DNA of 64,000 bases from the NCBI GenBank assembly GCA_041071465.1, contig CP163498.1, positions 1,640,001 through 1,704,000 of the forward strand, given 5' to 3'. The position numbers were made by a program, and so were the translations under genes. This document shows positions 1 through 64,000 of this stretch, in pieces. The notes below the pieces were generated by a model. It searched no databases and was not told the DNA's origin. It was given only the letters and a program-made list of their open reading frames with translations. How positions within the stretch are numbered: position 1 is the stretch's first letter; each line of letters begins with the position of its first letter. The DNA is from Pseudomonas putida (lineage in GTDB: Bacteria; Pseudomonadota; Gammaproteobacteria; Pseudomonadales; Pseudomonadaceae).

Positions 1-1642
1 TCATCGGTTCGCCACGGCGGTTCAGCGAGGTGTTCAGCGACACGCCGTTGCCGGTCAGGTCTTCCAGCGCCTTCATCATGTCGTAGTAGCGCGGGTTGTA
101 CTCGCGCTTGAGCACCTGGGCACGCGAAGTGCCGTCCTCGTGCACCACTTCCGGTACGCGCGTCTTCCACTCCTCAGCCACTTCGAAGGTGAAGGTCATG
201 AATGGCGCCGGGTGGTCGACCTTGATCATCTGCGGGGCAACGGTGTCGAGCATCGACGGGCAGAAAGGTCTCCAGCGTTCACGGAACTTGATCTGGTGGT
301 TGATGCGGTCGGCCACGCCTTCGACGCTCGGGCAGCCAATGATCGAACGGCCACCCAGGGCACGCGGACCGAACTCCATGCGGCCTTGGAACCAGGCCAC
401 CGGATTGCCATCCACCATGATCTTGGCGATCTGCTGGGGCATGTTCTCAAGCTTGCGCCACTTCGGCTGGTTCGGATGACGGGCGCAGGCGGCAATCACG
501 TCCTCGTTGGAGTACGAAGGGCCGAGGTAGACGTGTTCCATCTTCTCGACCGGTACGCCACGGGCGTGGGAAACGTAGGCTGCGGCGCCAACGGCAGTGC
601 CGGCGTCGCCGGAGGCCGGCTGGACGAACAGTTCCTTCACGTCCGGGCGGGCGATGATCTTCTGGTTGAGCTTGACGTTCAGCGCGCAGCCGCCGGCGAA
701 GGCCAGCTTGCCGGTTTCACGCAGGGTGTCGCCCAGGTAGTGGTCGATCATCTGCAGCGCCAGCTTCTCGAACAGCGCCTGCATGCTGGCCGCGTAGTGG
801 ATGTACGGCTCGTCGGCGATGTCGCCTTCGCGCTTGGGGCCCAGCCATTCGATCAGTTTCGGCGAGAAGTAGAAACCCTTGCCCTTCTCTTTATAGCGGC
901 GCAGGCCGATGACGTTGGCGTACTCGGTGTTGATCACCAGCTCGCCGTTTTCGAAGCTGGCCAGGCGCGAGAAATCGTACTTGCTGGCGTCGCCGTAAGG
1001 CGCCATGCCCATGACCTTGAACTCGCCATCGAGCATCTCGAAGCCGAGGAACTCGGTGATCGCGCCGTACAGGCCGCCCAACGAGTCCGGGTCGAAGAAT
1101 TCCTTGATCTTGTGGATCTTGCCGTTTTCGCCGTAGCCAAAGAAGGTGGTGGCGTACTCGCCTTTACCGTCAATGCCGAGAATCGCGGTTTTTTCCTTGA
1201 AGCCCGAGCAGTGGTACGCACTGGAAGCGTGGGCCAGGTGGTGCTCGACCGGCTCGATCTTGACCTTTTTCGGGTCGAAGCCCAGTTGCTCCAGGCACCA
1301 GACGATCTTCTTGCGGTAGCGCTTGTAGCGACGGTTGCCCATCAGGATGGCGTCGAGGGCGCGATCCGGGGCGTACCAGTAGCGCTTGGCATAGTGCCAG
1401 CGCGCCTTGCCGAACAGGCTGATCGGGGCGAACGGGATGGCTACCACGTCGACGTCGGACGGCTTGATGCCTGCCTGTTCCAGGCAGAACTTCGCCGACT
1501 CGTAGGGCATGCGGTTCTTCGCATGCTTGTCACGCACGAAGCGCTCTTCTTCGGCGGCGGCAATCAGCTTGCCGTCAATGTACAGGGCCGCGGAAGGGTC
1601 ATGGCTAAGGGCGCCGGACAGGCCAAGAATCGTCAATGCCAA
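1..1642 (-). CDS. Carbamoyltransferase, NodU/CmcH family (3' end beyond window)
   Basis: Transfers a carbamoyl group from carbamoyl phosphate to an acceptor. The product starts at a TTG codon (LALTILGLSGALSHDPSAAL) preceded by AGAGG eight bases upstream, and about 547 residues are visible before the window edge. Family motifs include the N-terminal metal-binding HHLAHASSAY, GIDGKGEYATT, FAGGCALNVKLN and the C-terminal YrdC-like segment with MEFGPRALGGRSI and NTSLNRRGEPM. Such proteins modify antibiotics, Nod factors or LPS. In P. aeruginosa a homologue (WapO, as I recall) carbamoylates heptose in the LPS core, and the same region of P. putida carries LPS core genes, so a core-oligosaccharide role is the best guess. 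The protein is truncated only by the window boundary. Family assignment is secure; the acceptor is inferred. Confidence 0.9.
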   Translation of the reverse strand, partial: MALTILGLSGALSHDPSAALYIDGKLIAAAEEERFVRDKHAKNRMPYESAKFCLEQAGIKPSDVDVVAIPFAPISLFGKARWHYAKRYWYAPDRALDAILMGNRRYKRYRKKIVWCLEQLGFDPKKVKIEPVEHHLAHASSAYHCSGFKEKTAILGIDGKGEYATTFFGYGENGKIHKIKEFFDPDSLGGLYGAITEFLGFEMLDGEFKVMGMAPYGDASKYDFSRLASFENGELVINTEYANVIGLRRYKEKGKGFYFSPKLIEWLGPKREGDIADEPYIHYAASMQALFEKLALQMIDHYLGDTLRETGKLAFAGGCALNVKLNQKIIARPDVKELFVQPASGDAGTAVGAAAYVSHARGVPVEKMEHVYLGPSYSNEDVIAACARHPNQPKWRKLENMPQQIAKIMVDGNPVAWFQGRMEFGPRALGGRSIIGCPSVEGVADRINHQIKFRERWRPFCPSMLDTVAPQMIKVDHPAPFMTFTFEVAEEWKTRVPEVVHEDGTSRAQVLKREYNPRYYDMMKALEDLTGNGVSLNTSLNRRGEPM

Positions 1643-1711
1643 GGGATTAGCCTCTTCATTCGGTAAAAATGCGCCAGCTGCCTCTTGGGCGGGTGGCGGC
1701 TAAAGGGCGGA

Positions 1712-1717
1712 ATTATA
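1712..1717 (-). promoter_or_regulatory. Possible -10 box for the carbamoyltransferase gene
   Basis: A perfect TATAAT on the minus strand lies 70 bases upstream of the TTG start. No well-spaced -35 element is visible (TTGCGC lies only 12 bases away), so this is a weak candidate. Confidence 0.3.
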
Positions 1718-1749
1718 ACGCAAACATGTGCGCAACGCGGCAACCTGTA

Positions 1750-2586
1750 TTATTCGGCGATCAGCCAATCCATGCGGTAGCTACCGTCCGTCTGCGCCAG
1801 CTCTTTGGCCAGCCAAGGCAACAACTCCTTGAGCTCTTCTTCCAGGCCCCACGGCGGGTTGGCGATGGCCAGGCCCGAACCATTAAGGCCCTGCGGGCTG
1901 TCCTGGTGGTGCACGTATAGCTCGACCCGCAGCAATTTCGGCGCGCCGGTGCTGGTCAGGTCCTGGTAATAGCGGGTCAGCGAGCGCTGGTCCTTGATCG
2001 GGTACCAGATGGCCACAACCGTCTGACGCATGCGGCCAATCGCCTCTTTCATGGCATTGGTGCAACGCTTGAGCTCATCGGCCTGTTCGAACGGCGGGTC
2101 GATCAGCATGATCGCGCGCTTTTCCTGCACAGGCAGCAAGGCACGCGGCACATGCCAGCCTTCGCCCAGATGCACGACCACGCGCGGGTCTTTCTTCATG
2201 TTCTCTTTGAGCAGCGGGCCGTCTTCGGGGTGCTTCTCGTTGAGCAGGGCACGGTCCTGCTGGCGCATCAGGCGGCGGGCCAGTTCGGGCGAACCTGGGT
2301 AGTAGCGCAGCTCGCCGTCGGCGTTCAGGCGCTTGATGACGCGCAGGTAGTCGTCGGCCATGGCCGGCAGGTCATCGCGGTTCCACAGACGAGCGACGCC
2401 TTCCAGGTACTCGCCGGTGCGAGTTGCCTGGTCGCCTTGCAGGTCGTACAGGCCAAGGCCTGCGTGGGTATCGATGTAGGCGAACGGCTGCTCCTTGCGC
2501 GACATCAGGGCGATGAGGCGGGTCAGCACGATGTGTTTGAGGACGTCGGCGTGGTTGCCGGCGTGGAAGGCGTGACGATAGTTCAT
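1750..2586 (-). CDS. rlmJ: 23S rRNA (adenine(2030)-N6)-methyltransferase RlmJ
   Basis: SAM-dependent enzyme that methylates N6 of A2030 in 23S rRNA. The 278-residue length is typical for the family (formerly YhiR). It begins with the hallmark MNYRHAFHAGNHADVLKH, followed by the SAM-binding region YIDTHAGLGLYDL and the catalytic IDPPFEQ motif (the DPPY/F-type motif of N6-adenine methyltransferases) near residue 163. The ATG is preceded by GGAG. It is a monocistronic housekeeping gene that follows putP on the same strand, with a GC-rich hairpin between them. Confidence 0.95.
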   Translation of the reverse strand: MNYRHAFHAGNHADVLKHIVLTRLIALMSRKEQPFAYIDTHAGLGLYDLQGDQATRTGEYLEGVARLWNRDDLPAMADDYLRVIKRLNADGELRYYPGSPELARRLMRQQDRALLNEKHPEDGPLLKENMKKDPRVVVHLGEGWHVPRALLPVQEKRAIMLIDPPFEQADELKRCTNAMKEAIGRMRQTVVAIWYPIKDQRSLTRYYQDLTSTGAPKLLRVELYVHHQDSPQGLNGSGLAIANPPWGLEEELKELLPWLAKELAQTDGSYRMDWLIAE

Positions 2587-2650
2587 GGCAACTCCTGCGG
2601 GGAGGGCAAGTTTACCTTGCCTTGCAGGCGGAGTCAGGCCTGGCTGCTGA

Positions 2651-2681
2651 TTGGCGGCGCCCGCTGAGCAGGCGCCGCCAA
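2651..2681 (-). terminator. Hairpin downstream of putP
   Basis: Perfect 11-bp inverted repeat (TTGGCGGCGCC / GGCGCCGCCAA) with a 9-nt loop, 12 bases past the putP stop codon. There is no following T tract, so it may act as an mRNA-stabilising or Rho-assisted terminator. Confidence 0.5.
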
Positions 2682-2692
2682 TTCAACGGGTG

Positions 2693-4171
2693 TTACTTGT
2701 CAGCGTGGTACGCCGCATCGGCAGTCTCGAAGCGCTGCACCATCGCCTTCGAAGGGCTGCCCATCTTGCTCACCAGCACGATGGCGATGCTCGCCAGCAG
2801 GAAGCCTGGGATGATTTCGTACAGGCCCCAGGTATCGATCTGCTTCCACACGATCACGGTCACTGCGCCCACCACGATACCGGCCAGTGCGCCGTTGCGG
2901 GTCATGCCTTTCCACAGTACCGAAATCAGCACCACCGGGCCGAAGGCAGCGCCGAAGCCGGCCCAGGCGTAGGCCACCAGGCCCAGCACGCGGTTTTCCG
3001 GGTTGGCAGCCATGGCAATGGCGATCAGGGCTACGGCCAGCACCATCAGACGGCCGACCCACACCAGCTCGAGCTGCGAAGCGTTCTTGCGCAGGAACGA
3101 CTTGTAGAAGTCTTCGGTCAGGGCACTGGAGCACACCAGCAGTTGGCAGCTCAGGGTGCTCATCACCGCCGCCAGAATGGCCGACAGCAATACACCGGCG
3201 ATCCATGGATTGAACAGGATCTTCGCCAGCTCGATGAACACGCGCTCGTGGTTTTCGGTCACCGGGCCCGCCAGATCAGGGTTGGCCGAGAAGTAGGCGA
3301 TACCGAAGAAGCCCACGGCACAGGTACCGGCCAGGCACAGAATCATCCAGGTCATGGAGATGCGACGGGCTTTGGCAATCGATTTCACCGAATCGGCGGC
3401 CATGAAACGCGCCAGGATGTGCGGCTGACCGAAATAGCCCAGGCCCCAACCCATCAGCGAGATGATGCCAATGAAGGTAGCGCCCTTGAACATGTCGAAG
3501 TTGGCCGGGTTGACCGCCTCGATGGCAGCGAAGGTGGTGTCGAAGCCACCCGTGGAGATCAGCACGATCACCGGGGTCAGGATCAGCGCGAAGATCATCA
3601 GCGAAGCCTGCACGGTGTCGGTCCAACTTACCGCCAGGAAGCCACCCACGAAGGTGTAGGCGATGGTCGCCGCGGCGCCGGCCCACAGGGCTGTCTCGTA
3701 CGACATGCCGAAGGTGCTTTCGAACAGACGGGCACCGGCAACGATGCCGGAAGCGCAGTAGATGGTGAAGAACACCAGGATGACGATCGCCGAAATGATC
3801 CGCAGCAGGCCGCTTTGGTCTTCGAAACGGCTGGAGAAGTAGTCCGGCAGGGTCAGTGCGTCACCGTTGTGTTCGGTCTGCACACGCAGACGGCCGGCCA
3901 CGAACAGCCAGTTCAGGTAGGCACCAACGGTCAGGCCGATGGCGATCCAGGCCTCGGACAGGCCCGAGAAGTAGATGGCGCCCGGCAGGCCCATCAGCAG
4001 CCAGCCGCTCATGTCGGATGCGCCGGCAGACAGCGCGGTGACCACGCTACCCAGGCTGCGACCGCCCAGAATGTAATCGGAAAGGTTGTTGGTGGCGCGA
4101 TAGGCGGCGAAGCCGATCAGCACCATTGCCGCGATGTAGACCACAAAAGTGATCGTTAGTGGATTGCCCAT
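2693..4171 (-). CDS. putP: Sodium/proline symporter PutP
   Basis: Inner-membrane Na+/proline symporter of the SSS family that brings in proline as a carbon and nitrogen source for PutA. The 492 residues contain about 13 hydrophobic segments, starting at ITFVVYIAAMVLIGFAAY. Family signatures include LGGRSLGSVVTALSAGASDMSGWL near residues 36-58, with the Na+-contacting serines, and GFLAVSWTDTVQASLMIFAL. The gene is transcribed divergently from putA across a 357-bp region filled with PutA-type operator motifs, so it is expected to be repressed by PutA when proline is absent. Length and N-terminus match the family. Confidence 0.96.
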   Translation of the reverse strand: MGNPLTITFVVYIAAMVLIGFAAYRATNNLSDYILGGRSLGSVVTALSAGASDMSGWLLMGLPGAIYFSGLSEAWIAIGLTVGAYLNWLFVAGRLRVQTEHNGDALTLPDYFSSRFEDQSGLLRIISAIVILVFFTIYCASGIVAGARLFESTFGMSYETALWAGAAATIAYTFVGGFLAVSWTDTVQASLMIFALILTPVIVLISTGGFDTTFAAIEAVNPANFDMFKGATFIGIISLMGWGLGYFGQPHILARFMAADSVKSIAKARRISMTWMILCLAGTCAVGFFGIAYFSANPDLAGPVTENHERVFIELAKILFNPWIAGVLLSAILAAVMSTLSCQLLVCSSALTEDFYKSFLRKNASQLELVWVGRLMVLAVALIAIAMAANPENRVLGLVAYAWAGFGAAFGPVVLISVLWKGMTRNGALAGIVVGAVTVIVWKQIDTWGLYEIIPGFLLASIAIVLVSKMGSPSKAMVQRFETADAAYHADK

Positions 4172-4528
4172 GCGTGTGCCCTGGCGTTTGTTTTTATCTC
4201 ATGCACAACCGCAGCCATGGCGGTTGCACCCAGGCGGCGAATCCTATGCAACAACGCAAAGCAGGTGCAACCATTTTTCATTTGCAAGTTGCACCTTGCC
4301 GAGCATTTTTCGTAACAGCAGCCTTTTTGCTCCTTTTTGGAGCAAAAAGGCGGTTTTTCAGAATAAAACGCACCGAAAGCACCCCTTTTCAAGGTGTGGA
4401 AATGCCTGTCGGACGAGTTGCACCTTCTTCAGAAAAAATTCGGGTTGCACCTGGTTGCACCCGAATTGTCCTACAGCTACTCTTGGCGCCAGCTTAGGCC
4501 ACAGCCGTGGCAATAACGAGGATAAGAA
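4172..4528. promoter_or_regulatory. putP-putA divergent control region with seven GTTGCA operator motifs
   Basis: No gene lies here. The hexamer GTTGCA, reported as the binding core of E. coli PutA, occurs on the + strand at 4223-4228, 4288-4293, 4417-4422, 4444-4449 and 4454-4459, and as TGCAAC at 4247-4252 and 4266-4271. Random expectation for both strands of this length is about 0.2. The sites form a putP-proximal cluster of four and a putA-proximal cluster of three, fitting repression of both promoters by PutA bound at both ends. A 13-bp inverted repeat (4321-4351) separates the clusters. Confidence 0.85.
4321..4351. repeat. Perfect 13-bp inverted repeat between putP and putA
   Basis: GCCTTTTTGCTCC at 4321-4333 and GGAGCAAAAAGGC at 4339-4351, separated by TTTTT. 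It sits between the two groups of PutA-type sites. It could be a regulator-binding palindrome or a leader hairpin; nothing in the sequence decides. Confidence 0.7.
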
Positions 4529-7500
4529 ATGGCGACGACCACCCTTGGGGTCAAACTCGACGACCCGACCCGTGAGCGACTCAAAGCAGCTGCGCAGTCC
4601 ATTGACCGCACGCCGCACTGGTTGATCAAGCAAGCGATCTTCAACTATCTGGAGAAGCTCGAGGGTGGTGCCACCCTGACCGAACTCAACGGTCATGTCA
4701 GCAACCTGGCCGATGATGCCGGTGAAGTCCAGGCCGACCACAGCCACCAGTGCTTCCTCGAATTCGCCGAGAGCATCCTGCCGCAGTCGGTACTGCGCTC
4801 GGCGATCACTGCCGCCTACCGCCGCCCCGAGCAGGAAGTGGTGCCGATGCTGCTGGAGCAGGCACGCCTGAGCGCGCCATTGGCCGAAGCCACCAACAAG
4901 CTGGCAGCCGGCATCGCCGAAAAACTGCGCAACCAGAAGAGCGCTGGCGGCCGTGCCGGCATCGTCCAGGGCCTGTTGCAGGAGTTCTCGCTGTCGTCCC
5001 AGGAAGGCGTGGCACTGATGTGCCTGGCCGAAGCGCTGCTGCGCATCCCTGACAAGGGCACCCGCGACGCGCTGATCCGCGACAAGATCAGCACCGGCAA
5101 CTGGCAGCCGCACCTGGGCAACAGCCCGTCGCTGTTCGTCAACGCCGCTACCTGGGGCCTGCTGCTGACCGGCAAGCTGGTCAGCACCCATAACGAATCC
5201 GGCCTCACCTCCTCGCTCACCCGCATCATCGGCAAGAGCGGCGAGCCGATGATCCGCAAGGGCGTCGACATGGCCATGCGCCTGATGGGCGAGCAGTTCG
5301 TCACCGGTGAAACCATCGCCGAAGCCCTGGCCAACGCCAGCCGCTTCGAGGCCAAGGGTTTCCGCTATTCCTACGACATGCTCGGCGAAGCCGCGCTGAC
5401 CGAACACGACGCGCAGAAGTACCTGGCGTCCTACGAGCAGGCCATCCACTCGATTGGCAAGGCCTCCCATGGCCGCGGCATCTATGAAGGCCCAGGTATC
5501 TCGATCAAGCTGTCGGCACTGCACCCACGCTACAGCCGTGCCCAGTACGAGCGCGTGATGGAAGAGCTGTACCCGCGCCTGCTGTCGCTGACCCTGCTGG
5601 CCAAGCAGTACGACATCGGCCTGAACATCGACGCTGAAGAGGCCGACCGCCTGGAGCTGTCGCTCGACCTGCTCGAGCGCCTGTGCTTCGAACCTTCGCT
5701 GGCGGGCTGGAACGGCATCGGTTTCGTCATCCAGGCCTACCAGAAGCGCTGCCCGTACGTGATCGACTACGTCATCGACCTGGCCAAGCGCAGCCGCCAC
5801 CGCCTGATGATCCGCCTGGTTAAAGGCGCCTACTGGGACAGCGAGATCAAGCGTGCCCAGGTCGAAGGCCTGGAAGGCTACCCGGTGTACACCCGCAAGG
5901 TGTACACCGACGTGTCCTACGTTGCCTGCGCCCGCAAGCTGCTGGCCGTACCAGAAGCCATCTACCCGCAGTTCGCCACCCACAACGCCCACACCCTGTC
6001 GGCCATCTACCACATCGCCGGGCAGAACTATTACCCGGGGCAGTACGAGTTCCAGTGCCTGCACGGCATGGGTGAGCCGCTGTATGAGCAAGTGGTCGGC
6101 AAGATTGCCGATGGCAAGCTGAACCGCCCGTGCCGCGTCTATGCGCCGGTCGGCACCCACGAAACACTGCTGGCCTACCTGGTACGCCGCCTGCTGGAAA
6201 ACGGCGCCAACACCTCGTTCGTCAACCGCATCGCCGACCACTCCATCTCCATCCAGGAACTGGTCGCCGACCCGGTCGCCAGCATCGAGCGCATGGGCAC
6301 CCAGGAAGGCAGCATCGGCCTGCCGCACCCACGCATCCCGCTGCCGCGCGACTTGTATGGCAACGAGCGGGCCAACTCGGCCGGCATCGACATGGCCAAC
6401 GAACACCGCCTGGCGTCGCTGTCCTGCGCCATGCTGGCCACCGCTCACAACGACTGGAAAGCCGCCCCGCTGCTGGCCTGCGCCGCCAGCGATAGCGCTG
6501 CCGTGCCGGTGCTGAACCCGGCCGACCTTCGCGATGTGGTGGGCCATGTGCAGGAGGCCACCGTCGCCGATGTCGACAACGCCATCCAGTGTGCACTGAA
6601 CGCCGCACCGATCTGGCAGGCCACCCCACCCGCCGAACGTGCCGCCATTCTGGAGCGCACCGCCGACCTGATGGAGGCCGAGATCCAACCGCTGATGGGC
6701 CTGCTCATCCGCGAAGCCGGCAAAACCTTCGCCAACGCCATCGCAGAGGTGCGTGAAGCCGTGGACTTCCTGCGCTACTACGCGGTGCAGGCACGCAACG
6801 ACTTCAGCAACGACGCCCACCGCCCGCTGGGCCCGGTGGTGTGCATCAGCCCATGGAACTTCCCGCTGGCGATCTTCACCGGCCAGGTGGCCGCAGCCCT
6901 GGCTGCCGGCAACCCGGTACTGGCCAAGCCCGCCGAGCAAACCCCGCTGATCGCCGCCCAGGCCGTGCGCCTGCTGCTGGAAGCCGGCATCCCCGAGGGC
7001 GTGCTGCAGTTGCTGCCAGGCCGCGGTGAAACCGTCGGTGCTGGCCTGGTCGGTGACGAGCGCGTCAAAGGCGTGATGTTCACCGGCTCCACCGAAGTCG
7101 CCCGCCTGCTGCAGCGCAACGTCGCCGGTCGCCTGGACAACCAGGGCCGCCCGATCCCGCTGATCGCCGAAACCGGTGGCCAGAACGCGATGATCGTCGA
7201 CTCCTCGGCACTGACCGAGCAGGTGGTGATCGACGTGGTTTCCTCGGCCTTCGACAGCGCTGGCCAGCGTTGCTCGGCCCTGCGCGTACTGTGCCTGCAG
7301 GAAGACTCCGCCGACCGCGTGATCGAAATGCTCAAGGGCGCCATGGCCGAAAGCCGCCTGGGCTGCCCGGACCGCCTGGCCGTGGACATTGGCCCGGTGA
7401 TCGACGCCGAAGCCAAGGCCGGCATCGAGAAGCACATCCAGGGCATGCGTGAAAAAGGCCGCTCGGTCTATCAGGTTGCCATTGCCGATGCTGCCGAGAT

Positions 7501-8482
7501 CAAGCGCGGCACCTTCGTCATGCCAACCCTGATCGAGCTGGACAGCTTCGACGAGCTCAAGCGTGAAATCTTCGGCCCGGTACTGCACGTGGTGCGCTAC
7601 AACCGCCGCAACCTGGACCAGCTGATCGAGCAGATCAACAACTCTGGCTATGGCCTGACCCTCGGCGTGCACACCCGCATCGACGAGACCATCGCCAAGG
7701 TGGTGGAAACCGCCAATGCCGGCAACATGTACGTAAACCGCAATATTGTCGGTGCGGTGGTGGGCGTGCAGCCGTTCGGCGGTGAAGGCCTGTCCGGCAC
7801 CGGCCCGAAAGCAGGCGGCCCGCTGTACCTGTACCGCCTGCTGTCGACCCGCCCGGCCGACGCGATTGGCCGCCACTTCCAGCAGCAGGACGGCGAAGGC
7901 AAGCCAGACCGCACCCTGCACGAACAGCTGATCAAGCCGCTGCATGGTCTGAAGGCCTGGGCCGAGAGCAACCAGCTGGCTGACCTGGCTGCGCTGTGCG
8001 ACCAGTTCGCCAGCCAGTCGCAAAGCGGCATCGCCCGCCTGCTGCCAGGCCCGACCGGCGAGCGCAACAGCTACACCATCCTGCCGCGCGAGCACGTGCT
8101 GTGCCTGGCGGACAACGAAGCCGACCTGCTGGCGCAACTGGCTGCGGTACTGGCCGTTGGCAGCTCGGCGGTGTGGGCTGACAGCGAACCGGGCAAGGCC
8201 CTGCGTGCCCGCCTGCCGCGTGAGCTGCAGGCCAAGGTCAAGCTGGTGGCGGACTGGAACAAGGATGACGTGGCGTTCGACGCCGTGATCCACCATGGCG
8301 ACTCGGACCAGCTGCGCAGCGTGTGCCAGCAGGTGGCCAAGCGCGCCGGGGCGATCGTCGGTGTGCACGGGCTGTCCAGCGGGGATCACCAGATTGCGCT
8401 GGAGCGGTTGGTGATTGAGCGGGCGGTGAGTGTGAATACTGCGGCGGCGGGTGGTAACGCCAGCCTGATGACCATTGGCTGA
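4529..8482 (+). CDS. putA: Trifunctional proline utilisation protein PutA (PRODH / P5C dehydrogenase / repressor)
   Basis: Oxidises proline to glutamate in two channelled steps, with FAD-dependent proline dehydrogenase followed by NAD-dependent pyrroline-5-carboxylate dehydrogenase, and represses put genes when proline is absent. The 1317 residues show, in order: an N-terminal ribbon-helix-helix DNA-binding domain (ATTTLGVKLDDPTRERLK, about 1-47); the PRODH barrel (about 260-570, including EGPGISIKLSALHPRY and RLMIRLVKGAYWDSEIKRAQ); the aldehyde dehydrogenase domain (about 650-1110, with PWNFPLAIFTGQVAAALAAG, ETGGQNAM and the catalytic cysteine in SAGQRCSALR); and a C-terminal domain seen in long PutAs. 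GAGGA precedes the ATG. The intact RHH domain makes it a DNA-binding PutA that can act on the adjacent GTTGCA sites. Confidence 0.97.
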   Translation: MATTTLGVKLDDPTRERLKAAAQSIDRTPHWLIKQAIFNYLEKLEGGATLTELNGHVSNLADDAGEVQADHSHQCFLEFAESILPQSVLRSAITAAYRRPEQEVVPMLLEQARLSAPLAEATNKLAAGIAEKLRNQKSAGGRAGIVQGLLQEFSLSSQEGVALMCLAEALLRIPDKGTRDALIRDKISTGNWQPHLGNSPSLFVNAATWGLLLTGKLVSTHNESGLTSSLTRIIGKSGEPMIRKGVDMAMRLMGEQFVTGETIAEALANASRFEAKGFRYSYDMLGEAALTEHDAQKYLASYEQAIHSIGKASHGRGIYEGPGISIKLSALHPRYSRAQYERVMEELYPRLLSLTLLAKQYDIGLNIDAEEADRLELSLDLLERLCFEPSLAGWNGIGFVIQAYQKRCPYVIDYVIDLAKRSRHRLMIRLVKGAYWDSEIKRAQVEGLEGYPVYTRKVYTDVSYVACARKLLAVPEAIYPQFATHNAHTLSAIYHIAGQNYYPGQYEFQCLHGMGEPLYEQVVGKIADGKLNRPCRVYAPVGTHETLLAYLVRRLLENGANTSFVNRIADHSISIQELVADPVASIERMGTQEGSIGLPHPRIPLPRDLYGNERANSAGIDMANEHRLASLSCAMLATAHNDWKAAPLLACAASDSAAVPVLNPADLRDVVGHVQEATVADVDNAIQCALNAAPIWQATPPAERAAILERTADLMEAEIQPLMGLLIREAGKTFANAIAEVREAVDFLRYYAVQARNDFSNDAHRPLGPVVCISPWNFPLAIFTGQVAAALAAGNPVLAKPAEQTPLIAAQAVRLLLEAGIPEGVLQLLPGRGETVGAGLVGDERVKGVMFTGSTEVARLLQRNVAGRLDNQGRPIPLIAETGGQNAMIVDSSALTEQVVIDVVSSAFDSAGQRCSALRVLCLQEDSADRVIEMLKGAMAESRLGCPDRLAVDIGPVIDAEAKAGIEKHIQGMREKGRSVYQVAIADAAEIKRGTFVMPTLIELDSFDELKREIFGPVLHVVRYNRRNLDQLIEQINNSGYGLTLGVHTRIDETIAKVVETANAGNMYVNRNIVGAVVGVQPFGGEGLSGTGPKAGGPLYLYRLLSTRPADAIGRHFQQQDGEGKPDRTLHEQLIKPLHGLKAWAESNQLADLAALCDQFASQSQSGIARLLPGPTGERNSYTILPREHVLCLADNEADLLAQLAAVLAVGSSAVWADSEPGKALRARLPRELQAKVKLVADWNKDDVAFDAVIHHGDSDQLRSVCQQVAKRAGAIVGVHGLSSGDHQIALERLVIERAVSVNTAAAGGNASLMTIG

Positions 8483-8500
8483 GGCTGAGGGTTGTTGAAG

Positions 8501-8530
8501 AAAAGGGAGGGCTTAGGCTCTCCCTTTTTT
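8501..8530 (+). terminator. Rho-independent terminator of putA
   Basis: AAAAGGGAG ... CTCCCTTTTTT with an inner GC/GC pair and a TTAG loop, ending in a T6 run, 19 bases after the putA stop codon. Confidence 0.9.
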
Positions 8531-8587
8531 ATGGGCGGTTGTCTTGAGATAGGGTTGGGCTGACAGGTTCTCGCCACAGCATTATCT

Positions 8588-8864
8588 GCGCCTGTGAGAC
8601 CGAGCGCCGCCCGCGCGGCGCATCGCGACGCAAGGCCGCTCCTACATTTGTTTCGGGTCAGTCTCTCCTGTGCCTATGGCGCGCGTACCCTGGGTGGCAT
8701 GGCTGGAGATCGATAAAGAGCGACTGCGTCCCCTTCGATACCTCATGGAACACACAAGGCGGACAGCGGTGGTCTCACAGGATGGACTGGCCCGAAACAA
8801 ATGTAGGAGCGGCCTTGCGTCGCGATGCGCCGCGCGGGCGGCGCTCGATCTCATAGGCGCAGAA
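8588..8864. repeat. 277-bp inverted-repeat (REP pair) element, copy 1
   Basis: Two REP arms of about 76 bp in opposite orientation (GCGCCTGTGAGACCGAGCGC inward at the left, its complement at the right) enclose a unique core of about 120 bp. A nearly identical element lies at 13473-13747 in the same orientation, on the far side of the YcaO island. There is no transposase ORF. It resembles a composite REP/BIME or MITE-like unit. Its right arm is shared with the 225-bp direct repeat starting at 8802. Confidence 0.85.
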
Positions 8865-9026
8865 TTTGTTGTGGCGAACACCTGTCAGCCTTCATGCAAT
8901 CCGAAGGCGACCACTCACTGCTTCATGCCCAACTCGGCATCATCCATCAGCGCCTTGGCCATGGCGCTCAGGTAATGCGCAGCCCATATCATCATCGGTT
9001 TCTCGTCCATCAGCCCGGTGATGGTC
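8802..9026. repeat. 225-bp direct repeat flanking the YcaO island, left copy
   Basis: Aligns without gaps to 12488-12712, with 11 mismatches that I counted by eye (about 95% identity). It contains a REP arm and the 3' part of a DUF3077-type gene. Similarity stops abruptly at GGTGATGGTC (9026), after which the sequences are unrelated. Confidence 0.9.
8915..9026 (-). pseudogene. 3' fragment of a DUF3077-type gene
   Basis: Encodes the last 37 or so residues (TITGLMDEKPMMIWAAHYLS... to ELGMKQ) of the small protein at 12601-12864, with the same stop codon position relative to the repeat. Upstream of residue TITG the reading frame runs into unrelated sequence and a REP-like stretch (9068-9105), so the 5' half, start codon and ribosome site are missing. 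It is the truncated copy produced by the 225-bp duplication and is presumably non-functional. Confidence 0.8.
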
Positions 9027-9359
9027 GGTGCCCCGGTGGTATGCCGGCAAATTTGCTTTACCAACCAGATCGAGCGCCGCCCGCGCGGGCTTCGCAGTAC
9101 AAGGCTGCCCATCTCTTTCTGGCAAGTTAGGTCTGCACCAATGCGTAAGATTGGCTTGTTTCTTCGGCGTTCTATCTAGAGGAACACCAAGAACCAGGTG
9201 ATTCCCCAGAAACAACCTTCCCCCGGACCGATCATGACCCGCCTCTCTGTTGAGGGATCGTAATCCTTTCAGTGTTTTACAAAAAATTTAACCCCCCTAA
9301 CCCTCCACAAGCGCCAACCCGTTAATTAATGGGTGATTTTTCTGACCCTTCGAAGAAGT
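9027..9359. other. Non-coding, AT-rich left part of the island
   Basis: No convincing gene. A partial REP-like stretch lies at 9068-9105. Base composition drops sharply from about 9200 onward. A near-perfect palindrome, ACCCGTTAATTAATGGGT, lies at 9317-9334 (16 of 18 positions symmetrical) and could be a regulator site for the downstream peptide gene. Confidence 0.5.
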
Positions 9360-9397
9360 GTAGGAATAAAGCTACAAATGCCAGAAAGAATTCCTAC
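9360..9397. repeat. 8-bp inverted repeat upstream of the peptide gene
   Basis: GTAGGAAT (9360-9367) and ATTCCTAC (9390-9397) face each other across 22 bp. The right arm overlaps the first of two direct repeats at 9386-9406. It may belong to the same control element. Confidence 0.55.
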
Positions 9398-9431
9398 GCC
9401 GATCTTCCACTAAGAATTCCGGGCAGATCTT
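9386..9431 (+). promoter_or_regulatory. Tandem direct repeat abutting the island promoter
   Basis: AAGAATTCC-N6-GATCTT (9386-9406) and AAGAATTCC-N5-GATCTT (9412-9431) start 26 bp apart and end at the predicted -35 box. Two direct repeats about two and a half helical turns apart next to a -35 element are typical of an activator-binding site. Confidence 0.6.
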
Positions 9432-9457
9432 GAACCAAGGAAAAAACAAGTGATACA
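9430..9457 (+). promoter_or_regulatory. Candidate sigma-70 promoter of the YcaO locus
   Basis: TTGAAC (9430-9435), a 16-bp spacer and GATACA (9452-9457) would give a leader of roughly 45 nt before the peptide ATG. The match is moderate and the promoter is inferred. Confidence 0.45.
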
Positions 9458-9508
9458 AAAGCCCTGCGCAAAAAGCGCACTCAAACCAACTCTATAGGAG
9501 CAGTAGCC

Positions 9509-9607
9509 ATGGGACGTCGTCGTTCTGAAATCAATACTCTGCAAATCCCTCGCGTGATGAACTACACATTTACCGAGTCCGAGATTGAGTTCCTCAACAT
9601 GCTGTAA
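9509..9607 (+). CDS. 32-residue putative RiPP precursor peptide
   Basis: ATG with AGGAG eight bases upstream (9496-9500), then 32 codons and TAA. The peptide starts MGRRRSEIN, has a central LQIPRVMNYTF and ends ESEIEFLNML. There is no cysteine; Ser6, Thr10, Thr20, Thr22 and Ser24 are the only hydroxyl side chains available for azoline chemistry. The basic N-terminus and acidic/hydrophobic C-terminus are unlike any precursor I recognise. Position (directly upstream of a YcaO gene and an exporter), a strong ribosome site, small size and a hairpin right after the stop are the standard layout of a RiPP precursor gene. Function is inferred from context. Alternatives are a small signal peptide or a leader peptide controlling ycaO translation. 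Confidence 0.7.
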   Translation: MGRRRSEINTLQIPRVMNYTFTESEIEFLNML

Positions 9608-9615
9608 GCCATAAA

Positions 9616-9640
9616 CCAGAAGGGGCTTAGCCCCTTCTGG
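9616..9640 (+). terminator. Perfect hairpin between precursor and ycaO gene (attenuator or stabiliser)
   Basis: CCAGAAGGGGC / GCCCCTTCTGG, an 11-bp perfect stem with a 3-nt loop, 9 bases after the peptide stop codon and without a T tract. In RiPP operons such hairpins raise precursor mRNA relative to the downstream enzyme genes. Confidence 0.75.
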
Positions 9641-9659
9641 TCCGACATAGGAGCTAGAG

Positions 9660-10814
9660 ATGATTACCGAACGCGAGCTGACCACAGAAGAAGCATACAA
9701 CCGCCTGATAAGACTGCATCAGCACTTGGGCCTTCACTCGAAAACAAAACTATCAAAAAATAATAGCTTGGTCGCCACATGCCACTTATACAACAGCGCC
9801 TACCAAGAAGTGTCCTGCGGTGCAGGAAAGGGAGAACACTGTGAGCTAGGAGCTCTTGCTGAAAGCTTAGAGCATTACTTTGTCGACAAGTCGACGCCAA
9901 CCACCATCGCAAGCGAAAAAATTTTGCAGTCGATAGACCCGTTTGACGACTGGCTACTAAAGTCAATCCCGCCTCATTGCCAAATACCTTACTTTGGACT
10001 TCAAGCACTGGACAGCTATGACGAAATAAAAATACCCGCGATACTGATAGCCCCCTCCTCCAGAAATACCGATGAGATTGAGAAAACCGCGGCAGGGTAT
10101 CTTGCCAAATATGCGACCAATTCTGGCACAGCTATTGGCTGTACTGAGAGCGAAGCTCTCTTACACGCCATAAATGAATCTATCGAACGCCACACCCTGT
10201 CGATGTACTATCTATCGCTTTGCAACCTGACCTCCCCCCTAGAGATCTACCGACCCTCCAATTCATTTCTGGAAGACACCTTCACTCACGACAAGAAACT
10301 TTTGCGCCACGCAAGCAACCTAGAAATATACTTGACCCACGATTTCTATGACGTTCCATTTTGCATTGCTATCTCTCGCAACAAAAAAGAAGGCTCTCTC
10401 AGCGGCATCGGCTCGGGAAGCTCCATAAACCCATCGATTGCAATGTACCGCGCTGTAACTGAACAGATTCAGTGCGAACAACTTTCCGGACCGAAAGAAA
10501 AACAAGAAGATCTCGCCACGAAGAAAGTGCTTGCCTACTCAGAAAAACTTTCTCAACTTCTACACCCACGCCCTAAGTACAACGCGCCTGAATATCATCC
10601 GCCTCGTATAGAACTCAGCGTACGCGGACAGATCAAGCGCACGCTAATCAACCTGGGCAAGAATAATAAAACCGTATTCTACCGCACCCTATATGAGCAC
10701 CCCGACTTCGCCACAGTCGTACAAGTTTTTATACCCGGACTGGAGCGCTTCCATTTGATAAGGTCCGGGATTCCAGTCGCGCCGCAAAGCGCGTTCAAAC
10801 GCATAAGGCAATGA
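9660..10814 (+). CDS. Stand-alone YcaO-domain protein (putative RiPP modification enzyme)
   Basis: YcaO proteins use ATP to activate backbone amides of a peptide, giving azolines, thioamides or amidines. The 384 residues show the expected ATP-site blocks: GAGKGEHCELGALAESLEHY (54-73), SGTAIGCTESEALLHAINES continuing into IERHT (155-179) and GIGSGSSINPSIAMYRAVTE continuing into QIQ (249-271). The usual ERD of block two is ERH. The C-terminus reads PVAPQSAFKRIRQ and lacks the proline-rich PxPxP tail of azoline-forming members. No E1-like/ThiF partner, flavin dehydrogenase or TfuA lies nearby. GGAG sits 6 bases before the ATG. The DNA is clearly AT-richer, with rarer codons, than neighbouring housekeeping genes, which suggests transfer. 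Family call is strong; the reaction is unknown. Confidence 0.88.
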   Translation: MITERELTTEEAYNRLIRLHQHLGLHSKTKLSKNNSLVATCHLYNSAYQEVSCGAGKGEHCELGALAESLEHYFVDKSTPTTIASEKILQSIDPFDDWLLKSIPPHCQIPYFGLQALDSYDEIKIPAILIAPSSRNTDEIEKTAAGYLAKYATNSGTAIGCTESEALLHAINESIERHTLSMYYLSLCNLTSPLEIYRPSNSFLEDTFTHDKKLLRHASNLEIYLTHDFYDVPFCIAISRNKKEGSLSGIGSGSSINPSIAMYRAVTEQIQCEQLSGPKEKQEDLATKKVLAYSEKLSQLLHPRPKYNAPEYHPPRIELSVRGQIKRTLINLGKNNKTVFYRTLYEHPDFATVVQVFIPGLERFHLIRSGIPVAPQSAFKRIRQ

Positions 10815-10815
10815 T

Positions 10816-12465
10816 ATGCATATATACCGAGGCATACTCGCCGCCCTGAGCGCGACCTTAGTTCTCAAAGTCGCGACCGTCGTACCTGCCCTGATCCTGG
10901 CTGACATTATCGACAACCTGTCCACCTCGGCCTCGTCTTCTCTCGTTCTGCTCGGTGCCTTCATATGCCTTGTCGCCCTACAAGCCTCGTTGACCCCTTT
11001 GCAAGCCTGGTGCCTGGCGCGGCTCTGCCAGGAGCGCGTGAAGCAGCTTTCCATGCGCTGGTGCCGAGGGTTGCTGGACAAACGCTTCGAGGCCTATGGA
11101 CAACTCCATGGCGGAACCTTGGTGAAGGTACTGGATAGAGGAATTACGGCCCAGGAGCGATGGCTAGGCTTTCTGATCGGCTCGGCATGGCCGGTACTGG
11201 TCGAAGCTGTGGTACTGATCACGCTGTTCACGTACCTCGGAGCTACCTCGGTATTGATCGGCCTGGTCCCCTTGAGCTTGGCGTATCTGTGGGCAAACGA
11301 TCGGCTGGTGCGCTGGCGCCGGCCCCGTATCGAGGCAGTCAACTCGCGGGAGGACGAACTGGCGGAACAATGGGTTGATACCTTCGCCAGCGCCTCAACG
11401 GTCAAGCTGGAGAAGGCCGAGGATGCCGCAATGATTCCCGTGAACCAGACACTGTCGGGCTATGCCGACTCAGCGGTAGGGGTTGCCTACAGTGGCGGAT
11501 GGCTTCAGGGCTTGCGTACTCTATTCATTGGCCTGGGCAGTGGTGGTTTGCTCTTGTGGGGTATCCAAGATCAATCACAGGCAACACCGCATCTGAGCCT
11601 GGGCGAGCTTGTTGCCCTCTTTACCCTGGTGAGTGGATTGCTCGCCGGCGTTGCACAACTGGCGGAAGCCTGGCGGGTGCTCGACCAATTCAGACTCGAC
11701 AAACGCAAGCTCGAACACTGGCTCGGGCTTCCTGTGTTCGGACCGACAGTCTCCATAGAGGCAGAACCCAAAAATGAAAACGCAGGGCTTTGCATTACCC
11801 CCTGCCAACTCAGCGCTCGAAACGCGCTGCAACTGCTGATCGATGAGCCCTTGGTAATTCGTGCAGGAGAACGGGTCGCACTGGTTGGGCCCAGCGGGTG
11901 CGGCAAGTCGACACTTCTGCATGCGCTGGCAGGAACGGTATTCCAGTTGCGCAAGCATGTTTACTTGCACGGCAGATGCCTGGCTGCGCTCGGCGCGTGT
12001 GAGCAGTTCCGTCGTTTACGACTCTGCCCTCAGGATGCGTACTTCATACCCGGTCCACTGCCTCGCGCAGTCCTGTTCGAGCATGCTCATGATCGCGTTC
12101 AAATCGAACGGTGGCTTGAACACCTGGGGCTGAGCAAAGACTGGTACGAGCTTGATCTGGATGCACGCGCGGAATCCATTTCGGGTGGCGAAGCACGCAG
12201 GCTGATGTTGCTTCGCTTGCTTAACCGGCCCGGCGAATTCAATTTTTTTGACGAGCCCACAGCTGGGCTTGATGCCGGATCGGCTGCGCGAACCTGGGAT
12301 CTGCTGTTCGAAACATTCCAAGGGAAAGGGCTGATCTGCGTAACGCACGATCAGAGTGCCCTGTCACGCTTTGATCGGGTGATCACCATGAGCGAGGGAC
12401 GGATCATCAACCAAGAGAAAACGAAGATCGCTCAGGACGCTGGGCTACCGGGCGCTCGCACATAA
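10816..12465 (+). CDS. ABC exporter (fused membrane and ATPase domains), putative peptide export/immunity
   Basis: Starts 1 base after the ycaO stop (TGA-T-ATG), so translation is coupled. The 549 residues comprise an N-terminal membrane half with about five or six hydrophobic segments (1-290) and a C-terminal ATPase: Walker A VGPSGCGKST, Q-loop CPQDAYF, signature ISGGEARRLM, Walker B FNFFDEPTAGLD and switch histidine VTHDQ. There is no C39 peptidase domain, so it cannot itself cleave a double-glycine leader. It probably exports the modified peptide and may confer self-protection. GC content is intermediate between ycaO and the chromosome. Substrate is inferred from the operon. Confidence 0.88.
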   Translation: MHIYRGILAALSATLVLKVATVVPALILADIIDNLSTSASSSLVLLGAFICLVALQASLTPLQAWCLARLCQERVKQLSMRWCRGLLDKRFEAYGQLHGGTLVKVLDRGITAQERWLGFLIGSAWPVLVEAVVLITLFTYLGATSVLIGLVPLSLAYLWANDRLVRWRRPRIEAVNSREDELAEQWVDTFASASTVKLEKAEDAAMIPVNQTLSGYADSAVGVAYSGGWLQGLRTLFIGLGSGGLLLWGIQDQSQATPHLSLGELVALFTLVSGLLAGVAQLAEAWRVLDQFRLDKRKLEHWLGLPVFGPTVSIEAEPKNENAGLCITPCQLSARNALQLLIDEPLVIRAGERVALVGPSGCGKSTLLHALAGTVFQLRKHVYLHGRCLAALGACEQFRRLRLCPQDAYFIPGPLPRAVLFEHAHDRVQIERWLEHLGLSKDWYELDLDARAESISGGEARRLMLLRLLNRPGEFNFFDEPTAGLDAGSAARTWDLLFETFQGKGLICVTHDQSALSRFDRVITMSEGRIINQEKTKIAQDAGLPGART

Positions 12466-12487
12466 CCTACATTGCATTACCAGACCC

Positions 12488-12712
12488 TGTAGGAGCGGCC
12501 TTGTGTCGCGATCCGCCGCGCGGGCGGCGCTCGATCTCACAGGCGCAGAAGTTGTTGTGGCGGACACCTGTCAGCCTTCATGCGATCCGAAGGCGACCAC
12601 TCACTGCTTCATGCCCAACTCGGCATCATCCATCAGCGCCTTGGCCATGGCGCTCAGGTAGTGGGCAGCCCAGATCATCATCGGCTTCTCGTCCATCAGG
12701 CCGGTGATGGTC
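12488..12712. repeat. 225-bp direct repeat flanking the YcaO island, right copy
   Basis: Gap-free match to 8802-9026. It begins 22 bases after the exporter stop codon with a REP arm and covers the 3' end of the intact DUF3077-type gene. Recombination between the copies would remove 3,686 bp, including the whole peptide-ycaO-exporter unit. Confidence 0.9.
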
Positions 12713-12864
12713 AGTTCGCGTACATAGCCCATCAATTCCGACGACTGCTCGCGGGCGTCCCTGCAGGGGATGCCGGGCTCGATTCGGAACAGTGGATGCG
12801 TGCCGTTTTCGCCTTGGTAAAAAGCGGTCTTGCCGACGGTGAACTGGGTGTCTTCTGTTGTCAT
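12601..12864 (-). CDS. DUF3077-type small protein
   Basis: 87 residues starting MTTEDTQFTVGKTAFYQGEN, preceded by AGGTGA. It resembles the small DUF3077 proteins that are common and multicopy in Pseudomonas, with the conserved middle LFRIEPGIPCRDAREQSSEL and the C-terminal helix WAAHYLSAMAKALMDD. No function is established. Its 3' half lies within the right copy of the 225-bp repeat, and a truncated duplicate exists at 8915-9026. A small companion ORF lies just upstream (12979-13116). Confidence 0.75.
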   Translation of the reverse strand: MTTEDTQFTVGKTAFYQGENGTHPLFRIEPGIPCRDAREQSSELMGYVRELTITGLMDEKPMMIWAAHYLSAMAKALMDDAELGMKQ

Positions 12865-12895
12865 TGTTCAATCACCTGAAAATTCTCTAGTGCCT

Positions 12896-12936
12896 GGGCG
12901 GGCCCTTTCGCGGGTTTACCCGCGAAGAGGCCCGTC
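12896..12936. repeat. REP-type palindrome
   Basis: TTCGCGGGTTTACCCGCGAA core with flanking GGGC/GCCC arms, the P. putida REP type, located between the DUF3077-type gene and the ORF upstream of it. Confidence 0.8.
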
Positions 12937-12978
12937 CAAGCGACACATCACACAAGCCTTAATGCAAAGGCCGAGGCC

Positions 12979-13116
12979 CTACGGGCATCTGGGCTGAAGC
13001 AGCATTGCCTGATGCACCACGGTGGCGGCACATAGCGCGTAGTCCGTGGCCTGGATCAGGGTGTCTTCAAGGGAATGGGCGTTATGGGGTGGATCGAGGA
13101 CTATCTTCAGCATCAT
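12979..13116 (-). CDS. Small hypothetical protein (45 aa) paired with the DUF3077-type gene
   Basis: Starts MMLKIVLDPPHNAHSLEDTL and ends LLQPRCP, with AGGTG upstream of the tandem ATGs. Small proteins of this kind (LKI-V-DPP start, then an amphipathic helix) often sit beside DUF3077 genes in Pseudomonas, and DUF6124 proteins start similarly. Function is unknown. The reading frame, ribosome site and pairing support a real gene. Confidence 0.55.
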   Translation of the reverse strand: MMLKIVLDPPHNAHSLEDTLIQATDYALCAATVVHQAMLLQPRCP

Positions 13117-13167
13117 GGTTCACCTAGTGATAAAGGCCACCACACACCTGCTGTCAAACAAGAGGGT

Positions 13168-13244
13168 GGCAGCTGTACATGGGTTGACAGACCGGTAGGC
13201 AAACCAAAACCCGGCGCACACGAAGTGCCCCATGCACAGCTGCC
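13168..13244. repeat. 16-bp imperfect inverted repeat
   Basis: GGCAGCTGTACATGGG (13168-13183) and CCCATGCACAGCTGCC (13229-13244), one mismatch, 45-nt loop. It lies in a stretch (13117-13472) with no convincing gene. It could be a structured small RNA or a decayed element end. Confidence 0.45.
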
Positions 13245-13472
13245 ATAAAGGCAGAGCCATGCGGTTTGACCTAAGCAGCCTGTCAAAGCCGGTCACTGAT
13301 TTGGCAGCGACCACCCGAGACTAGGGCCCGATCCAGAGCACCGCAATGGCTTGAAGGGGTTTGGGAGTATGTTTGGGGAATGGACTACATGGAATAGGTG
13401 AAAACCTAAAATTGTCTGCCGAAACTGGCCGGAATGCGGTGAGGCTGGAAGGTGTTCGACTCACCCTTTGCA

Positions 13473-13747
13473 GCGCCTGTGAGATCGAGCGCCGCCCGCG
13501 CGGCGCATCGCGACGCAAGGCCGCTCCTACATTTGTTTCGGGCCAGTCTCTCCTGTGCCTATGGCGCGCGTAGCCTGGGTGCATGGCTGGAGATCGATAA
13601 GAGCGACTGCGCCCCCTTCGATACCGCATGGAACAAACAAGGCGGGCAGCGGTGGCCTAACAGGATGGACTGGCCCGAAACAGATGTGGGAGCGGCCTTG
13701 CGTCGCGATGCGCCGCGCGGGCGGCGCTCGGTCTCACAGGCGCAGAA
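13473..13747. repeat. 275-bp inverted-repeat (REP pair) element, copy 2
   Basis: Same orientation and nearly the same sequence as 8588-8864, differing by scattered substitutions and two single-base gaps. It marks the right end of the repeat-rich island before the acyl-CoA dehydrogenase gene. Confidence 0.85.
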
Positions 13748-13869
13748 AGCATCAAGGCAAGCACCTGTATGCCCCACCCGTTCTAAACCCATATCACCCA
13801 AACCTATTAACCTCCCCCCACACCACCCGATTCCCTACACTCGCAGCATCCCGCCTCAGGACCGCCCCC

Positions 13870-15672
13870 ATGCCCGAGACCCTGCTCAGCCCTCGTAACC
13901 TGGCCTTCGAGCTCTACGAAGTACTCGACGCCGAAGCCCTCACCCAGCGCCCGCGTTTCGCCGAGCACAGCCGTGAAACCTTCGACGCGGCACTGACCAC
14001 CGCCCGCACCATCGCCGAAAAGTACTTCGCCCCGCACAACCGCAAGGCCGACGAAAACGAGCCGCGCTACGTGGATGGTCGCGCGGAGCTGATCACCGAG
14101 GTGAAGCCTGCCGTCGACGCCTTCCTCGAAGCCGGCTTTCTCAACACCAACCGGGACTTCGAGGTGGGTGGCATGCAGCTGCCCAGCCTGGTGTCGCAGG
14201 CCTGCTTCGCCCACTTCCAGGCCGCCAACGCCGGCACCACGGCCTACCCATTCCTGACCATGGGCGCAGCCAACCTGATCGAGAGTTTCGGCACAGAGGA
14301 ACAGAAGCGCCTGTTCCTGCAACCGATGATCGAGGGCCGCTACTTCGGTACCATGGCGCTGACCGAGCCCCACGCCGGCTCGTCTCTGGCCGACATCCGC
14401 ACCCGCGCCGAACCTGCACCCGACGGCAGCTACCGGCTCAAAGGCAACAAGATCTTCATCTCCGGTGGCGACCACGAACTGTCGGAAAACATCGTGCACA
14501 TGGTGCTGGCCAAGCTGCCGGACGCCCCGCCCGGGGTGAAAGGCATCTCGCTGTTCATCGTGCCCAAGTTCAACGTCAACCCGGACGGCAGCCGTGGCCC
14601 GCGTAACGACGTGCTGCTGGCCGGCTTGTTCCACAAGATGGGCTGGCGTGGCACCACCTCCACCGCGCTGAACTTCGGCGACAACGGCGAGTGCGTCGGC
14701 TACCTGGTGGGCCAGCCGCACCAGGGCCTGGCCTGCATGTTCCAGATGATGAACGAGGCGCGTATCGGCGTCGGCATGGGTGCAGTGATGCTAGGTTACG
14801 CCGGCTACCTTCACTCGTTGGAATACGCCCGACAGCGTCCGCAGGGCCGGCTACCGGACAACAAAGACCCACACAGCCAAGCGGTGCCGATCATCGAACA
14901 TAGCGATGTAAAGCGCATGCTGCTGGCCCAGAAGGCTTACGTGGAAGGTGCCTTTGACCTGGGCCTGTATGCCGCCCGTCTATTCGACGATACTCACACC
15001 GCCAGCGAAGAAAGCACCCGCCAGCAGACCCAGGAACTGCTCGACCTGCTGACTCCGATCGTCAAGTCGTGGCCGTCGACGTTCTGCCTCAAGGCCAACG
15101 AACTGGCGATCCAGATTCTCGGCGGCCACGGCTACACCCGCGAATATCCGGTGGAACAGTATTACCGCGACAACCGCCTGAACCCGATTCACGAAGGCAC
15201 CGAGGGTATTCAGTCGCTCGACTTGCTTGGCCGCAAGCTGGCGCAAAACAATGGCGCCGGGCTCAAACAACTCATCCGCCTGATCGCCAACACCGGCGAG
15301 CGCGCCAGCCACCACCCCAACCTCGACCCACTGCGCCAGCCACTGGAACAACTGGTCAACCGCCTGCAAAGCGTAACGCTGGCCCTGCTCGGCGACCTGG
15401 CACAAGGCAAAGTCGCTGGCACCCTGGCCAACTCAGCCCTGTACCTCAAGGCTTTCGGCCATTGCGTGATCGGCTGGCGCTGGCTGGAGCAGGCGATTCA
15501 CGCCGAGCTTGGTTTGCTCAAGGGCAACGCTGCCGACCGCGACTTCTACCTCGGCAAGCTCCAGGCCGCACGTTATTTCCTGACCTGGGAAGTACCGGGC
15601 TGCCATAATGAGCTGGCATTGCTAGAGGCGCGCGACGATACCTGCCTCGCCATGCAAGACGGGTGGTTCTAG
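13870..15672 (+). CDS. Acyl-CoA dehydrogenase (FadE/DmdC-like)
   Basis: FAD-dependent alpha,beta-dehydrogenation of an acyl-CoA thioester. The 600 residues from ATG 13870 (MPETLLSPRNLAFELYEVLD) are the long form with an extra C-terminal helical domain. Visible motifs are TMALTEPHAGSSLADIRTRA (flavin/substrate loop), KIFISGGDHELSENIVH, WRGTTSTALNFGDNGECVG, QILGGHGYTREYPVEQYYRD and NPIHEGTEGIQSLD with the catalytic-type glutamate. The open frame extends upstream to 13555, but that part is read through the REP element, so the downstream ATG with AGGA is preferred. Substrate is unknown; medium/long-chain or aryl-acyl chains are likely. It lies immediately outside the island. Confidence 0.9.
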   Translation: MPETLLSPRNLAFELYEVLDAEALTQRPRFAEHSRETFDAALTTARTIAEKYFAPHNRKADENEPRYVDGRAELITEVKPAVDAFLEAGFLNTNRDFEVGGMQLPSLVSQACFAHFQAANAGTTAYPFLTMGAANLIESFGTEEQKRLFLQPMIEGRYFGTMALTEPHAGSSLADIRTRAEPAPDGSYRLKGNKIFISGGDHELSENIVHMVLAKLPDAPPGVKGISLFIVPKFNVNPDGSRGPRNDVLLAGLFHKMGWRGTTSTALNFGDNGECVGYLVGQPHQGLACMFQMMNEARIGVGMGAVMLGYAGYLHSLEYARQRPQGRLPDNKDPHSQAVPIIEHSDVKRMLLAQKAYVEGAFDLGLYAARLFDDTHTASEESTRQQTQELLDLLTPIVKSWPSTFCLKANELAIQILGGHGYTREYPVEQYYRDNRLNPIHEGTEGIQSLDLLGRKLAQNNGAGLKQLIRLIANTGERASHHPNLDPLRQPLEQLVNRLQSVTLALLGDLAQGKVAGTLANSALYLKAFGHCVIGWRWLEQAIHAELGLLKGNAADRDFYLGKLQAARYFLTWEVPGCHNELALLEARDDTCLAMQDGWF

Positions 15673-15703
15673 GGGGAGCCACCGTGTACACGGAGGCTTT
15701 TGC

Positions 15704-17146
15704 ATGTTCGATTCCAGCGCCCTGCTGCGCCAGCGCTTCGCCGCGCTGCGCAGTACGGCCGAGTTGTTTTCCCTGCGCCATGTGAAACAGTCGCACCAGG
15801 CGCTGTCGGTTCGGCGCAACGTTGCCGAACCACCGTTCTTCAGCCAGGACGAAGGCGCCATGCTCACCGTGCGGGTCAACGGCGTGGAGGCCTATGCGGC
15901 CACCGCCGACATGTCCCAGGCCGGCCTGCAACGCGCACTGGAACAAGCCGAGGCACTTGCCCGGCAGATCGCTCCGCACAGCCTGCTGGACCTGCGCGAG
16001 CAGCCGGTGACCAGCGCTCGTCACGACCACCTCTCACCCCATTTCGACCAGCCCGTGCCTAGCCTCGCCGACTGCCTCGGCCTGCTGGCTGCCGAATCGG
16101 CCAGCGTGCCAAAGGACAGCCGCCTGGTGGACTGGCAGGCCAGCCTGGGCCTGAGCCTGGTCGAGCAAACCTACCTGAACTCGGCCGGCGCCGAGCTACG
16201 CCATGCCCAGCGTTTCCTGTTCCCAGGCCTGGGTGTGACCGCCAGCGACGGCCAGGATAGCCAAAGCCGCAGCCTGGGCCGCGACAACTTCGGCCAACAG
16301 GGCGGTTTCGAGATCATCGAGCGCTGCGGACTGGTCGGCGCCGCGCGGCAGGTCGCCGACGAGGCACTGCAACTGCTGATGGCCCCCAACACCCCAAGCG
16401 GCCCGCGCGACCTGCTGCTGATGCCGGACCAGATGATGCTGCAGATCCACGAGTCCATCGGCCACCCGCTGGAGATGGACCGCATCCTCGGCGACGAGCG
16501 CAACTACGCCGGCACCAGCTTCGTCAAAGCCAGCGACTTCGGCCACCTGCAATACGGTTCCAGCCTGCTGAACGTAACCTTCGACCCGACCATCGGCGAA
16601 GAGCTGGCCAGCTACAGCTTTGATGATGACGGCACCCCGGCCAGCAAGCAGTTCCTGATCCGCGACGGCCTGCTGCTGCGCCCACTGGGCGGCGCGCTGT
16701 CGCAGTTCCGCTCTGGCCTGGACGGCGTGGCCAACAGCCGCGCCTGTGGCTGGAACCGTGCCCCGATCGACCGCATGGCCAACCTCAACATCGAACCGGG
16801 CGACCAAAGCCTGCAGCAGCTGATCCAGGGCATCGAGCACGGCATCCTGATGCGTACCAACCGTTCCTGGTCCATCGACGATGCGCGCAACAAGTTCCAG
16901 TTCGGCTGCGAATGGGGCCAACTGATCGAAAATGGCGAGCTGAAGGGCATCGTCAAGAACCCCAACTACCGTGGCATCTCCGCGCAGTTCTGGCTCAACC
17001 TGTCGGCCGTCGGCGACCGCAGCACCTTCCAGGTACTGGGCACGCCCAACTGCGGCAAGGGCGAACCCAACCAGGTGGTGCGGGTCGGCCATGCCTCGCC
17101 GGCCTGCGTGTTCCGCCAGATCGACGTATTCGGAGGAGACGCCTGA
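15704..17146 (+). CDS. TldD-family metalloprotease subunit
   Basis: Zinc-bearing subunit of a TldD/TldE heterodimeric protease. The 480 residues carry the HExxxH zinc motif in LQIHESIGHPLEMDRILGDE near residue 250 and the distal GWNRAPIDRMANLNIEPGD and NCGKGEPNQVVRVGHASPAC regions. Start MFDSSALLRQRFA follows GGAGG. Its stop overlaps the ATG of the partner gene. The sequence differs from the canonical housekeeping TldD I know, so it is probably a second, paralogous pair. The family is known for removing the leader of microcin B17, a YcaO-modified peptide, and a YcaO locus ends 3.2 kb upstream. Confidence 0.88.
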   Translation: MFDSSALLRQRFAALRSTAELFSLRHVKQSHQALSVRRNVAEPPFFSQDEGAMLTVRVNGVEAYAATADMSQAGLQRALEQAEALARQIAPHSLLDLREQPVTSARHDHLSPHFDQPVPSLADCLGLLAAESASVPKDSRLVDWQASLGLSLVEQTYLNSAGAELRHAQRFLFPGLGVTASDGQDSQSRSLGRDNFGQQGGFEIIERCGLVGAARQVADEALQLLMAPNTPSGPRDLLLMPDQMMLQIHESIGHPLEMDRILGDERNYAGTSFVKASDFGHLQYGSSLLNVTFDPTIGEELASYSFDDDGTPASKQFLIRDGLLLRPLGGALSQFRSGLDGVANSRACGWNRAPIDRMANLNIEPGDQSLQQLIQGIEHGILMRTNRSWSIDDARNKFQFGCEWGQLIENGELKGIVKNPNYRGISAQFWLNLSAVGDRSTFQVLGTPNCGKGEPNQVVRVGHASPACVFRQIDVFGGDA

Positions 17147-18465
17147 TGCAACATGCTTTCGAAACCCTGGTCGGGGATGTGCGCGCCGCCCTGCAAGCAG
17201 GCGAACAGTTCACCCTCGGCTACAGCGCCGAACAGTCGCAATTCGTGCGTTTCAACCACGCCAAGGTGCGCCAGGCCGGTGAAGTGAGCCAGGCCAGCGC
17301 TCAACTGCGGCTGGTGCACGATGGCCGCCAGGCGGAACAGCAAGTGACCTTGAGTGGCGAGGTGCAGGTGGACCGCCAGCGCCTGGCCGATGCTCTGGCG
17401 CAATTGCGCCAGACCCTGCCGCTGTTGGCCCTCGACCCCTACCTGCGCCTGGACGAAAGCGCCTGGCACAGCCACAGCCTGCAAGAACAACCACTGCCCG
17501 AGCTGGACGAAGTGCTGGCCTTGCTCGACAGCGAGGCAGGTGACCTGGACCTGGTCGGCATCTACGCCGCAGGCCCTATCTGCCGAGGCTTTGCCAGTTC
17601 GTTCGGGGCCTTTGGCTGGCACCAGGCCAACAGTTTCAACTTCGACTGGAGCCTTTTCCACGAAAACGGCCAGGCGGTGAAGGCCAACTATGCCGGCCAG
17701 CTGTGGAGCGCCGAAGACTTCATCGCACGCCTGCGCCAGGCACGTGAACAACTGGGCTTCCTCGGTCGCCCGGCGATCACCCTCAAACCGGGAAGCTACC
17801 GCGCCTACCTGGCCCCGGCAGCCATGGACGAGATCGCCGGCATGCTCTGCTGGGGCGGTTTTTCCGCGCAGGCCCTGGCCACTGGCAACAGCGCCCTGCA
17901 GCGCTTGTACAACGGCGATGCACGGCTGAGCCCGCTGGTGAGTTTCACCGAGCAGGTCAGCGGGTCGCTAAGCCCGGCGTTTTCCGACGAAGGTGCGCCG
18001 CGCCTGGATGTGCCGTTGATCCAGCAGGGCCAGGCCCAGCAGCGATTGATCAGTGCGCGCAGTGCGGCCGAGTTCGAGCTGCTGGCCAATGGCGCCGACA
18101 GCTACGAGTCGCCCTGTGCGCTCAGCCTGGCACCGGGTAACCTGGCCAGCGAGCAGGTCCTTGAGCGACTGGGTACTGGGCTGTACATCAGTAACCTGTG
18201 GTACCTGAACTACTCTGACCTTCCGGCAGCGCGGATGACCGGTTTGACCCGATTCGCCACTTTCTGGGTGGAAAACGGGCAGATCCAGGGGCCGGTAAGT
18301 ACCATGCGTTTCGATGACAGCCTGTACAGCCTGCTCGGCAGCCAGCTGGAGGACCTGACCCAGGCGCGCGAAATGATCCTGTCGACCAGTACCTATGGAC
18401 AGCGCAGTACCGGGTCGAGTCATTTGCCGGGGGCACTGGTCAAAGGCCTGACCCTGACATTGTGA
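17146..18465 (+). CDS. TldE/PmbA-family protease subunit
   Basis: Partner of the preceding TldD-type protein. Its ATG shares the final A of the upstream TGA, indicating strict co-translation. The 439 residues start MQHAFETLVGDVRAALQAGE and lack the HExxxH motif, as expected for the non-catalytic subunit. Conserved PmbA features include ASFGAFGWHQANSFNFDWSL, LYISNLWYLNYSDLPAARMT and FWVENGQIQGPVSTMRFDDS. TldE completes the chamber that threads unfolded peptides to the TldD active site. Confidence 0.87.
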   Translation: MQHAFETLVGDVRAALQAGEQFTLGYSAEQSQFVRFNHAKVRQAGEVSQASAQLRLVHDGRQAEQQVTLSGEVQVDRQRLADALAQLRQTLPLLALDPYLRLDESAWHSHSLQEQPLPELDEVLALLDSEAGDLDLVGIYAAGPICRGFASSFGAFGWHQANSFNFDWSLFHENGQAVKANYAGQLWSAEDFIARLRQAREQLGFLGRPAITLKPGSYRAYLAPAAMDEIAGMLCWGGFSAQALATGNSALQRLYNGDARLSPLVSFTEQVSGSLSPAFSDEGAPRLDVPLIQQGQAQQRLISARSAAEFELLANGADSYESPCALSLAPGNLASEQVLERLGTGLYISNLWYLNYSDLPAARMTGLTRFATFWVENGQIQGPVSTMRFDDSLYSLLGSQLEDLTQAREMILSTSTYGQRSTGSSHLPGALVKGLTLTL

Positions 18466-18476
18466 TAGGCATTAGC

Positions 18477-18552
18477 GGCCTCTTCGCGGGCAAGCCCGCT
18501 CCTACAGGGAACGCACAATCCTTGTAGGAGCGGGCTTGCCCGCGAAGAGGCC
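18477..18552. repeat. REP pair (perfect 30-bp inverted repeat)
   Basis: Arms at 18477-18506 and 18523-18552 are exact complements around a 16-nt spacer, with the core CGCGGGCAAGCCCGCTCCTA. It separates tldE from the transporter gene and may act as terminator or mRNA stabiliser. Confidence 0.9.
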
Positions 18553-18574
18553 GGCACTGACAAACGAGGAAGTC

Positions 18575-20002
18575 ATGCCCGAACGCACCCCGCTGGACCC
18601 CGTCACCGCCCGCTGGATCCCCTGGGTGGTGGCCATCGCCTTCTTCATGCAGTCCCTGGACGGCACCATCCTCAACACCGCGCTGCCGGCCATGGCCCGC
18701 TCGCTGGCCGAAGACCCGCTGCGCATGCAGGGCGTGATCATCGCCTACATGCTCACCGTGGCACTGCTGATCCCTGCTTCGGGCTGGATCGCCGACCGCT
18801 TTGGCACCAAACGCATCTTCTTCAGCGCCATCCTGCTGTTCAGCTTCGGTTCGCTGCTGTGCGCCGCCGCCAACAGCCTGGGCTTCCTGATCTTCGCCCG
18901 CGTCGTGCAGGGACTGGGCGGTGCGCTGATGCTGCCGGTTGGGCGGCTGGTGGTGCTGCGTGCTTACCCGCGCAGCGAACTGGTGCGAATCATGAGCTTC
19001 ATCACCATCCCCGGCCTGCTGGGGCCATTGTTGGGCCCCACGGTCGGTGGCTGGCTGGTGGAAATCCTCAGCTGGCACTGGATCTTCCTGCTCAACCTGC
19101 CGGTTGGCCTGATCGGCTGCATTGCAGTATGGAAGTTCATCCCGGACCTGCGCGGGGCGGAGCGAACCTCGTTCGACGGCCCCGGCTTCCTGCTGTTCGG
19201 CGCGGCGATGGTGCTGATCACCATCGCCATGGAAGGCCTGGGCGAGTTGCACCTGCCGCACTTGCGGGTCATGTTGCTGCTGTTCGCCGGTATGGCCTGC
19301 CTTGCCGCCTACTGGCTGCGCGCCGGGCGCGACCCGGAGCCACTGTTCTCGCCCAGCCTGTTCCGCGTGCGTACCTTCGCCATCGGCATCCTCGGCAACC
19401 TGTTCGCCCGCCTGGGCAGCGGCGCCCTGCCCTTCCTGGTGCCATTACTGCTGCAGGTGGCGCTGGGCTACTCTCCGGCGCAGGCTGGCATGAGCATGAT
19501 CCCGCTGGCGGCGGCGGCCATGCTTGCCAAGTCCATCGCCAGGCCGCTGATCGAGCGGTTCGGCTACCGCATCATCCTCACCGGCAACACGTTGCTGCTG
19601 GGCCTGCTGCTGGCCAGCCTCGGCCTGGTCGACGAGCAAACGCCCTACGCCGTGCTGTTGATCCAGCTGGGCCTGCTGGGCGCGGTCAACTCCATGCAGT
19701 TCACGGCCATGAACACGGTAACCCTGATCGACCTGGACGACGCCAGCGCCAGCAGCGGCAACAGCCTGCTGTCGGTGGTCGCGCAACTGGCGCTGAGCCT
19801 GGGCGTGGCCTGCGCCGGCGCACTGCTCGGCGGCTTTACCGCAGCGGGCAGTGCCGAGGGCGTGGAAAGCACCCTGGGCGCCTTCCAGCTGACCTTCGTC
19901 ACCATCGGCATCATGGCCATGCTGGCGGCGGCGATCTTCCTGCAACTGGCGCCGACGGACGGAAGGCGTGCCCGTCGTCCGGAACAACACATGGAACCAT
20001 AG
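18575..20002 (+). CDS. MFS multidrug transporter, DHA2 family (MdtD-like)
   Basis: Proton-driven drug/solute exporter in the inner membrane. The 475 residues from ATG 18575, with GAGGA five bases upstream, are highly hydrophobic, with about 14 predicted helices. Motif D1 LDGTILNTALPAMARSLAED (29-48), motif A GWIADRFGTKRIFF and motif C-like GLLGPLLGPTVGGWLVE define the DHA2 branch. Similar to E. coli MdtD (YegB). No regulator or membrane-fusion partner is adjacent, so its substrate is unknown. The longer frame from 18536 runs through the REP element and is rejected. Confidence 0.88.
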   Translation: MPERTPLDPVTARWIPWVVAIAFFMQSLDGTILNTALPAMARSLAEDPLRMQGVIIAYMLTVALLIPASGWIADRFGTKRIFFSAILLFSFGSLLCAAANSLGFLIFARVVQGLGGALMLPVGRLVVLRAYPRSELVRIMSFITIPGLLGPLLGPTVGGWLVEILSWHWIFLLNLPVGLIGCIAVWKFIPDLRGAERTSFDGPGFLLFGAAMVLITIAMEGLGELHLPHLRVMLLLFAGMACLAAYWLRAGRDPEPLFSPSLFRVRTFAIGILGNLFARLGSGALPFLVPLLLQVALGYSPAQAGMSMIPLAAAAMLAKSIARPLIERFGYRIILTGNTLLLGLLLASLGLVDEQTPYAVLLIQLGLLGAVNSMQFTAMNTVTLIDLDDASASSGNSLLSVVAQLALSLGVACAGALLGGFTAAGSAEGVESTLGAFQLTFVTIGIMAMLAAAIFLQLAPTDGRRARRPEQHMEP

Positions 20003-20066
20003 GGCGAATGGCCACGAGGCTGGTAGACTGTGCGGCATTTTTCGCTTCGCAACGCAGGCCCGCCTC

Positions 20067-21452
20067 GTGACCACCGAATCCACCGCCTTTGCCACTCTGC
20101 CGTTGTCCACCGCCATGCTGGCGAACCTGGACGCCCTCGGCTATGCCTCGATGACGCCGATCCAGGCCCAGAGCCTGCCAGTCATCCTCAAAGGCCAGGA
20201 CCTGATCGCCCAGGCCAAGACCGGCAGTGGCAAGACCGCCGCCTTCGGCATCGGCCTGCTCAACCCGATCAACCCGCGCTACTTCGGCTGCCAGGCACTG
20301 GTGCTGTGCCCTACCCGCGAGCTTGCCGACCAGGTGGCCAAGGAACTGCGCCGCCTGGCCCGCGCCGAGGACAACATCAAGATCCTCACCCTGTGCGGCG
20401 GCGTTTCGCTGGGCCCGCAAATCGCTTCGCTGGAGCACGGTGCGCACATCATCGTCGGCACCCCAGGGCGCATCCAGCAACACCTGGACAAAGGCACCCT
20501 GGTGCTCGATGGCCTCAACACCCTGGTACTCGACGAAGCCGACCGCATGCTCGACATGGGCTTCTTCGATGCCATCGCCAGCATCATCGGCAAGACCCCG
20601 GCGCGCCGCCAGACCCTGCTGTTCTCGGCCACTTACCCGGCTGGCATCAAGCAGCTGGCCGCCGACTTCATGCGCAACCCGCAGCAAGTCAAGGTCGAGA
20701 GCCTGCACACCGACAACCAGATCGAGCAGCGCTTCATCGAGATCGACCCGCAGCACCGCCTGGAGGCCGTCACCCGCGTGCTCGGCCACTACCGCCCGCA
20801 GTCCTGCGTGGCGTTCTGCTTCACCAAGCAGCAGTGCGAGGACGTGGTTGCCCACCTGACCGCCAAGGGCATCGTCGCCCAGGCCCTGCACGGCGACCTG
20901 GAGCAACGTGACCGCGACCAGGTGCTGACCATGTTCGCCAACCGCAGTAGCTCGGTGCTGGTGGCGACCGACGTGGCCGCGCGTGGCCTGGACATCGATG
21001 GCCTGGACATGGTCATCAACGTGGAACTGGCACGTGATGCGGAAATCCACGTGCACCGTGTGGGTCGTACTGGCCGTGCTGGCGAGAAAGGGACCGCGGT
21101 CAGCCTGGTGGCACCGGCCGAAGGCCACCGTGCCCAAGCCATCGAAGACCTGCAGAAAAGCCCGCTGCGCTGGGACTCGCTGGACAGCCTGAAGAACAAG
21201 GGCGGCGAACCACTGCTGCCGGTGATGACCACGCTGTGCATTGCCGCTGGCCGCAAGGACAAGCTGCGCCCTGGCGACATTCTCGGTGCACTGACCGGTG
21301 ATGCCGGGATCCCGGGCAAGCAGGTGGGCAAGATCGCCATCTTCGACTTCCAGGCGTTCGTGGCCGTGGAGCGGGCGTTGGCCAAACAGGCCATGCAGCG
21401 ACTGAACAGCGGCAAGATCAAGGGTCGCGCCCTGAAAGTCCGCATTATCTAA
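20067..21452 (+). CDS. dbpA: ATP-dependent RNA helicase DbpA
   Basis: DEAD-box helicase acting in late 50S subunit assembly. The product starts at GTG 20067 (VTTESTAFATLPLSTAML), giving 461 residues. Motifs in order: Q motif TPIQAQSLP, Walker [39 protein letters not shown] and HRVGRTGRAGEKG. The C-terminal 75 residues (LCIAAGRKDKLRPGDILGAL ... KIKGRALKVRII) form the DbpA RNA-binding domain that recognises hairpin 92 of 23S rRNA. The frame is open upstream to 19968, but that would overlap the MFS gene. Confidence 0.94.
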   Translation: MTTESTAFATLPLSTAMLANLDALGYASMTPIQAQSLPVILKGQDLIAQAKTGSGKTAAFGIGLLNPINPRYFGCQALVLCPTRELADQVAKELRRLARAEDNIKILTLCGGVSLGPQIASLEHGAHIIVGTPGRIQQHLDKGTLVLDGLNTLVLDEADRMLDMGFFDAIASIIGKTPARRQTLLFSATYPAGIKQLAADFMRNPQQVKVESLHTDNQIEQRFIEIDPQHRLEAVTRVLGHYRPQSCVAFCFTKQQCEDVVAHLTAKGIVAQALHGDLEQRDRDQVLTMFANRSSSVLVATDVAARGLDIDGLDMVINVELARDAEIHVHRVGRTGRAGEKGTAVSLVAPAEGHRAQAIEDLQKSPLRWDSLDSLKNKGGEPLLPVMTTLCIAAGRKDKLRPGDILGALTGDAGIPGKQVGKIAIFDFQAFVAVERALAKQAMQRLNSGKIKGRALKVRII

Positions 21453-21466
21453 AGCCAGGCAAGGTC

Positions 21467-21542
21467 CCTGTGGGAGCGGGTTTACCCGCGAATTCGATGG
21501 TGCGTGCACCGCCCTATTCGCGGGTAAACCCGCTCCCACAGG
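21467..21542. repeat. REP pair
   Basis: Complementary arms with cores GAGCGGGTTTACCCGCGAAT and ATTCGCGGGTAAACCCGCTC around a short spacer, between dbpA and the flavoprotein gene. Confidence 0.88.
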
Positions 21543-21580
21543 TTCGGCGTAGCCATTACGAATCCAGATAGGTTTATACC

Positions 21581-22762
21581 GTGCACTCCACCGACGTGAT
21601 CATCCTCGGCGCCGGCGCCGCCGGCCTGATGTGCGCCCAGCTCAGCGCCCGCCGTGGCCGCCGGGTACTGCTGCTCGACCACGCCAACAAGCCAGGCAAG
21701 AAGATCCTCATGTCCGGCGGCGGGCGCTGCAACTTCACCAACATGTACACCGAGCCAGCCAACTTCCTGTCGCAGAATGCGCACTTCTGTAAGTCGGCCC
21801 TGGCCCGCTACACCCAGTGGGACTTCATCGAGCTGGTGTGCAAACACGGCGTGGCGTACCACGAGAAGAAACTTGGCCAGCTGTTCTGCGACAACAAGGC
21901 CAGCGACATCCTCGACATGCTGCTGGCCGAATGCGACGAGGCCGGCGCCGAGATCCGCATGCACACCAGCATCGAACAGATCGAGAAGACCGAAAACGGC
22001 TACCTGCTGCAGACCAACGGCGGCCAGTTCGCCTGCCAGTCGCTGGTGATCGCCACTGGCGGGCTGTCGATTCCGACCCTGGGCGCCACAGGCTTCGGCT
22101 ACCAAGTGGCGCGCCAGTTTGGCCACGCGCTGCTGCCGACCCGCGCCGGCCTGGTGCCGTTCACCATCACCGAGCCCCAACTCAAGGCACTGTGCACCGA
22201 GTTGTCCGGCACCTCGCTGGATTGCACCGCCAGCTGCAATGGCACCAGCTTCCGCGAGAACCTGCTGTTCACCCACCGCGGCCTGAGCGGCCCGGCAATC
22301 CTGCAGATCTCGTCGTTCTGGGAAGCCGGTGACACGGTCGAGATCAACCTGCTGCCCGACCGCGATGCGCTGACCTGGCTGCAACAGATGCAGGCCGAAC
22401 GCGCCAACGCTGAACTGAAGACCGTGCTGGGTGAAGTGTTCACCCGCAAGCTGGCCAACCTGCTGGCCGAGCAGTGGTTCGAGTCCAAGCCGATGAAGCA
22501 GTACACCCCAGCGGAGCTGGCGCAAATCGCCGAAAAGCTGGCGAACTGGCAAGTGGTGCCGGCCGGCACCGAAGGCTATCGCACCGCCGAAGTGACCTTG
22601 GGCGGCGTCGATACCCGCGAAGTGTCGTCCAAGACCATGGAGTCGCTGAAAAGCCCTGGGTTGTACTTCATCGGCGAAGTGCTGGACGTCACCGGCCACC
22701 TGGGCGGTTTCAACTTCCAGTGGGCCTGGGCATCGGCCAACGCCGCAGCGCAGTTCGTGTAG
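21581..22762 (+). CDS. BaiN/RdsA (YhiN/HI0933) family NAD(P)/FAD-dependent oxidoreductase
   Basis: Flavoprotein of unknown substrate. It uses a GTG start, preceded by AGG. The 393 residues start with a Rossmann FAD motif (VIILGAGAAGLMCAQLSARR) followed by the family signature KKILMSGGGRCNFTNM, where the cluster of glycines and the cysteine are invariant. Further motifs are VIATGGLSIPTLGATGFGYQ, FTHRGLSGPAILQISSFW and the C-terminal FIGEVLDVTGHLGGFNFQWA. Length is normal. Nothing in the neighbourhood suggests its role. Confidence 0.9.
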   Translation: MHSTDVIILGAGAAGLMCAQLSARRGRRVLLLDHANKPGKKILMSGGGRCNFTNMYTEPANFLSQNAHFCKSALARYTQWDFIELVCKHGVAYHEKKLGQLFCDNKASDILDMLLAECDEAGAEIRMHTSIEQIEKTENGYLLQTNGGQFACQSLVIATGGLSIPTLGATGFGYQVARQFGHALLPTRAGLVPFTITEPQLKALCTELSGTSLDCTASCNGTSFRENLLFTHRGLSGPAILQISSFWEAGDTVEINLLPDRDALTWLQQMQAERANAELKTVLGEVFTRKLANLLAEQWFESKPMKQYTPAELAQIAEKLANWQVVPAGTEGYRTAEVTLGGVDTREVSSKTMESLKSPGLYFIGEVLDVTGHLGGFNFQWAWASANAAAQFV

Positions 22763-22777
22763 AGTAGAATCCATTCA

Positions 22778-22811
22778 GCAGCACGGAACGCTTCTTGCTG
22801 GCCCGTGCTGC
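22778..22811 (+). terminator. Hairpin after the flavoprotein gene
   Basis: GCAGCACGG / CCGTGCTGC, a 9-bp perfect stem with a 16-nt loop, 15 bases after the stop. There is no long T tract, so termination is plausible but uncertain. Confidence 0.5.
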
Positions 22812-22845
22812 ATTGCATTCTTCGCTCACTGCCTAGCAGGCCATC

Positions 22846-25029
22846 ATGTCATCGAGCTCGTTCCGTCAGTCACTGCGTCGCCTGTGGGGCCAAGACAAGT
22901 TCAGCTACAGCATCCGGGTCACCATCGCCCTCACCGGCAGCCTGGCCCTGTGCTGGTACCAGAACGAGATGGCCCTGCTGATTCCGCTGTTCCTCGGCAT
23001 CATCGCCAGCGCCCTGGCCGAAACCGACGACAGCTGGCAAGGCCGCCTTAGCGCCTTGGCCGTTACCCTGGTGTGTTTCGCCATCGCTGCGCTGGCGGTC
23101 GAACTACTGTTCCCCTACCCCTGGGTCTTTGTGGTCGCCCTAGCCCTCGCGGCGTTTGGCCTGACCATGCTCGGCGCCTTGGGCGAGCGCTATGGTGCGA
23201 TTGCCTCGGCGACACTGATCACGGCGGTTTACACCATGATCGGTGTGGACCAGCGCGGCGGCCAAGTGACGGACTTCTGGCACGAGCCGCTGCTGCTGGT
23301 GGCGGGTGCGGCCTGGTACGGGCTGCTTTCAGTACTTTGGCAGGCGCTGTTTTCCAACCAGCCGGTGCAGCAGAGCCTGGCCAAGCTGTTCTACGAACTG
23401 GGCAGCTACCTCAAGCTGAAGGCCAGCCTGTTCGAACCGATCCGCACCCTCGACGTCGAGGCCCGGCGCCTGGAGCTGGCCCAACAGAACGGCAAGGTGG
23501 TAGCTGCGCTGAACGCAGCCAAGGAAATCATCCTGCACCGGGTGGGCAACAGCCAACCGAACTCGAAGGTCAGCCGTTACCTCAAGCTGTACTTCCTGGC
23601 CCAGGACATTCACGAACGGGTCAGTGCCTCGCACTACCCCTACAACGCCTTGACCGAGGCGTTTTTCCACAGTGATGTGATGTTCCGCTGCCAGCGCCTG
23701 CTGCGTAAGCAGGGTTCATCCTGCCAGGAGCTGGCCCGCTCAATCCGCCTGCGCCAGCCATTCGTGCTGGCCAGCGGTTATCCCGAAGCCCTCGAGGACC
23801 TCAACGCTTCGCTTGAGCACCTGCGTATCCAGAGCAACCCGGCCTGGCGCGGCCTGTTGCGCTCGCTGCGGGCGTTGGCCGCCAACCTGGCAACGCTGGA
23901 CCGCCAGCTCAGTGCCGCCAGCAACCCGGACAGCCTGGCCGACGCCAGCGACAGCAGCCTGCTCGACCGCTCGCCACGCTCGCTGAAGGACGTGTGGACG
24001 CGCCTGCGCACCCAGCTCACACCGACCTCGCTGCTGTTCCGCCACGCCTTGCGCCTGCCGCTGGCGCTGTCGATCGGCTACGGCATGGTGCACCTGATTC
24101 ACCCGACCCAGGGCTACTGGATCATCCTCACTACGCTGTTCGTGTGCCAGCCCAACTACGGCGCAACCCGGCGCAAGCTGGTGCAGCGCATCTTCGGCAC
24201 CGCTGTCGGCCTGACGGTGGGCTGGGCCTTGTTCGACCTGTTCCCCAACCCGGTCATCCAGTCGCTGTTCGCCGTGGTCGCCGGGGTGGTGTTCTTCGTC
24301 AACCGCACCACCCGCTACACCTTGGCCACGGCCGCGATCACCCTGATGGTGCTGTTCTGCTTCAACCAGATCGGCGATGGCTACGGCCTGTTCCTGCCAC
24401 GCCTGTTCGATACCCTGGTGGGCAGCCTGATCGCCATCCTTGCGGTGTTCCTGTTCTTGCCTGACTGGCAAGGGCGACGGCTGAACAAGGCGCTGGCCAA
24501 TACCCTGGCCTGCGCCAGCGTGTACCTGCGCCAGATCATGCAGCAGTATGCCCATGGCAAGCGTGACGACCTGGCTTACCGCCTGGCCCGGCGCAATGCT
24601 CACAACGCCGACGCGGCACTGTCCACCACCTTGGCCAACATGCTGATGGAGCCGGGGCATTTCCGTAAGGAGGCCGACGTTGGCTTCCGCTTCCTGGTGC
24701 TGTCGCACACCTTGCTCAGCTACCTCTCGGGGCTGGGCGCGCACCGCGACACGGCGTTGCCGGCGCAGGTGCAGGAGCAGTTGATCGAAGGTGCCGGGCA
24801 AAGCCTGGCCAGCAGCCTGGACGAGATCGCCAACGGTTTGGCGGCGCGGCTGCCGATCGCGATTCACAGTGATGCCGAAGAAGCACTGGCCAATGCCCTG
24901 GAGCAAATGCCGGAAGAACTGGATGAGCATCAACGGCTGGTGCAGACGCAGTTGGCGTTGATCTGCCGGCAGTTGGGGCCATTGAGGACCTTGGCGGCGC
25001 ACCTGATCAAGGAAGGTGCGCCGGCCTGA
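22846..25029 (+). CDS. YccS/YhfK-type FUSC family inner-membrane protein
   Basis: 727 residues with the duplicated architecture of YccS: an N-terminal block of about six membrane helices (ALTGSLALCWYQNEMALLIP ... GVAWYGLL-type region), a soluble central domain (about 190-400) and a second FUSC block (RLPLALSIGYGMVHLIHPTQ, TTLFVCQPNYGATRRKLVQR, GTAVGLTVGWALFDLFPNPV), ending in a long cytoplasmic helical tail. The family is related to aromatic-acid efflux proteins (AaeB) but its substrate is unknown. It is a single gene, with no AaeA-like partner nearby. Confidence 0.9.
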   Translation: MSSSSFRQSLRRLWGQDKFSYSIRVTIALTGSLALCWYQNEMALLIPLFLGIIASALAETDDSWQGRLSALAVTLVCFAIAALAVELLFPYPWVFVVALALAAFGLTMLGALGERYGAIASATLITAVYTMIGVDQRGGQVTDFWHEPLLLVAGAAWYGLLSVLWQALFSNQPVQQSLAKLFYELGSYLKLKASLFEPIRTLDVEARRLELAQQNGKVVAALNAAKEIILHRVGNSQPNSKVSRYLKLYFLAQDIHERVSASHYPYNALTEAFFHSDVMFRCQRLLRKQGSSCQELARSIRLRQPFVLASGYPEALEDLNASLEHLRIQSNPAWRGLLRSLRALAANLATLDRQLSAASNPDSLADASDSSLLDRSPRSLKDVWTRLRTQLTPTSLLFRHALRLPLALSIGYGMVHLIHPTQGYWIILTTLFVCQPNYGATRRKLVQRIFGTAVGLTVGWALFDLFPNPVIQSLFAVVAGVVFFVNRTTRYTLATAAITLMVLFCFNQIGDGYGLFLPRLFDTLVGSLIAILAVFLFLPDWQGRRLNKALANTLACASVYLRQIMQQYAHGKRDDLAYRLARRNAHNADAALSTTLANMLMEPGHFRKEADVGFRFLVLSHTLLSYLSGLGAHRDTALPAQVQEQLIEGAGQSLASSLDEIANGLAARLPIAIHSDAEEALANALEQMPEELDEHQRLVQTQLALICRQLGPLRTLAAHLIKEGAPA

Positions 25030-25062
25030 TTTTGCTCGATAAGCCGGTGCGGGCCTCAGAAG

Positions 25063-25799
25063 TCAAAAGCCATGTTGGCGCAGCAGCCGGGCATAGCTGC
25101 CATCGGCCTTCATCGCCGCAATCGCCTGCTCGAAACGCTCGACGATTCGCTGATGCTCCGGGTGCTTCAGGCTGACCAGGATGTGCAGGGTGTTTTCCCC
25201 AACGGCGGCTCCACCAGCATCACCCCATCACGCACGTCCTGCGGCTCGCGCTGCAGGTTGTAACGCGCCACGTACTCGTCCTCCACCGCCAGGTTCACCC
25301 GCCCTGCCGCCAGCATGCGCACCGCGGAAGAGAAGTTGCGCACCGGCACCTTGTGCAGGCGAGTATCGCCGTCGAATTCTGGTGAGTAGGCGTAATCACG
25401 CACCACGGCGATGCTGTAGGGGTACAAGTCAGACTGGTGCTTGTAGTGGAACGCTTCGCCCTTGCGCTGCAGCAGGCGAATGCGGTTACTCAGATAGGCT
25501 TTGGAAAATTGCCCGATGTTGGCGCGTGAGTCGTTGTACCAGGCATTGATCAGCACGTCGTAGCGCCCTTCACCAACCCCCAGCAACGCCCGCGCCCACG
25601 GCACTTCTTCATAGCCGCTGGCGTAGCCGGCACGGGCCAATGCCGTGGTGACGATGCTGGTCGCCAGGCCGCCACCCGCCATGTTGGCATCGGTGAACGG
25701 TGGCCAGTTGTCGGCCACCAGGCGTAGCCTGTCGTGACCCGGGGCGGGTGTTGCCAGCATCATTGCCAGTAATCCCAGAACACAAAGCAGTGGCCGCAT
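25063..25799 (-). pseudogene. Periplasmic solute-binding protein (SBP_bac_3), single-base frameshift
   Basis: Starts MRPLLCVLGLLAMMLATPAP (signal peptide) after AAAGGACG; the mature part begins HDRLRLVADNWPPFTDANMA, typical of polar amino-acid-type binding proteins. The reading frame is intact to VEPPLGK, then changes frame. The C-terminus continues one base back as ENTLHILVSLKHPEHQRIVE ... LLRQHGF and stops at 25063. The break lies at a run of four C on the + strand (25197-25200), where a fifth would restore the frame. As written the protein ends early at 25167. No transporter permease is adjacent, so it may be an orphan sensor-type binding protein. Real decay and sequencing error cannot be told apart here. 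Confidence 0.85.
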
Positions 25800-25952
25800 G
25801 CTCACGTCCTTTCGCAATGGGGGGCGCACACTGCCGATGAGATTACACAAAGCCGTTGCCGAGGGCAGCGGCCAATAGTGTCATTTAGCCTCTATTTTGG
25901 CCGAAGCACAGATGACGTGCGATGATCGACAGCCCATTCAAGGAGTTCGCCA

Positions 25953-26405
25953 ATGTCCATCGACTGGCTCTGCAAGCACCACACCGACCTCGGCAAGGAC
26001 CAGCTCTATGCCATTTTGCAATTGCGCACCGAAGTGTTCGTGGTCGAGCAGCGTTGCGCGTACCAGGAAGTCGATGGCCAGGACCTGAGCGGCGATACCT
26101 TGCACCTGATGGCCTGGCAGGAAGACAAGCTGGTGGCCTACCTGCGGCTGCTCGACCCGCAGTCACAGGGCGGGGACGTGGTGATCGGGCGCGTGGTGAC
26201 TGCACCCGAGGCACGTGGGCTGAAGCTTGGTCATACATTGCTGCTCAAGGGGTTGGAAGCTGCGGAGCATTGCTGGCCAGGGGTGCCGGTTTATCTGTCG
26301 GCGCAGGCGCACTTGCAGGCTTTCTACGCCCGCCATGGGTTTGTGGTGGTGGGCGAGGAATATCTTGAAGACGACATTCCGCATATCGGCATGCGTAAAG
26401 GCTGA
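25953..26405 (+). CDS. GNAT family N-acetyltransferase, ElaA-like
   Basis: 150 residues starting MSIDWLCKHHTDLGKDQLYA, after AAGGAG. ElaA-type hallmarks are LYAILQLRTEVFVVEQRCAY, DLSGDTLHLMAW and the acetyl-CoA-binding loop VIGRVVTAPEARGLKLGHTL, followed by YARHGFVVVGEEYLEDDIPH. It transfers an acetyl group from acetyl-CoA to an unknown amine. Single gene flanked by a REP pair. Confidence 0.9.
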   Translation: MSIDWLCKHHTDLGKDQLYAILQLRTEVFVVEQRCAYQEVDGQDLSGDTLHLMAWQEDKLVAYLRLLDPQSQGGDVVIGRVVTAPEARGLKLGHTLLLKGLEAAEHCWPGVPVYLSAQAHLQAFYARHGFVVVGEEYLEDDIPHIGMRKG

Positions 26406-26421
26406 TGCTACCTGGGGACAC

Positions 26422-26506
26422 TGTGGGAGCGGGCGCGCCCGCGAAGCAGGCACCGAGGTGGATGGCACGGGCTTCGCCCGTGTTCGCGGGCAAGCCCGCT
26501 CCTACA
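26422..26506. repeat. REP pair
   Basis: TGTGGGAGCGGGCGCGCCCG at the left and CGCGGGCAAGCCCGCTCCTA at the right, inverted relative to each other, between two convergent genes. Confidence 0.85.
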
Positions 26507-26519
26507 GCCGCCCGCTTGA

Positions 26520-26816
26520 TCAGGGGTAACCCAGCACTTCGCGGATCTGCCGCAGGTGCCGGATGATCCACTGCTTGTCGATCGCCCCCCACTCATGGAT
26601 GCGGTAATGCCCGGCGTGGTTGCGTGCGCCTTCCAGCTGCTCGAACTCGCAGACGATGTCCAGGTCGGCCAGGGCGGCGATGGTGTCCTGGGCTGTGCGC
26701 CGGGGCATGCCGGTGGCCTCCATCAGGGCGGGCACGCTGGTCGCGGTCTGGCTGTCGATCAGCCAGGCCACGTATAGGCGCCGGTAGAAGCTGCTCTTGG
26801 TCTTGCTCACTTCCAT
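26520..26816 (-). CDS. Small winged-helix DNA-binding protein
   Basis: 98 residues, starting MEVSKTKSSFYRRLYVAWLI. The middle (SVPALMEATGMPRRTAQDTI AALADLDIVCEFEQ) reads as a helix-turn-helix followed by a wing, and the tail is basic. It resembles conserved Pseudomonas winged-helix proteins of unknown regulon. The stop is 297 bases from its ATG, and the upstream metallopeptidase gene ends 12 bases before its start, so they are probably co-transcribed. Confidence 0.75.
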   Translation of the reverse strand: MEVSKTKSSFYRRLYVAWLIDSQTATSVPALMEATGMPRRTAQDTIAALADLDIVCEFEQLEGARNHAGHYRIHEWGAIDKQWIIRHLRQIREVLGYP

Positions 26817-26828
26817 GCTGCATGTTCC

Positions 26829-27329
26829 TTAGAGGTTGCCCGGCAGCTCCCGGTAGGTCAGGTAGACGCGCAGGTCGAATTCCAGTTGGTGATAGTCCGG
26901 CTCCATGTGCTGGCAGAGCTGGTAGAACGCCTTGTTGTGATCGCGCTCGCGCAGGTGCGCCAGCTCGTGCACCACGATCATGCGCAAGAACTGTGGCGCG
27001 GCCTCCTTGAACAAGGAGGCAATACGGATTTCCTTCTTCGCCTTGAGCTTGCCGCCCTGCACCCGGGACACTGCCGTGTTCAGGCCCAGGGCGCGGTGGG
27101 TCAGGTCGAGGCGGCTGTCGAACAGCACCTTGTCCAGGCCCGGCGCGCTGCGCAGGTACTGCTGGCGCAGATCCTGGGCATAGCCGTACAGCGCCTTGTC
27201 GCTTTGCACGTCATGGCGGTCGGGATAGCGGCGCTGCAGGTACTCACCCAGGCGGTCACTGTCGATCATCTGCCGCACCTGCTGCCGCAGGTGCGGCGGG
27301 TAGGCTTGCAAGTAACGTAATACGGTCAT
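26829..27329 (-). CDS. YgjP/M48-like zinc metallopeptidase
   Basis: 166 residues from ATG 27329 (MTVLRYLQAYPPHLRQQVRQ). The zinc site is HELAHLRERDHNKAFYQLCQ near residue 123 (HExxH with a downstream histidine), the arrangement of the DUF45/WLM metallopeptidases. Substrate is unknown. A TTG start at 27368, directly after the cfcR stop, would add 13 residues; the ATG looks more likely because homologues begin MT-LKYLQ. It is likely transcribed with cfcR upstream and the winged-helix gene downstream. Confidence 0.8.
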   Translation of the reverse strand: MTVLRYLQAYPPHLRQQVRQMIDSDRLGEYLQRRYPDRHDVQSDKALYGYAQDLRQQYLRSAPGLDKVLFDSRLDLTHRALGLNTAVSRVQGGKLKAKKEIRIASLFKEAAPQFLRMIVVHELAHLRERDHNKAFYQLCQHMEPDYHQLEFDLRVYLTYRELPGNL

Positions 27330-27368
27330 GGCGCTGTAGTCGGCGTAACGAATGCCGATTCTAGCCAA

Positions 27369-29494
27369 TCATGGCCCTGGCCAGGAGAAAATCGCCGGGA
27401 AGCCGCTGGCGTCCGCGGCAGTCATCGGATAAGCCACCAGGAAACCCTGAACGTATTCACAACCATTGGCTTTGAGCCAGGCCGCCTGTGCCGGGGTTTC
27501 CACACCCTCGGCGATCACCGTGATGCTGTAGTCGGCACACAGCCCGATAACGCTGCGCACCAGGGCGGCATCCACTGCCGAGTCGGGCAAGCGCGCTACC
27601 AGGTGACGGTCGAGTTTCAAGGTGTCGATCGGCAAGTCACGCAGCATGCGCAGCGAACAGTCGCCCGCACCAAAGTCATCCAGGGCCACCCGCACGCCAA
27701 GCTCGCGCAAGCGGTGTATCTGTTTGACGGCCGCATCGATGTTGTACATCAGCGAGGTTTCCGCCACCTCCACCTCCAGCTGCGCCGGGACAAGCTGGTA
27801 AAGCTGGATGACCCGCTGCAGCTCTTCGACCAGGCCTGGCATCACGAACTGCGCGCGGCTCAGGCTGATGCCAAGCACAAGGTCTGCCGGAAAGCGTTCG
27901 TACCAGGCCTGCCGCTGGGCCGCGCCCTGGCGGTAGATCCAGCTGGCCAGGCGGTTGATCAACCGCGCCTCCTCCAGCAACGGGATGAACAGCCCCGGCG
28001 GCACATCGCCAACACTGGGGTGCTGCCAGCGCAGCAAGGCTTCGAACCCTCGCAGACGGCCATCGTTGAAGGAGACCTGCGGCTGGTACACCAAGGTGAA
28101 GTCTTGCTGCTCGATGGCCGTGCGCACACCGTCCTCAAGCATCAACCGCGAGCGCGCCCTTCCATTGAGTTCCTGATCGTAGAAGCGATATTGCTGGCGG
28201 CCGGCCCGCTTGGCCGCGTACATCGCGGCATCGGCTGCGCGTAGCAGGCCTTCTACATTGGCGCCGCAGTCCGGGTAGGTGGCGATGCCGATGCTCACCC
28301 CAAGGCATACGTCGAGCCCGTCTACCTCATGGCTGATGGAAACACGCTCGAGCAGCCGTTCGGCATAACGCCCGGCCTGCTCCGGGTAAGGCAAGCTGTC
28401 GAACAGTGCGGTGAACTCATCCCCGCCCATGCGCGCCAGCAAAGCCTCACTGCCCAGGCAGTCCTTGAGCTGCTCGGCCACCCAGCGCAACACCCGGTCG
28501 CCCGCATCATGGCCAAGCGAGTCGTTGATACGCTTGAAGCCGTCCAGGTCCATGTACATCAACGCCTGCGCCTTGTCCGAGCGCTCGTTGCGCAATAGCG
28601 CACCTTCGGCGGCCTGATAGAAACCGCGACGGTTGAGCAGACCGGTGAGCGGGTCGGTAATGGCCTGGTACTCCAGTTGCTGGTGCAGGTTGCGCACCAC
28701 CGACATGTCCAGCACGGTCACCACCATGGCCTGCTGGTCGACGGGCAACGGTGCGCAGGACAGCGCCACCGGCACCAGTTCGCCCCCCTGTGTGCGTAGT
28801 TGGGCATCGTGTACACGGAAAATCTGGCGCCCAGATAGGCCTGGTAGAAGTCCGATTCGCGCCACAGGCTGGCACTGGCCAGTTGCATCAGGTCGAGCAG
28901 GTGGGCGCCCTGCAGCTGCTGCACCGGGGACGACAGCAAGCGCGAGATGGCCGGGTTGGCAAAACTGATGGTGCCTTCGGCATCTACCACCAGGATGCCT
29001 TCGGCGGCATTTTCCAGGATCGACGCGTTGAAGGCCCTGGCCGCTTCCAGCTCACGGCTCAGCCGCTGCAGCATGCGACGGTTGCGCTGCTGGTCGAGCA
29101 GCGCCTGAACCTTGGGTTTGAGAATCTGCGGGTCGAACGGTTTGAACATGTAGTCCACGGCGCCGCTGGCGTAGCCTTTGAGCACGGCCGCTTCGGACTG
29201 TTCGTTGGCGGTGAGGAAAATGATCGGGGTCAGCCGGGTGCGTTGGCTGCCGCGCATCAGCCGGGCAACCTCAAAACCGTCCATTTCCGGCATCTGTACA
29301 TCCAGCAGCACCAGGTCGACTTCGTGTTCAAGCAACGCACTCAAGGCTTCCATCCCCGAGCTTGCCGTCAACACTTGCCAATCCTGCCGGGCCAGCAAGG
29401 CCCGCATGCTGATCAGGTTCTCGGGGTAGTCGTCTACTACCAGAAGAACCGAGCTGCCATCCAGTGGCTGTGGTTGAGGGTGAGCGCCATCCAT
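27369..29494 (-). pseudogene. cfcR: c-di-GMP response regulator CfcR (REC-PAS-GGDEF-EAL), single-base frameshift
   Basis: The domains and the position next to fda match CfcR (PP_4959, Rup4959) of P. putida KT2440, a major stationary-phase diguanylate cyclase. Order: receiver (LLVVDDYPENLISMRALLAR, phospho-Asp in VLLDVQMPEMDGFE), PAS ([20 protein letters not shown]), GGDEF with an intact [12 protein letters not shown], and EAL ([40 protein letters not shown]). In the EAL domain DDFGAGDCS and [11 protein letters not shown] deviate from the consensus. The frame breaks in the PAS region at 28830-28832 (CCC on the + strand, where one more C restores the frame), splitting the gene into two frames. 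The start codon lies inside a perfect Rsm motif (29488-29495). Confidence 0.88.
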
Positions 29495-29495
29495 G
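29488..29495 (-). promoter_or_regulatory. RsmA/CsrA-type binding motif over the cfcR start codon
   Basis: The minus strand reads CATGGATG, an exact match to the CANGGAYG consensus, and the ATG is the cfcR start. Bound Rsm protein would block initiation. Rsm control of cfcR has been described in P. putida; this placement is read directly from the sequence. Confidence 0.65.
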
Positions 29496-29656
29496 CTGCT
29501 TCTCTGTTATGTGACCGACTTCAAAATACGGTTGGATCCATCAATACTCTAGACCCGAGGCTGTAACGCGCAATGCAATCAGAACGCTATCAGTGGCTCA
29601 ACTGTACGGTAGCCGACTAACGGTCGGTCTGCCGAAATTATGCGCAGGCTTTCTTT

Positions 29657-29700
29657 GCCCATAAAAAAAACCCGCATCGCTGCGGGTTTTTTTTATGGGC
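29657..29700. terminator. Strong terminator between fda and cfcR
   Basis: A perfect 20-bp stem with the TCGC loop (CCCGCA TCGC TGCGGG core) flanked by A8 on the left and T8 on the right. It terminates fda on the minus strand and could work in both directions. Confidence 0.92.
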
Positions 29701-29710
29701 TGCCTGTCGA

Positions 29711-30775
29711 TCAGTTGACCTTGGCGGCCAGCTCACCTTTCAGGTAACGCTGATACATGCCTTCCAGGGAGATCGGCTTGATCTTCGAGGCATTGCCAGC
29801 GGTGCCGAAGGCTTCGTAACGGGCGATGCACACGTCACGCATGGCCTTGACGGTTTCACCGAAGAACTTGCGCGGGTCAAACTCGCTCGGGTTGGTCGCC
29901 ATCAGGCGGCGCATGGCACCGGTAGAGGCCAGACGCAGGTCGGTATCGATGTTGACCTTGCGCACACCGTACTTGATGCCTTCGACGATCTCTTCGACCG
30001 GTACACCGTAGGTTTCCTTGATGTCGCCGCCGTACTGGTTGATGATCGCCAGCCACTCTTGCGGTACCGAGGACGAACCGTGCATCACCAGGTGGGTGTT
30101 GGGGATGCGCTTGTGAATTTCCTTGATGCGGTCGATGGCCAGCACGTCACCGGTAGGTGGCTTGGTGAACTTGTAGGCACCGTGACTGGTACCGATGGCA
30201 ATCGCCAGGGCGTCGACCTGGGTCTTCTTGACGAAGTCGGCGGCCTCTTCCGGGTCGGTCAGCATCTGGCTGTGGTCCAGCACGCCTTCGGCGCCGATAC
30301 CGTCTTCTTCACCGGCCATGCCGGTTTCCAGCGAACCCAGGCAGCCCAGCTCGCCTTCTACCGAAACGCCGCAGGCGTGCGCCATGGCAACGGTCTGCTG
30401 GGTAACGCGGACGTTGTACTCGTAGTCGGTCGGGGTCTTGCCGTCTTCACCCAGCGAGCCGTCCATCATCACCGAGCTGAAGCCCAGCTGGATCGAACGT
30501 TGGCAGACGTCAGGGCTGGTGCCGTGGTCCTGGTGCATGCACACCGGGATATGCGGGAACTCTTCGATGGCAGCCAGGATCAGGTGGCGCAGGAACGGGG
30601 CGCCGGCGTATTTGCGGGCACCGGCCGAAGCCTGGACGATCACGGGGGAATCGGTCTTGTCGGCCGCTTCCATGATGGCGCGCATCTGCTCGAGGTTGTT
30701 GACGTTGAAAGCTGGTACGCCGTAACCGAACTCGGCGGCGTGGTCCAGCATCTGGCGCATGCTAATGAGTGCCAT
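29711..30775 (-). CDS. fda: Class II fructose-1,6-bisphosphate aldolase
   Basis: Zinc-dependent cleavage or condensation of fructose-1,6-bisphosphate, used mainly for gluconeogenesis because P. putida degrades sugars by the Entner-Doudoroff route. 354 residues from [20 protein letters not shown]. The metal and substrate sites are visible: [10 protein letters not shown] (catalytic Asp and zinc His), [42 protein letters not shown] and [17 protein letters not shown] precedes the ATG. It is last in the tktA-epd-pgk-fda direction. Confidence 0.95.
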
Positions 30776-30875
30776 TGTGTATCTCTCTCCCGACAAGCGT
30801 CGTTTGTTTCGTGCAAGCCTGCCGCAGGGGCGGTTGCTGTTCAAGTAGTGTGGGCCACCCTCGCGGCCCGGCCAG

Positions 30876-31205
30876 TCACGGTGCCTTGCAGCCCCGCCCA
30901 ATCAGATCGTTGGTTGCCACCCAGTACACCAGGCCTTCTTCGCCCTTGGTGTGGAAGGCCAGCATGCCATCGCTGTACAGCGCACCCGAAGCACCCGGCT
31001 CGGACTTGAGCCGGTAGACCTGGTCACCGCCGCCAAGGCGCACGTCGACCTGGTCGCGTTGTGCATCGGCGAAGCGCCACAGCACTTCGGCCTGGGTGTC
31101 GCAGACCCAACGGGTCCAGTTGTCTGCCGGGGCGGGTTGCGCCGGCTGCAGCAGTGAGCATCCTGCCAGTGTCGCCAGGGCCGTCACGGCCAAAAGCGCT
31201 TTCAT
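30876..31205 (-). CDS. MliC-family lysozyme-inhibitor lipoprotein
   Basis: 109 residues with a lipoprotein signal ([20 protein letters not shown], lipobox LAGC). The mature part contains [37 protein letters not shown] and [18 protein letters not shown], the MliC/PliC barrel pattern with paired cysteines (VC ... RGC). Such proteins are outer-membrane or periplasmic inhibitors of host c-type lysozyme. It lies between fda and a second small lipoprotein gene. Confidence 0.8.
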
Positions 31206-31268
31206 TGCATATCCTCTAGCTGACCACACAGCGGCCGCTTGGTTGCCTGAGCCGACGAAACGCCGGGT

Positions 31269-31487
31269 TCAAGGGCAGCCTGGTGCCTTGCGCTGGTGGT
31301 CTTCGTCGTACTTTTCCAGGCCTTCCGGGCCCACGCGCTTGCTGATGACCGGCACGGTTTCGGCCTGCCACTCGGACTGGTAGCACCCGCCCTTGGGCGG
31401 GTGCGCCGGGTCGCCATCGGAGGCCGGGCTACCCGAGCAGGCGCTCAGCAGGCCAGCCAGCATCATCACAGGCAACTGCTTGACCAT
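31269..31487 (-). CDS. Small putative lipoprotein
   Basis: 72 residues from MVKQLPVMMLAGLLSACSGS, with the lipobox LSAC and GGGAG upstream of the ATG. The short mature part is charged (GGCYQSEWQAETVPVISKRV ... DEDHQRKAPGCP) with two cysteines that could form a disulphide. I do not recognise a family. It starts 32 bases after pgk and probably shares its transcript. Confidence 0.65.
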   Translation of the reverse strand: MVKQLPVMMLAGLLSACSGSPASDGDPAHPPKGGCYQSEWQAETVPVISKRVGPEGLEKYDEDHQRKAPGCP

Positions 31488-31519
31488 CAGGCCACTCCCT
31501 TTGCCAAGCGCCGACGTCA

Positions 31520-32683
31520 TCAGGCCTTGGCCCGCTCTTCCAGGATTGCCACCGCTGGCAGAACCTTGCCTTCGACGAATTCGAGGAAGGCACCACCCCC
31601 GGTAGAAATGTAGGAGATTTCCTTGCTGACGCCATATTTGTCGATGGCTGCCAGGGTGTCACCGCCACCGGCGATGGAAAACGCGGCGCTGTCGGCAATG
31701 GCTTTGGCCAGCACCTTGGTGCCGTTGCCGAACTGGTCGAACTCGAACACGCCGACCGGGCCGTTCCACAGGATGGTCTTCGACGACTTCAGCAGTTCGG
31801 CGAAGTTGGCTGCGGTTTGCGGGCCGATGTCCAGGATCATGTCGTCGGCGGCAACGTCGGCGATGGCCTTGACGGTGGCTTCGGCGGTTTCAGCGAATTC
31901 CTTGGCGACCACCACGTCGACTGGCAGCGGTACGCTGACCTTGGCAGCGATGGCTTTTGCAGTATCGACCAGGTCCGGCTCGTACAGCGACTTGCCCACC
32001 GGGTGCCCAGCAGCGGCCAGGAAGGTGTTGGCAATACCGCCGCCGACGATCAGCTGGTCGCAGACGCTGCTCAGGCTGTTCAGCACGTCCAGCTTGGTGG
32101 AAACCTTGGAGCCGGCAACGATGGCCGCCATCGGTTTGGCCGGGGCCTTCAGGGCCTTGCCCAGGGCATCCAGCTCGGCCGCCAGCAGCGGGCCGGCAGC
32201 AGCGACTTTGGCGAACTTGGCTACGCCATGGGTCGAACCTTCGGCGCGGTGCGCGGTGCCGAAAGCGTCCATGACGAACACATCGCACAGGGCGGCGTAT
32301 TTCTGCGCCAGCTCGTCGGCGTTCTTTTTCTCGCCCTTGTTGAAGCGCACGTTCTCGAACAGCACCAGCTCACCGGCCTGTACCGAGACACCGTCCAGGT
32401 AGTCGGCAACCAGCGGCACATCACGGCCCAGGGCCTTGCTCAGGTAGTCGGCAACCGGCTTGAGGCTGTTCTCGGCAGAGAATTCGCCTTCAGTCGGGCG
32501 GCCCAGGTGCGAGCAGACCATTACCGCCGCGCCCTTCTCCAGGGCCAGCTTGATGGTCGGCAGCGCTGCCAGGATACGCGCGTCGCTGGCTACCACACCG
32601 TCCTTCACAGGCACGTTGAGGTCTTCGCGGATCAGTACGCGCTTACCTTGCAGGTCGAGGTCGGTCATCTTCAACACGGTCAT
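31520..32683 (-). CDS. pgk: Phosphoglycerate kinase
   Basis: Interconverts 1,3-bisphosphoglycerate + ADP and 3-phosphoglycerate + ATP in the cytosol. The 387 residues match the bacterial family length. Motifs are [20 protein letters not shown] near the start (triose site), [62 protein letters not shown] and the ATP-site region [13 protein letters not shown]. It follows epd by 12 bases in the tktA-epd-pgk-fda cluster. Confidence 0.96.
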
Positions 32684-32695
32684 GAATGCAGTCCT

Positions 32696-33756
32696 TCAGG
32701 GCTGTTTGTTGCGGGTTGGGTGGACGACGTGCAGAAAGTGTTCTGCAACGTCGAGCATACGGTTGGCAAAACCCCATTCGTTGTCGAACCAGGCCAGCAG
32801 GTTCACCAGGCGAGGGCCGGAAACACGAGTCTGGCTGGCATCGACGATCGCCGAATGCGGGTCATGGTTGAAATCACAGCTGGCGTGCGGCAGCTCGGTG
32901 TAGGCCAGCAGGCCTTTCAGCGGGCCTTCCAGCGCGGCCTCGCGCAGCACCCGGTTGACCTCGGCCGCGCTGGTGTCGCGGGCGGTCTGCAGGGTGATGT
33001 CCAGGCACGAGACGTTGACGGTCGGTACCCGTACCGCTTTGGCCTGGATTCGCCCGGCAAGTTCCGGGAGCAGGCGTTCGATGCCACGCGCCAGACCAGT
33101 GGACACCGGGATCACCGACTGGAAGGCCGAGCGCGTGCGGCGCAGGTCTTCGTGGTGGTAGGCGTCGATCACCGGCTGGTCGTTCATGGCCGAGTGGATG
33201 GTGGTGATCTGCACATATTCGATGCCGAACGCCTGGTCCAGCACCCGCAGCAGTGGCACGCCGCAGTTGGTGGTGCACGAGGCGTTGGACACCAGGCGCT
33301 CGCTGCCGGTCAGGCAGGCCTGGTTGATGCCATAGACCACCGTGGCGTCAACGTCGGCCTCGCTGGCCATCGGCTGCGAGAACAGCACCCGGGGCGCACC
33401 GGCATCGAGGAAGCGCTGGCCATCGGCACGGGTGTTGTAGGCACCGGAGCACTCCAGCACCAGGTCGATGCCCAGCGCGGCCCAGTCGATGCCTTCGGGG
33501 GTGGCACTGCGCATCACCTTCACGCAGTCGCCATTGATATGCAGACAGTCGCCGTCGACCTTCACCTCGCCGGGGAAACGCCGTGGGTGGAGTCGAAGCG
33601 GGTCAGGTATTCCAAGCTGGCCTGGTCGGCCAGGTCGTTCAGCGCGACGATCTCGAAACCGGCCTTTGCCCCCCGCTCGAACAGCGCGCGCAGGACACAG
33701 CGGCCGATGCGGCCATAACCGTTGAGTGCAACTTTGTAGGGACGCAGGTGGGGCAT
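32696..33756 (-). pseudogene. epd: Erythrose-4-phosphate dehydrogenase Epd (GapA-type), single-base frameshift
   Basis: GapA-like NAD-dependent dehydrogenase that oxidises erythrose-4-phosphate toward pyridoxal phosphate synthesis. The start is ATG 33756 (MPHLRPYKVALNGYGRIGRC). The frame is open to TRFDSTHG, then continues one frame over with RFPGEVKVDGDCLHINGDCV. The catalytic cysteine lies in LVSNASCTTNCGVPLLRVLD, followed by IHSAMNDQPVIDAYHHEDLR. The break at about 33578-33583 (AAACGCCGT on +) is repaired by adding one base (GGC CGT TTC, as in the Epd consensus STHGRF). Everything else is intact, so a sequencing error is likely. It sits between tktA and pgk, as in other pseudomonads. Confidence 0.88.
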
Positions 33757-33803
33757 TCGTTGGCTCGCTAACGCATGATGGCTTTTGGGGCCGCGTTGCG
33801 GCC

Positions 33804-33888
33804 CATCGCGACACAAGGCCGCTCCTACAGGTACCGCGGCAACATCGGGGTTGCGCGGTACCTGTAGGAGCGGCCTTGCGTCGCGATG
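33804..33888. repeat. REP pair
   Basis: CATCGCGACACAAGGCCGCT and its near complement at the right arm around a 15-nt spacer, between tktA and epd. Confidence 0.85.
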
Positions 33889-33917
33889 GAGGGCGAAGCC
33901 CTCCCCTTGCACGACCT

Positions 33918-33937
33918 GGAGGGCGTCACTGCCCTCC
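33918..33937 (-). terminator. Short hairpin after tktA
   Basis: GGAGGGC / GCCCTCC with a 6-nt loop, 10 bases past the tktA stop and without a T tract. Possible weak terminator or processing site. Confidence 0.35.
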
Positions 33938-33946
33938 ATTGTTACA

Positions 33947-35944
33947 TCAGTCTTCCAGCAGCTCTTCGGCAGTACCCAGGATGTTCTCCAGGGTGAAACC
34001 AAACTCTTCGAACAGTGCCGAAGCTGGCGCCGACTCACCGTAGGTGGTCATGCCAATGATACGACCTTCCAGGCCGACGTACTTGTACCAGAAGTCGGCG
34101 TGGGCGGCTTCGATGGCGATGCGCGCACCCACTTCAAGCGGCAGCACGGACTGCTTGTAGGCTGCGTCCTGGGCGTCGAACACGCTGGTGCTCGGCATCG
34201 ACACGACCCGCACCTTGCGGCCTTGCTCGGTCAGCTTGTCGAAGGCCTGAACGGCCAGGCCCACTTCGGAACCGGTAGCGATCAGGATCAGCTCAGGCTC
34301 GCCAGCGCAGTCCTTGAGCACGTAACCGCCACGGGCGATGTCGGCGATCTGTGCATCGCTGCGTACCTGGTGCTGCAGGTTCTGGCGCGAGAAGATCAGC
34401 GCCGAAGGGCCGTCCTTGCGCTCCAGGGCGTGTTTCCAGGACACGGCGGATTCCACCGCGTCGGCCGGGCGCCAGGTGTCCAGGTTCGGCGTGCTGCGCA
34501 GGCTGGCCAGCTGCTCGATCGGCTGGTGAGTCGGGCCGTCTTCGCCCAGACCAATGGAGTCATGGGTGTAGACGTGGATCACACGCTGCTTCATCAGTGC
34601 AGACATGCGCACGGCGTTGCGGGCGTATTCCATGAACATCAGGAAGGTCGCGCCGTAAGGCACCAGGCCACCGTGCAGGGCAACGCCGTTCATGATGGCG
34701 GTCATGCCGAACTCGCGCACGCCGTAGTACATGTAGTTGCCATTGGCATCTTCATGGCTGACGCCCTTGCAACCTTTCCACAGGGTCAGGTTGGAACCGG
34801 CCAGGTCGGCCGAGCCGCCCAGCAATTCCGGCAGCAGCGGGCCGAAGGCGTTCAGGGTGTTCTGGCTGGCCTTGCGGCTGGCAATGGTCTCGCCCTTGGC
34901 CGCGACTTCAGCAATATAGGCAGCGGCTTTTTCCGCGAAGTCGGCCGGCAGCTCACCGCTCAGGCGGCGCTTGAGCTCGCTGGCCAGTTCTGGGAAGGCG
35001 GCGGCGTAGGCGTCGAAACGCGTGTTCCATTCGGCTTCGGCCTTGGCACCGGCTTGCTTGGCATCCCACTCGGCGTAGATGTCGGCAGGGACTTCGAACG
35101 GACCGTGGTTCCAGTTCAGTTCCTTGCGGGCCAGGGCGATTTCGTCGTTGCCCAGCGGAGCGCCGTGGCAGTCTTCCTTGCCCTGCTTGTTCGGCGAGCC
35201 GAAACCGATGATGGTCTTGCAGCAGATCAGGGTCGGACGATCGCTCTTGCGGGCGGTCTCGATGGCCGTACGGATCTCGTCGGCGTCATGGCCATTGACG
35301 TTGCGGATCACCAGCCAGTTGTAGGACTCGAAACGCTTCGGCGTGTCGTCGGTGAACCAGCCTTCCACTTCACCGTCGATGGAGATGCCGTTGTCGTCAT
35401 AGAAGGCAACCAGCTTGTTCAGGCCCAGGGTGCCGGCCAGCGAGGCGACTTCGTGGGAGATGCCTTCCATCATGCAACCGTCGCCCAGGAACACATAGGT
35501 GTTGTGGTCGACGATGTTGTGGCCTTCACGGTTGAACTGGGCGCCCAGTACTTTCTCGGCCAGGGCAAAGCCCACGGCGTTGGCCAGGCCTTGGCCCAGC
35601 GGGCCGGTGGTGGTTTCGACACCCGGGGTGTAGCCGAATTCCGGGTGGCCCGGAGTACGGCTGTGCAGCTGGCGGAACGACTTGAGGTCATCGATGGTGA
35701 CGTCGTAGCCGGTCAGGTGCAGCAGCGAGTAGATCAGCATCGAGCCATGGCCGTTGGACAGCACGAAGCGGTCACGGTCGGCGAAGTTCGGGTTGCTCGG
35801 GTTGTGCTTCAGATAGTCGCGCCAAAGTACTTCGGCGATATCCGCCATGCCCATAGGGGCACCTGGGTGGCCGCTGTTGGCCTTTTGCACGGCATCCATG
35901 CTGAGGGCACGAATGGCGTTGGCACGTTCACGACGGCTGGGCAT
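33947..35944 (-). CDS. tktA: Transketolase
   Basis: Thiamine-diphosphate enzyme of the pentose phosphate pathway that moves two-carbon units between sugar phosphates. The 665 residues start [20 protein letters not shown]. Motifs include [40 protein letters not shown], the ThDP motif [20 protein letters not shown] followed by [11 protein letters not shown], the pyrimidine-domain [20 protein letters not shown] and a C-terminal domain ending [15 protein letters not shown] precedes the ATG. It is transcribed away from the SahR-like regulator. Confidence 0.96.
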
Positions 35945-36108
35945 CGCTGATCTCCTGGGGGGCTTGAATAGGTGGTGTCACGAAAAAGGCGGCCATTTTC
36001 GCCCACTGGGGGGGCTTGGGGCAATGACGTATGGTCGCAGTCGGGGGATTTTCCTGTGATTGGCATTCAATTCGGGGCAAAACCGGGTTAGCCGCCCCGC
36101 TCATCACT

Positions 36109-36132
36109 CAATATCAAAACTTTTTGATATTG
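36109..36132. promoter_or_regulatory. Palindromic operator upstream of the ArsR-methyltransferase gene
   Basis: CAATATCAAAA (36109-36119), CT, TTTTGATATTG (36122-36132): perfect 11-bp arms, 40 bp before the regulator ATG, in the tktA-regulator divergent region. The best guess is an autoregulatory site of the ArsR-type protein controlling its operon with metK. Confidence 0.7.
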
Positions 36133-36172
36133 GCCTTGCTAGGGCATCGATGCCTGTCTAGACTGCCGCCCC

Positions 36173-37165
36173 ATGAACCTGCGCACGCAATCGACACCCG
36201 AGCAACGCGAAGCATTGGCCGCCCTGTGCAAAGCCAGTGGCGATGCGTTGCGCCTGAACGTATTGCGCGCACTGGCCAACGATTCGTTCGGCGTGCTGGA
36301 ACTGGCGCAGATTTTCGACATCGGCCAGTCGGGCATGAGTCACCATCTGAAGGTGCTGGCCCAGGCCGAGCTGGTGGCAACCCGGCGCGAAGGCAACGCC
36401 ATCTTCTACCGCCGCGCCCTGCCTGACGGCCTGCGCCTGGGCGGTCGGCTGCATGTGGCGCTGCTCGAAGAAGTCGACGACCTGGCCCTGCCGCCCGATG
36501 TGCAGGCACGCATCGCCCAAGTGCAGCAACGCCGCGCGGCCACCAGCCAGGACTTCTTCCTGCGCGTGGAAGAGAAGTTCCGCGCCCAGCAAGACCTGAT
36601 CGCCGGCCTGCCGCAGTACCGCGAAAGCCTGCTGGCGCTGCTCGACAAGCTGCATTTCGACCCGGCTGCCAGCGCGCTTGAGGTCGGCCCCGGTGACGGT
36701 GGCTTCCTGCCTGACCTGGCACGGCGCTTCGCCCAGGTCACCGCCCTGGACAACAGCCCGACCATGCTCGAACTGGCGCGCCAGGTGTGCCAGCGCGAAG
36801 GGCTCGAAAACGTGAACCTGCAGTTGGCCGATGCACTGGGTGCAACGGATGTGGCCGCCGACTGCGTTGTGCTGAACATGGTGCTGCACCATTTCAGCGA
36901 CCCGGCCCTGGCCTTGCGCCAGCTGGCCAAACGGGTGAAGGCAGGCGGCAGCCTGCTGGTAACCGAACTGTGCAGCCATGACCAGGGGTGGGCGCGCGAA
37001 GCCTGCGGCGACCTGTGGCTTGGCTTTGAGCAGGACGACCTGGCGCGCTGGGCCAACGCTGCCGGGCTGGCCCATGGGGACAGCCTGTACGTGGGCTTGC
37101 GTAACGGTTTCCAGATCCAGGTCCGCCATTTCCAGCGGACGGCTGACGACATACACCATCGGTAA
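36173..37165 (+). CDS. ArsR-family regulator fused to a SAM-dependent methyltransferase-like domain (SahR-like)
   Basis: 330 residues. The N-terminal winged helix (about 10-85: DALRLNVLRALANDSFGVLE, IFDIGQSGMSHHLKVLAQAE) has the ArsR fold but lacks the ELCVCDL metal site. The C-terminal class I methyltransferase domain carries the SAM motif ALEVGPGDGGFLPDLARRFA and VVLNMVLHHFSDPALALRQL. The same architecture is described for SahR, which senses S-adenosylhomocysteine and controls SAM-cycle genes in Proteobacteria. metK starts 18 bases after this gene and a perfect palindrome lies upstream, which fits that role. Ligand and targets are inferred. Confidence 0.82.
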   Translation: MNLRTQSTPEQREALAALCKASGDALRLNVLRALANDSFGVLELAQIFDIGQSGMSHHLKVLAQAELVATRREGNAIFYRRALPDGLRLGGRLHVALLEEVDDLALPPDVQARIAQVQQRRAATSQDFFLRVEEKFRAQQDLIAGLPQYRESLLALLDKLHFDPAASALEVGPGDGGFLPDLARRFAQVTALDNSPTMLELARQVCQREGLENVNLQLADALGATDVAADCVVLNMVLHHFSDPALALRQLAKRVKAGGSLLVTELCSHDQGWAREACGDLWLGFEQDDLARWANAAGLAHGDSLYVGLRNGFQIQVRHFQRTADDIHHR

Positions 37166-37183
37166 ATTTCAGGAACCTTCGAG

Positions 37184-40220
<3,037 letters not shown>

Positions 40221-40351
40221 TTTTTTACCAAAAAGCCTGCAGGAAAACCCGGGATTCAACCGGAAAACCTCACCAAGGGTTTCTAAATGGGCAAAACCAA
40301 GGCAGGATTTCCAGCAACTTTTGCTGCCCCGCCCCGTTCAGGAGGCTTTTC

Positions 40352-40744
40352 ATGAAACGCATTTCGACTCTTTTCCTGCTCGCATCGCTGGGTTTGGCTG
40401 CAGGCGCCGTGCAAGCGGCCCAGCCGGACCCTGGCCTGACCGGTTGCGCCGCCAAACGCAGCGCCATCGAGAACCAGCTGAAAATTGCCCGTGACCACGG
40501 TAACAGCGACCAAGTCGCGGGGCTGGAAGAAGCGCTGCGCGGCGTAGACAACTGCACGGATGCCAGCCTGCGCAAAGAGCGTGAGCAGAAGGTGCTCGAT
40601 GCACGTCACGAAGTGGCGCAGCGGGAAAAGGACCTGAAGAAAGCCGAGAAGAAAGGCGACGCGGAGAAGATCAACAAGCGCAAGGACAAGCTGGCCGAAT
40701 CGCGTAAAGAGCTGCAGGAAGCGGTCGACGACCTCGACCGCTGA
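40352..40744 (+). CDS. DUF1090 (YqjC-like) periplasmic protein
   Basis: 130 residues from MKRISTLFLLASLGLAAGAV (signal peptide) with AGGAGG upstream. The mature part has the family pattern GCAAKRSAIENQLKIARDHG ... VAGLEEALRGVDNCTDASLR, then a highly charged coiled coil (REKDLKKAEKKGDAEKINKR KDKLAESRKELQEA). Two cysteines are conserved. Function is unknown. Confidence 0.88.
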   Translation: MKRISTLFLLASLGLAAGAVQAAQPDPGLTGCAAKRSAIENQLKIARDHGNSDQVAGLEEALRGVDNCTDASLRKEREQKVLDARHEVAQREKDLKKAEKKGDAEKINKRKDKLAESRKELQEAVDDLDR

Positions 40745-40814
40745 GGCATCCGACGGATAAGCGCGGCCGCCCTACAGGAATTCAAGACAGTTCCACAGAG
40801 GGCAGCGCAGGCCA

Positions 40815-41273
40815 TCAATGATTACGAAACTCGGTATGGCACGCCTTGCAAGCCGCTTCGACCTTGTCCATCGGCACTTTCAACTGCGCAGCATCCAGCG
40901 GCTGGCTGCGGGTTACCTCGACCAGTTCGCCGGTAACACCCTCCAGCTGACGGGCCAGGTCATGAAAGCGCGCCTGACGCTCCCATACTTCGGCACGGGC
41001 GGCGCTGTCACCCCCATCGCGTACCTGTGGAAAGTGCTGCCAGGGCTGGTGCGCAAGGCCGTCCAGCTTCAACGCACCGTCGGCAAATTTCACCCCGTCG
41101 AACGGCAACCGGCCACGCAACATGCCGCCCAAGTCTTCGCTGGTCTTGAGCATGTCCTTGAAAATTACCTTGCGCTTGCCCAGCGGCGAGTTGGGGTCGA
41201 CCCTATCGCACCCACTCAGGGCACCGCCCAGGGCCAGTGCGGCCAGAACAACAACGGTCAATCGCTTCAACAT
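40815..41273 (-). CDS. Cytochrome c' family lipoprotein
   Basis: 152 residues from MLKRLTVVVLAALALGGALS with lipobox LSGC, so anchored to a membrane on the periplasmic side. The C-terminal heme motif CKACH lies in VEAACKACHTEFRNH, where the single CxxCH near the end is the class II cytochrome c' arrangement. The four-helix pattern fits. A GTG start at 41282 would add three residues. The likely role is gas or NO binding or electron transfer; no partner is adjacent. Confidence 0.85.
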   Translation of the reverse strand: MLKRLTVVVLAALALGGALSGCDRVDPNSPLGKRKVIFKDMLKTSEDLGGMLRGRLPFDGVKFADGALKLDGLAHQPWQHFPQVRDGGDSAARAEVWERQARFHDLARQLEGVTGELVEVTRSQPLDAAQLKVPMDKVEAACKACHTEFRNH

Positions 41274-41392
41274 CACACTCACTTCGGCCTACGCAAATGG
41301 GCAGCCAGTATCGCTGCCCAAGGGCCAAAGACCAATAGCCACATAAAAAACAGGGGCGAATCTTCATGTTCGCCCATGACAGGAATGCACAC

Positions 41393-42544
41393 ATGAAATC
41401 TGCCCTGCGCCATCTGGCCTGGACACTGCCAGTGCTGGCTTTGCTGGCCGGTTGCAACGGCGGCGAAAACGCCAAGCCCGAGCCCCACGCCATCGCCACC
41501 TACGCCCCGGCCACCTGGAAAGACCTGCCCGCGGTCAGCGATGAAGACTTGCTGGCCGGTTTCTACGCCTGGCGCAGCGGCTGCGAAAAGCTCAAGCGTG
41601 ACGCGGTGTGGGCCGCCACCTGCGAAGCCGCCGGCAACGCCACAGCCAGCGCCGCCCAGGTGCGTACCTTCCTTGAGCAGAACTTGCAGGTTTACGGCCT
41701 GCGCTCCGCCGAGAACAATGCCAACGGTCTGATTACCGGTTACTACGAGCCGGTCTACCCCGGCAGCCTGAGGCAATCGGCGAGCAACCATGTGGCGGTC
41801 TACGGCATCCCGGATGACATGATCGTGGTGGACCTGGCCAGCGTGTACCCCGAGCTCAAGGGTAAACGCCTGCGCGGTCGGCTCGATGGCCGGGTGCTCA
41901 AACCGTACGACACAGCCGAAGTGATCAACCGCAATGGCGTCAAGGCGCCTGTGCTGGCCTGGCTGACTGATCCAATGGACCTGCAGTTCCTGCAGATCCA
42001 GGGCTCCGGCCGGGTTCAACTGGAAGACGGCCGCCAACTGCGCCTGGGCTACGCCGACCAGAACGGCCACCCTTACCGGCCGATCGGCCGCTGGCTGGTG
42101 GAACAGGGCCAGCTGAAGAAAGAGGAAGTAAGCATGGGTGCCATTCATGCCTGGGCCCAGGCCAACCCGCAGCGCGTACCGGAACTGCTGGCCAGCAACC
42201 CCAGCTACGTGTTCTTCAGCACCCGGCCGGACAGCAATGAAGGCCCGCGCGGTTCGCTGAACGTGCCGCTCACCGCCGGCTACAGCGTGGCCATCGATCG
42301 CAAGGTGATTCCGCTGGGGAGCCTGTTATGGCTGTCTACCACACGCCCGGACGGTTCACCCGTGGTACGACCGGTAGGCGCACAGGACACCGGCGGGGCG
42401 ATTACGGGTGAAGTGCGTGCAGACCTGTTCTGGGGCACCGGGCCGGAAGCCGGCGAGTTGGCCGGGAACATGAAGCAGCAAGGGCAGATCTGGATGTTGT
42501 GGCCCAAGGGCCAACCACTGCCAGGAGTACCTAAAGTACTTTGA
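41393..42544 (+). CDS. mltA: Membrane-bound lytic murein transglycosylase A
   Basis: Cleaves the MurNAc-GlcNAc bond of peptidoglycan, forming 1,6-anhydro ends. 383 residues from MKSALRHLAWTLPVLALLAG, lipobox LAGC, so an outer-membrane lipoprotein. The MltA barrel includes LITGYYEPVYPGSLRQS, FLQIQGSGRVQLEDGRQLRL and YADQNGHPYRPIGRWLVEQG. The C-terminal 3D domain carries the three catalytic-type aspartates in AIDRKVIPLGSLLWLST and AQDTGGAITGEVRADLFWGT. Confidence 0.95.
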   Translation: MKSALRHLAWTLPVLALLAGCNGGENAKPEPHAIATYAPATWKDLPAVSDEDLLAGFYAWRSGCEKLKRDAVWAATCEAAGNATASAAQVRTFLEQNLQVYGLRSAENNANGLITGYYEPVYPGSLRQSASNHVAVYGIPDDMIVVDLASVYPELKGKRLRGRLDGRVLKPYDTAEVINRNGVKAPVLAWLTDPMDLQFLQIQGSGRVQLEDGRQLRLGYADQNGHPYRPIGRWLVEQGQLKKEEVSMGAIHAWAQANPQRVPELLASNPSYVFFSTRPDSNEGPRGSLNVPLTAGYSVAIDRKVIPLGSLLWLSTTRPDGSPVVRPVGAQDTGGAITGEVRADLFWGTGPEAGELAGNMKQQGQIWMLWPKGQPLPGVPKVL

Positions 42545-42558
42545 TCGGCGTTGGTTTC

Positions 42559-42579
42559 TTCGCGGGCGTTGCCCGCGAA
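42559..42579. repeat. REP-type hairpin after mltA
   Basis: TTCGCGGGC GTT GCCCGCGAA, a perfect 9-bp stem between the convergent mltA and MAPEG genes. Confidence 0.75.
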
Positions 42580-42594
42580 GCAGGCAACGCGGCT

Positions 42595-42981
42595 TCAGAT
42601 GGAAACCACGAAGAACGATACGATAATTGCCAATCCGGCAAACCACACCAGCGAGCGCAAGGCCGCCCAGTCGGCCAGGTAGCAGATGATGTATAGCAGG
42701 CGGCTGGTGATATACATCACCCCCAACACATCCTGGGTCACCTGCTCGGCATTGCCGACGATATCCGCCACCAGCACCGCCGCTGCAAATGCCGGAAACG
42801 CCTCATAGCCGTTCTGCTGCGCAGCATGGGCGCGCCGTGGCAGGCCCGACAAGGTATCGAGGAAGGCACGCGGATCGTGATTGTCCTTTAGTCCGAACCG
42901 GCCACTGCTCACCTTGGCGATCAAGGCACAAAGCGGGTTCAACAGCAGCGCGATCAGGATGCACCACAGGGCAACGGTCAT
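42595..42981 (-). CDS. MAPEG family membrane protein
   Basis: 128 residues, four hydrophobic segments. ATG 42981 is chosen because AAGGAG sits eight bases upstream (a TTG two codons earlier is less likely). The MAPEG pattern is seen in PRRAHAAQQNGYEAFPAFAA (RAxxAxxNxxE) and YITSRLLYIICYLADWAALR. The family includes glutathione-dependent membrane enzymes; the bacterial role is unknown. Confidence 0.88.
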   Translation of the reverse strand: MTVALWCILIALLLNPLCALIAKVSSGRFGLKDNHDPRAFLDTLSGLPRRAHAAQQNGYEAFPAFAAAVLVADIVGNAEQVTQDVLGVMYITSRLLYIICYLADWAALRSLVWFAGLAIIVSFFVVSI

Positions 42982-43008
42982 GCTCAAGACTCCTTGTTCG
43001 AAAATGGG

Positions 43009-43842
43009 TTAGAGCTTCATCACCAGCGTGCCTGCCAGGACCAGCCCGCAAGCTAGGAGTCTCGGCCCGCCAAAAGGTTCTTTGAGGTAGCGCATACCCA
43101 GCAGCACCACCAGAATCACGCTCAGTTCCCGTAACGCTGCCGCCTCGGCCACCGACCCCAGGTGCATGGCCCACAACACCAGGGCATAACTGAACAATAC
43201 GCAAAACCCAACCGCCAAACCCAAACGCCATTGCGTTCGCCAAAACAGGACGAACGGTGCTCGCCGCGCCACGCTGGCCAGCAACGGGAACTGCCAGGCG
43301 CTGAGCAGGGTCAGCCACACCAGGTAATCCCACGGTTTGCCCCATAGGCGCACGGCTTGGCCGTCGAACCAGGTGTAGCAGCCGATGCACAGGCCAATCA
43401 AGGCGACTACCGGCAGCATCGACCAGGGCAGCCGGTCACCGCCGCCGCCCTGCCACAACAGGCACGCCATGCCGCAGGGGATCAGCAGGATACCGATGAT
43501 CTGCTGCTGGCTCAGCGATTCCCCGGCAAAGGCCAGGGTCAGCCCCAGCACCACCAGCGGCGACAGCCCGCGCATCAGAGGATAGACCAGCCCCAGGTCA
43601 CCCACGCGGTAGGCCTGGATCAGCAAATAGCGGTACAGCTGCTCGGCCAACGCGGAGGCGATCAGCCAGGGCCAGATTTCGGCAGGTGGCACATCGACGA
43701 AAGGCACGGCCAGCAACGCGAACGCAAGCGCCACCGTGTCCATGCTGGCGATGACCAGCAAGCGCTCGCCGCTGAATTTGATCAGGGTATTCCAGGTCGC
43801 ATGCAGCAGGGCGGCGACCAGCACCAGGGATGTTGCCAACAC
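43009..43842 (-). CDS. EamA/DMT family transporter
   Basis: 277 residues with ten hydrophobic segments arranged as two EamA repeats (ALLHATWNTLIKFSGERLLV and later VALIGLCIGCYTWFDGQAVR). GTG start with AAGG upstream. The last segments (ILVVLLGMRYLKEPFGGPRL) are typical of the family. Substrate is unknown. It probably forms a two-gene unit with the MAPEG gene 27 bases downstream. Confidence 0.85.
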   Translation of the reverse strand: MLATSLVLVAALLHATWNTLIKFSGERLLVIASMDTVALAFALLAVPFVDVPPAEIWPWLIASALAEQLYRYLLIQAYRVGDLGLVYPLMRGLSPLVVLGLTLAFAGESLSQQQIIGILLIPCGMACLLWQGGGGDRLPWSMLPVVALIGLCIGCYTWFDGQAVRLWGKPWDYLVWLTLLSAWQFPLLASVARRAPFVLFWRTQWRLGLAVGFCVLFSYALVLWAMHLGSVAEAAALRELSVILVVLLGMRYLKEPFGGPRLLACGLVLAGTLVMKL

Positions 43843-44022
43843 GCCTTCTTATCCTTGTGCGGTGTTCAAGGGTTGAATATATGGCATTCCAGAGGGCCAC
43901 TGCATGGGAACGATTACAGAGATTCCGGTCAAACCCTGTGTCCCGAACCCCGCGCCAGGTCATCAAAGAGCTGCCCGAGCCATTCGGGTTACGACTTGGA
44001 AGCCACTGTTACAGGATTCGGG

Positions 44023-45258
44023 ATGCTTGAATTAGTTGCCGCGTTTATCTGCCTCACCACCCTCCTTACCTACGTCAATTACCGCTTCATCGGCCTGCCA
44101 CCCGCCATCGGCGTGATGGTCACGGCACTGCTGTTCTCCCTGATGCTGCAGGGCCTTAGCCTGATCGGCTTCCCTGGCCTGGAAGAACGTGTCGAAGGCT
44201 TGATGAACCAAATCGATTTCAACGACCTGCTGATGCACTGGATGTTGGCCTTCCTGCTGTTTGCCGGTGCATTGCACGTCAACCTCAGCGACCTGCGCAG
44301 CTACCGCTGGCCCATTGGCCTGCTGGCCACCTTGGGCGTGCTGATCGCTACCGTGGTCATTGGCTACCTGTCGCACTGGGTATTCGCCTTGTTCGGCTGG
44401 CAGGTACCGCTGATCTACTGCCTGCTGTTCGGTGCGCTGATCTCGCCCACCGACCCGATTGCCGTACTGGGCGCGCTGCGTACCGCCAATGCGTCCAAAC
44501 CGCTGAAAACCACCATCGTTGGCGAATCGCTGTTCAACGACGGCACGGCGGTCGTGGTGTTCACCGTGTTGCTGGGCATCATCCAGCTGGGTGAAACGCC
44601 AAGCCTGACCGACACGGCGATCCTGTTCGCCCGCGAGGCCATTGGCGGCGTGGTATTCGGCGGCCTGATCGGCTATGCCACGTACCGCATGATCAAGAGC
44701 ATCGAGCAGTACCAGGTGGAGGTCATGCTGACCCTGGCACTGGTTATCGGTGGCTCGGCGATGTGCTACGAGCTGCACGTGTCGGCACCGATCGCCATGG
44801 TGGTGGCCGGCCTGATCATCGGTAACCTGGGGCGAAACCTGGCGATGAATGACATGACGCGCCGCTACATGGACGGTTTCTGGGAGCTGATCGATGACAT
44901 GCTCAATGCCTTGCTGTTCGCCTTGATCGGCCTGGAGCTGTTGCTGCTGCCGTTCAACTGGATGCACCTGGCGGCCGGCGGCGTGCTGGCGCTGGCGGTG
45001 CTGCTGTCGCGGTTGCTGACCGTGGCCCCGGCGATCGTGCTGCTGCGCCGCTGGCGCCCTGTGCCCAAGGGCACGGTACGGGTGCTGACTTGGGGCGGCC
45101 TGCGCGGCGGGGTGTCGGTGGCCCTGGCACTGTCGCTGCCGTTGGGCGAGGAGCGTGACCTGCTGCTGTCGATCACCTACATCGTGGTGTTGTCATCGAT
45201 TCTGGTGCAGGGTTTGAGCATCGGGCGGGTGGTGCGCAAGGTCAGCGCCCAGCCGTGA
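44023..45258 (+). CDS. Sodium/proton antiporter, CPA1 family
   Basis: 411 residues, about 12 membrane helices. The ion-binding motif lies in GALISPTDPIAVLGALRTAN and the second in TTIVGESLFNDGTAVVVFTV, where the FND-type motif identifies NhaP/CPA1 exchangers. The late segment TWGGLRGGVSVALALSLPLG is also characteristic. ATG 44023 begins MLELVAAFICLTTLLTYVNY; the frame extends upstream to 43357, but only through sequence antisense to the EamA gene. Expected role: Na+ or K+ extrusion and pH homeostasis. Confidence 0.92.
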   Translation: MLELVAAFICLTTLLTYVNYRFIGLPPAIGVMVTALLFSLMLQGLSLIGFPGLEERVEGLMNQIDFNDLLMHWMLAFLLFAGALHVNLSDLRSYRWPIGLLATLGVLIATVVIGYLSHWVFALFGWQVPLIYCLLFGALISPTDPIAVLGALRTANASKPLKTTIVGESLFNDGTAVVVFTVLLGIIQLGETPSLTDTAILFAREAIGGVVFGGLIGYATYRMIKSIEQYQVEVMLTLALVIGGSAMCYELHVSAPIAMVVAGLIIGNLGRNLAMNDMTRRYMDGFWELIDDMLNALLFALIGLELLLLPFNWMHLAAGGVLALAVLLSRLLTVAPAIVLLRRWRPVPKGTVRVLTWGGLRGGVSVALALSLPLGEERDLLLSITYIVVLSSILVQGLSIGRVVRKVSAQP

Positions 45259-45265
45259 GGTTTTT

Positions 45266-45284
45266 GGGGCCGCTTTGCGGCCCC
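45266..45284. terminator. Hairpin between convergent antiporter and thioesterase genes
   Basis: GGGGCCGC TTT GCGGCCCC, a perfect stem between two converging stop codons, without a clear T tract on either side. Confidence 0.5.
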
Positions 45285-45290
45285 AGAAAA

Positions 45291-45692
45291 TCACTCTACT
45301 GCCGAATCCGGGAACTGGTCCTGCACGTACTTGATCTCGGTGCGCCCATGGGCTGCCGGCAAGCCGTCTTCACCCAGGTTTACGAACACCATCTTGTCGA
45401 CGGTCAGGATGCTCTTGCGGGTGATCTTGTTGCGCACTTCGCACTTGAGGGTGATCGAGGTGCGGCCGAACTCGGTGGCGGTAATGCCCAGCTCGATGAT
45501 GTCGCCCTGGCGCGACGCACTGACGAAGTTGATTTCCGACATGTACTTGGTCACCACGCGCTGGTTGCCCAGCTGGACGATGGCGTAGATCGCCGCCTCT
45601 TCGTCGATCCAGCGCAACAGGCTGCCACCGAACAGGGTGCCATTGGGGTTGAGGTCTTCGGGTTTAACCCATTTGCGGGTGTGAAAGTTCAT
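45291..45692 (-). CDS. Acyl-CoA thioesterase (hotdog fold, YciA-like)
   Basis: Hydrolyses acyl-CoA to free acid and CoA. The 133 residues start MNFHTRKWVKPEDLNPNGTL, after AGGAG. Hotdog signature: NPNGTLFGGSLLRWIDEEAA, with the catalytic-type Asp/Glu in the central helix, followed by VSASRQGDIIELGITATEFG RTSITLKCEV. Single gene. Confidence 0.9.
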   Translation of the reverse strand: MNFHTRKWVKPEDLNPNGTLFGGSLLRWIDEEAAIYAIVQLGNQRVVTKYMSEINFVSASRQGDIIELGITATEFGRTSITLKCEVRNKITRKSILTVDKMVFVNLGEDGLPAAHGRTEIKYVQDQFPDSAVE

Positions 45693-45874
45693 CTGTACTC
45701 CTGACCTGCTTGGCTAACGTGTAGCAATGATGGCAGAGCGGCCGCCATCGCTCCATTGAACATCGACTATCGTCGCGATTAATCGACAGAAAACCTTGGG
45801 TGAAGGTGCCGCTCGCGGCTATGATCTGCGCCGCTTCACATGGCTGCCCACAGCGGGGCCATGCCCGCCACCTG

Positions 45875-47398
<1,524 letters not shown>

Positions 47399-47445
47399 GC
47401 GGCAAGCTTGAAGCATCGAGCTTCAAGGTTCATGAACGATGCCCA

Positions 47446-47476
47446 AGCCAGATCGGCCATCACCGATCTGGCTTTT
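47446..47476 (+). terminator. Hairpin between ahcY and metF
   Basis: AGCCAGATCGG / CCGATCTGGCT followed by TTTTA. An outer complementarity (AGCGGCAAGCT near 47398 with AGCTTGCCGCT near 47482) could enclose it in a larger stem. Partial read-through to metF is possible. Confidence 0.75.
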
Positions 47477-47520
47477 ACTTGCAGCTTGCCGCTAGCAGCT
47501 GGCTGCTTGAGGAACGAGTG

Positions 47521-48366
47521 ATGTCACAAGAACGCCGCTACAGTTTCGAGTTCTTTCCGACCAAGACCGATGCCGGTCACGAAAAGCTGATGGGCGTCGC
47601 CCGCCAGCTGGCCACTTACAACCCGGACTTCTTTTCCTGCACCTACGGTGCCGGTGGCTCGACCCGCGACCGCACGCTGAACACCGTGCTACAGCTGGAA
47701 AACGAAGTGAAGGTGCCTGCCGCGCCGCACCTGTCATGCGTGGGTGACTCCAAGGACGACCTGCGCGCCCTGCTGGCCGAATACAAGGCTGCCGGCATCA
47801 AGCGCATTGTCGCCCTGCGTGGTGACCTGCCGTCGGGTATGGGCATGGCCAGTGGCGAATTGCGCTACGCCAGTGACCTGGTCGAGTTCATCCGCCAGGA
47901 AACCGCCGATCACTTCCACCTGGAAGTGGCCGCCTACCCAGAAATGCACCCACAGGCGCGCAACTTCGAAACCGACTTGGCCAACTTCGTGCACAAGGTC
48001 AAGGCCGGTGCCGACAGCGCCATCACCCAGTACTTCTTCAACGCCGACAGCTACTTCTACTTCGTCGAGCGCGCGCAGAAGCTGGGCGTGGACATCCCGG
48101 TAGTACCGGGCATCATGCCGATTACCAACTACAGCAAGCTGGCCCGCTTCTCCGATGCCTGCGGCGCCGAGATCCCACGTTGGATCCGCAAGCAGCTGGA
48201 AGCCTATGCCGACGACACCGCCAGCATCCAGGCCTTCGGCGAAGAAGTGATTACCCGCATGTGCGAACAGCTGCTGCAAGGCGGCGCACCGGGCCTGCAC
48301 TTCTATACCCTGAACCAAGCCGAACCGAGCCTGGCGATCTGGAACAACCTGAAGCTGCCACGCTGA
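47521..48366 (+). CDS. metF: 5,10-methylenetetrahydrofolate reductase
   Basis: FAD enzyme that makes 5-methyltetrahydrofolate, the methyl donor for remethylating homocysteine from AhcY to methionine. The 281 residues start MSQERRYSFEFFPTKTDAGH, the family N-terminus with the catalytic Glu in FEFFPTK. Motifs are SCTYGAGGSTRDRTL, HLSCVGDSKDDLRALL, IVALRGDLPSGMG and ITQYFFNADSYFYFV. Follows ahcY by 122 bp. Confidence 0.96.
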   Translation: MSQERRYSFEFFPTKTDAGHEKLMGVARQLATYNPDFFSCTYGAGGSTRDRTLNTVLQLENEVKVPAAPHLSCVGDSKDDLRALLAEYKAAGIKRIVALRGDLPSGMGMASGELRYASDLVEFIRQETADHFHLEVAAYPEMHPQARNFETDLANFVHKVKAGADSAITQYFFNADSYFYFVERAQKLGVDIPVVPGIMPITNYSKLARFSDACGAEIPRWIRKQLEAYADDTASIQAFGEEVITRMCEQLLQGGAPGLHFYTLNQAEPSLAIWNNLKLPR

Positions 48367-48398
48367 AATCTTTTGGCAAAGTCTGCTTAAGAAATGAT

Positions 48399-48427
48399 TA
48401 AGGCTTTGGTCATAGACTAAAGCCTTA
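48399..48427 (+). terminator. Terminator after metF
   Basis: TAAGGCTTTGGTC / GACTAAAGCCTTA, an AT-containing stem with a short loop followed by a T-rich stretch. Confidence 0.75.
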
Positions 48428-48459
48428 TTCATTTTCGGGTTAAACAGGTCTTGCCTGCC

Positions 48460-49536
48460 ATGCAGCACCCCCAGCCTTCGCGCCCACAGCTTGTCTACCT
48501 GGCTTTCGGCCCAGCCACCTATCATCAGGAAGCCTGCTTCAGCATCATCAGCGCCCTCGCCCAACTGGGCAGCGCAGCCAGCGACGCCATAGGCATCCAG
48601 GTTTACACCGACAATCCGCAGCCCTACGCCAGCCTGCCCGTCACCGTGCACCTGCTGGACGAGGCCACCCGCCAGGCATGGAACGCCCCGCACGGTTATC
48701 ACTTTCGCAGCAAGCATGTACTGCTGCGCCAGGTACTGCAGCAACACCCGCTGGCAGTGTTGATCGACACCGACACGTTCTTCCGCACTTCGCCACTGCA
48801 ACTGTTCGCGCGCGTGGCGCCCGGCCGCCTACTGTGCAACGCCATCGGCCCGCGCTATGGCGCCGACCAGAAGTGCCTGCTGTACAAAAACCTGCTGGCC
48901 ATTCTCGGCTCACGGGGCCTGGCCGATTGCCAGATGCCACTGATCAACTCCGGGTTGATCGGCCTTACTGCCGAAGACAGCAACACCCTGGACCGCTCCA
49001 TCGCCATGATGGACGAGTTCTACCCCTTGGCGCGCGAAGCCTACACCCTCGAGGAGTTCTGCTTGGCAGTGGCGGCTTATCGCAAGCTGGAACTGGCCGA
49101 GTGCACCGACGTCATCCATCACTACTGGAGCCGCAAGGCGCAGTTCCGCGCCAAGATTCAGGCCTGGCTGCGCAAGCACGGCCACGACCCACTGAGCCCG
49201 GCAGCGTTGGCCGACGTTAGTTTGGTCAACGACCAGTTGCCGCGGCCACCCACCCTGCACCGCCTGGGTTACAAGGCACTGAGCCTGACGTTGCCCAGCC
49301 AAGAGCGCCAATTCGCCCGCGAATTACTGTATGGCTGCTACCCCTACCCCAACGAATTCGACCGTGCCTGCGCGCCGGCCTGGTGGGACAAGGCCCTGGA
49401 AAACCTCAATGCCCGCCATGGCCACATGGAACCCGAGCGACTGCGACAATGCCTGCGCCACCCAGGGTTGCGGTTGTCGCTGGGTGAGCGGCGCAAGGAT
49501 GTCGAGGCACATCTGCTGCAAACATCGCAAGGCTGA
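48460..49536 (+). CDS. Putative glycosyltransferase (GT-A-like, DxD motif)
   Basis: 358 residues from ATG 48460 (a TTG at 48451 is possible). The N-terminus QLVYLAFGPATYHQEACFSI resembles the start of nucleotide-sugar transferases, and AVLIDTDTFFRTSPLQLF contains the DxD motif expected to bind the metal and sugar nucleotide. A later segment, CQMPLINSGLIGLTAEDSNT, matches the acceptor-side N-S-G pattern. The C-terminus is basic and helical. No membrane segment. The family is uncertain and the donor and acceptor unknown; it could modify a surface glycan. Confidence 0.6.
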   Translation: MQHPQPSRPQLVYLAFGPATYHQEACFSIISALAQLGSAASDAIGIQVYTDNPQPYASLPVTVHLLDEATRQAWNAPHGYHFRSKHVLLRQVLQQHPLAVLIDTDTFFRTSPLQLFARVAPGRLLCNAIGPRYGADQKCLLYKNLLAILGSRGLADCQMPLINSGLIGLTAEDSNTLDRSIAMMDEFYPLAREAYTLEEFCLAVAAYRKLELAECTDVIHHYWSRKAQFRAKIQAWLRKHGHDPLSPAALADVSLVNDQLPRPPTLHRLGYKALSLTLPSQERQFARELLYGCYPYPNEFDRACAPAWWDKALENLNARHGHMEPERLRQCLRHPGLRLSLGERRKDVEAHLLQTSQG

Positions 49537-49587
49537 GACATTCGAGGGGCACTGGTCTTGGGCCGGCCGACCGCGTAATCTCCGGCC

Positions 49588-50375
49588 ATGCCACACATCG
49601 CCCGCCTGTTCTGGATCCTGCTGCTCGCCTGCCTGAGCCCGTTGGCTCTGGGCGAGCGCCTGCGCCTGGTGACCGACGACTGGGCACCCTATGTGTATCA
49701 GCACAACGGCCAACCGCGCGGTATCGACTACGAAGTCACCAGCCAGGTCTTCAAGCGCCTCGGCGTAGAAGTGGAGTGGCAGTTCCTGCCGTGGAAACGC
49801 TGCCTGGCCATGGTCGAACAAGGCTTGGCCGATGGCATCCTCGACATCTTCCAGACCGAATCGCGTCAGCCCTACCTGGTGTACGCCCCCGAGCCTATGT
49901 CGGACGTCGAATTCGTCCTGTTCCAGGCGCGTGCACGTCGCCATGGCGTAGCCCACCTGGAGGACCTCGCCGGCCTCACCGTCGGCACATCGCCCGGCTA
50001 CGCCTATGGTGCAGCGTTCAACGACGCCCCCTATTTCGCACGCGAACCCGCGCCTACTCTCGAGGCCAATTTCGGCAAATTGATGCTGGGCCGCATCGAC
50101 CTGGCGATCACCGACCGTAGGGTTGGGCATTACCTGCTCCATCAGCTGGGCCTGCAACAGCAAGTCGAGGAATTACCGTTGGTGATCAGCCGCCAGACCC
50201 AGTATCTGGGGTTGGTGCGCAAGCCCGGGCGGAAGCACTGGCCCTGGCCTTTGCCGAAGAACTGCAGCGGTTCAAGCAAGAACCGGCCTATGCAGCGATC
50301 AGCAACCGCTACACAGGCGACATTGGAAACATTCTCAACGCCGTTGAGCAGCAGGAAAGCAGCACAGCGCGATAG
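49588..50375 (+). pseudogene. Periplasmic solute-binding protein (SBP_bac_3), single-base frameshift
   Basis: Starts [20 protein letters not shown] (signal peptide); the mature part [20 protein letters not shown] resembles the solute-binding protein at 25063. Motifs: [40 protein letters not shown] and [20 protein letters not shown]. After LGLVRKPG the frame shifts at GGG (50227-50229); one added G restores [20 protein letters not shown] ... [12 protein letters not shown] and the TAG at 50373-50375. Without it the frame runs on into rhlE, which explains an artificial 965-residue ORF. Probably a sequencing artefact. Confidence 0.82.
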
Positions 50376-50592
50376 CTCTGTTATACTCGGGCCTTCCCGC
50401 CCGGCTCACGCCCGGACGCTCGGCCTCGCAACAGGCATCCCGATCGGCACAGACGCCCCTCGCGTCCAGCCCCCGTTTCCCGGATGTGCAGTGAAAGCCC
50501 AGCTGGACCGGACGCGATCGCATCCCACCGATGCCCGTCGCGCCAGGCAGAACATCCCAACGGGCCCAGCCCACACGAGAACAGGATCGCCC
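50376..50592 (+). promoter_or_regulatory. Long 5' leader of rhlE with a candidate -10 box
   Basis: 217 bp without a gene. TATACT at 50382-50387 could be a -10 element, though no good -35 is visible. That would give a leader of about 200 nt, which is common for cold-responsive DEAD-box helicase mRNAs. The leader is C-rich and shows no obvious hairpin. Confidence 0.35.
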
Positions 50593-52485
50593 ATGTCCTT
50601 TGCTTCCCTCGGTCTCTCCGAGGCTCTTGTCCGCGCTATCGAGGCTGCGGGCTACACCCAGCCGACCCCCGTGCAACAGCGGGCCATTCCCGCCGTGTTG
50701 CAAGGCCGCGACCTGATGGTTGCCGCACAGACAGGTACGGGTAAAACCGGCGGCTTCGCCCTGCCGATCCTCGAGCGCCTGTTCCCGGCCGGCCACCCCG
50801 ACAAGTCGCAGCGTCACGGCCCGCGCCAGCCCCGCGTGCTGGTCCTGACCCCGACCCGCGAACTGGCAGCCCAGGTGCATGACAGCTTCAAGGTCTATGC
50901 CCGTGACCTGCCACTGGTCAGCGCCTGCATCTTCGGCGGCGTTGGCATGAACCCGCAGATCCAGGCCATTGCCAAAGGCGTTGACGTGCTGGTCGCCTGC
51001 CCAGGCCGCCTGCTCGACCTGGCCGGCCAAGGCAAGGTCGACCTGGCCCACGTGGAAATCCTGGTGCTCGACGAAGCCGACCGCATGCTCGACATGGGCT
51101 TCATTCACGACGTCAAGAAGGTCCTCGCCCGCCTGCCGGCCAAGCGCCAGAACCTGCTGTTCTCGGCCACCTTCTCCAAGGACATCACCGACCTCGCCGA
51201 CAAGCTTCTGCACAACCCGGAGCGCATCGAGGTCACGCCGCCGAACACCACTGTCGAGCGTATCGAGCAGCGCGTCTATCGCCTGCCCGCCAGCCACAAG
51301 CGTGCACTGCTGGCACACCTGATCACCCAGGGCGCCTGGGAACAGGTACTGGTGTTCACCCGGACCAAGCACGGCGCCAACCGCTTGGCCGAGTACCTGG
51401 AAAAGCACGGCCTGACAGCCGCCGCAATCCACGGCAACAAAAGCCAGAACGCCCGCACCAAAGCCCTGGCCGATTTCAAGGCCAACAGTGTGCGCGTGCT
51501 GGTCGCCACCGACATCGCCGCCCGTGGCCTGGACATCGACCAGCTGCCGCACGTGGTCAACTTCGAGCTACCGAACGTCGAGGAAGATTACGTTCACCGC
51601 ATCGGCCGTACCGGCCGTGCCGGTCGCTCGGGCGAAGCCATTTCCATGGTCGCGCCAGATGAAGAGAAGCTGCTCAAGAGCATCGAGCGGGTGACCAAGC
51701 AACGCATCCAGGATGGCGACCTGATGGGCTTCGACGCCAGCCAGGTAGAAGCCGAAAAGCCTGAAGTGCGCGAGCGCCCGCAGAACAGCGGCCGCGGTGG
51801 CCGCAACCAGCAGGGCCGCGGCGAAGGCGGTAAAGACGCCAACGGCGGCCGCAAGGACAAGGGCAAGGACAAAGGCAAGGCCAAGCAGCAAGCTGCAGAA
51901 AAGCCGGCCGACAAGGAAAACAGCGGCGACAAGCAACAGCAGCCGCGCAAGCCGCGTGACAAGAAGCCACGCCAACAGCAGCAGGCCAGCAGCAACAGCG
52001 TGCCGAAAGTACCGGCCGACCGCGACCCGGAAGAATTCCTGGACGACGATGTCGACAACTTCGGTAACCGTGCCGACTACGTCAGCCCGTACCAAGGCAA
52101 GAACCAAGGCCGCAATCGCCGCCCGGGTGGCGGTGCAGGCCAGGGCCAGAATAGCGGTCAACGCAGCAACGCTGGGGGCCAGGGCCAAGCTCGCAGTGGC
52201 GGCCAGCAGCGTAGTGGCGGCAGCGGTGGTGGCGGCGAAAAGCGCCCTGCCCGCGCCAACAACGGTGGCGGTGCCCGTCGTGACGGCGGTGGCCGTGGTC
52301 GCCCAGCCCGTGATGACGCAGCCCGGCAGGAGCCTGCCGTGCGTAACCCACGCCAGCCAGAAAAACAACCGGTGATCATCCGCAAGGAATCCAAGCTCGA
52401 CCGTTACCCGACGCCTGAGCAGTTGGATGACGTGCCGACCCGACCACGCGGTGAGCGCCCGGCCTTGTTGACCCGAAAAGGCTGA
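50593..52485 (+). CDS. rhlE: DEAD-box RNA helicase RhlE
   Basis: ATP-dependent RNA helicase in RNA turnover and ribosome assembly. 630 residues from ATG 50593 ([20 protein letters not shown]). Motifs: Q motif [74 protein letters not shown] and [15 protein letters not shown]. From about residue 395 there is a long, low-complexity tail rich in Gly, Arg, Lys, Gln and Asn ([30 protein letters not shown]), typical of disordered RNA-binding tails that drive condensation. It ends [22 protein letters not shown]. Confidence 0.93.
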
Positions 52486-52525
52486 ACCCGGAGTAGCCCG
52501 ATTTCAGGGCACTCCACGGGAAACG

Positions 52526-52553
52526 AAAACGCCGCCCAATGGGCGGCGTTTTT
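52526..52553. terminator. Bidirectional terminator between rhlE and yceI
   Basis: AAAACGCCGCCC AAT GGGCGGCGTTTTT: a perfect stem with A and T runs on either side, between convergent genes. Confidence 0.9.
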
Positions 52554-52570
52554 CATTGCCAAGGCAATGC

Positions 52571-53149
52571 TTACTTCTGCTTCACACCTTCGACACTGAT
52601 ATCCAGGTCCAGCGTCTGCGAAGTAGCGCCTGGGCCTTTGATGCCGAAGTCATTCAGGTTCAGGGTGGTGGTGGCGTTGAAACCAGCGCGCTCACCGCCC
52701 CATGGGTCCTTGCCTTCACCGTTGAAGGTTGCCTTGAAGGTGACCGGCTTGGTTACGCCGTGCATGGTCAGGTCGCCCGTAACGTCAGCAGTCTTTTCGC
52801 CAGTCGACTTGACGGCAGTAGAAACGAACTTGGCTTCAGGATACTTCTTCACATCGAGGAAGTCGGCGCTGGCGATGTGCTTGTCACGCTCGGCGTGGTT
52901 CGACCACAGGCTGGCGGTCTTCAGGTCGACGCTGATCTTGCTGGCTTCAGGCTTGGCGCTGTCCCAGGTGAAGTTGCCGTCGAAGTCCTTGAAGGTACCG
53001 TGGATGAAGCTGTAGCCCAGGTGGCTGATTTTCCAGTCAACGAACGCGTGCTGGCCTTCCTTGTCGATCTTGTACTCGGCAGCCATGGCCTGGCCAGCGG
53101 AGAGCAGAGCGGTACCGAGCGCCAGAGCGGCAAAAGTCTTTTTCAACAT
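52571..53149 (-). CDS. YceI family periplasmic protein
   Basis: 192 residues from [20 protein letters not shown] (signal peptide AMA-AEYKID). The lipocalin-like YceI fold is shown by [48 protein letters not shown] and [20 protein letters not shown]. Binds isoprenoids such as polyprenyl quinones in related proteins. It follows the cytochrome b561 gene by 32 bases, the usual pair, suggesting a shared role at the membrane quinone pool. Confidence 0.93.
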
Positions 53150-53181
53150 CCTGTTCCTTCCTATGCAATTGAGGTTGAGAG

Positions 53182-53733
53182 TCAAGCTTTGCGGCCCAGC
53201 ATACGGGTCAGGGTCGCGTCACGGTCGATGAAATGGTGCTTGAGCGCTGCCAGGGCATGCAGCACGGCAAAAATCACCAGGCCCCATGCCAGCCACAGAT
53301 GAATCACCCCCGCCACATCTGCCTGGTCGGGCAGGTCGCTGACCAGTGCCGGCACTTCGAACAGGCCGAACACCGGAATGCCGACGCCGTCGGCGGTGGA
53401 AATCAGGTAACCGGCCGCCATCACCGCAAACAGCCCAAGGTACAGGGCCAAATGGCCCAGCTTGGCCGCCAGGCGTGTGACCGCGCCATGGTTGGCGGGC
53501 GCCGGAGGTGGGGGGCTGATGAAACGCCAGACCACCCGCAGCAACATCACTGCCAGCAAAACCAGGCCGATACTCTTGTGCAGGTCCGGCCCGGCTTTGC
53601 GCCAGGGGCTGTAGTAGTCGAGACCGACCATCCACAGGCCCAGGCCGAACAGGCCGAAGACTGCCAGCGCCACGCCCCAATGCAGGACGATACTGACCAC
53701 GCCGTAGCGAGAGGGTGAATTGCGCAGTTGCAT
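53182..53733 (-). CDS. Cytochrome b561
   Basis: Four-helix di-heme membrane protein. 183 residues starting [20 protein letters not shown]; the heme-ligating histidines lie in [36 protein letters not shown] and [10 protein letters not shown]. It moves electrons between the quinone pool and periplasmic acceptors such as superoxide. First gene of the b561-yceI pair. Confidence 0.93.
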
Positions 53734-53934
53734 GTTGGCGTGTTTCTCCGTGAAAGCTGTGCACAGACTAACGCGTAACGTATCGAATAAAAGCGGAAAA
53801 AATTGCTTCGGATTATCGAGAAATCCGATATGTATTCTGTAAGCTTCCCATTAAGGAAACATTAACGATAGCCGGGGAAATAGAGGTTGCCAGTACCGGC
53901 CTCGTGCTGCCAAGCGGTCGGTACTGGCGATCGA

Positions 53935-55785
53935 TCAGCCAGCCTTGGCCTGGGTATTGGCCACAGCCTTCTTCGCAGGCTCGGACTTGGCTGTCGCTTT
54001 CTTGGCCTCAACAGGTTTGTGCGTCGGCGCATGCTTGGCCGGTGCCGCCTTGGTGGCCGCAGGCTTGGCAGCCGCTTCCTTCACTGCAGGTGCAGGCGCG
54101 ACCGGGGCGGGCGCGGTTTGGGGAGCAGGCGCTGGGGCTGGCGCCACTGCTTCAGCCTTGGCAATCGGTTCTGCCTTCACCTCGGGCGTGTCCGCCCCAC
54201 CAAACAGACGCTTGAAGAAGCCAGGTTTGTCCTGCTTGGCCTCATCGACAGGCTTCGACTCAGCTTTGGCAGGCGCCGCGTCAGGCTTGTCAGCCTTGTC
54301 AGACGAACCACCAAACATGTTCGAGAAGAACCCACCCTTGCTCGCCTTGGCGGCCGCCGAACCCGCCGCCGCCGCTGCGACCGGTGCCGCCTTGGCAGGG
54401 TCAAACGACTTGCCGGCCAGCAGATCCTGGGCCTGGCTGGCCGCACGCTGGCCGCTGCGCAGGGCGCCTTCCAGGGTGCCTGGATACAGGGCGTCGGTGT
54501 GCTCGCCAGCAAAAGTGATGCGCTGCACCGGGCGCTCCCACAGGCGCCAGTACTTGCTGATCTGCCCTGGGCCATAGGCCAGATAGGCGCCGCCGGTACC
54601 GGCGTCGGTGCTGTAGCGCTTGACCTCATAACCGGTGAAGGCACCACGGGCCTGCGGGTAGAAGGCATGCAGGCGTATCAGCACCTGGTCGACCATCTGC
54701 TTGTCGCCAAACGCCTGCAGCAGGCGGGCGTTGTCGCCGGACAGGTTGATGACCACGTTGGCGCCGCCCTTGAGCGCCGGCTCGATCCACAGCATGCCAA
54801 GGCCGGCGTTACTGAAGATTTCGCCCGACATGCGCGCGCGGCTTTCCCATACCGGCTTCTTGAACTTGAGCATCAGCTGGTCGCGCCAGCCATAGTTGGT
54901 ACCCTTGAGCGCGGCCAGGTGCTGGCTGTCCAGGCCTGGGGTCATCTGGATTTTGGCCAGGGCGCGCAGCGGCACGGCCATTACCAGGTAATCCGCCTGG
55001 TAGCCGACGCTGCCGACTTTTACCGTGACGCCGTCCTTGTCCTGGACAATGGCGGTGACCGGCGAGCTGGTCTTGATGGTTTTCAATTGCTTGACGAAGG
55101 CCTGGGCCAGCACCGGGCTGCCACCGGGCAGCCGCGCGGCGCGCAGGTCGCGGTCGCTGACGCCGCGGTACACGCGGTTCTGCTGGGCGAAATACAGCAA
55201 CGACAGGCGCGACGGTTCATCGTAGCGCGTACGGATCTGCTGGTTGACCAGCTGGCGGGCGGTGGTCGGCAGTTGCAGTTTGTCCAGCCAGGTGGAGACG
55301 TTGATCTGGTCGAGGGCGAACAACGTGCTGTTTGCTTGCGGGTTCAGCGGGTCGTCGATCGAACGGGCCAGGTCGTCGAGGGTTTTCTCGTAACGCTTGA
55401 GCGCCTCGGCGGTAGCCGGCTGCTTGGTGGCCAGGTCGGTGGCACTGAAGTACTCGCCGTCGATCAGGTAACCGGGGGTACGCACGAACTCCGGCGCTGG
55501 CAGTGTTTCAAGCTTGAAACGGTCCAGGTACTGGTTCAGCACCGGCTGCGCCTTGGCATTGCCGATCCACTCGCTGGTTGCCAGGCCAGAACGCCCGCCC
55601 ATGCCCGCCTTGGCCTCCAGCAGCGTTACCTGCCAGCCTTTGTTCTGCAACTCGTAGGCGGCCGTCAGGCCTGCCAGGCCGCCACCCACGACAATTGCCG
55701 TAGGCGTCTTGTCCTTTGCCAGCGCGGCGCCGCTGGACACACCAATCAATACCAACGCGCACAGGCGCACCCAAGCAGCAGCCAT
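53935..55785 (-). CDS. Flavin amine oxidase with signal peptide and Lys/Ala/Pro-rich tail
   Basis: 616 residues from ATG 55785 (MAAAWVRLCALVLIGVSSGA, a signal peptide). The FAD-binding start is AIVVGGGLAGLTAAYELQNK, then EAKAGMGGRSG, and the C-terminal FAD motif is ITFAGEHTDALYPGTLEGAL. The oxidase core ends near residue 460. The remaining 150 residues are low complexity (AKPAATKAAPAKHAPTHKPV), histone-H1/AlgP-like, and carry two copies of a GFFxxxFGG motif (GGFFSNMFGGSSDK, PGFFKRLFGGADTP). Substrate is unknown; amines such as putrescine are possible. The ATG at 55875 would lose the signal peptide and is rejected. Confidence 0.88.
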   Translation of the reverse strand: MAAAWVRLCALVLIGVSSGAALAKDKTPTAIVVGGGLAGLTAAYELQNKGWQVTLLEAKAGMGGRSGLATSEWIGNAKAQPVLNQYLDRFKLETLPAPEFVRTPGYLIDGEYFSATDLATKQPATAEALKRYEKTLDDLARSIDDPLNPQANSTLFALDQINVSTWLDKLQLPTTARQLVNQQIRTRYDEPSRLSLLYFAQQNRVYRGVSDRDLRAARLPGGSPVLAQAFVKQLKTIKTSSPVTAIVQDKDGVTVKVGSVGYQADYLVMAVPLRALAKIQMTPGLDSQHLAALKGTNYGWRDQLMLKFKKPVWESRARMSGEIFSNAGLGMLWIEPALKGGANVVINLSGDNARLLQAFGDKQMVDQVLIRLHAFYPQARGAFTGYEVKRYSTDAGTGGAYLAYGPGQISKYWRLWERPVQRITFAGEHTDALYPGTLEGALRSGQRAASQAQDLLAGKSFDPAKAAPVAAAAAGSAAAKASKGGFFSNMFGGSSDKADKPDAAPAKAESKPVDEAKQDKPGFFKRLFGGADTPEVKAEPIAKAEAVAPAPAPAPQTAPAPVAPAPAVKEAAAKPAATKAAPAKHAPTHKPVEAKKATAKSEPAKKAVANTQAKAG

Positions 55786-55995
55786 GTTGGCGAACTCCGA
55801 GTCAGAGGTTACAGAAACGGGGAGAGGCAGGGATGCCCCAGGAAGATGCGTTAAGAATACGTCAGGTCCGACCACCCTGCCAGCGCAGTGACATCAAGTC
55901 CTTTTGGCAACTGACATTTTTGCCAGTAGCCATGTCACACGATGGCAGGTAAAGCTGGCGAAGTTGGCCAGCAGCCCCGCCAGGAGGGCATACGC

Positions 55996-56487
55996 ATGAT
56001 CTTCGAGGAGCACTTCCAACACGTCGAACGGCAGTATCTGTGGCACAAGCAGACGCTTCATATGGCATCCGGGCTGAGTATCCGCTCCAACAGCACCTCC
56101 TGGACCGGCTTTCATGAAGCGTTCAAGGGTGAAGACGGCACCGAACTGGTGATTGGTGAACACAGCGACGTGGAAATCACCTTCGCCCAGGAAGTCGAAT
56201 GCTTGCGGCTGGAATACTATGTGGTCAGCGATTTTCTCTGCGACGACCTGCACATGTTGTTCGATGCCGAGAACCAAGGCCATGACCTGGCTGCACCGAC
56301 GCTGCTCAACTTCTACTGGCTTACCTTGGAAGGCAACGGCTTGCGCGACCTGCGCCCCGGCCCCATCGCCACACACCCCTACTACCAGCTGATCGAAGGG
56401 CCATTCCGGCGCCTGACCATTTCCACCTCGCAGGCTGGCACCGTGCACATCCGTCGCCTCGAATGGACCGGCACCCACCGCCATTGA
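55996..56487 (+). CDS. Conserved hypothetical protein (163 aa)
   Basis: From ATG 55996 (MIFEEHFQHVERQYLWHKQT), with AGGAGG eight bases upstream. No signal peptide or membrane segment. Visible features are MASGLSIRSNSTSWTGFHEA, EVECLRLEYYVVSDFLCDDL and a C-terminal GPFRRLTISTSQAGTVHIRR. I do not recognise a family. It ends 79 bases before bioA. Confidence 0.75.
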   Translation: MIFEEHFQHVERQYLWHKQTLHMASGLSIRSNSTSWTGFHEAFKGEDGTELVIGEHSDVEITFAQEVECLRLEYYVVSDFLCDDLHMLFDAENQGHDLAAPTLLNFYWLTLEGNGLRDLRPGPIATHPYYQLIEGPFRRLTISTSQAGTVHIRRLEWTGTHRH

Positions 56488-56566
56488 ACGGCAGCGGTTG
56501 TCCTGCCCTGCGGCATTGCTTAAGCTTACGCGGTCGAACCACGCCGTAAAGCCAGGAGAAGTGCCG

Positions 56567-57973
56567 ATGGGCCTCAATGATCAGTGGATGCAACGCGACC
56601 TCAAGGTCCTGTGGCACCCCTGCACCCAGATGAAAGACCACGAGCAGCTGCCGCTGATCCCGATCAAACGCGGCGAAGGTGTGTGGCTGGAGGACTTCGA
56701 AGGCAAGCGCTACCTGGACGCGGTGAGCAGTTGGTGGGTCAATGTGTTCGGCCACGCCAACCCGCGCATCAACCAGCGCATCAAGGACCAGGTGGATCAG
56801 CTGGAACACGTGATCCTGGCCGGTTTCAGCCACCAGCCGGTCATCGAGTTGTCCGAGCGCCTGGTGGCCATGACCCCGGCCGGCCTCGACCGGGTGTTTT
56901 ACGCCGACAATGGCTCGTCGTGCATCGAAGTGGCGCTGAAGATGAGCTTCCACTACTGGCAGAATGTCGGCAAACCGGACAAGAAGCGCTTCGTCACCCT
57001 GACCAACAGCTATCACGGCGAAACCATTGCCGCCATGTCGGTAGGCGATGTGCCGCTGTTTACCGAAACCTACAAGGCGCTGCTGCTCGACACCCTCAAG
57101 GTGCCCAGCCCCGATTGCTACCTGCGCCCCGAGGGCATGAGCTGGGAAGAGCACTCGCGCAACATGTTCCAGGCCATGGAACAGACCCTGGCCGAGCACC
57201 ACGCCTCGATCAGCGCCGTGATCGTCGAGCCGCTGATCCAAGGTGCAGGCGGCATGCGCATGTACCACCCGGTTTACCTCAAGCTGCTGCGCGAGGCCTG
57301 CGACCGCTACGACGTGCACCTGATCCACGACGAGATCGCCGTGGGCTTCGGCCGTACCGGCACGATGTTCGCCTGCGAGCAGGCCGGCATCCGCCCAGAC
57401 TTCCTGTGCCTGTCCAAGGCCCTGACCGGCGGTTACCTGCCGCTGGCCGCCTGCCTGACCACCGACAAGGTGTACCAGGCCTTCTACGATGACTACCCGA
57501 CCTTGCGTGCGTTCCTGCATTCGCACAGCTACACCGGCAACCCGCTGGCGTGCGCAGCGGCGCTGGCGACCCTGGACATCTTCGAGCAGGACAACGTGAT
57601 CGAGGCCAACAAGGCTCTTGCCACGCGTATGGCCACAGCCACTGCGCACCTGGCCGACCATGCTCACGTTGCCGAAATTCGTCAGACCGGCATGGCCCTG
57701 GCCATCGAGATGGTGAAAGACAAGACTGGCAAGGTTGCCTACCCCTGGCAAGAGCGGCGTGGCCTGAAGGTATTCGAACACGCCCTGACCCGCGGCGCCC
57801 TGCTGCGGCCGCTGGGCAATGTGGTGTACTTCCTGCCGCCGTATGTGATCACCCCGGAGCAGATCGACTTCCTTGCCGAGGTGGCCAGTGAAGGCATCGA
57901 CATAGCCACCCGCGATAGCGTCAGCGTTGCCGTGCCGGCCAACTTCCACCCCGACTTCCGCGATCCGGGCTAA
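56567..57973 (+). CDS. bioA: Adenosylmethionine-8-amino-7-oxononanoate aminotransferase BioA
   Basis: PLP enzyme of biotin synthesis that converts KAPA to DAPA, with SAM as amino donor. 468 residues from ATG 56567 (MGLNDQWMQRDLKVLWHPCT), AGGAGA upstream. Motifs: YLDAVSSWWVNVFGHANPRI, DNGSSCIEVALKMSFHYWQN, TNSYHGETIAAMSVGDVPLF, HLIHDEIAVGFGRTGTMFAC and the PLP lysine in CLSKALTGGYLPLAACL. It lies apart from the rest of the biotin cluster, as usual in Pseudomonas. Confidence 0.95.
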   Translation: MGLNDQWMQRDLKVLWHPCTQMKDHEQLPLIPIKRGEGVWLEDFEGKRYLDAVSSWWVNVFGHANPRINQRIKDQVDQLEHVILAGFSHQPVIELSERLVAMTPAGLDRVFYADNGSSCIEVALKMSFHYWQNVGKPDKKRFVTLTNSYHGETIAAMSVGDVPLFTETYKALLLDTLKVPSPDCYLRPEGMSWEEHSRNMFQAMEQTLAEHHASISAVIVEPLIQGAGGMRMYHPVYLKLLREACDRYDVHLIHDEIAVGFGRTGTMFACEQAGIRPDFLCLSKALTGGYLPLAACLTTDKVYQAFYDDYPTLRAFLHSHSYTGNPLACAAALATLDIFEQDNVIEANKALATRMATATAHLADHAHVAEIRQTGMALAIEMVKDKTGKVAYPWQERRGLKVFEHALTRGALLRPLGNVVYFLPPYVITPEQIDFLAEVASEGIDIATRDSVSVAVPANFHPDFRDPG

Positions 57974-57997
57974 GCCCGAAAGCCGGCGCCGACCCCC

Positions 57998-58115
57998 TGT
58001 AGGAGCGGCCTTGTGTCGCGAAAGGGCCGCGCAGCGGCCCCAAGCAATTCATGCATCGCCGCTGAAACCCTGGGGCCGCTGCGCAGCCCTTTCGCGACAC
58101 AAGGCCGCTCCTACA
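57998..58115. repeat. REP pair
   Basis: TGTAGGAGCGGCCTTGTGTC with its complement at the right end (GACACAAGGCCGCTCCTACA), plus an inner GGGCCGC/GCGGCCC pairing, between bioA and rsmE. Confidence 0.88.
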
Positions 58116-58147
58116 ACGGGCGAGTAAACCTTTAAAACGAGCACCCC

Positions 58148-58867
58148 ATGAGACTGTCCCGCTTCTTCATCGACGCCCCCCTGAGCCTTGGCGAACACGA
58201 CCTGCCCGAGGCCCAGGCCCACTACATCGGCCGCGTGCTGCGCATGGCCCCCGGCGACGCCGTGCAGCTGTTCGACGGCAGCGGCCAGGAATACCTCGGC
58301 CAACTGCTTGAAGTGGGCAAGAAAACCGTGCGTGTCAGCCTCGACCAAGCCTTCACCGGCCAGGCCGACTCACCGCTGCACGTGCACCTCGGCCAAGGCC
58401 TGTCGCGCGGCGAACGCATGGACTGGGCGATCCAGAAGGCCACCGAACTGGGCGCCAACGAAATCACCCCGATCGTCAGCGAACGCTGCGAAGTGCGCCT
58501 GAAGGACGAACGTGCCGACAAACGTCTGGCCCACTGGCGCCAAGTGGCGATCAGTGCCTGCGAACAATGCGGGCGCTCAACCTTGCCGGTCATCCACCCA
58601 CCCGTGCCCCTAACCGAGTGGCTGAGCAGCACTCAGGCTGACCTGAAGCTGGTCCTGCACCCGGTGGCCGAACCGCTCACCAGCCATGCCAAGCCTGCAG
58701 GCCTGGCCTTCCTGATCGGCCCCGAAGGCGGCCTTAGCGAAGCCGAAGTCGAACAGGCCAAAGCCGCCGGTTTCCACGCAGCACGCCTTGGCCCACGCGT
58801 GCTGCGCACCGAAACCGCGCCGGTGGTGGCGCTGTCGGTGGCACAGCAGCTGTGGGGCGACTTTTAA
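58148..58867 (+). CDS. rsmE: 16S rRNA (uracil(1498)-N3)-methyltransferase RsmE
   Basis: Methylates U1498 of 16S rRNA with SAM. 239 residues starting MRLSRFFIDAPLSLGEHDLP. SPOUT-family knot motifs at the C-terminus: AFLIGPEGGLSEAEVEQAKA and ARLGPRVLRTETAPVVALSV. The N-terminal PUA-like part includes HYIGRVLRMAPGDAVQLFDG. Length matches the family. Confidence 0.95.
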   Translation: MRLSRFFIDAPLSLGEHDLPEAQAHYIGRVLRMAPGDAVQLFDGSGQEYLGQLLEVGKKTVRVSLDQAFTGQADSPLHVHLGQGLSRGERMDWAIQKATELGANEITPIVSERCEVRLKDERADKRLAHWRQVAISACEQCGRSTLPVIHPPVPLTEWLSSTQADLKLVLHPVAEPLTSHAKPAGLAFLIGPEGGLSEAEVEQAKAAGFHAARLGPRVLRTETAPVVALSVAQQLWGDF

Positions 58868-59485
58868 CTAACGCACATAGAACGACACCGCCACGAAGTG
58901 CATGAGGCTGCCGGCAATTACGAAGAGGTGCCAGATGCCGTGCCAGTGGCGGAAACGGCTATCGAAGGCGAAGAAGATGATGCCGACGGTGTAGAACACC
59001 CCGCCGGCCGCCAGCCAGGTAAAACCTGCGGTGCCCAGCGTATTGAGCAATGGCTTGACTGCAACCAGCACGATCCAGCCCATCACGGCATAAATGATGA
59101 TCGACAGGATCCGCGCCTCGGAGCGCGGCTTGATCTCCTGCAACATGCCAATCACCGCCAGCCCCCAGACCACACCGAACAGGCTCCAGCCCCACGGGCC
59201 GCGCAGGCTGACCAGGCAAAACGGCGTGTAGCTGCCGGCGATCAACAGGTAGATCGACAGGTGATCGAGCTTGCGCATGATCACCTTCGCTCGCCCGCGG
59301 GTGCTGTGGTACAGGGTGGAAATGCTGTACAGCAACAGCAGCGTGCTGCCGTAGATGGAGAAACTGACGATCTTCCACGGGTCGCCTTGCAGGCCCGCGA
59401 CCACGATCAGCCAGATGGCACCGATACAGGCGAGGACAGCACCGACCAGGTGAGTCCAGGCGTTGAAGCGTTCACCGTAATACAT
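58868..59485 (-). CDS. trhA: TrhA/hemolysin III (PAQR) family membrane protein
   Basis: 205 residues, seven hydrophobic segments. The start MYYGERFNAWTHLVGAVLAC carries the PAQR histidine. Further motifs are STLYHSTRGRAKVIMRKLDH and FRHWHGIWHLFVIAGSLMHF, the zinc-binding histidines. Bacterial members affect membrane lipid fluidity. Its stop abuts that of rsmE (58867/58868). Confidence 0.9.
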   Translation of the reverse strand: MYYGERFNAWTHLVGAVLACIGAIWLIVVAGLQGDPWKIVSFSIYGSTLLLLYSISTLYHSTRGRAKVIMRKLDHLSIYLLIAGSYTPFCLVSLRGPWGWSLFGVVWGLAVIGMLQEIKPRSEARILSIIIYAVMGWIVLVAVKPLLNTLGTAGFTWLAAGGVFYTVGIIFFAFDSRFRHWHGIWHLFVIAGSLMHFVAVSFYVR

Positions 59486-59546
59486 GCAAACACAGACCTC
59501 CCGAGGTGGGCTGGGTTCCTGAAGCAGTCTTTTTCGGCCTTACATC

Positions 59547-60020
59547 CTACCCAAGATCAGGTTGCAGATCCGCGTCACGCACCAGCCTTTCCAATGCAAC
59601 CAGGTCCGGCACCCTTGCCACCTGCTCGCCCACCTGCACCGCCGCCAACTCCAGGCGCCCCAGTGCCACGTCCACATAGTTGAGCTGGCTGTCGAGCTTG
59701 CATGAACGCGGGATGTCCTGCAGCAACAGCGCCAGGTAACGCAGCCCGGTATCGCCCAAGGCATTGAGCACCACCACGCGTGCCCGCTCACCGCACGGCG
59801 TCTCGCCACCGCACGCCGCCTCGAAACCAATCAGCGGCAAGCGTTGCTGGCGCCAGTCGATCCAGCCCAGGTGCCAAGCGGGATCACCGTGCTGACACAC
59901 CAGGTTGCGCTGCCCGCTCAACTCGGCCACCGCCACGTTGGGCAGCACCAGGGTGCGGTCACCCAACGGCAGCAACAGCCCGGTCAGGCTGCTGCGTTGG
60001 CCGGCAATCAGTTCAAGCAT
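59547..60020 (-). CDS. chpC: CheW-like chemosensory protein ChpC
   Basis: 157 residues starting MLELIAGQRSSLTGLLLPLG. A CheW fold is suggested by LPLGDRTLVLPNVAVAELSG, LGWIDWRQQRLPLIGFEA and YVDVALGRLELAAVQVGEQV. Its ATG overlaps the chpA stop by 8 bases, so the two are co-translated. Likely links ligand-sensing receptors to ChpA in the type IV pilus/surface-sensing chemosensory system. The usual neighbour chpB is not present downstream. Confidence 0.8.
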   Translation of the reverse strand: MLELIAGQRSSLTGLLLPLGDRTLVLPNVAVAELSGQRNLVCQHGDPAWHLGWIDWRQQRLPLIGFEAACGGETPCGERARVVVLNALGDTGLRYLALLLQDIPRSCKLDSQLNYVDVALGRLELAAVQVGEQVARVPDLVALERLVRDADLQPDLG

Positions 60021-63000
60021 GGGTCTGGCTCCAATGGGCGATGCTCTGCAACAACAGCGACTCCTGGTACGGCTTGCCCAGGTACTCGTTGACGCCGATG
60101 GCCATGGCGCGGTCGCGGTGCTTCTGCCCGGTACGCGAAGTGATCATGATGATAGGCAGGTCCTTCAGGCGGGCGTCACGGCGGATACGTGTAGCCACCT
60201 CGAAACCATCCATACGTGGCATCTCGATGTCCAGTAGCAACACGTCGGGCCGGTGCTCTTCCAGCAAGGCCATGGCGTCAACACCGTCTTTGGCTGTGAG
60301 CACGCTCATGCCGTGGCGCTCCAGCAGGCGGCTGGTGACCTTGCGCACGGTTACCGAATCGTCCACCACCATCACCAGCAAGGGGCGGCGTGGTGCCGGG
60401 CCAAGCAGTTGGCGTTGGCTGCCACCAGCGGGCAGGCGAGCCAGCCGTCGCTGCTGGCCGCGCAGCTGGCCCAGCAGGTCAAGAATCAACACCACCCGAC
60501 CATCGCCCAGCAACGTTGCCCCCGACAACCCGGCAACCGCGGCAAACTGCGGCCCCAGGCTCTTCACCACGATCTCGCGGCTGGGCGACAGGCCGTCGGC
60601 CTGGATGGCGAACGATTGCTCCTTGGCATGCACCAGCAGCACCGGCAATGGCACGCTCTGCCCCAGCAGCGTCGGGCGTGGCACACCTTGCAGCAACTCG
60701 CCCAGGTAGCGCAGCTCGTATTCGTGGCCGGCGTAGACATAACGTGGCGCGTCCAACTGGTAGCACGCCGCCAGCTCGGCCGGCGGCACACGAACGATAC
60801 CTTCGATGGTATTGAGCCCAATTGCGTACTGCTCTTCGCCCAGGTGCACCATCAACGCGCGGTTGATGGACACCGTGAACGGCAGGCGGATCAAGAAGCG
60901 CGCGCCTTTGCCCTGGGCCGACTCGATGCTCATCGAGCCCCCTAGTTGCTTGACCTCCTCATGCACCACATCCATGCCCAGCCCGCGACCGGAAATTTGG
61001 GTGATCTTTTCGGCGGTGGAAAAGCCCGGGCGCAGGATGAACTGCAGGATCTCGTGATCGCTCAACTGGGCCTGCGGGTCCAGCAGGCCGCGTTTGATGG
61101 CCTTGCGCCGCACCGCCTCCAGTGGCACGCCGGCACCGTCATCGGTCATTTCGATGACGATATCGGCACCTTCGTGCAACAAATTCAGGTGAATGGTGCC
61201 CTGCTCCGGCTTGCCGGCAGCCAGGCGCATTTCGCGGCTTTCCAGGCCATGGTCGACGGCGTTGCGCAGCATATGCTCCAGCGGCGCCACCATGCGTTCG
61301 AGCACGCTGCGGTCCAGCTCACCCTCGGCATTGCCGACCACCAGCTCCACCTGTTTGCCCAGCTCGCTGGCCACCTGCCGCACCACGCGCTGCAAGCGCG
61401 GCACCAGGCGTTCGAACGGCACCATCAGGGTGGCGGTCAGGCCTTCCTGCAACTGGCTGTTCACCCGCGCCTGCTGCTGCAGCAGGCTATACGCCTCCTG
61501 AGCGCGCTGGGCCAGGGTTTCCTTCAGGTCGAGCAGGTCCGAGGCAGACTCGAACAGGGCCCTCGACAGTTGCTGCAGCTGCGAATGGCGGTCCATTTCC
61601 AGCGGGTCGAAATCGTCATAGGCATCGCCTTCGAACTGCTGACGGCTGGAAATTCGCCCTTGGGTCTCGACGTCCAGGCGCAGCAACTGGTCGCGCATGC
61701 GCTCGAGGGTGGTTTCCATCTCGTTGAGGGTGAACTGCGCATCGTTGACCTGCTGCTCGATGCGCCCACGAATGATCGAGTGCTCGCCGGCCAGGTTACC
61801 CAGGTCGTCGAGCAGCTCGGCATCGACCTTGACCATGTCGCCCGGCGCCCGCTCTGGCGCCGCTGCCGGCACTTCGGCGGTTGCAGCCTCCAGCGCTCCC
61901 TGGCCCGCGGCACTGTCGGTCAGTGCCGCGCTGCTGAAATTGCGAATGTAGTCGATCAGCGCCGTGGCAGCATGCAGCGGCTGCCCCAGGCGCACGGCAT
62001 CGAGCATGTGCGCCAGACGGTCGTGGCAGTTCTGTAGCAGGGCGAACAGCGGCGCGCTCGGTGGCAAACGGCCGGCGGCCAACAGTTCGTAGAGAAACTC
62101 CAGTTCGTGGGCCAGGTCGCCGATCGGGGCGATTTCGACCATGCGCGCCACGCCCTTGAGGGTGTGCAGGTCGCGCATCAGGTTGTCCACCTCGACGCTG
62201 TTGCGCGGGTCGGCCTGCCAGCGCGCCAGGGCTGCTGCGGCGCTTTCGACGATGTCCGAGCTTTCTTCGAGGAACACTTCCAGCAGTTCTTCGCCGGGGT
62301 TTTCCGGCTTCTCGACCAGCGGCTCGGCGGCCCCCGGCAGCAACGACGGGTGCCCCAGCCCCAAGGTATCGGTCAGGTCCATGTCCGGGTGCAGCGGTGT
62401 GACCGTATCAATGCCCACAAGGCCGGTTGCATCCGGGGGCAGGGCCTGGTCCAACAGGTTGCGCAGGCTGCCAACCAGTTCTGGGCGCGGCGCCAGATCC
62501 TGTCCAGCCGCCACTTCGTCGAGCATGTCCAGCAGGGCTTCATGGGCGTGCTGCGCCTGGGCGAAGAAGCGTGCATCGGCGGGCAGGCTGCCCTCTTCTA
62601 CTGCACCGTACAGGTCGAGCAAGGCCTCGCACACATCATCCATCTGCCACAGGTCAGCCAGGTGAGCGGCATGGCCCAGGGTGGTCATTTCATCAAGCAG
62701 GGTGTCCAGTGCGTCACGCTGACCTGGCTGCTGCTGCCAGCGCGACAGCACCGACTCGGCATTGAGCAGAATGTCCATGGCCTGGGCCAGGAAACTGGCG
62801 ACCAACTGCGGGTCGCGCTTGCTGCGCCGCGCGTGCTGCGGGTCGTCATGCAAGCTGGCCAGGCGGCCGTCCACTGCCTGGCCAACCTGCTCGATCAGCT
62901 CCGCAGCGCCGGGAATGGCAGCCAGCGGCGTGCTGTCAAGTTGCGCCAGGCCCAGATGAAACAGCGAGCGCGCGGCTTCCAACCATTCCATCTCGGCCAT

Positions 63001-64000
63001 TTGCAGCGGCAGTTGATGCCCCTTGTACTCACGGGCCAAGCGGTCGAAGGCGGTGGCGAGTTCGGCGACCGGCATCACCCCGGCCATGGCGGCACTGCCT
63101 TTGAGCGTGTGCAGGGCACGCTGCAGGCCATCGCTGACCGGCGTATCGTGACCATCGGCGCCCTGCAGGAAGGCATCGAGGCTGGCCAAGTGGCCCTGCG
63201 CTTCACTGCGAAAAATATCCAGTAACTGCGGATCCAGGCCATCGATATTGGCCGTGGCTGGTGCGTCGTTTTCAGCCAGGGCGTGCAGGTGCCCAGCCAG
63301 TTGCTCGATTTCGGTCAGTTGCGGCAGCTGGCCGGCGGCAAAGTCGGCCAGCAAATCGGGCAGATGGACAAACACCTGCTGCAGGGCCACCACGCCCTCC
63401 GGGCTGAGCACGCTGCGGCCTTCCAGTACCCGGTTCAGCAGGTGCTCGGCGCCCCAAGCCAGTTCAGCCACCGCCTCGGCATGCACCATGCGACCGCTGC
63501 CTTTGAGGGTATGCAACGCACGACGTACTTCCCCAGCGCCCCACGCTGCTGGTTGTCCGCACGCCAGCGCAGCCAGTGACGCTCGATTTCCGGAAGCAAC
63601 TCGCCAGCTTCCTCGAGAAACACTTCGCGCAGCTCGTCGTCGATGCCATCGCCATCGGCTCCCAGGCCCGCTCGGGCGTCAGCCTGCGCACAGTGCACGC
63701 CCAGCGCCGCCAGGCTGGCACGCGCCCTGTCGATGAAGGGCTGGCCATCCGCCAACGGGTCGGCCACCCGCCATTGCAGGTAACACTCGGCAGCACTCAG
63801 CGCCTCGGCCAGGTGCGTCAGCTCATCGGCGGGCGGCTCTTCGTCCAGGTGCTGCAACCAACGCTGCACATAACTTGCGCAGCCGGCAAACAGCTCGGCC
63901 ACGGCGGGCAGCATCAACATGGCCAAAGCCCCGCGAACCTGCTGCAATAGCCCTGGCAAAGGTTGCAGGCGCTGCCGAGGCCAGTCGGACTCCAGGTAGT
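60013..64000 (-). pseudogene. chpA: Chemotaxis-type hybrid histidine kinase ChpA/PilL, frameshifted, 5' end beyond window
   Basis: CheA-like kinase of the type IV pilus chemosensory system. About 1,330 residues are visible. Three Hpt-like sites appear: ALHTLKGSGRMV, ALHTLKGSAAMAG and DLHTLKGVARMV. Then come the ATPase core (ERMVAPLEHMLRNAVDHGLE, MTDDGAGVPLE, GRGLGMDVV), a CheW-like domain and a C-terminal receiver (VVDDSVTVRKVTSRLLERHG, phospho-Asp in VLLLDIEMPRMDG). The frame breaks at a CCCC run on + (63531-63534); a fifth C restores GEVRRALHTLKGSGRM. The upstream frame continues off the window. Everything else is intact. Confidence 0.88.

Follow-up and report, generated by a model that had tools for sequence, protein, structure and literature searches.

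A compact peptide-YcaO-ABC exporter cassette of Pseudomonas putida as a candidate minimal RiPP family

Standalone YcaO enzymes have been described in several settings. In bottromycin biosynthesis, standalone YcaOs form a thiazole and a macroamidine (PMC7136475), and the same system provides a precedent for a standalone YcaO combined with a follower (PMC7136475, PMC5103208). Partner-free amidine chemistry is not undisputed, because bottromycin macrocyclisation used the YcaO BtmF together with the partner protein BtmI (PMC5103208, whose names BtmE and BtmF are used here). The streptamidine family of Actinobacteria and Firmicutes combines a standalone YcaO and an N-terminal amidine with precursors that lack regions rich in Ser, Thr or Cys; its main gene set has four genes for iron transport and two for ABC transporters, along with a hydrolase and a dehydrogenase (PMC8442711). 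The E. coli YcaO thioamidates uL16 without TfuA (PMC13063428). Linear azol(in)e peptides of the microcin B17 type, which are also found in Pseudomonas, derive from YcaO operons with ABC-type transporters (PMC4603692), and a Pseudomonas YcaO-TfuA cluster contains TfuA, E1/ThiF-like, ubiquitin-like, MFS and methyltransferase genes as well as a putative precursor (PMC8719888). As standalone YcaOs with such products are known, azoline, amidine and thioamide chemistry of known kinds stays possible for the locus analyzed here. An earlier note on this DNA had judged azoline and thioamide formation by known routes not obviously possible, which was too strong and overlooked the bottromycin and E. coli enzymes.

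The locus lies in a stretch of 64,000 nucleotides from P. putida (contig CP163498.1), referred to as the window. Positions 9509-12465 form a self-contained operon on the forward strand, consisting of a 32-residue peptide gene, a hairpin, a standalone YcaO gene and a coupled ABC exporter gene; the start at 9386 given previously sits upstream of the first gene. The peptide gene (9509..9607) begins with MGRRRSEI and ends with ESEIEFLNML, and its ribosome-binding site AGGAG (9496..9500, read directly) is located 8 nt ahead of the ATG and kept in 5/5 aligned loci. The hairpin (9615..9641) has a perfect 12-bp stem, a 3-nt loop and no following T-run, and its folding z-score is -4.3 against 60 dinucleotide shuffles. 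The YcaO gene (9660..10814, 384 residues) is followed one base past its stop by the ATG of the exporter gene (10816..12465), whose 549-residue product fuses a PF00664 membrane domain, starting at residue 9, to a PF00005 ATPase. No peptidase domain, C39 type included, was found on the exporter among the best 25 of 27 Pfam matches, and no protease, immunity or regulator gene is present inside the three-gene unit. Scanning for a consensus promoter gave no match; a conserved stretch, TTGAAC..GATACA, is located upstream. The strong ribosome site, hairpin, YcaO and coupled exporter claimed by the earlier note can all be read in the sequence and make up a real unit.

The cassette was inserted in this strain, between direct repeats. 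A genome of the same species (G289) has the empty site: window positions 3501-8864 are 99.6% identical to 6176-11537 of its locus L089, positions 13473-16210 are 97.8% identical to 11263-14001 of that locus, and the 4.6-kb insert holding the cassette (8865..13472) is absent. The insert is bounded by a left, REP-like repeat (8588..8864) and a right repeat (13473..13747), which were delimited by repeat comparison and comparison with the empty site; 8588-8817 is 94% identical to 13473-13700, and G289 carries the repeat as a single copy. A 3' fragment of a DUF3077 gene lies left of the cassette (8915..9112, reverse strand; partial PF11275 match, 25.2 bits) and an intact one to its right, still within the insert (12601..12864, reverse strand; PF11275, 64.6 bits). 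A second repeat pair (8802-9026 and 12488-12712, 95% identity) takes in the left fragment. No phage record matched in the search for a phage origin. The empty site supports a foreign origin of the DNA, as had been proposed from its AT-richer composition; that composition fits the peptide (45.5% GC) and YcaO (48.1%) genes well but the exporter gene (58.4%) much less, compared with 62.8% for the window. TldD/TldE-like genes are located at 15704-18462. As a dedicated protease this pair was rejected: the TldD-like gene is 100% identical in G289, which has no YcaO, and 8/9 other genomes contain a full-length match of 77-96% (G003 a distant match only). The pair is therefore regarded as context and at most as a possible host protease.

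Comparable loci were examined in 27 Pseudomonas cases (nine of group A, the window included, 17 of group B and locus L059) and on three Vibrio plasmids; a further clade member, P0054, stands outside this count. In all 30 loci an ORF starting with the motif MG-x-[KR]-R-[ST]-E-[IV] lies directly upstream of the YcaO gene and an ABC exporter gene directly downstream, so the trio is not a chance association. A search for a co-conserved peptide ORF beside homologous ycaO genes had been set beforehand as a refuting test, and it found the ORF in 30/30 loci. The peptide motif persists on the Vibrio plasmids although their YcaOs are only 25.5-27.3% identical to that of the window. The exporters of the other group A loci are 70-92% identical to the window's, those of group B and L059 35-41%, and those of Vibrio 24-27%, a level that unrelated ABC exporters can reach. 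In a YcaO tree of 61 rows, with 21 of 112 collected proteins as outside rows, groups A and B, L059, the Vibrio loci and P0054 fall together on one side of a branch supported at 100/99 (L003, L040, L048 and L058, which are broken or short, the duplicate L002, and L063, L067 and L074 were left out). By sequence, the YcaO thus forms its own clade among the 61 rows compared, a set without bottromycin, streptamidine or trifolitoxin YcaOs. The separate clade, the co-conserved peptide and the empty site support the initial suggestion that this minimal arrangement of peptide, YcaO and exporter genes is a candidate for a new RiPP family.

Of 398 Pseudomonas genomes searched with a peptide profile, 27 matched at E<=0.01, and 24 of these were seeds or already known carriers. 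Two others (G115 and G315) contain decayed cassettes with the exporter gene still adjoining, and the match in G014 (E 0.0097) is unexplained; the profile missed the L059 peptide, as G300 was not among the matches. A group B YcaO searched at E<=1e-25 against 390 genomes from the order, and a Vibrio YcaO searched at E<=1e-15 against 369 from the class, each matched the window's own genome only. Plasmid matches comprised five records, from which the Vibrio ones were used and a Nonomuraea record was left out.

The peptides carry two conserved blocks, the N-terminal motif and a C-terminal ExxF[FLY], Vibrio included, on either side of a middle that varies between loci. Position 6 is Ser in 24/30 and Thr in 6/30 peptides. 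Many peptides contain Ser and Thr in their C-terminal half, but no Ser, Thr or Cys is invariant there. No Asn is invariant in the peptides either; a study of a peptide-nucleobase YcaO reportedly concerns Asn chemistry. Purifying selection acts on the peptide gene, with dN below dS in 21/21 pairs of seven group A loci (dN 0.05-0.34, dS 0.19-1.6), and no NCBIfam model matched the peptide. Perfect stems of at least 8 pairs between peptide and YcaO genes occur in 31/38 Pseudomonas rows with 22 different stem sequences (L040 dropped; L002 and L036, one record, both counted). The two Vibrio loci that were folded have no comparable stem, and in Vibrio the peptide-YcaO spacing is merely 23-30 nt.

The YcaO matches PF02624 over residues 147-362 with 73.8 bits (cut-off 25.7). 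Residues E68, E71, E176, R177, R264, E268 and Q271 are invariant and E173 is nearly invariant in a 69-row alignment (A3); we take these residues to lie at the ATP-site motifs, and the ATP site is intact as far as sequence can tell, in line with the three ATP-site blocks reported before. The PxPxP tail is indeed absent, but the C-terminus still ends ..GIPVAPQ.., and P375 is invariant in the 40 rows of alignment A1 and nearly invariant in A3. The predicted model (pLDDT 94.4) has a complete YcaO fold that aligns over its full length with other YcaOs, and this alignment revealed no RRE domain. The closest solved relative by both sequence and fold is the thioamide-type Mj-YcaO, and Mj-YcaO and Mk-YcaO share the fold along the full length; this nearness is weak evidence, because no bottromycin-type YcaO is among the solved structures listed, and the lack of such an enzyme among the fold matches carries no meaning in itself. 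The structure of MusD is no closer to the model than the cyclodehydratases LynD or McbD. The best NCBIfam match was TIGR03266 (McrA-glycine thioamidation), far below its cut-off (48.9 versus 365 bits), and TIGR03604 was also below cut-off (40.3 versus 219.25 bits). The genome encodes just one further YcaO, 3 Mb away.

The search for partner enzymes covered 21 of 25 carrier genomes, all but G245, G225, G273 and G125. No E1-like/ThiF-like partner is encoded in the unit, and TIGR03882 cyclodehydratase matches over cut-off were found in 0/21 genomes, a search run with no positive control; both results agree with what had been noted earlier about a missing ThiF/E1-like partner. Matches below this cut-off occurred in 20/21 carriers and in 5/14 control genomes, none of the controls exceeding it, and a distant cyclodehydratase partner was rejected on these grounds. 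The earlier note had also named, as refuting evidence, a YcaO that groups with known families having a distant partner; this was addressed in part, by the 21 carrier genomes without a cyclodehydratase over cut-off. A SagB-type FMN dehydrogenase (TIGR03605) exceeded the cut-off in 9/21 carriers, about 0.6 Mb from the cassette in the window's genome; the other 12 had none over cut-off, three of them showing weaker matches. This scattered enzyme was never found beside the cassette in the 21 genomes, which upholds the observation that no dehydrogenase accompanies it, and was rejected as a distant partner. TfuA (PF07812), whose absence had likewise been remarked upon, gave no match in the window's genome, with Methanosarcina acetivorans as positive control.

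Against this background, the cassette resembles the bottromycin system in its YcaO without an E1-like partner and in having its own transporter. The bottromycin precursor, with an N-terminal core, a C-terminal follower and a Met-Gly start from which Met is removed before cyclisation (PMC5103208 and PMC7136475), is likened here to the cassette peptide. The distinction from bottromycin was drawn by gene set and precursor. Bottromycin has two YcaOs, BtmE and BtmF, presumably the enzymes also called BmbD and BmbE, whereas the cassette has one, and the unit lacks methyltransferases, an amidohydrolase and a P450; neither a second YcaO nor methyltransferases were found near the cassette. The bottromycin precursor begins MGP and the cassette peptides MG[RKSN], so a dedicated aminopeptidase may be unneeded. 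With streptamidines the cassette shares a standalone YcaO, a precursor without a Ser/Thr/Cys-rich region and amidine chemistry, described there (PMC8442711) and proposed here; judged by gene set it differs, as it has a single exporter gene and none of the iron-transporter, hydrolase and dehydrogenase genes. An ABC-type transporter in a YcaO operon and TldD/E-type genes in the host recall microcin B17-type systems, but the cassette has no adjacent dehydrogenase and no Gly/Cys/Ser-rich core, and no cyclodehydratase exceeded the cut-off in the 21 of 25 carriers searched. The Pseudomonas YcaO-TfuA cluster likewise combines a putative precursor peptide with a YcaO (PMC8719888), but its TfuA, E1/ThiF-like, ubiquitin-like, MFS and methyltransferase genes are absent from the cassette. 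The YcaO of E. coli and the MCR enzyme have proteins as substrates, and E. coli ycaO has no nearby peptide gene (PMC13063428). Double-glycine bacteriocin exporters carry an N-terminal C39 peptidase, unlike the cassette exporter within the Pfam matches considered. Group C, another set of Pseudomonas loci (L060-L075, 16 of 20 YcaO places taken in), has an MG-starting short ORF upstream of the YcaO in 11/16 loci, often with a hairpin, but these peptides begin MGY and end acidic, the YcaO belongs to another tree branch, and methyltransferase-type and alpha/beta-hydrolase-type genes take the exporter's place, with no match to the cassette exporter downstream in the 16 loci.

The reading preferred here, with a probability of roughly 0.7, is that the cassette is a compact, new minimal RiPP family in which a standalone YcaO alters the backbone near the N-terminal block of a precursor with a C-terminal follower. 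Lying first in the operon, the peptide gene would yield an excess of the 32-residue precursor, and the hairpin would help to adjust the ratio of peptide to enzyme. A peptide starting with MG followed by R, K, S or N is a usual substrate of methionine aminopeptidase, and the host enzyme would expose Gly2. The YcaO would bind the precursor itself, probably through ExxF[FLY] as follower, and spend ATP on activating one of the backbone carbonyls close to G-x-[KR]-R-[ST]-E-[IV], where the modified residue would lie, judging solely by conservation. The invariant residues of the peptide leave two obvious attacking groups, at about equal odds: attack by the N-terminal amine would close an amidine ring, and attack by the hydroxyl of Ser/Thr6 would yield a (methyl)oxazoline between R5 and S/T6. 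The dedicated exporter would release the product and may confer self-protection, whereas trimming, if any, would fall to a host protease. A bolder version, a gram-negative RiPP class with a lone partner-free YcaO, an N-terminal cyclic amidine or an unseen modification, a follower and the exporter as the only other gene, is put forward tentatively, at somewhat less than even odds; use of the invariant Arg side chain would be an example of such a modification. Several observations weigh against the proposal: a conserved N-terminus is also typical of a classic leader, the thioamide-type Mj-YcaO as closest solved relative does not favor amidine or oxazoline, the YcaO has no PxPxP at its C-terminus, and the Vibrio exporters are distant from the window's. 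The missing protease, immunity and regulator genes, the negative promoter scan, the L059 peptide missed by the profile and the role of BtmI in bottromycin macrocyclisation also count against it.

A leader is usually the conserved half of a precursor, and the peptide's variable middle and Ser/Thr-containing C-terminal half invite the converse arrangement, with MGxxRSEI as a YcaO-bound leader and the variable middle or the C-terminal part (such as T/S/Y or the FFASLT end) as core. This is unlikely, though the strongest of the rivals, given that ExxF[FLY] is conserved as far as Vibrio, that the C-terminal half lacks an invariant Ser, Thr or Cys, and that neither an RRE on the YcaO nor an exporter peptidase to cut the leader was seen. 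Less probable still is a backbone thioamide formed with host-supplied sulfide, as by the E. coli and methanogen YcaOs: the nearness of Mj-YcaO, the best, if sub-cut-off, match to TIGR03266 and the TfuA-independent function of E. coli YcaO (PMC13063428) speak for it, while the genome has no TfuA and the unit no sulfur-delivery gene. Yet another role is suggested by how the MusD structure entry is titled: the YcaO would cleave the peptide as an ATP-dependent peptidase, and the exporter would release an unmodified fragment; with MusD no closer than LynD or McbD, and no obvious reason for two conserved peptide ends, this is improbable. A short ORF with a stem-loop behind it is also the usual layout of a leader-peptide attenuator, in which case the ORF would regulate YcaO and exporter instead of encoding a substrate. 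At both peptide ends, however, conservation between genera extends to amino acids and not to codons alone, dN is lower than dS, no T-run follows the stem, and Vibrio keeps the peptide with its short spacing and, in the two folded loci, without a comparable stem; this reading is the least probable and very unlikely.

Among the matches listed, titles and abstract beginnings on YcaO RiPPs in Pseudomonas and Vibrio, standalone YcaOs, bottromycin and trifolitoxin, a body of text mostly outside subscription journals, do not describe the cassette family, and the same holds for the matches listed on YcaO peptidase and nucleobase chemistry. Given its recurrence in other Pseudomonas and on Vibrio plasmids, the trio probably represents a previously undescribed family of modified peptides that are secreted. 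If the preferred reading is true, one enzyme and one pump would suffice for a YcaO natural product, the pathway would be easy to rebuild in E. coli, and substrate recognition and nucleophile choice by a standalone YcaO could be tested cleanly with it. The motif MG-x-[KR]-R-[ST]-E-[IV] followed by ExxF[FLY] provides a direct rule for finding further members. The bolder version, if correct, would make this perhaps the smallest YcaO natural-product pathway, common to Pseudomonas chromosomes and Vibrio plasmids. The sporadic, inserted and decaying cassettes hint that the product could most likely be a narrow-range antimicrobial or signal among close relatives, and, being inserted in this strain and plasmid-borne in Vibrio, the trio may shape competition among them.

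The peptide ORF (32 aa, window positions 9509-9607), a hairpin (9615-9641), the YcaO gene (384 aa, 9660-10814) and the ABC exporter gene (549 aa, 10816-12465) follow one another on the forward strand, and a single base separates the YcaO stop codon from the exporter start codon. The YcaO protein matched the Pfam YcaO model with 73.8 bits (cut-off 25.7). In the exporter, Pfam models identified a membrane domain of ABC type together with an ATPase domain, and a peptidase domain was not among the best 25 of 27 Pfam matches. The peptide itself matched no Pfam or NCBIfam model at E<=1. The cassette is flanked by PutA on the left and by an acyl-CoA dehydrogenase and a TldD-like pair on the right, with DUF3077 copies in between, and no usual YcaO partner was found among these flanking genes. 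The TldD/TldE-like pair (15704-18462, forward strand) is accompanied by two more PF01523 matches at 3.25 Mb of the genome, and a close full-length copy of the TldD-like gene was detected in nine of the ten Pseudomonas genomes examined for it.

The cassette is foreign to this genome. G289, a conspecific genome, yielded no YcaO match at E<=1e-20, and its corresponding region (L089) aligned to the window with 99.6% identity over 3501-8864 and 97.8% over 13473-16210, while the stretch between 8864 and 13473 is absent. As both matches share 275 bp of L089, a repeat is double in the window and single in G289; together with the empty site, this places the cassette in a 4.6-kb insert between direct repeats. 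The GC content is 45.5% for the peptide gene, 48.1% for the YcaO gene and 58.4% for the exporter gene, compared with 62.8% for the whole window. The earlier note's reading of the DNA as foreign-looking is borne out by the missing insert in G289, with the AT-richness it mentions applying mainly to the peptide and YcaO genes. The insert also carries one fragmentary and one intact DUF3077 gene and, adjoining the latter on the reverse strand, a C4-type antisense RNA (RF01695, 13162-13250), as well as a member of its a1/b1 target family (RF03163, 13272-13324, reverse strand). REP-like repeats (8588-8864, 12488-12712 and 13473-13747) mark where the insert ends, and stretches on the right-hand side of the DUF3077 gene have numerous matches in G289, which suggests that the insert entered by recombination between such repeats.

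Searches of 398 Pseudomonas genomes identified YcaO matches in 44 genomes at 45 places, which were split by neighbours and tree into 25 (seven in group A, 17 in group B, and L059) versus 20 in group C, whose YcaOs have 28-33% identity. Adding two named Pseudomonas contigs (L001, L003) and three Vibrio plasmids, and leaving out L002, whose sequence is that of a locus already included, gave 30 distinct loci outside group C. The earlier note had proposed looking for the same peptide pattern beside homologous YcaOs in other pseudomonads, and it is present throughout: an ORF of 32-65 aa with the motif MG-x-[KR]-R-[ST]-E-[IV] lies directly 5' of YcaO in all 30 loci, including the three Vibrio plasmids, and an ABC exporter directly 3' in all 30. 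Exporter identity to that of the window is 70-92% for the rest of group A, 35-41% for group B and L059, and 24-27% for Vibrio, the last being by itself no proof that these exporters are specially related. The Vibrio YcaOs share 25.5-27.3% identity with that of the window, yet their peptides still start with MGKKRSEIN or MGNKRSEIN.

Judged from sequence comparison, the peptide ORF is a real gene; in all 21 pairs among seven group A loci dN (0.05-0.34) was lower than dS (0.19-1.6). When the 398 genomes were searched with a profile of the peptide, 27 gave matches (E<=0.01), of which 24 were its own seeds or known carriers and so not independent evidence, and the profile missed the L059 peptide (genome G300). 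Two further matches (G115, G315) were decayed cassettes with the exporter kept and YcaO partly or wholly lost, and the last (G014) lay close to the threshold (E 0.0097); outside the cassette the profile thus detected almost no peptide. Decaying cassettes were observed at L087 (G115), L088 (G315), L040 and L003, with YcaO truncated, deleted or split and the exporter present; at L040 the 64-aa motif ORF reads into the partly deleted YcaO. Such exporter retention would fit a role of the exporter in self-protection.

Folding covered 38 rows from Pseudomonas, namely groups A to C plus L059, with L040 dropped and one record counted twice. Just 3' of the peptide, 31 of them have a perfect stem of at least 8 pairs, with 22 different stem sequences, and z was below -2 in 30 of the 38 (60 shuffles each). 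A structure kept despite such sequence change speaks for a function. The hairpin lacks a T-run and probably sets the peptide:enzyme ratio. A comparable hairpin was missing in both Vibrio loci folded.

The window's genome contains no TfuA, and no cyclodehydratase partner reached the cut-off in any of the 21 carrier genomes searched (of 25), although the controls also gave none over cut-off. A SagB-type dehydrogenase exceeded the cut-off in 9 of the 21, including the window's own genome, and never adjoined the cassette. The cassette YcaO therefore most likely works alone. There are precedents: both bottromycin YcaOs are described as partner-free enzymes whose substrate, the precursor, bears a follower at its C-terminus (PMC7136475), whereas an earlier study assigned macrocyclisation to YcaO plus a partner (PMC5103208); E. 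coli YcaO is described as forming a thioamide without TfuA (PMC13063428). The genome holds another YcaO (contig 1, 4652113-4653120, 219.9 bits), perhaps of the ribosomal-protein thioamidation type.

M1, G2, R5, E7, E25 and F28 are invariant in 24 aligned peptides. Position 6 is Ser in 24 of 30 loci and Thr in six, the latter on at least three separate tree branches (L041; L051, L052 and L055; L059), with Thr6 locus L048 absent from the tree. Cys occurs in none of the 24 aligned peptides and is present in the L059 and Vibrio peptides. Nucleophiles used by YcaOs are stated to include ribosomally installed groups, the N-terminus and exogenous ones (PMC12338566). Going by the invariant residues, the two obvious candidates here would be the Gly2 amine, after Met removal, and the Ser/Thr6 hydroxyl, so that an N-terminal amidine and an R5-S/T6 (methyl)oxazoline are about equally probable products, with a thioamide third. 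Streptamidine carries an N-terminal amidine ring, and the precursors of its family are described as free of Ser/Thr/Cys-rich regions (PMC8442711); bottromycin cyclisation is reported to require removal of the N-terminal Met, with host enzymes performing poorly on MGP (PMC5103208). Since the conserved C-terminal ExxF[FLY] segment contains no invariant Ser, Thr or Cys, it is the likelier place for the enzyme to bind. Against this reading, a conserved N-terminus is typical of leaders, so the reverse layout, in which that end would serve as leader, keeps a rather low probability. As no exporter peptidase domain was seen and the unit holds no protease gene, the peptide would either remain untrimmed or be cut by a host protease.

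In group C (L060-L075, Pseudomonas), a sister type, an MGY-starting peptide with an acidic tail was found in 11 of 16 loci, and the clustered neighbours of YcaO include a 316-aa gene (16/16) and a 292-aa gene (13/16). At L061, the single group C locus scanned, the former encodes a SAM methyltransferase and the latter an alpha/beta hydrolase. Pseudomonas may therefore have, in group C, another peptide family, one that resembles bottromycin. L085 (5722-8911, Streptomyces plasmid) is a distant relative, where a 53-aa MG-starting ORF and YcaO are followed by a SagB-family dehydrogenase by annotation. The YcaO cluster of a Pseudomonas pan-genome study, as described there, differs in layout and has TfuA and E1/ThiF genes (PMC8719888), and a TOMM cluster survey mentions stand-alone 'non-TOMM' YcaOs as left unexplored (PMC4603692). 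No description of the present clade, motif or three-gene layout was found among the literature matches listed for YcaO RiPPs. While YcaO RiPPs and standalone YcaOs are known kinds, the clade, its peptide motif and the three-gene layout are apparently new.
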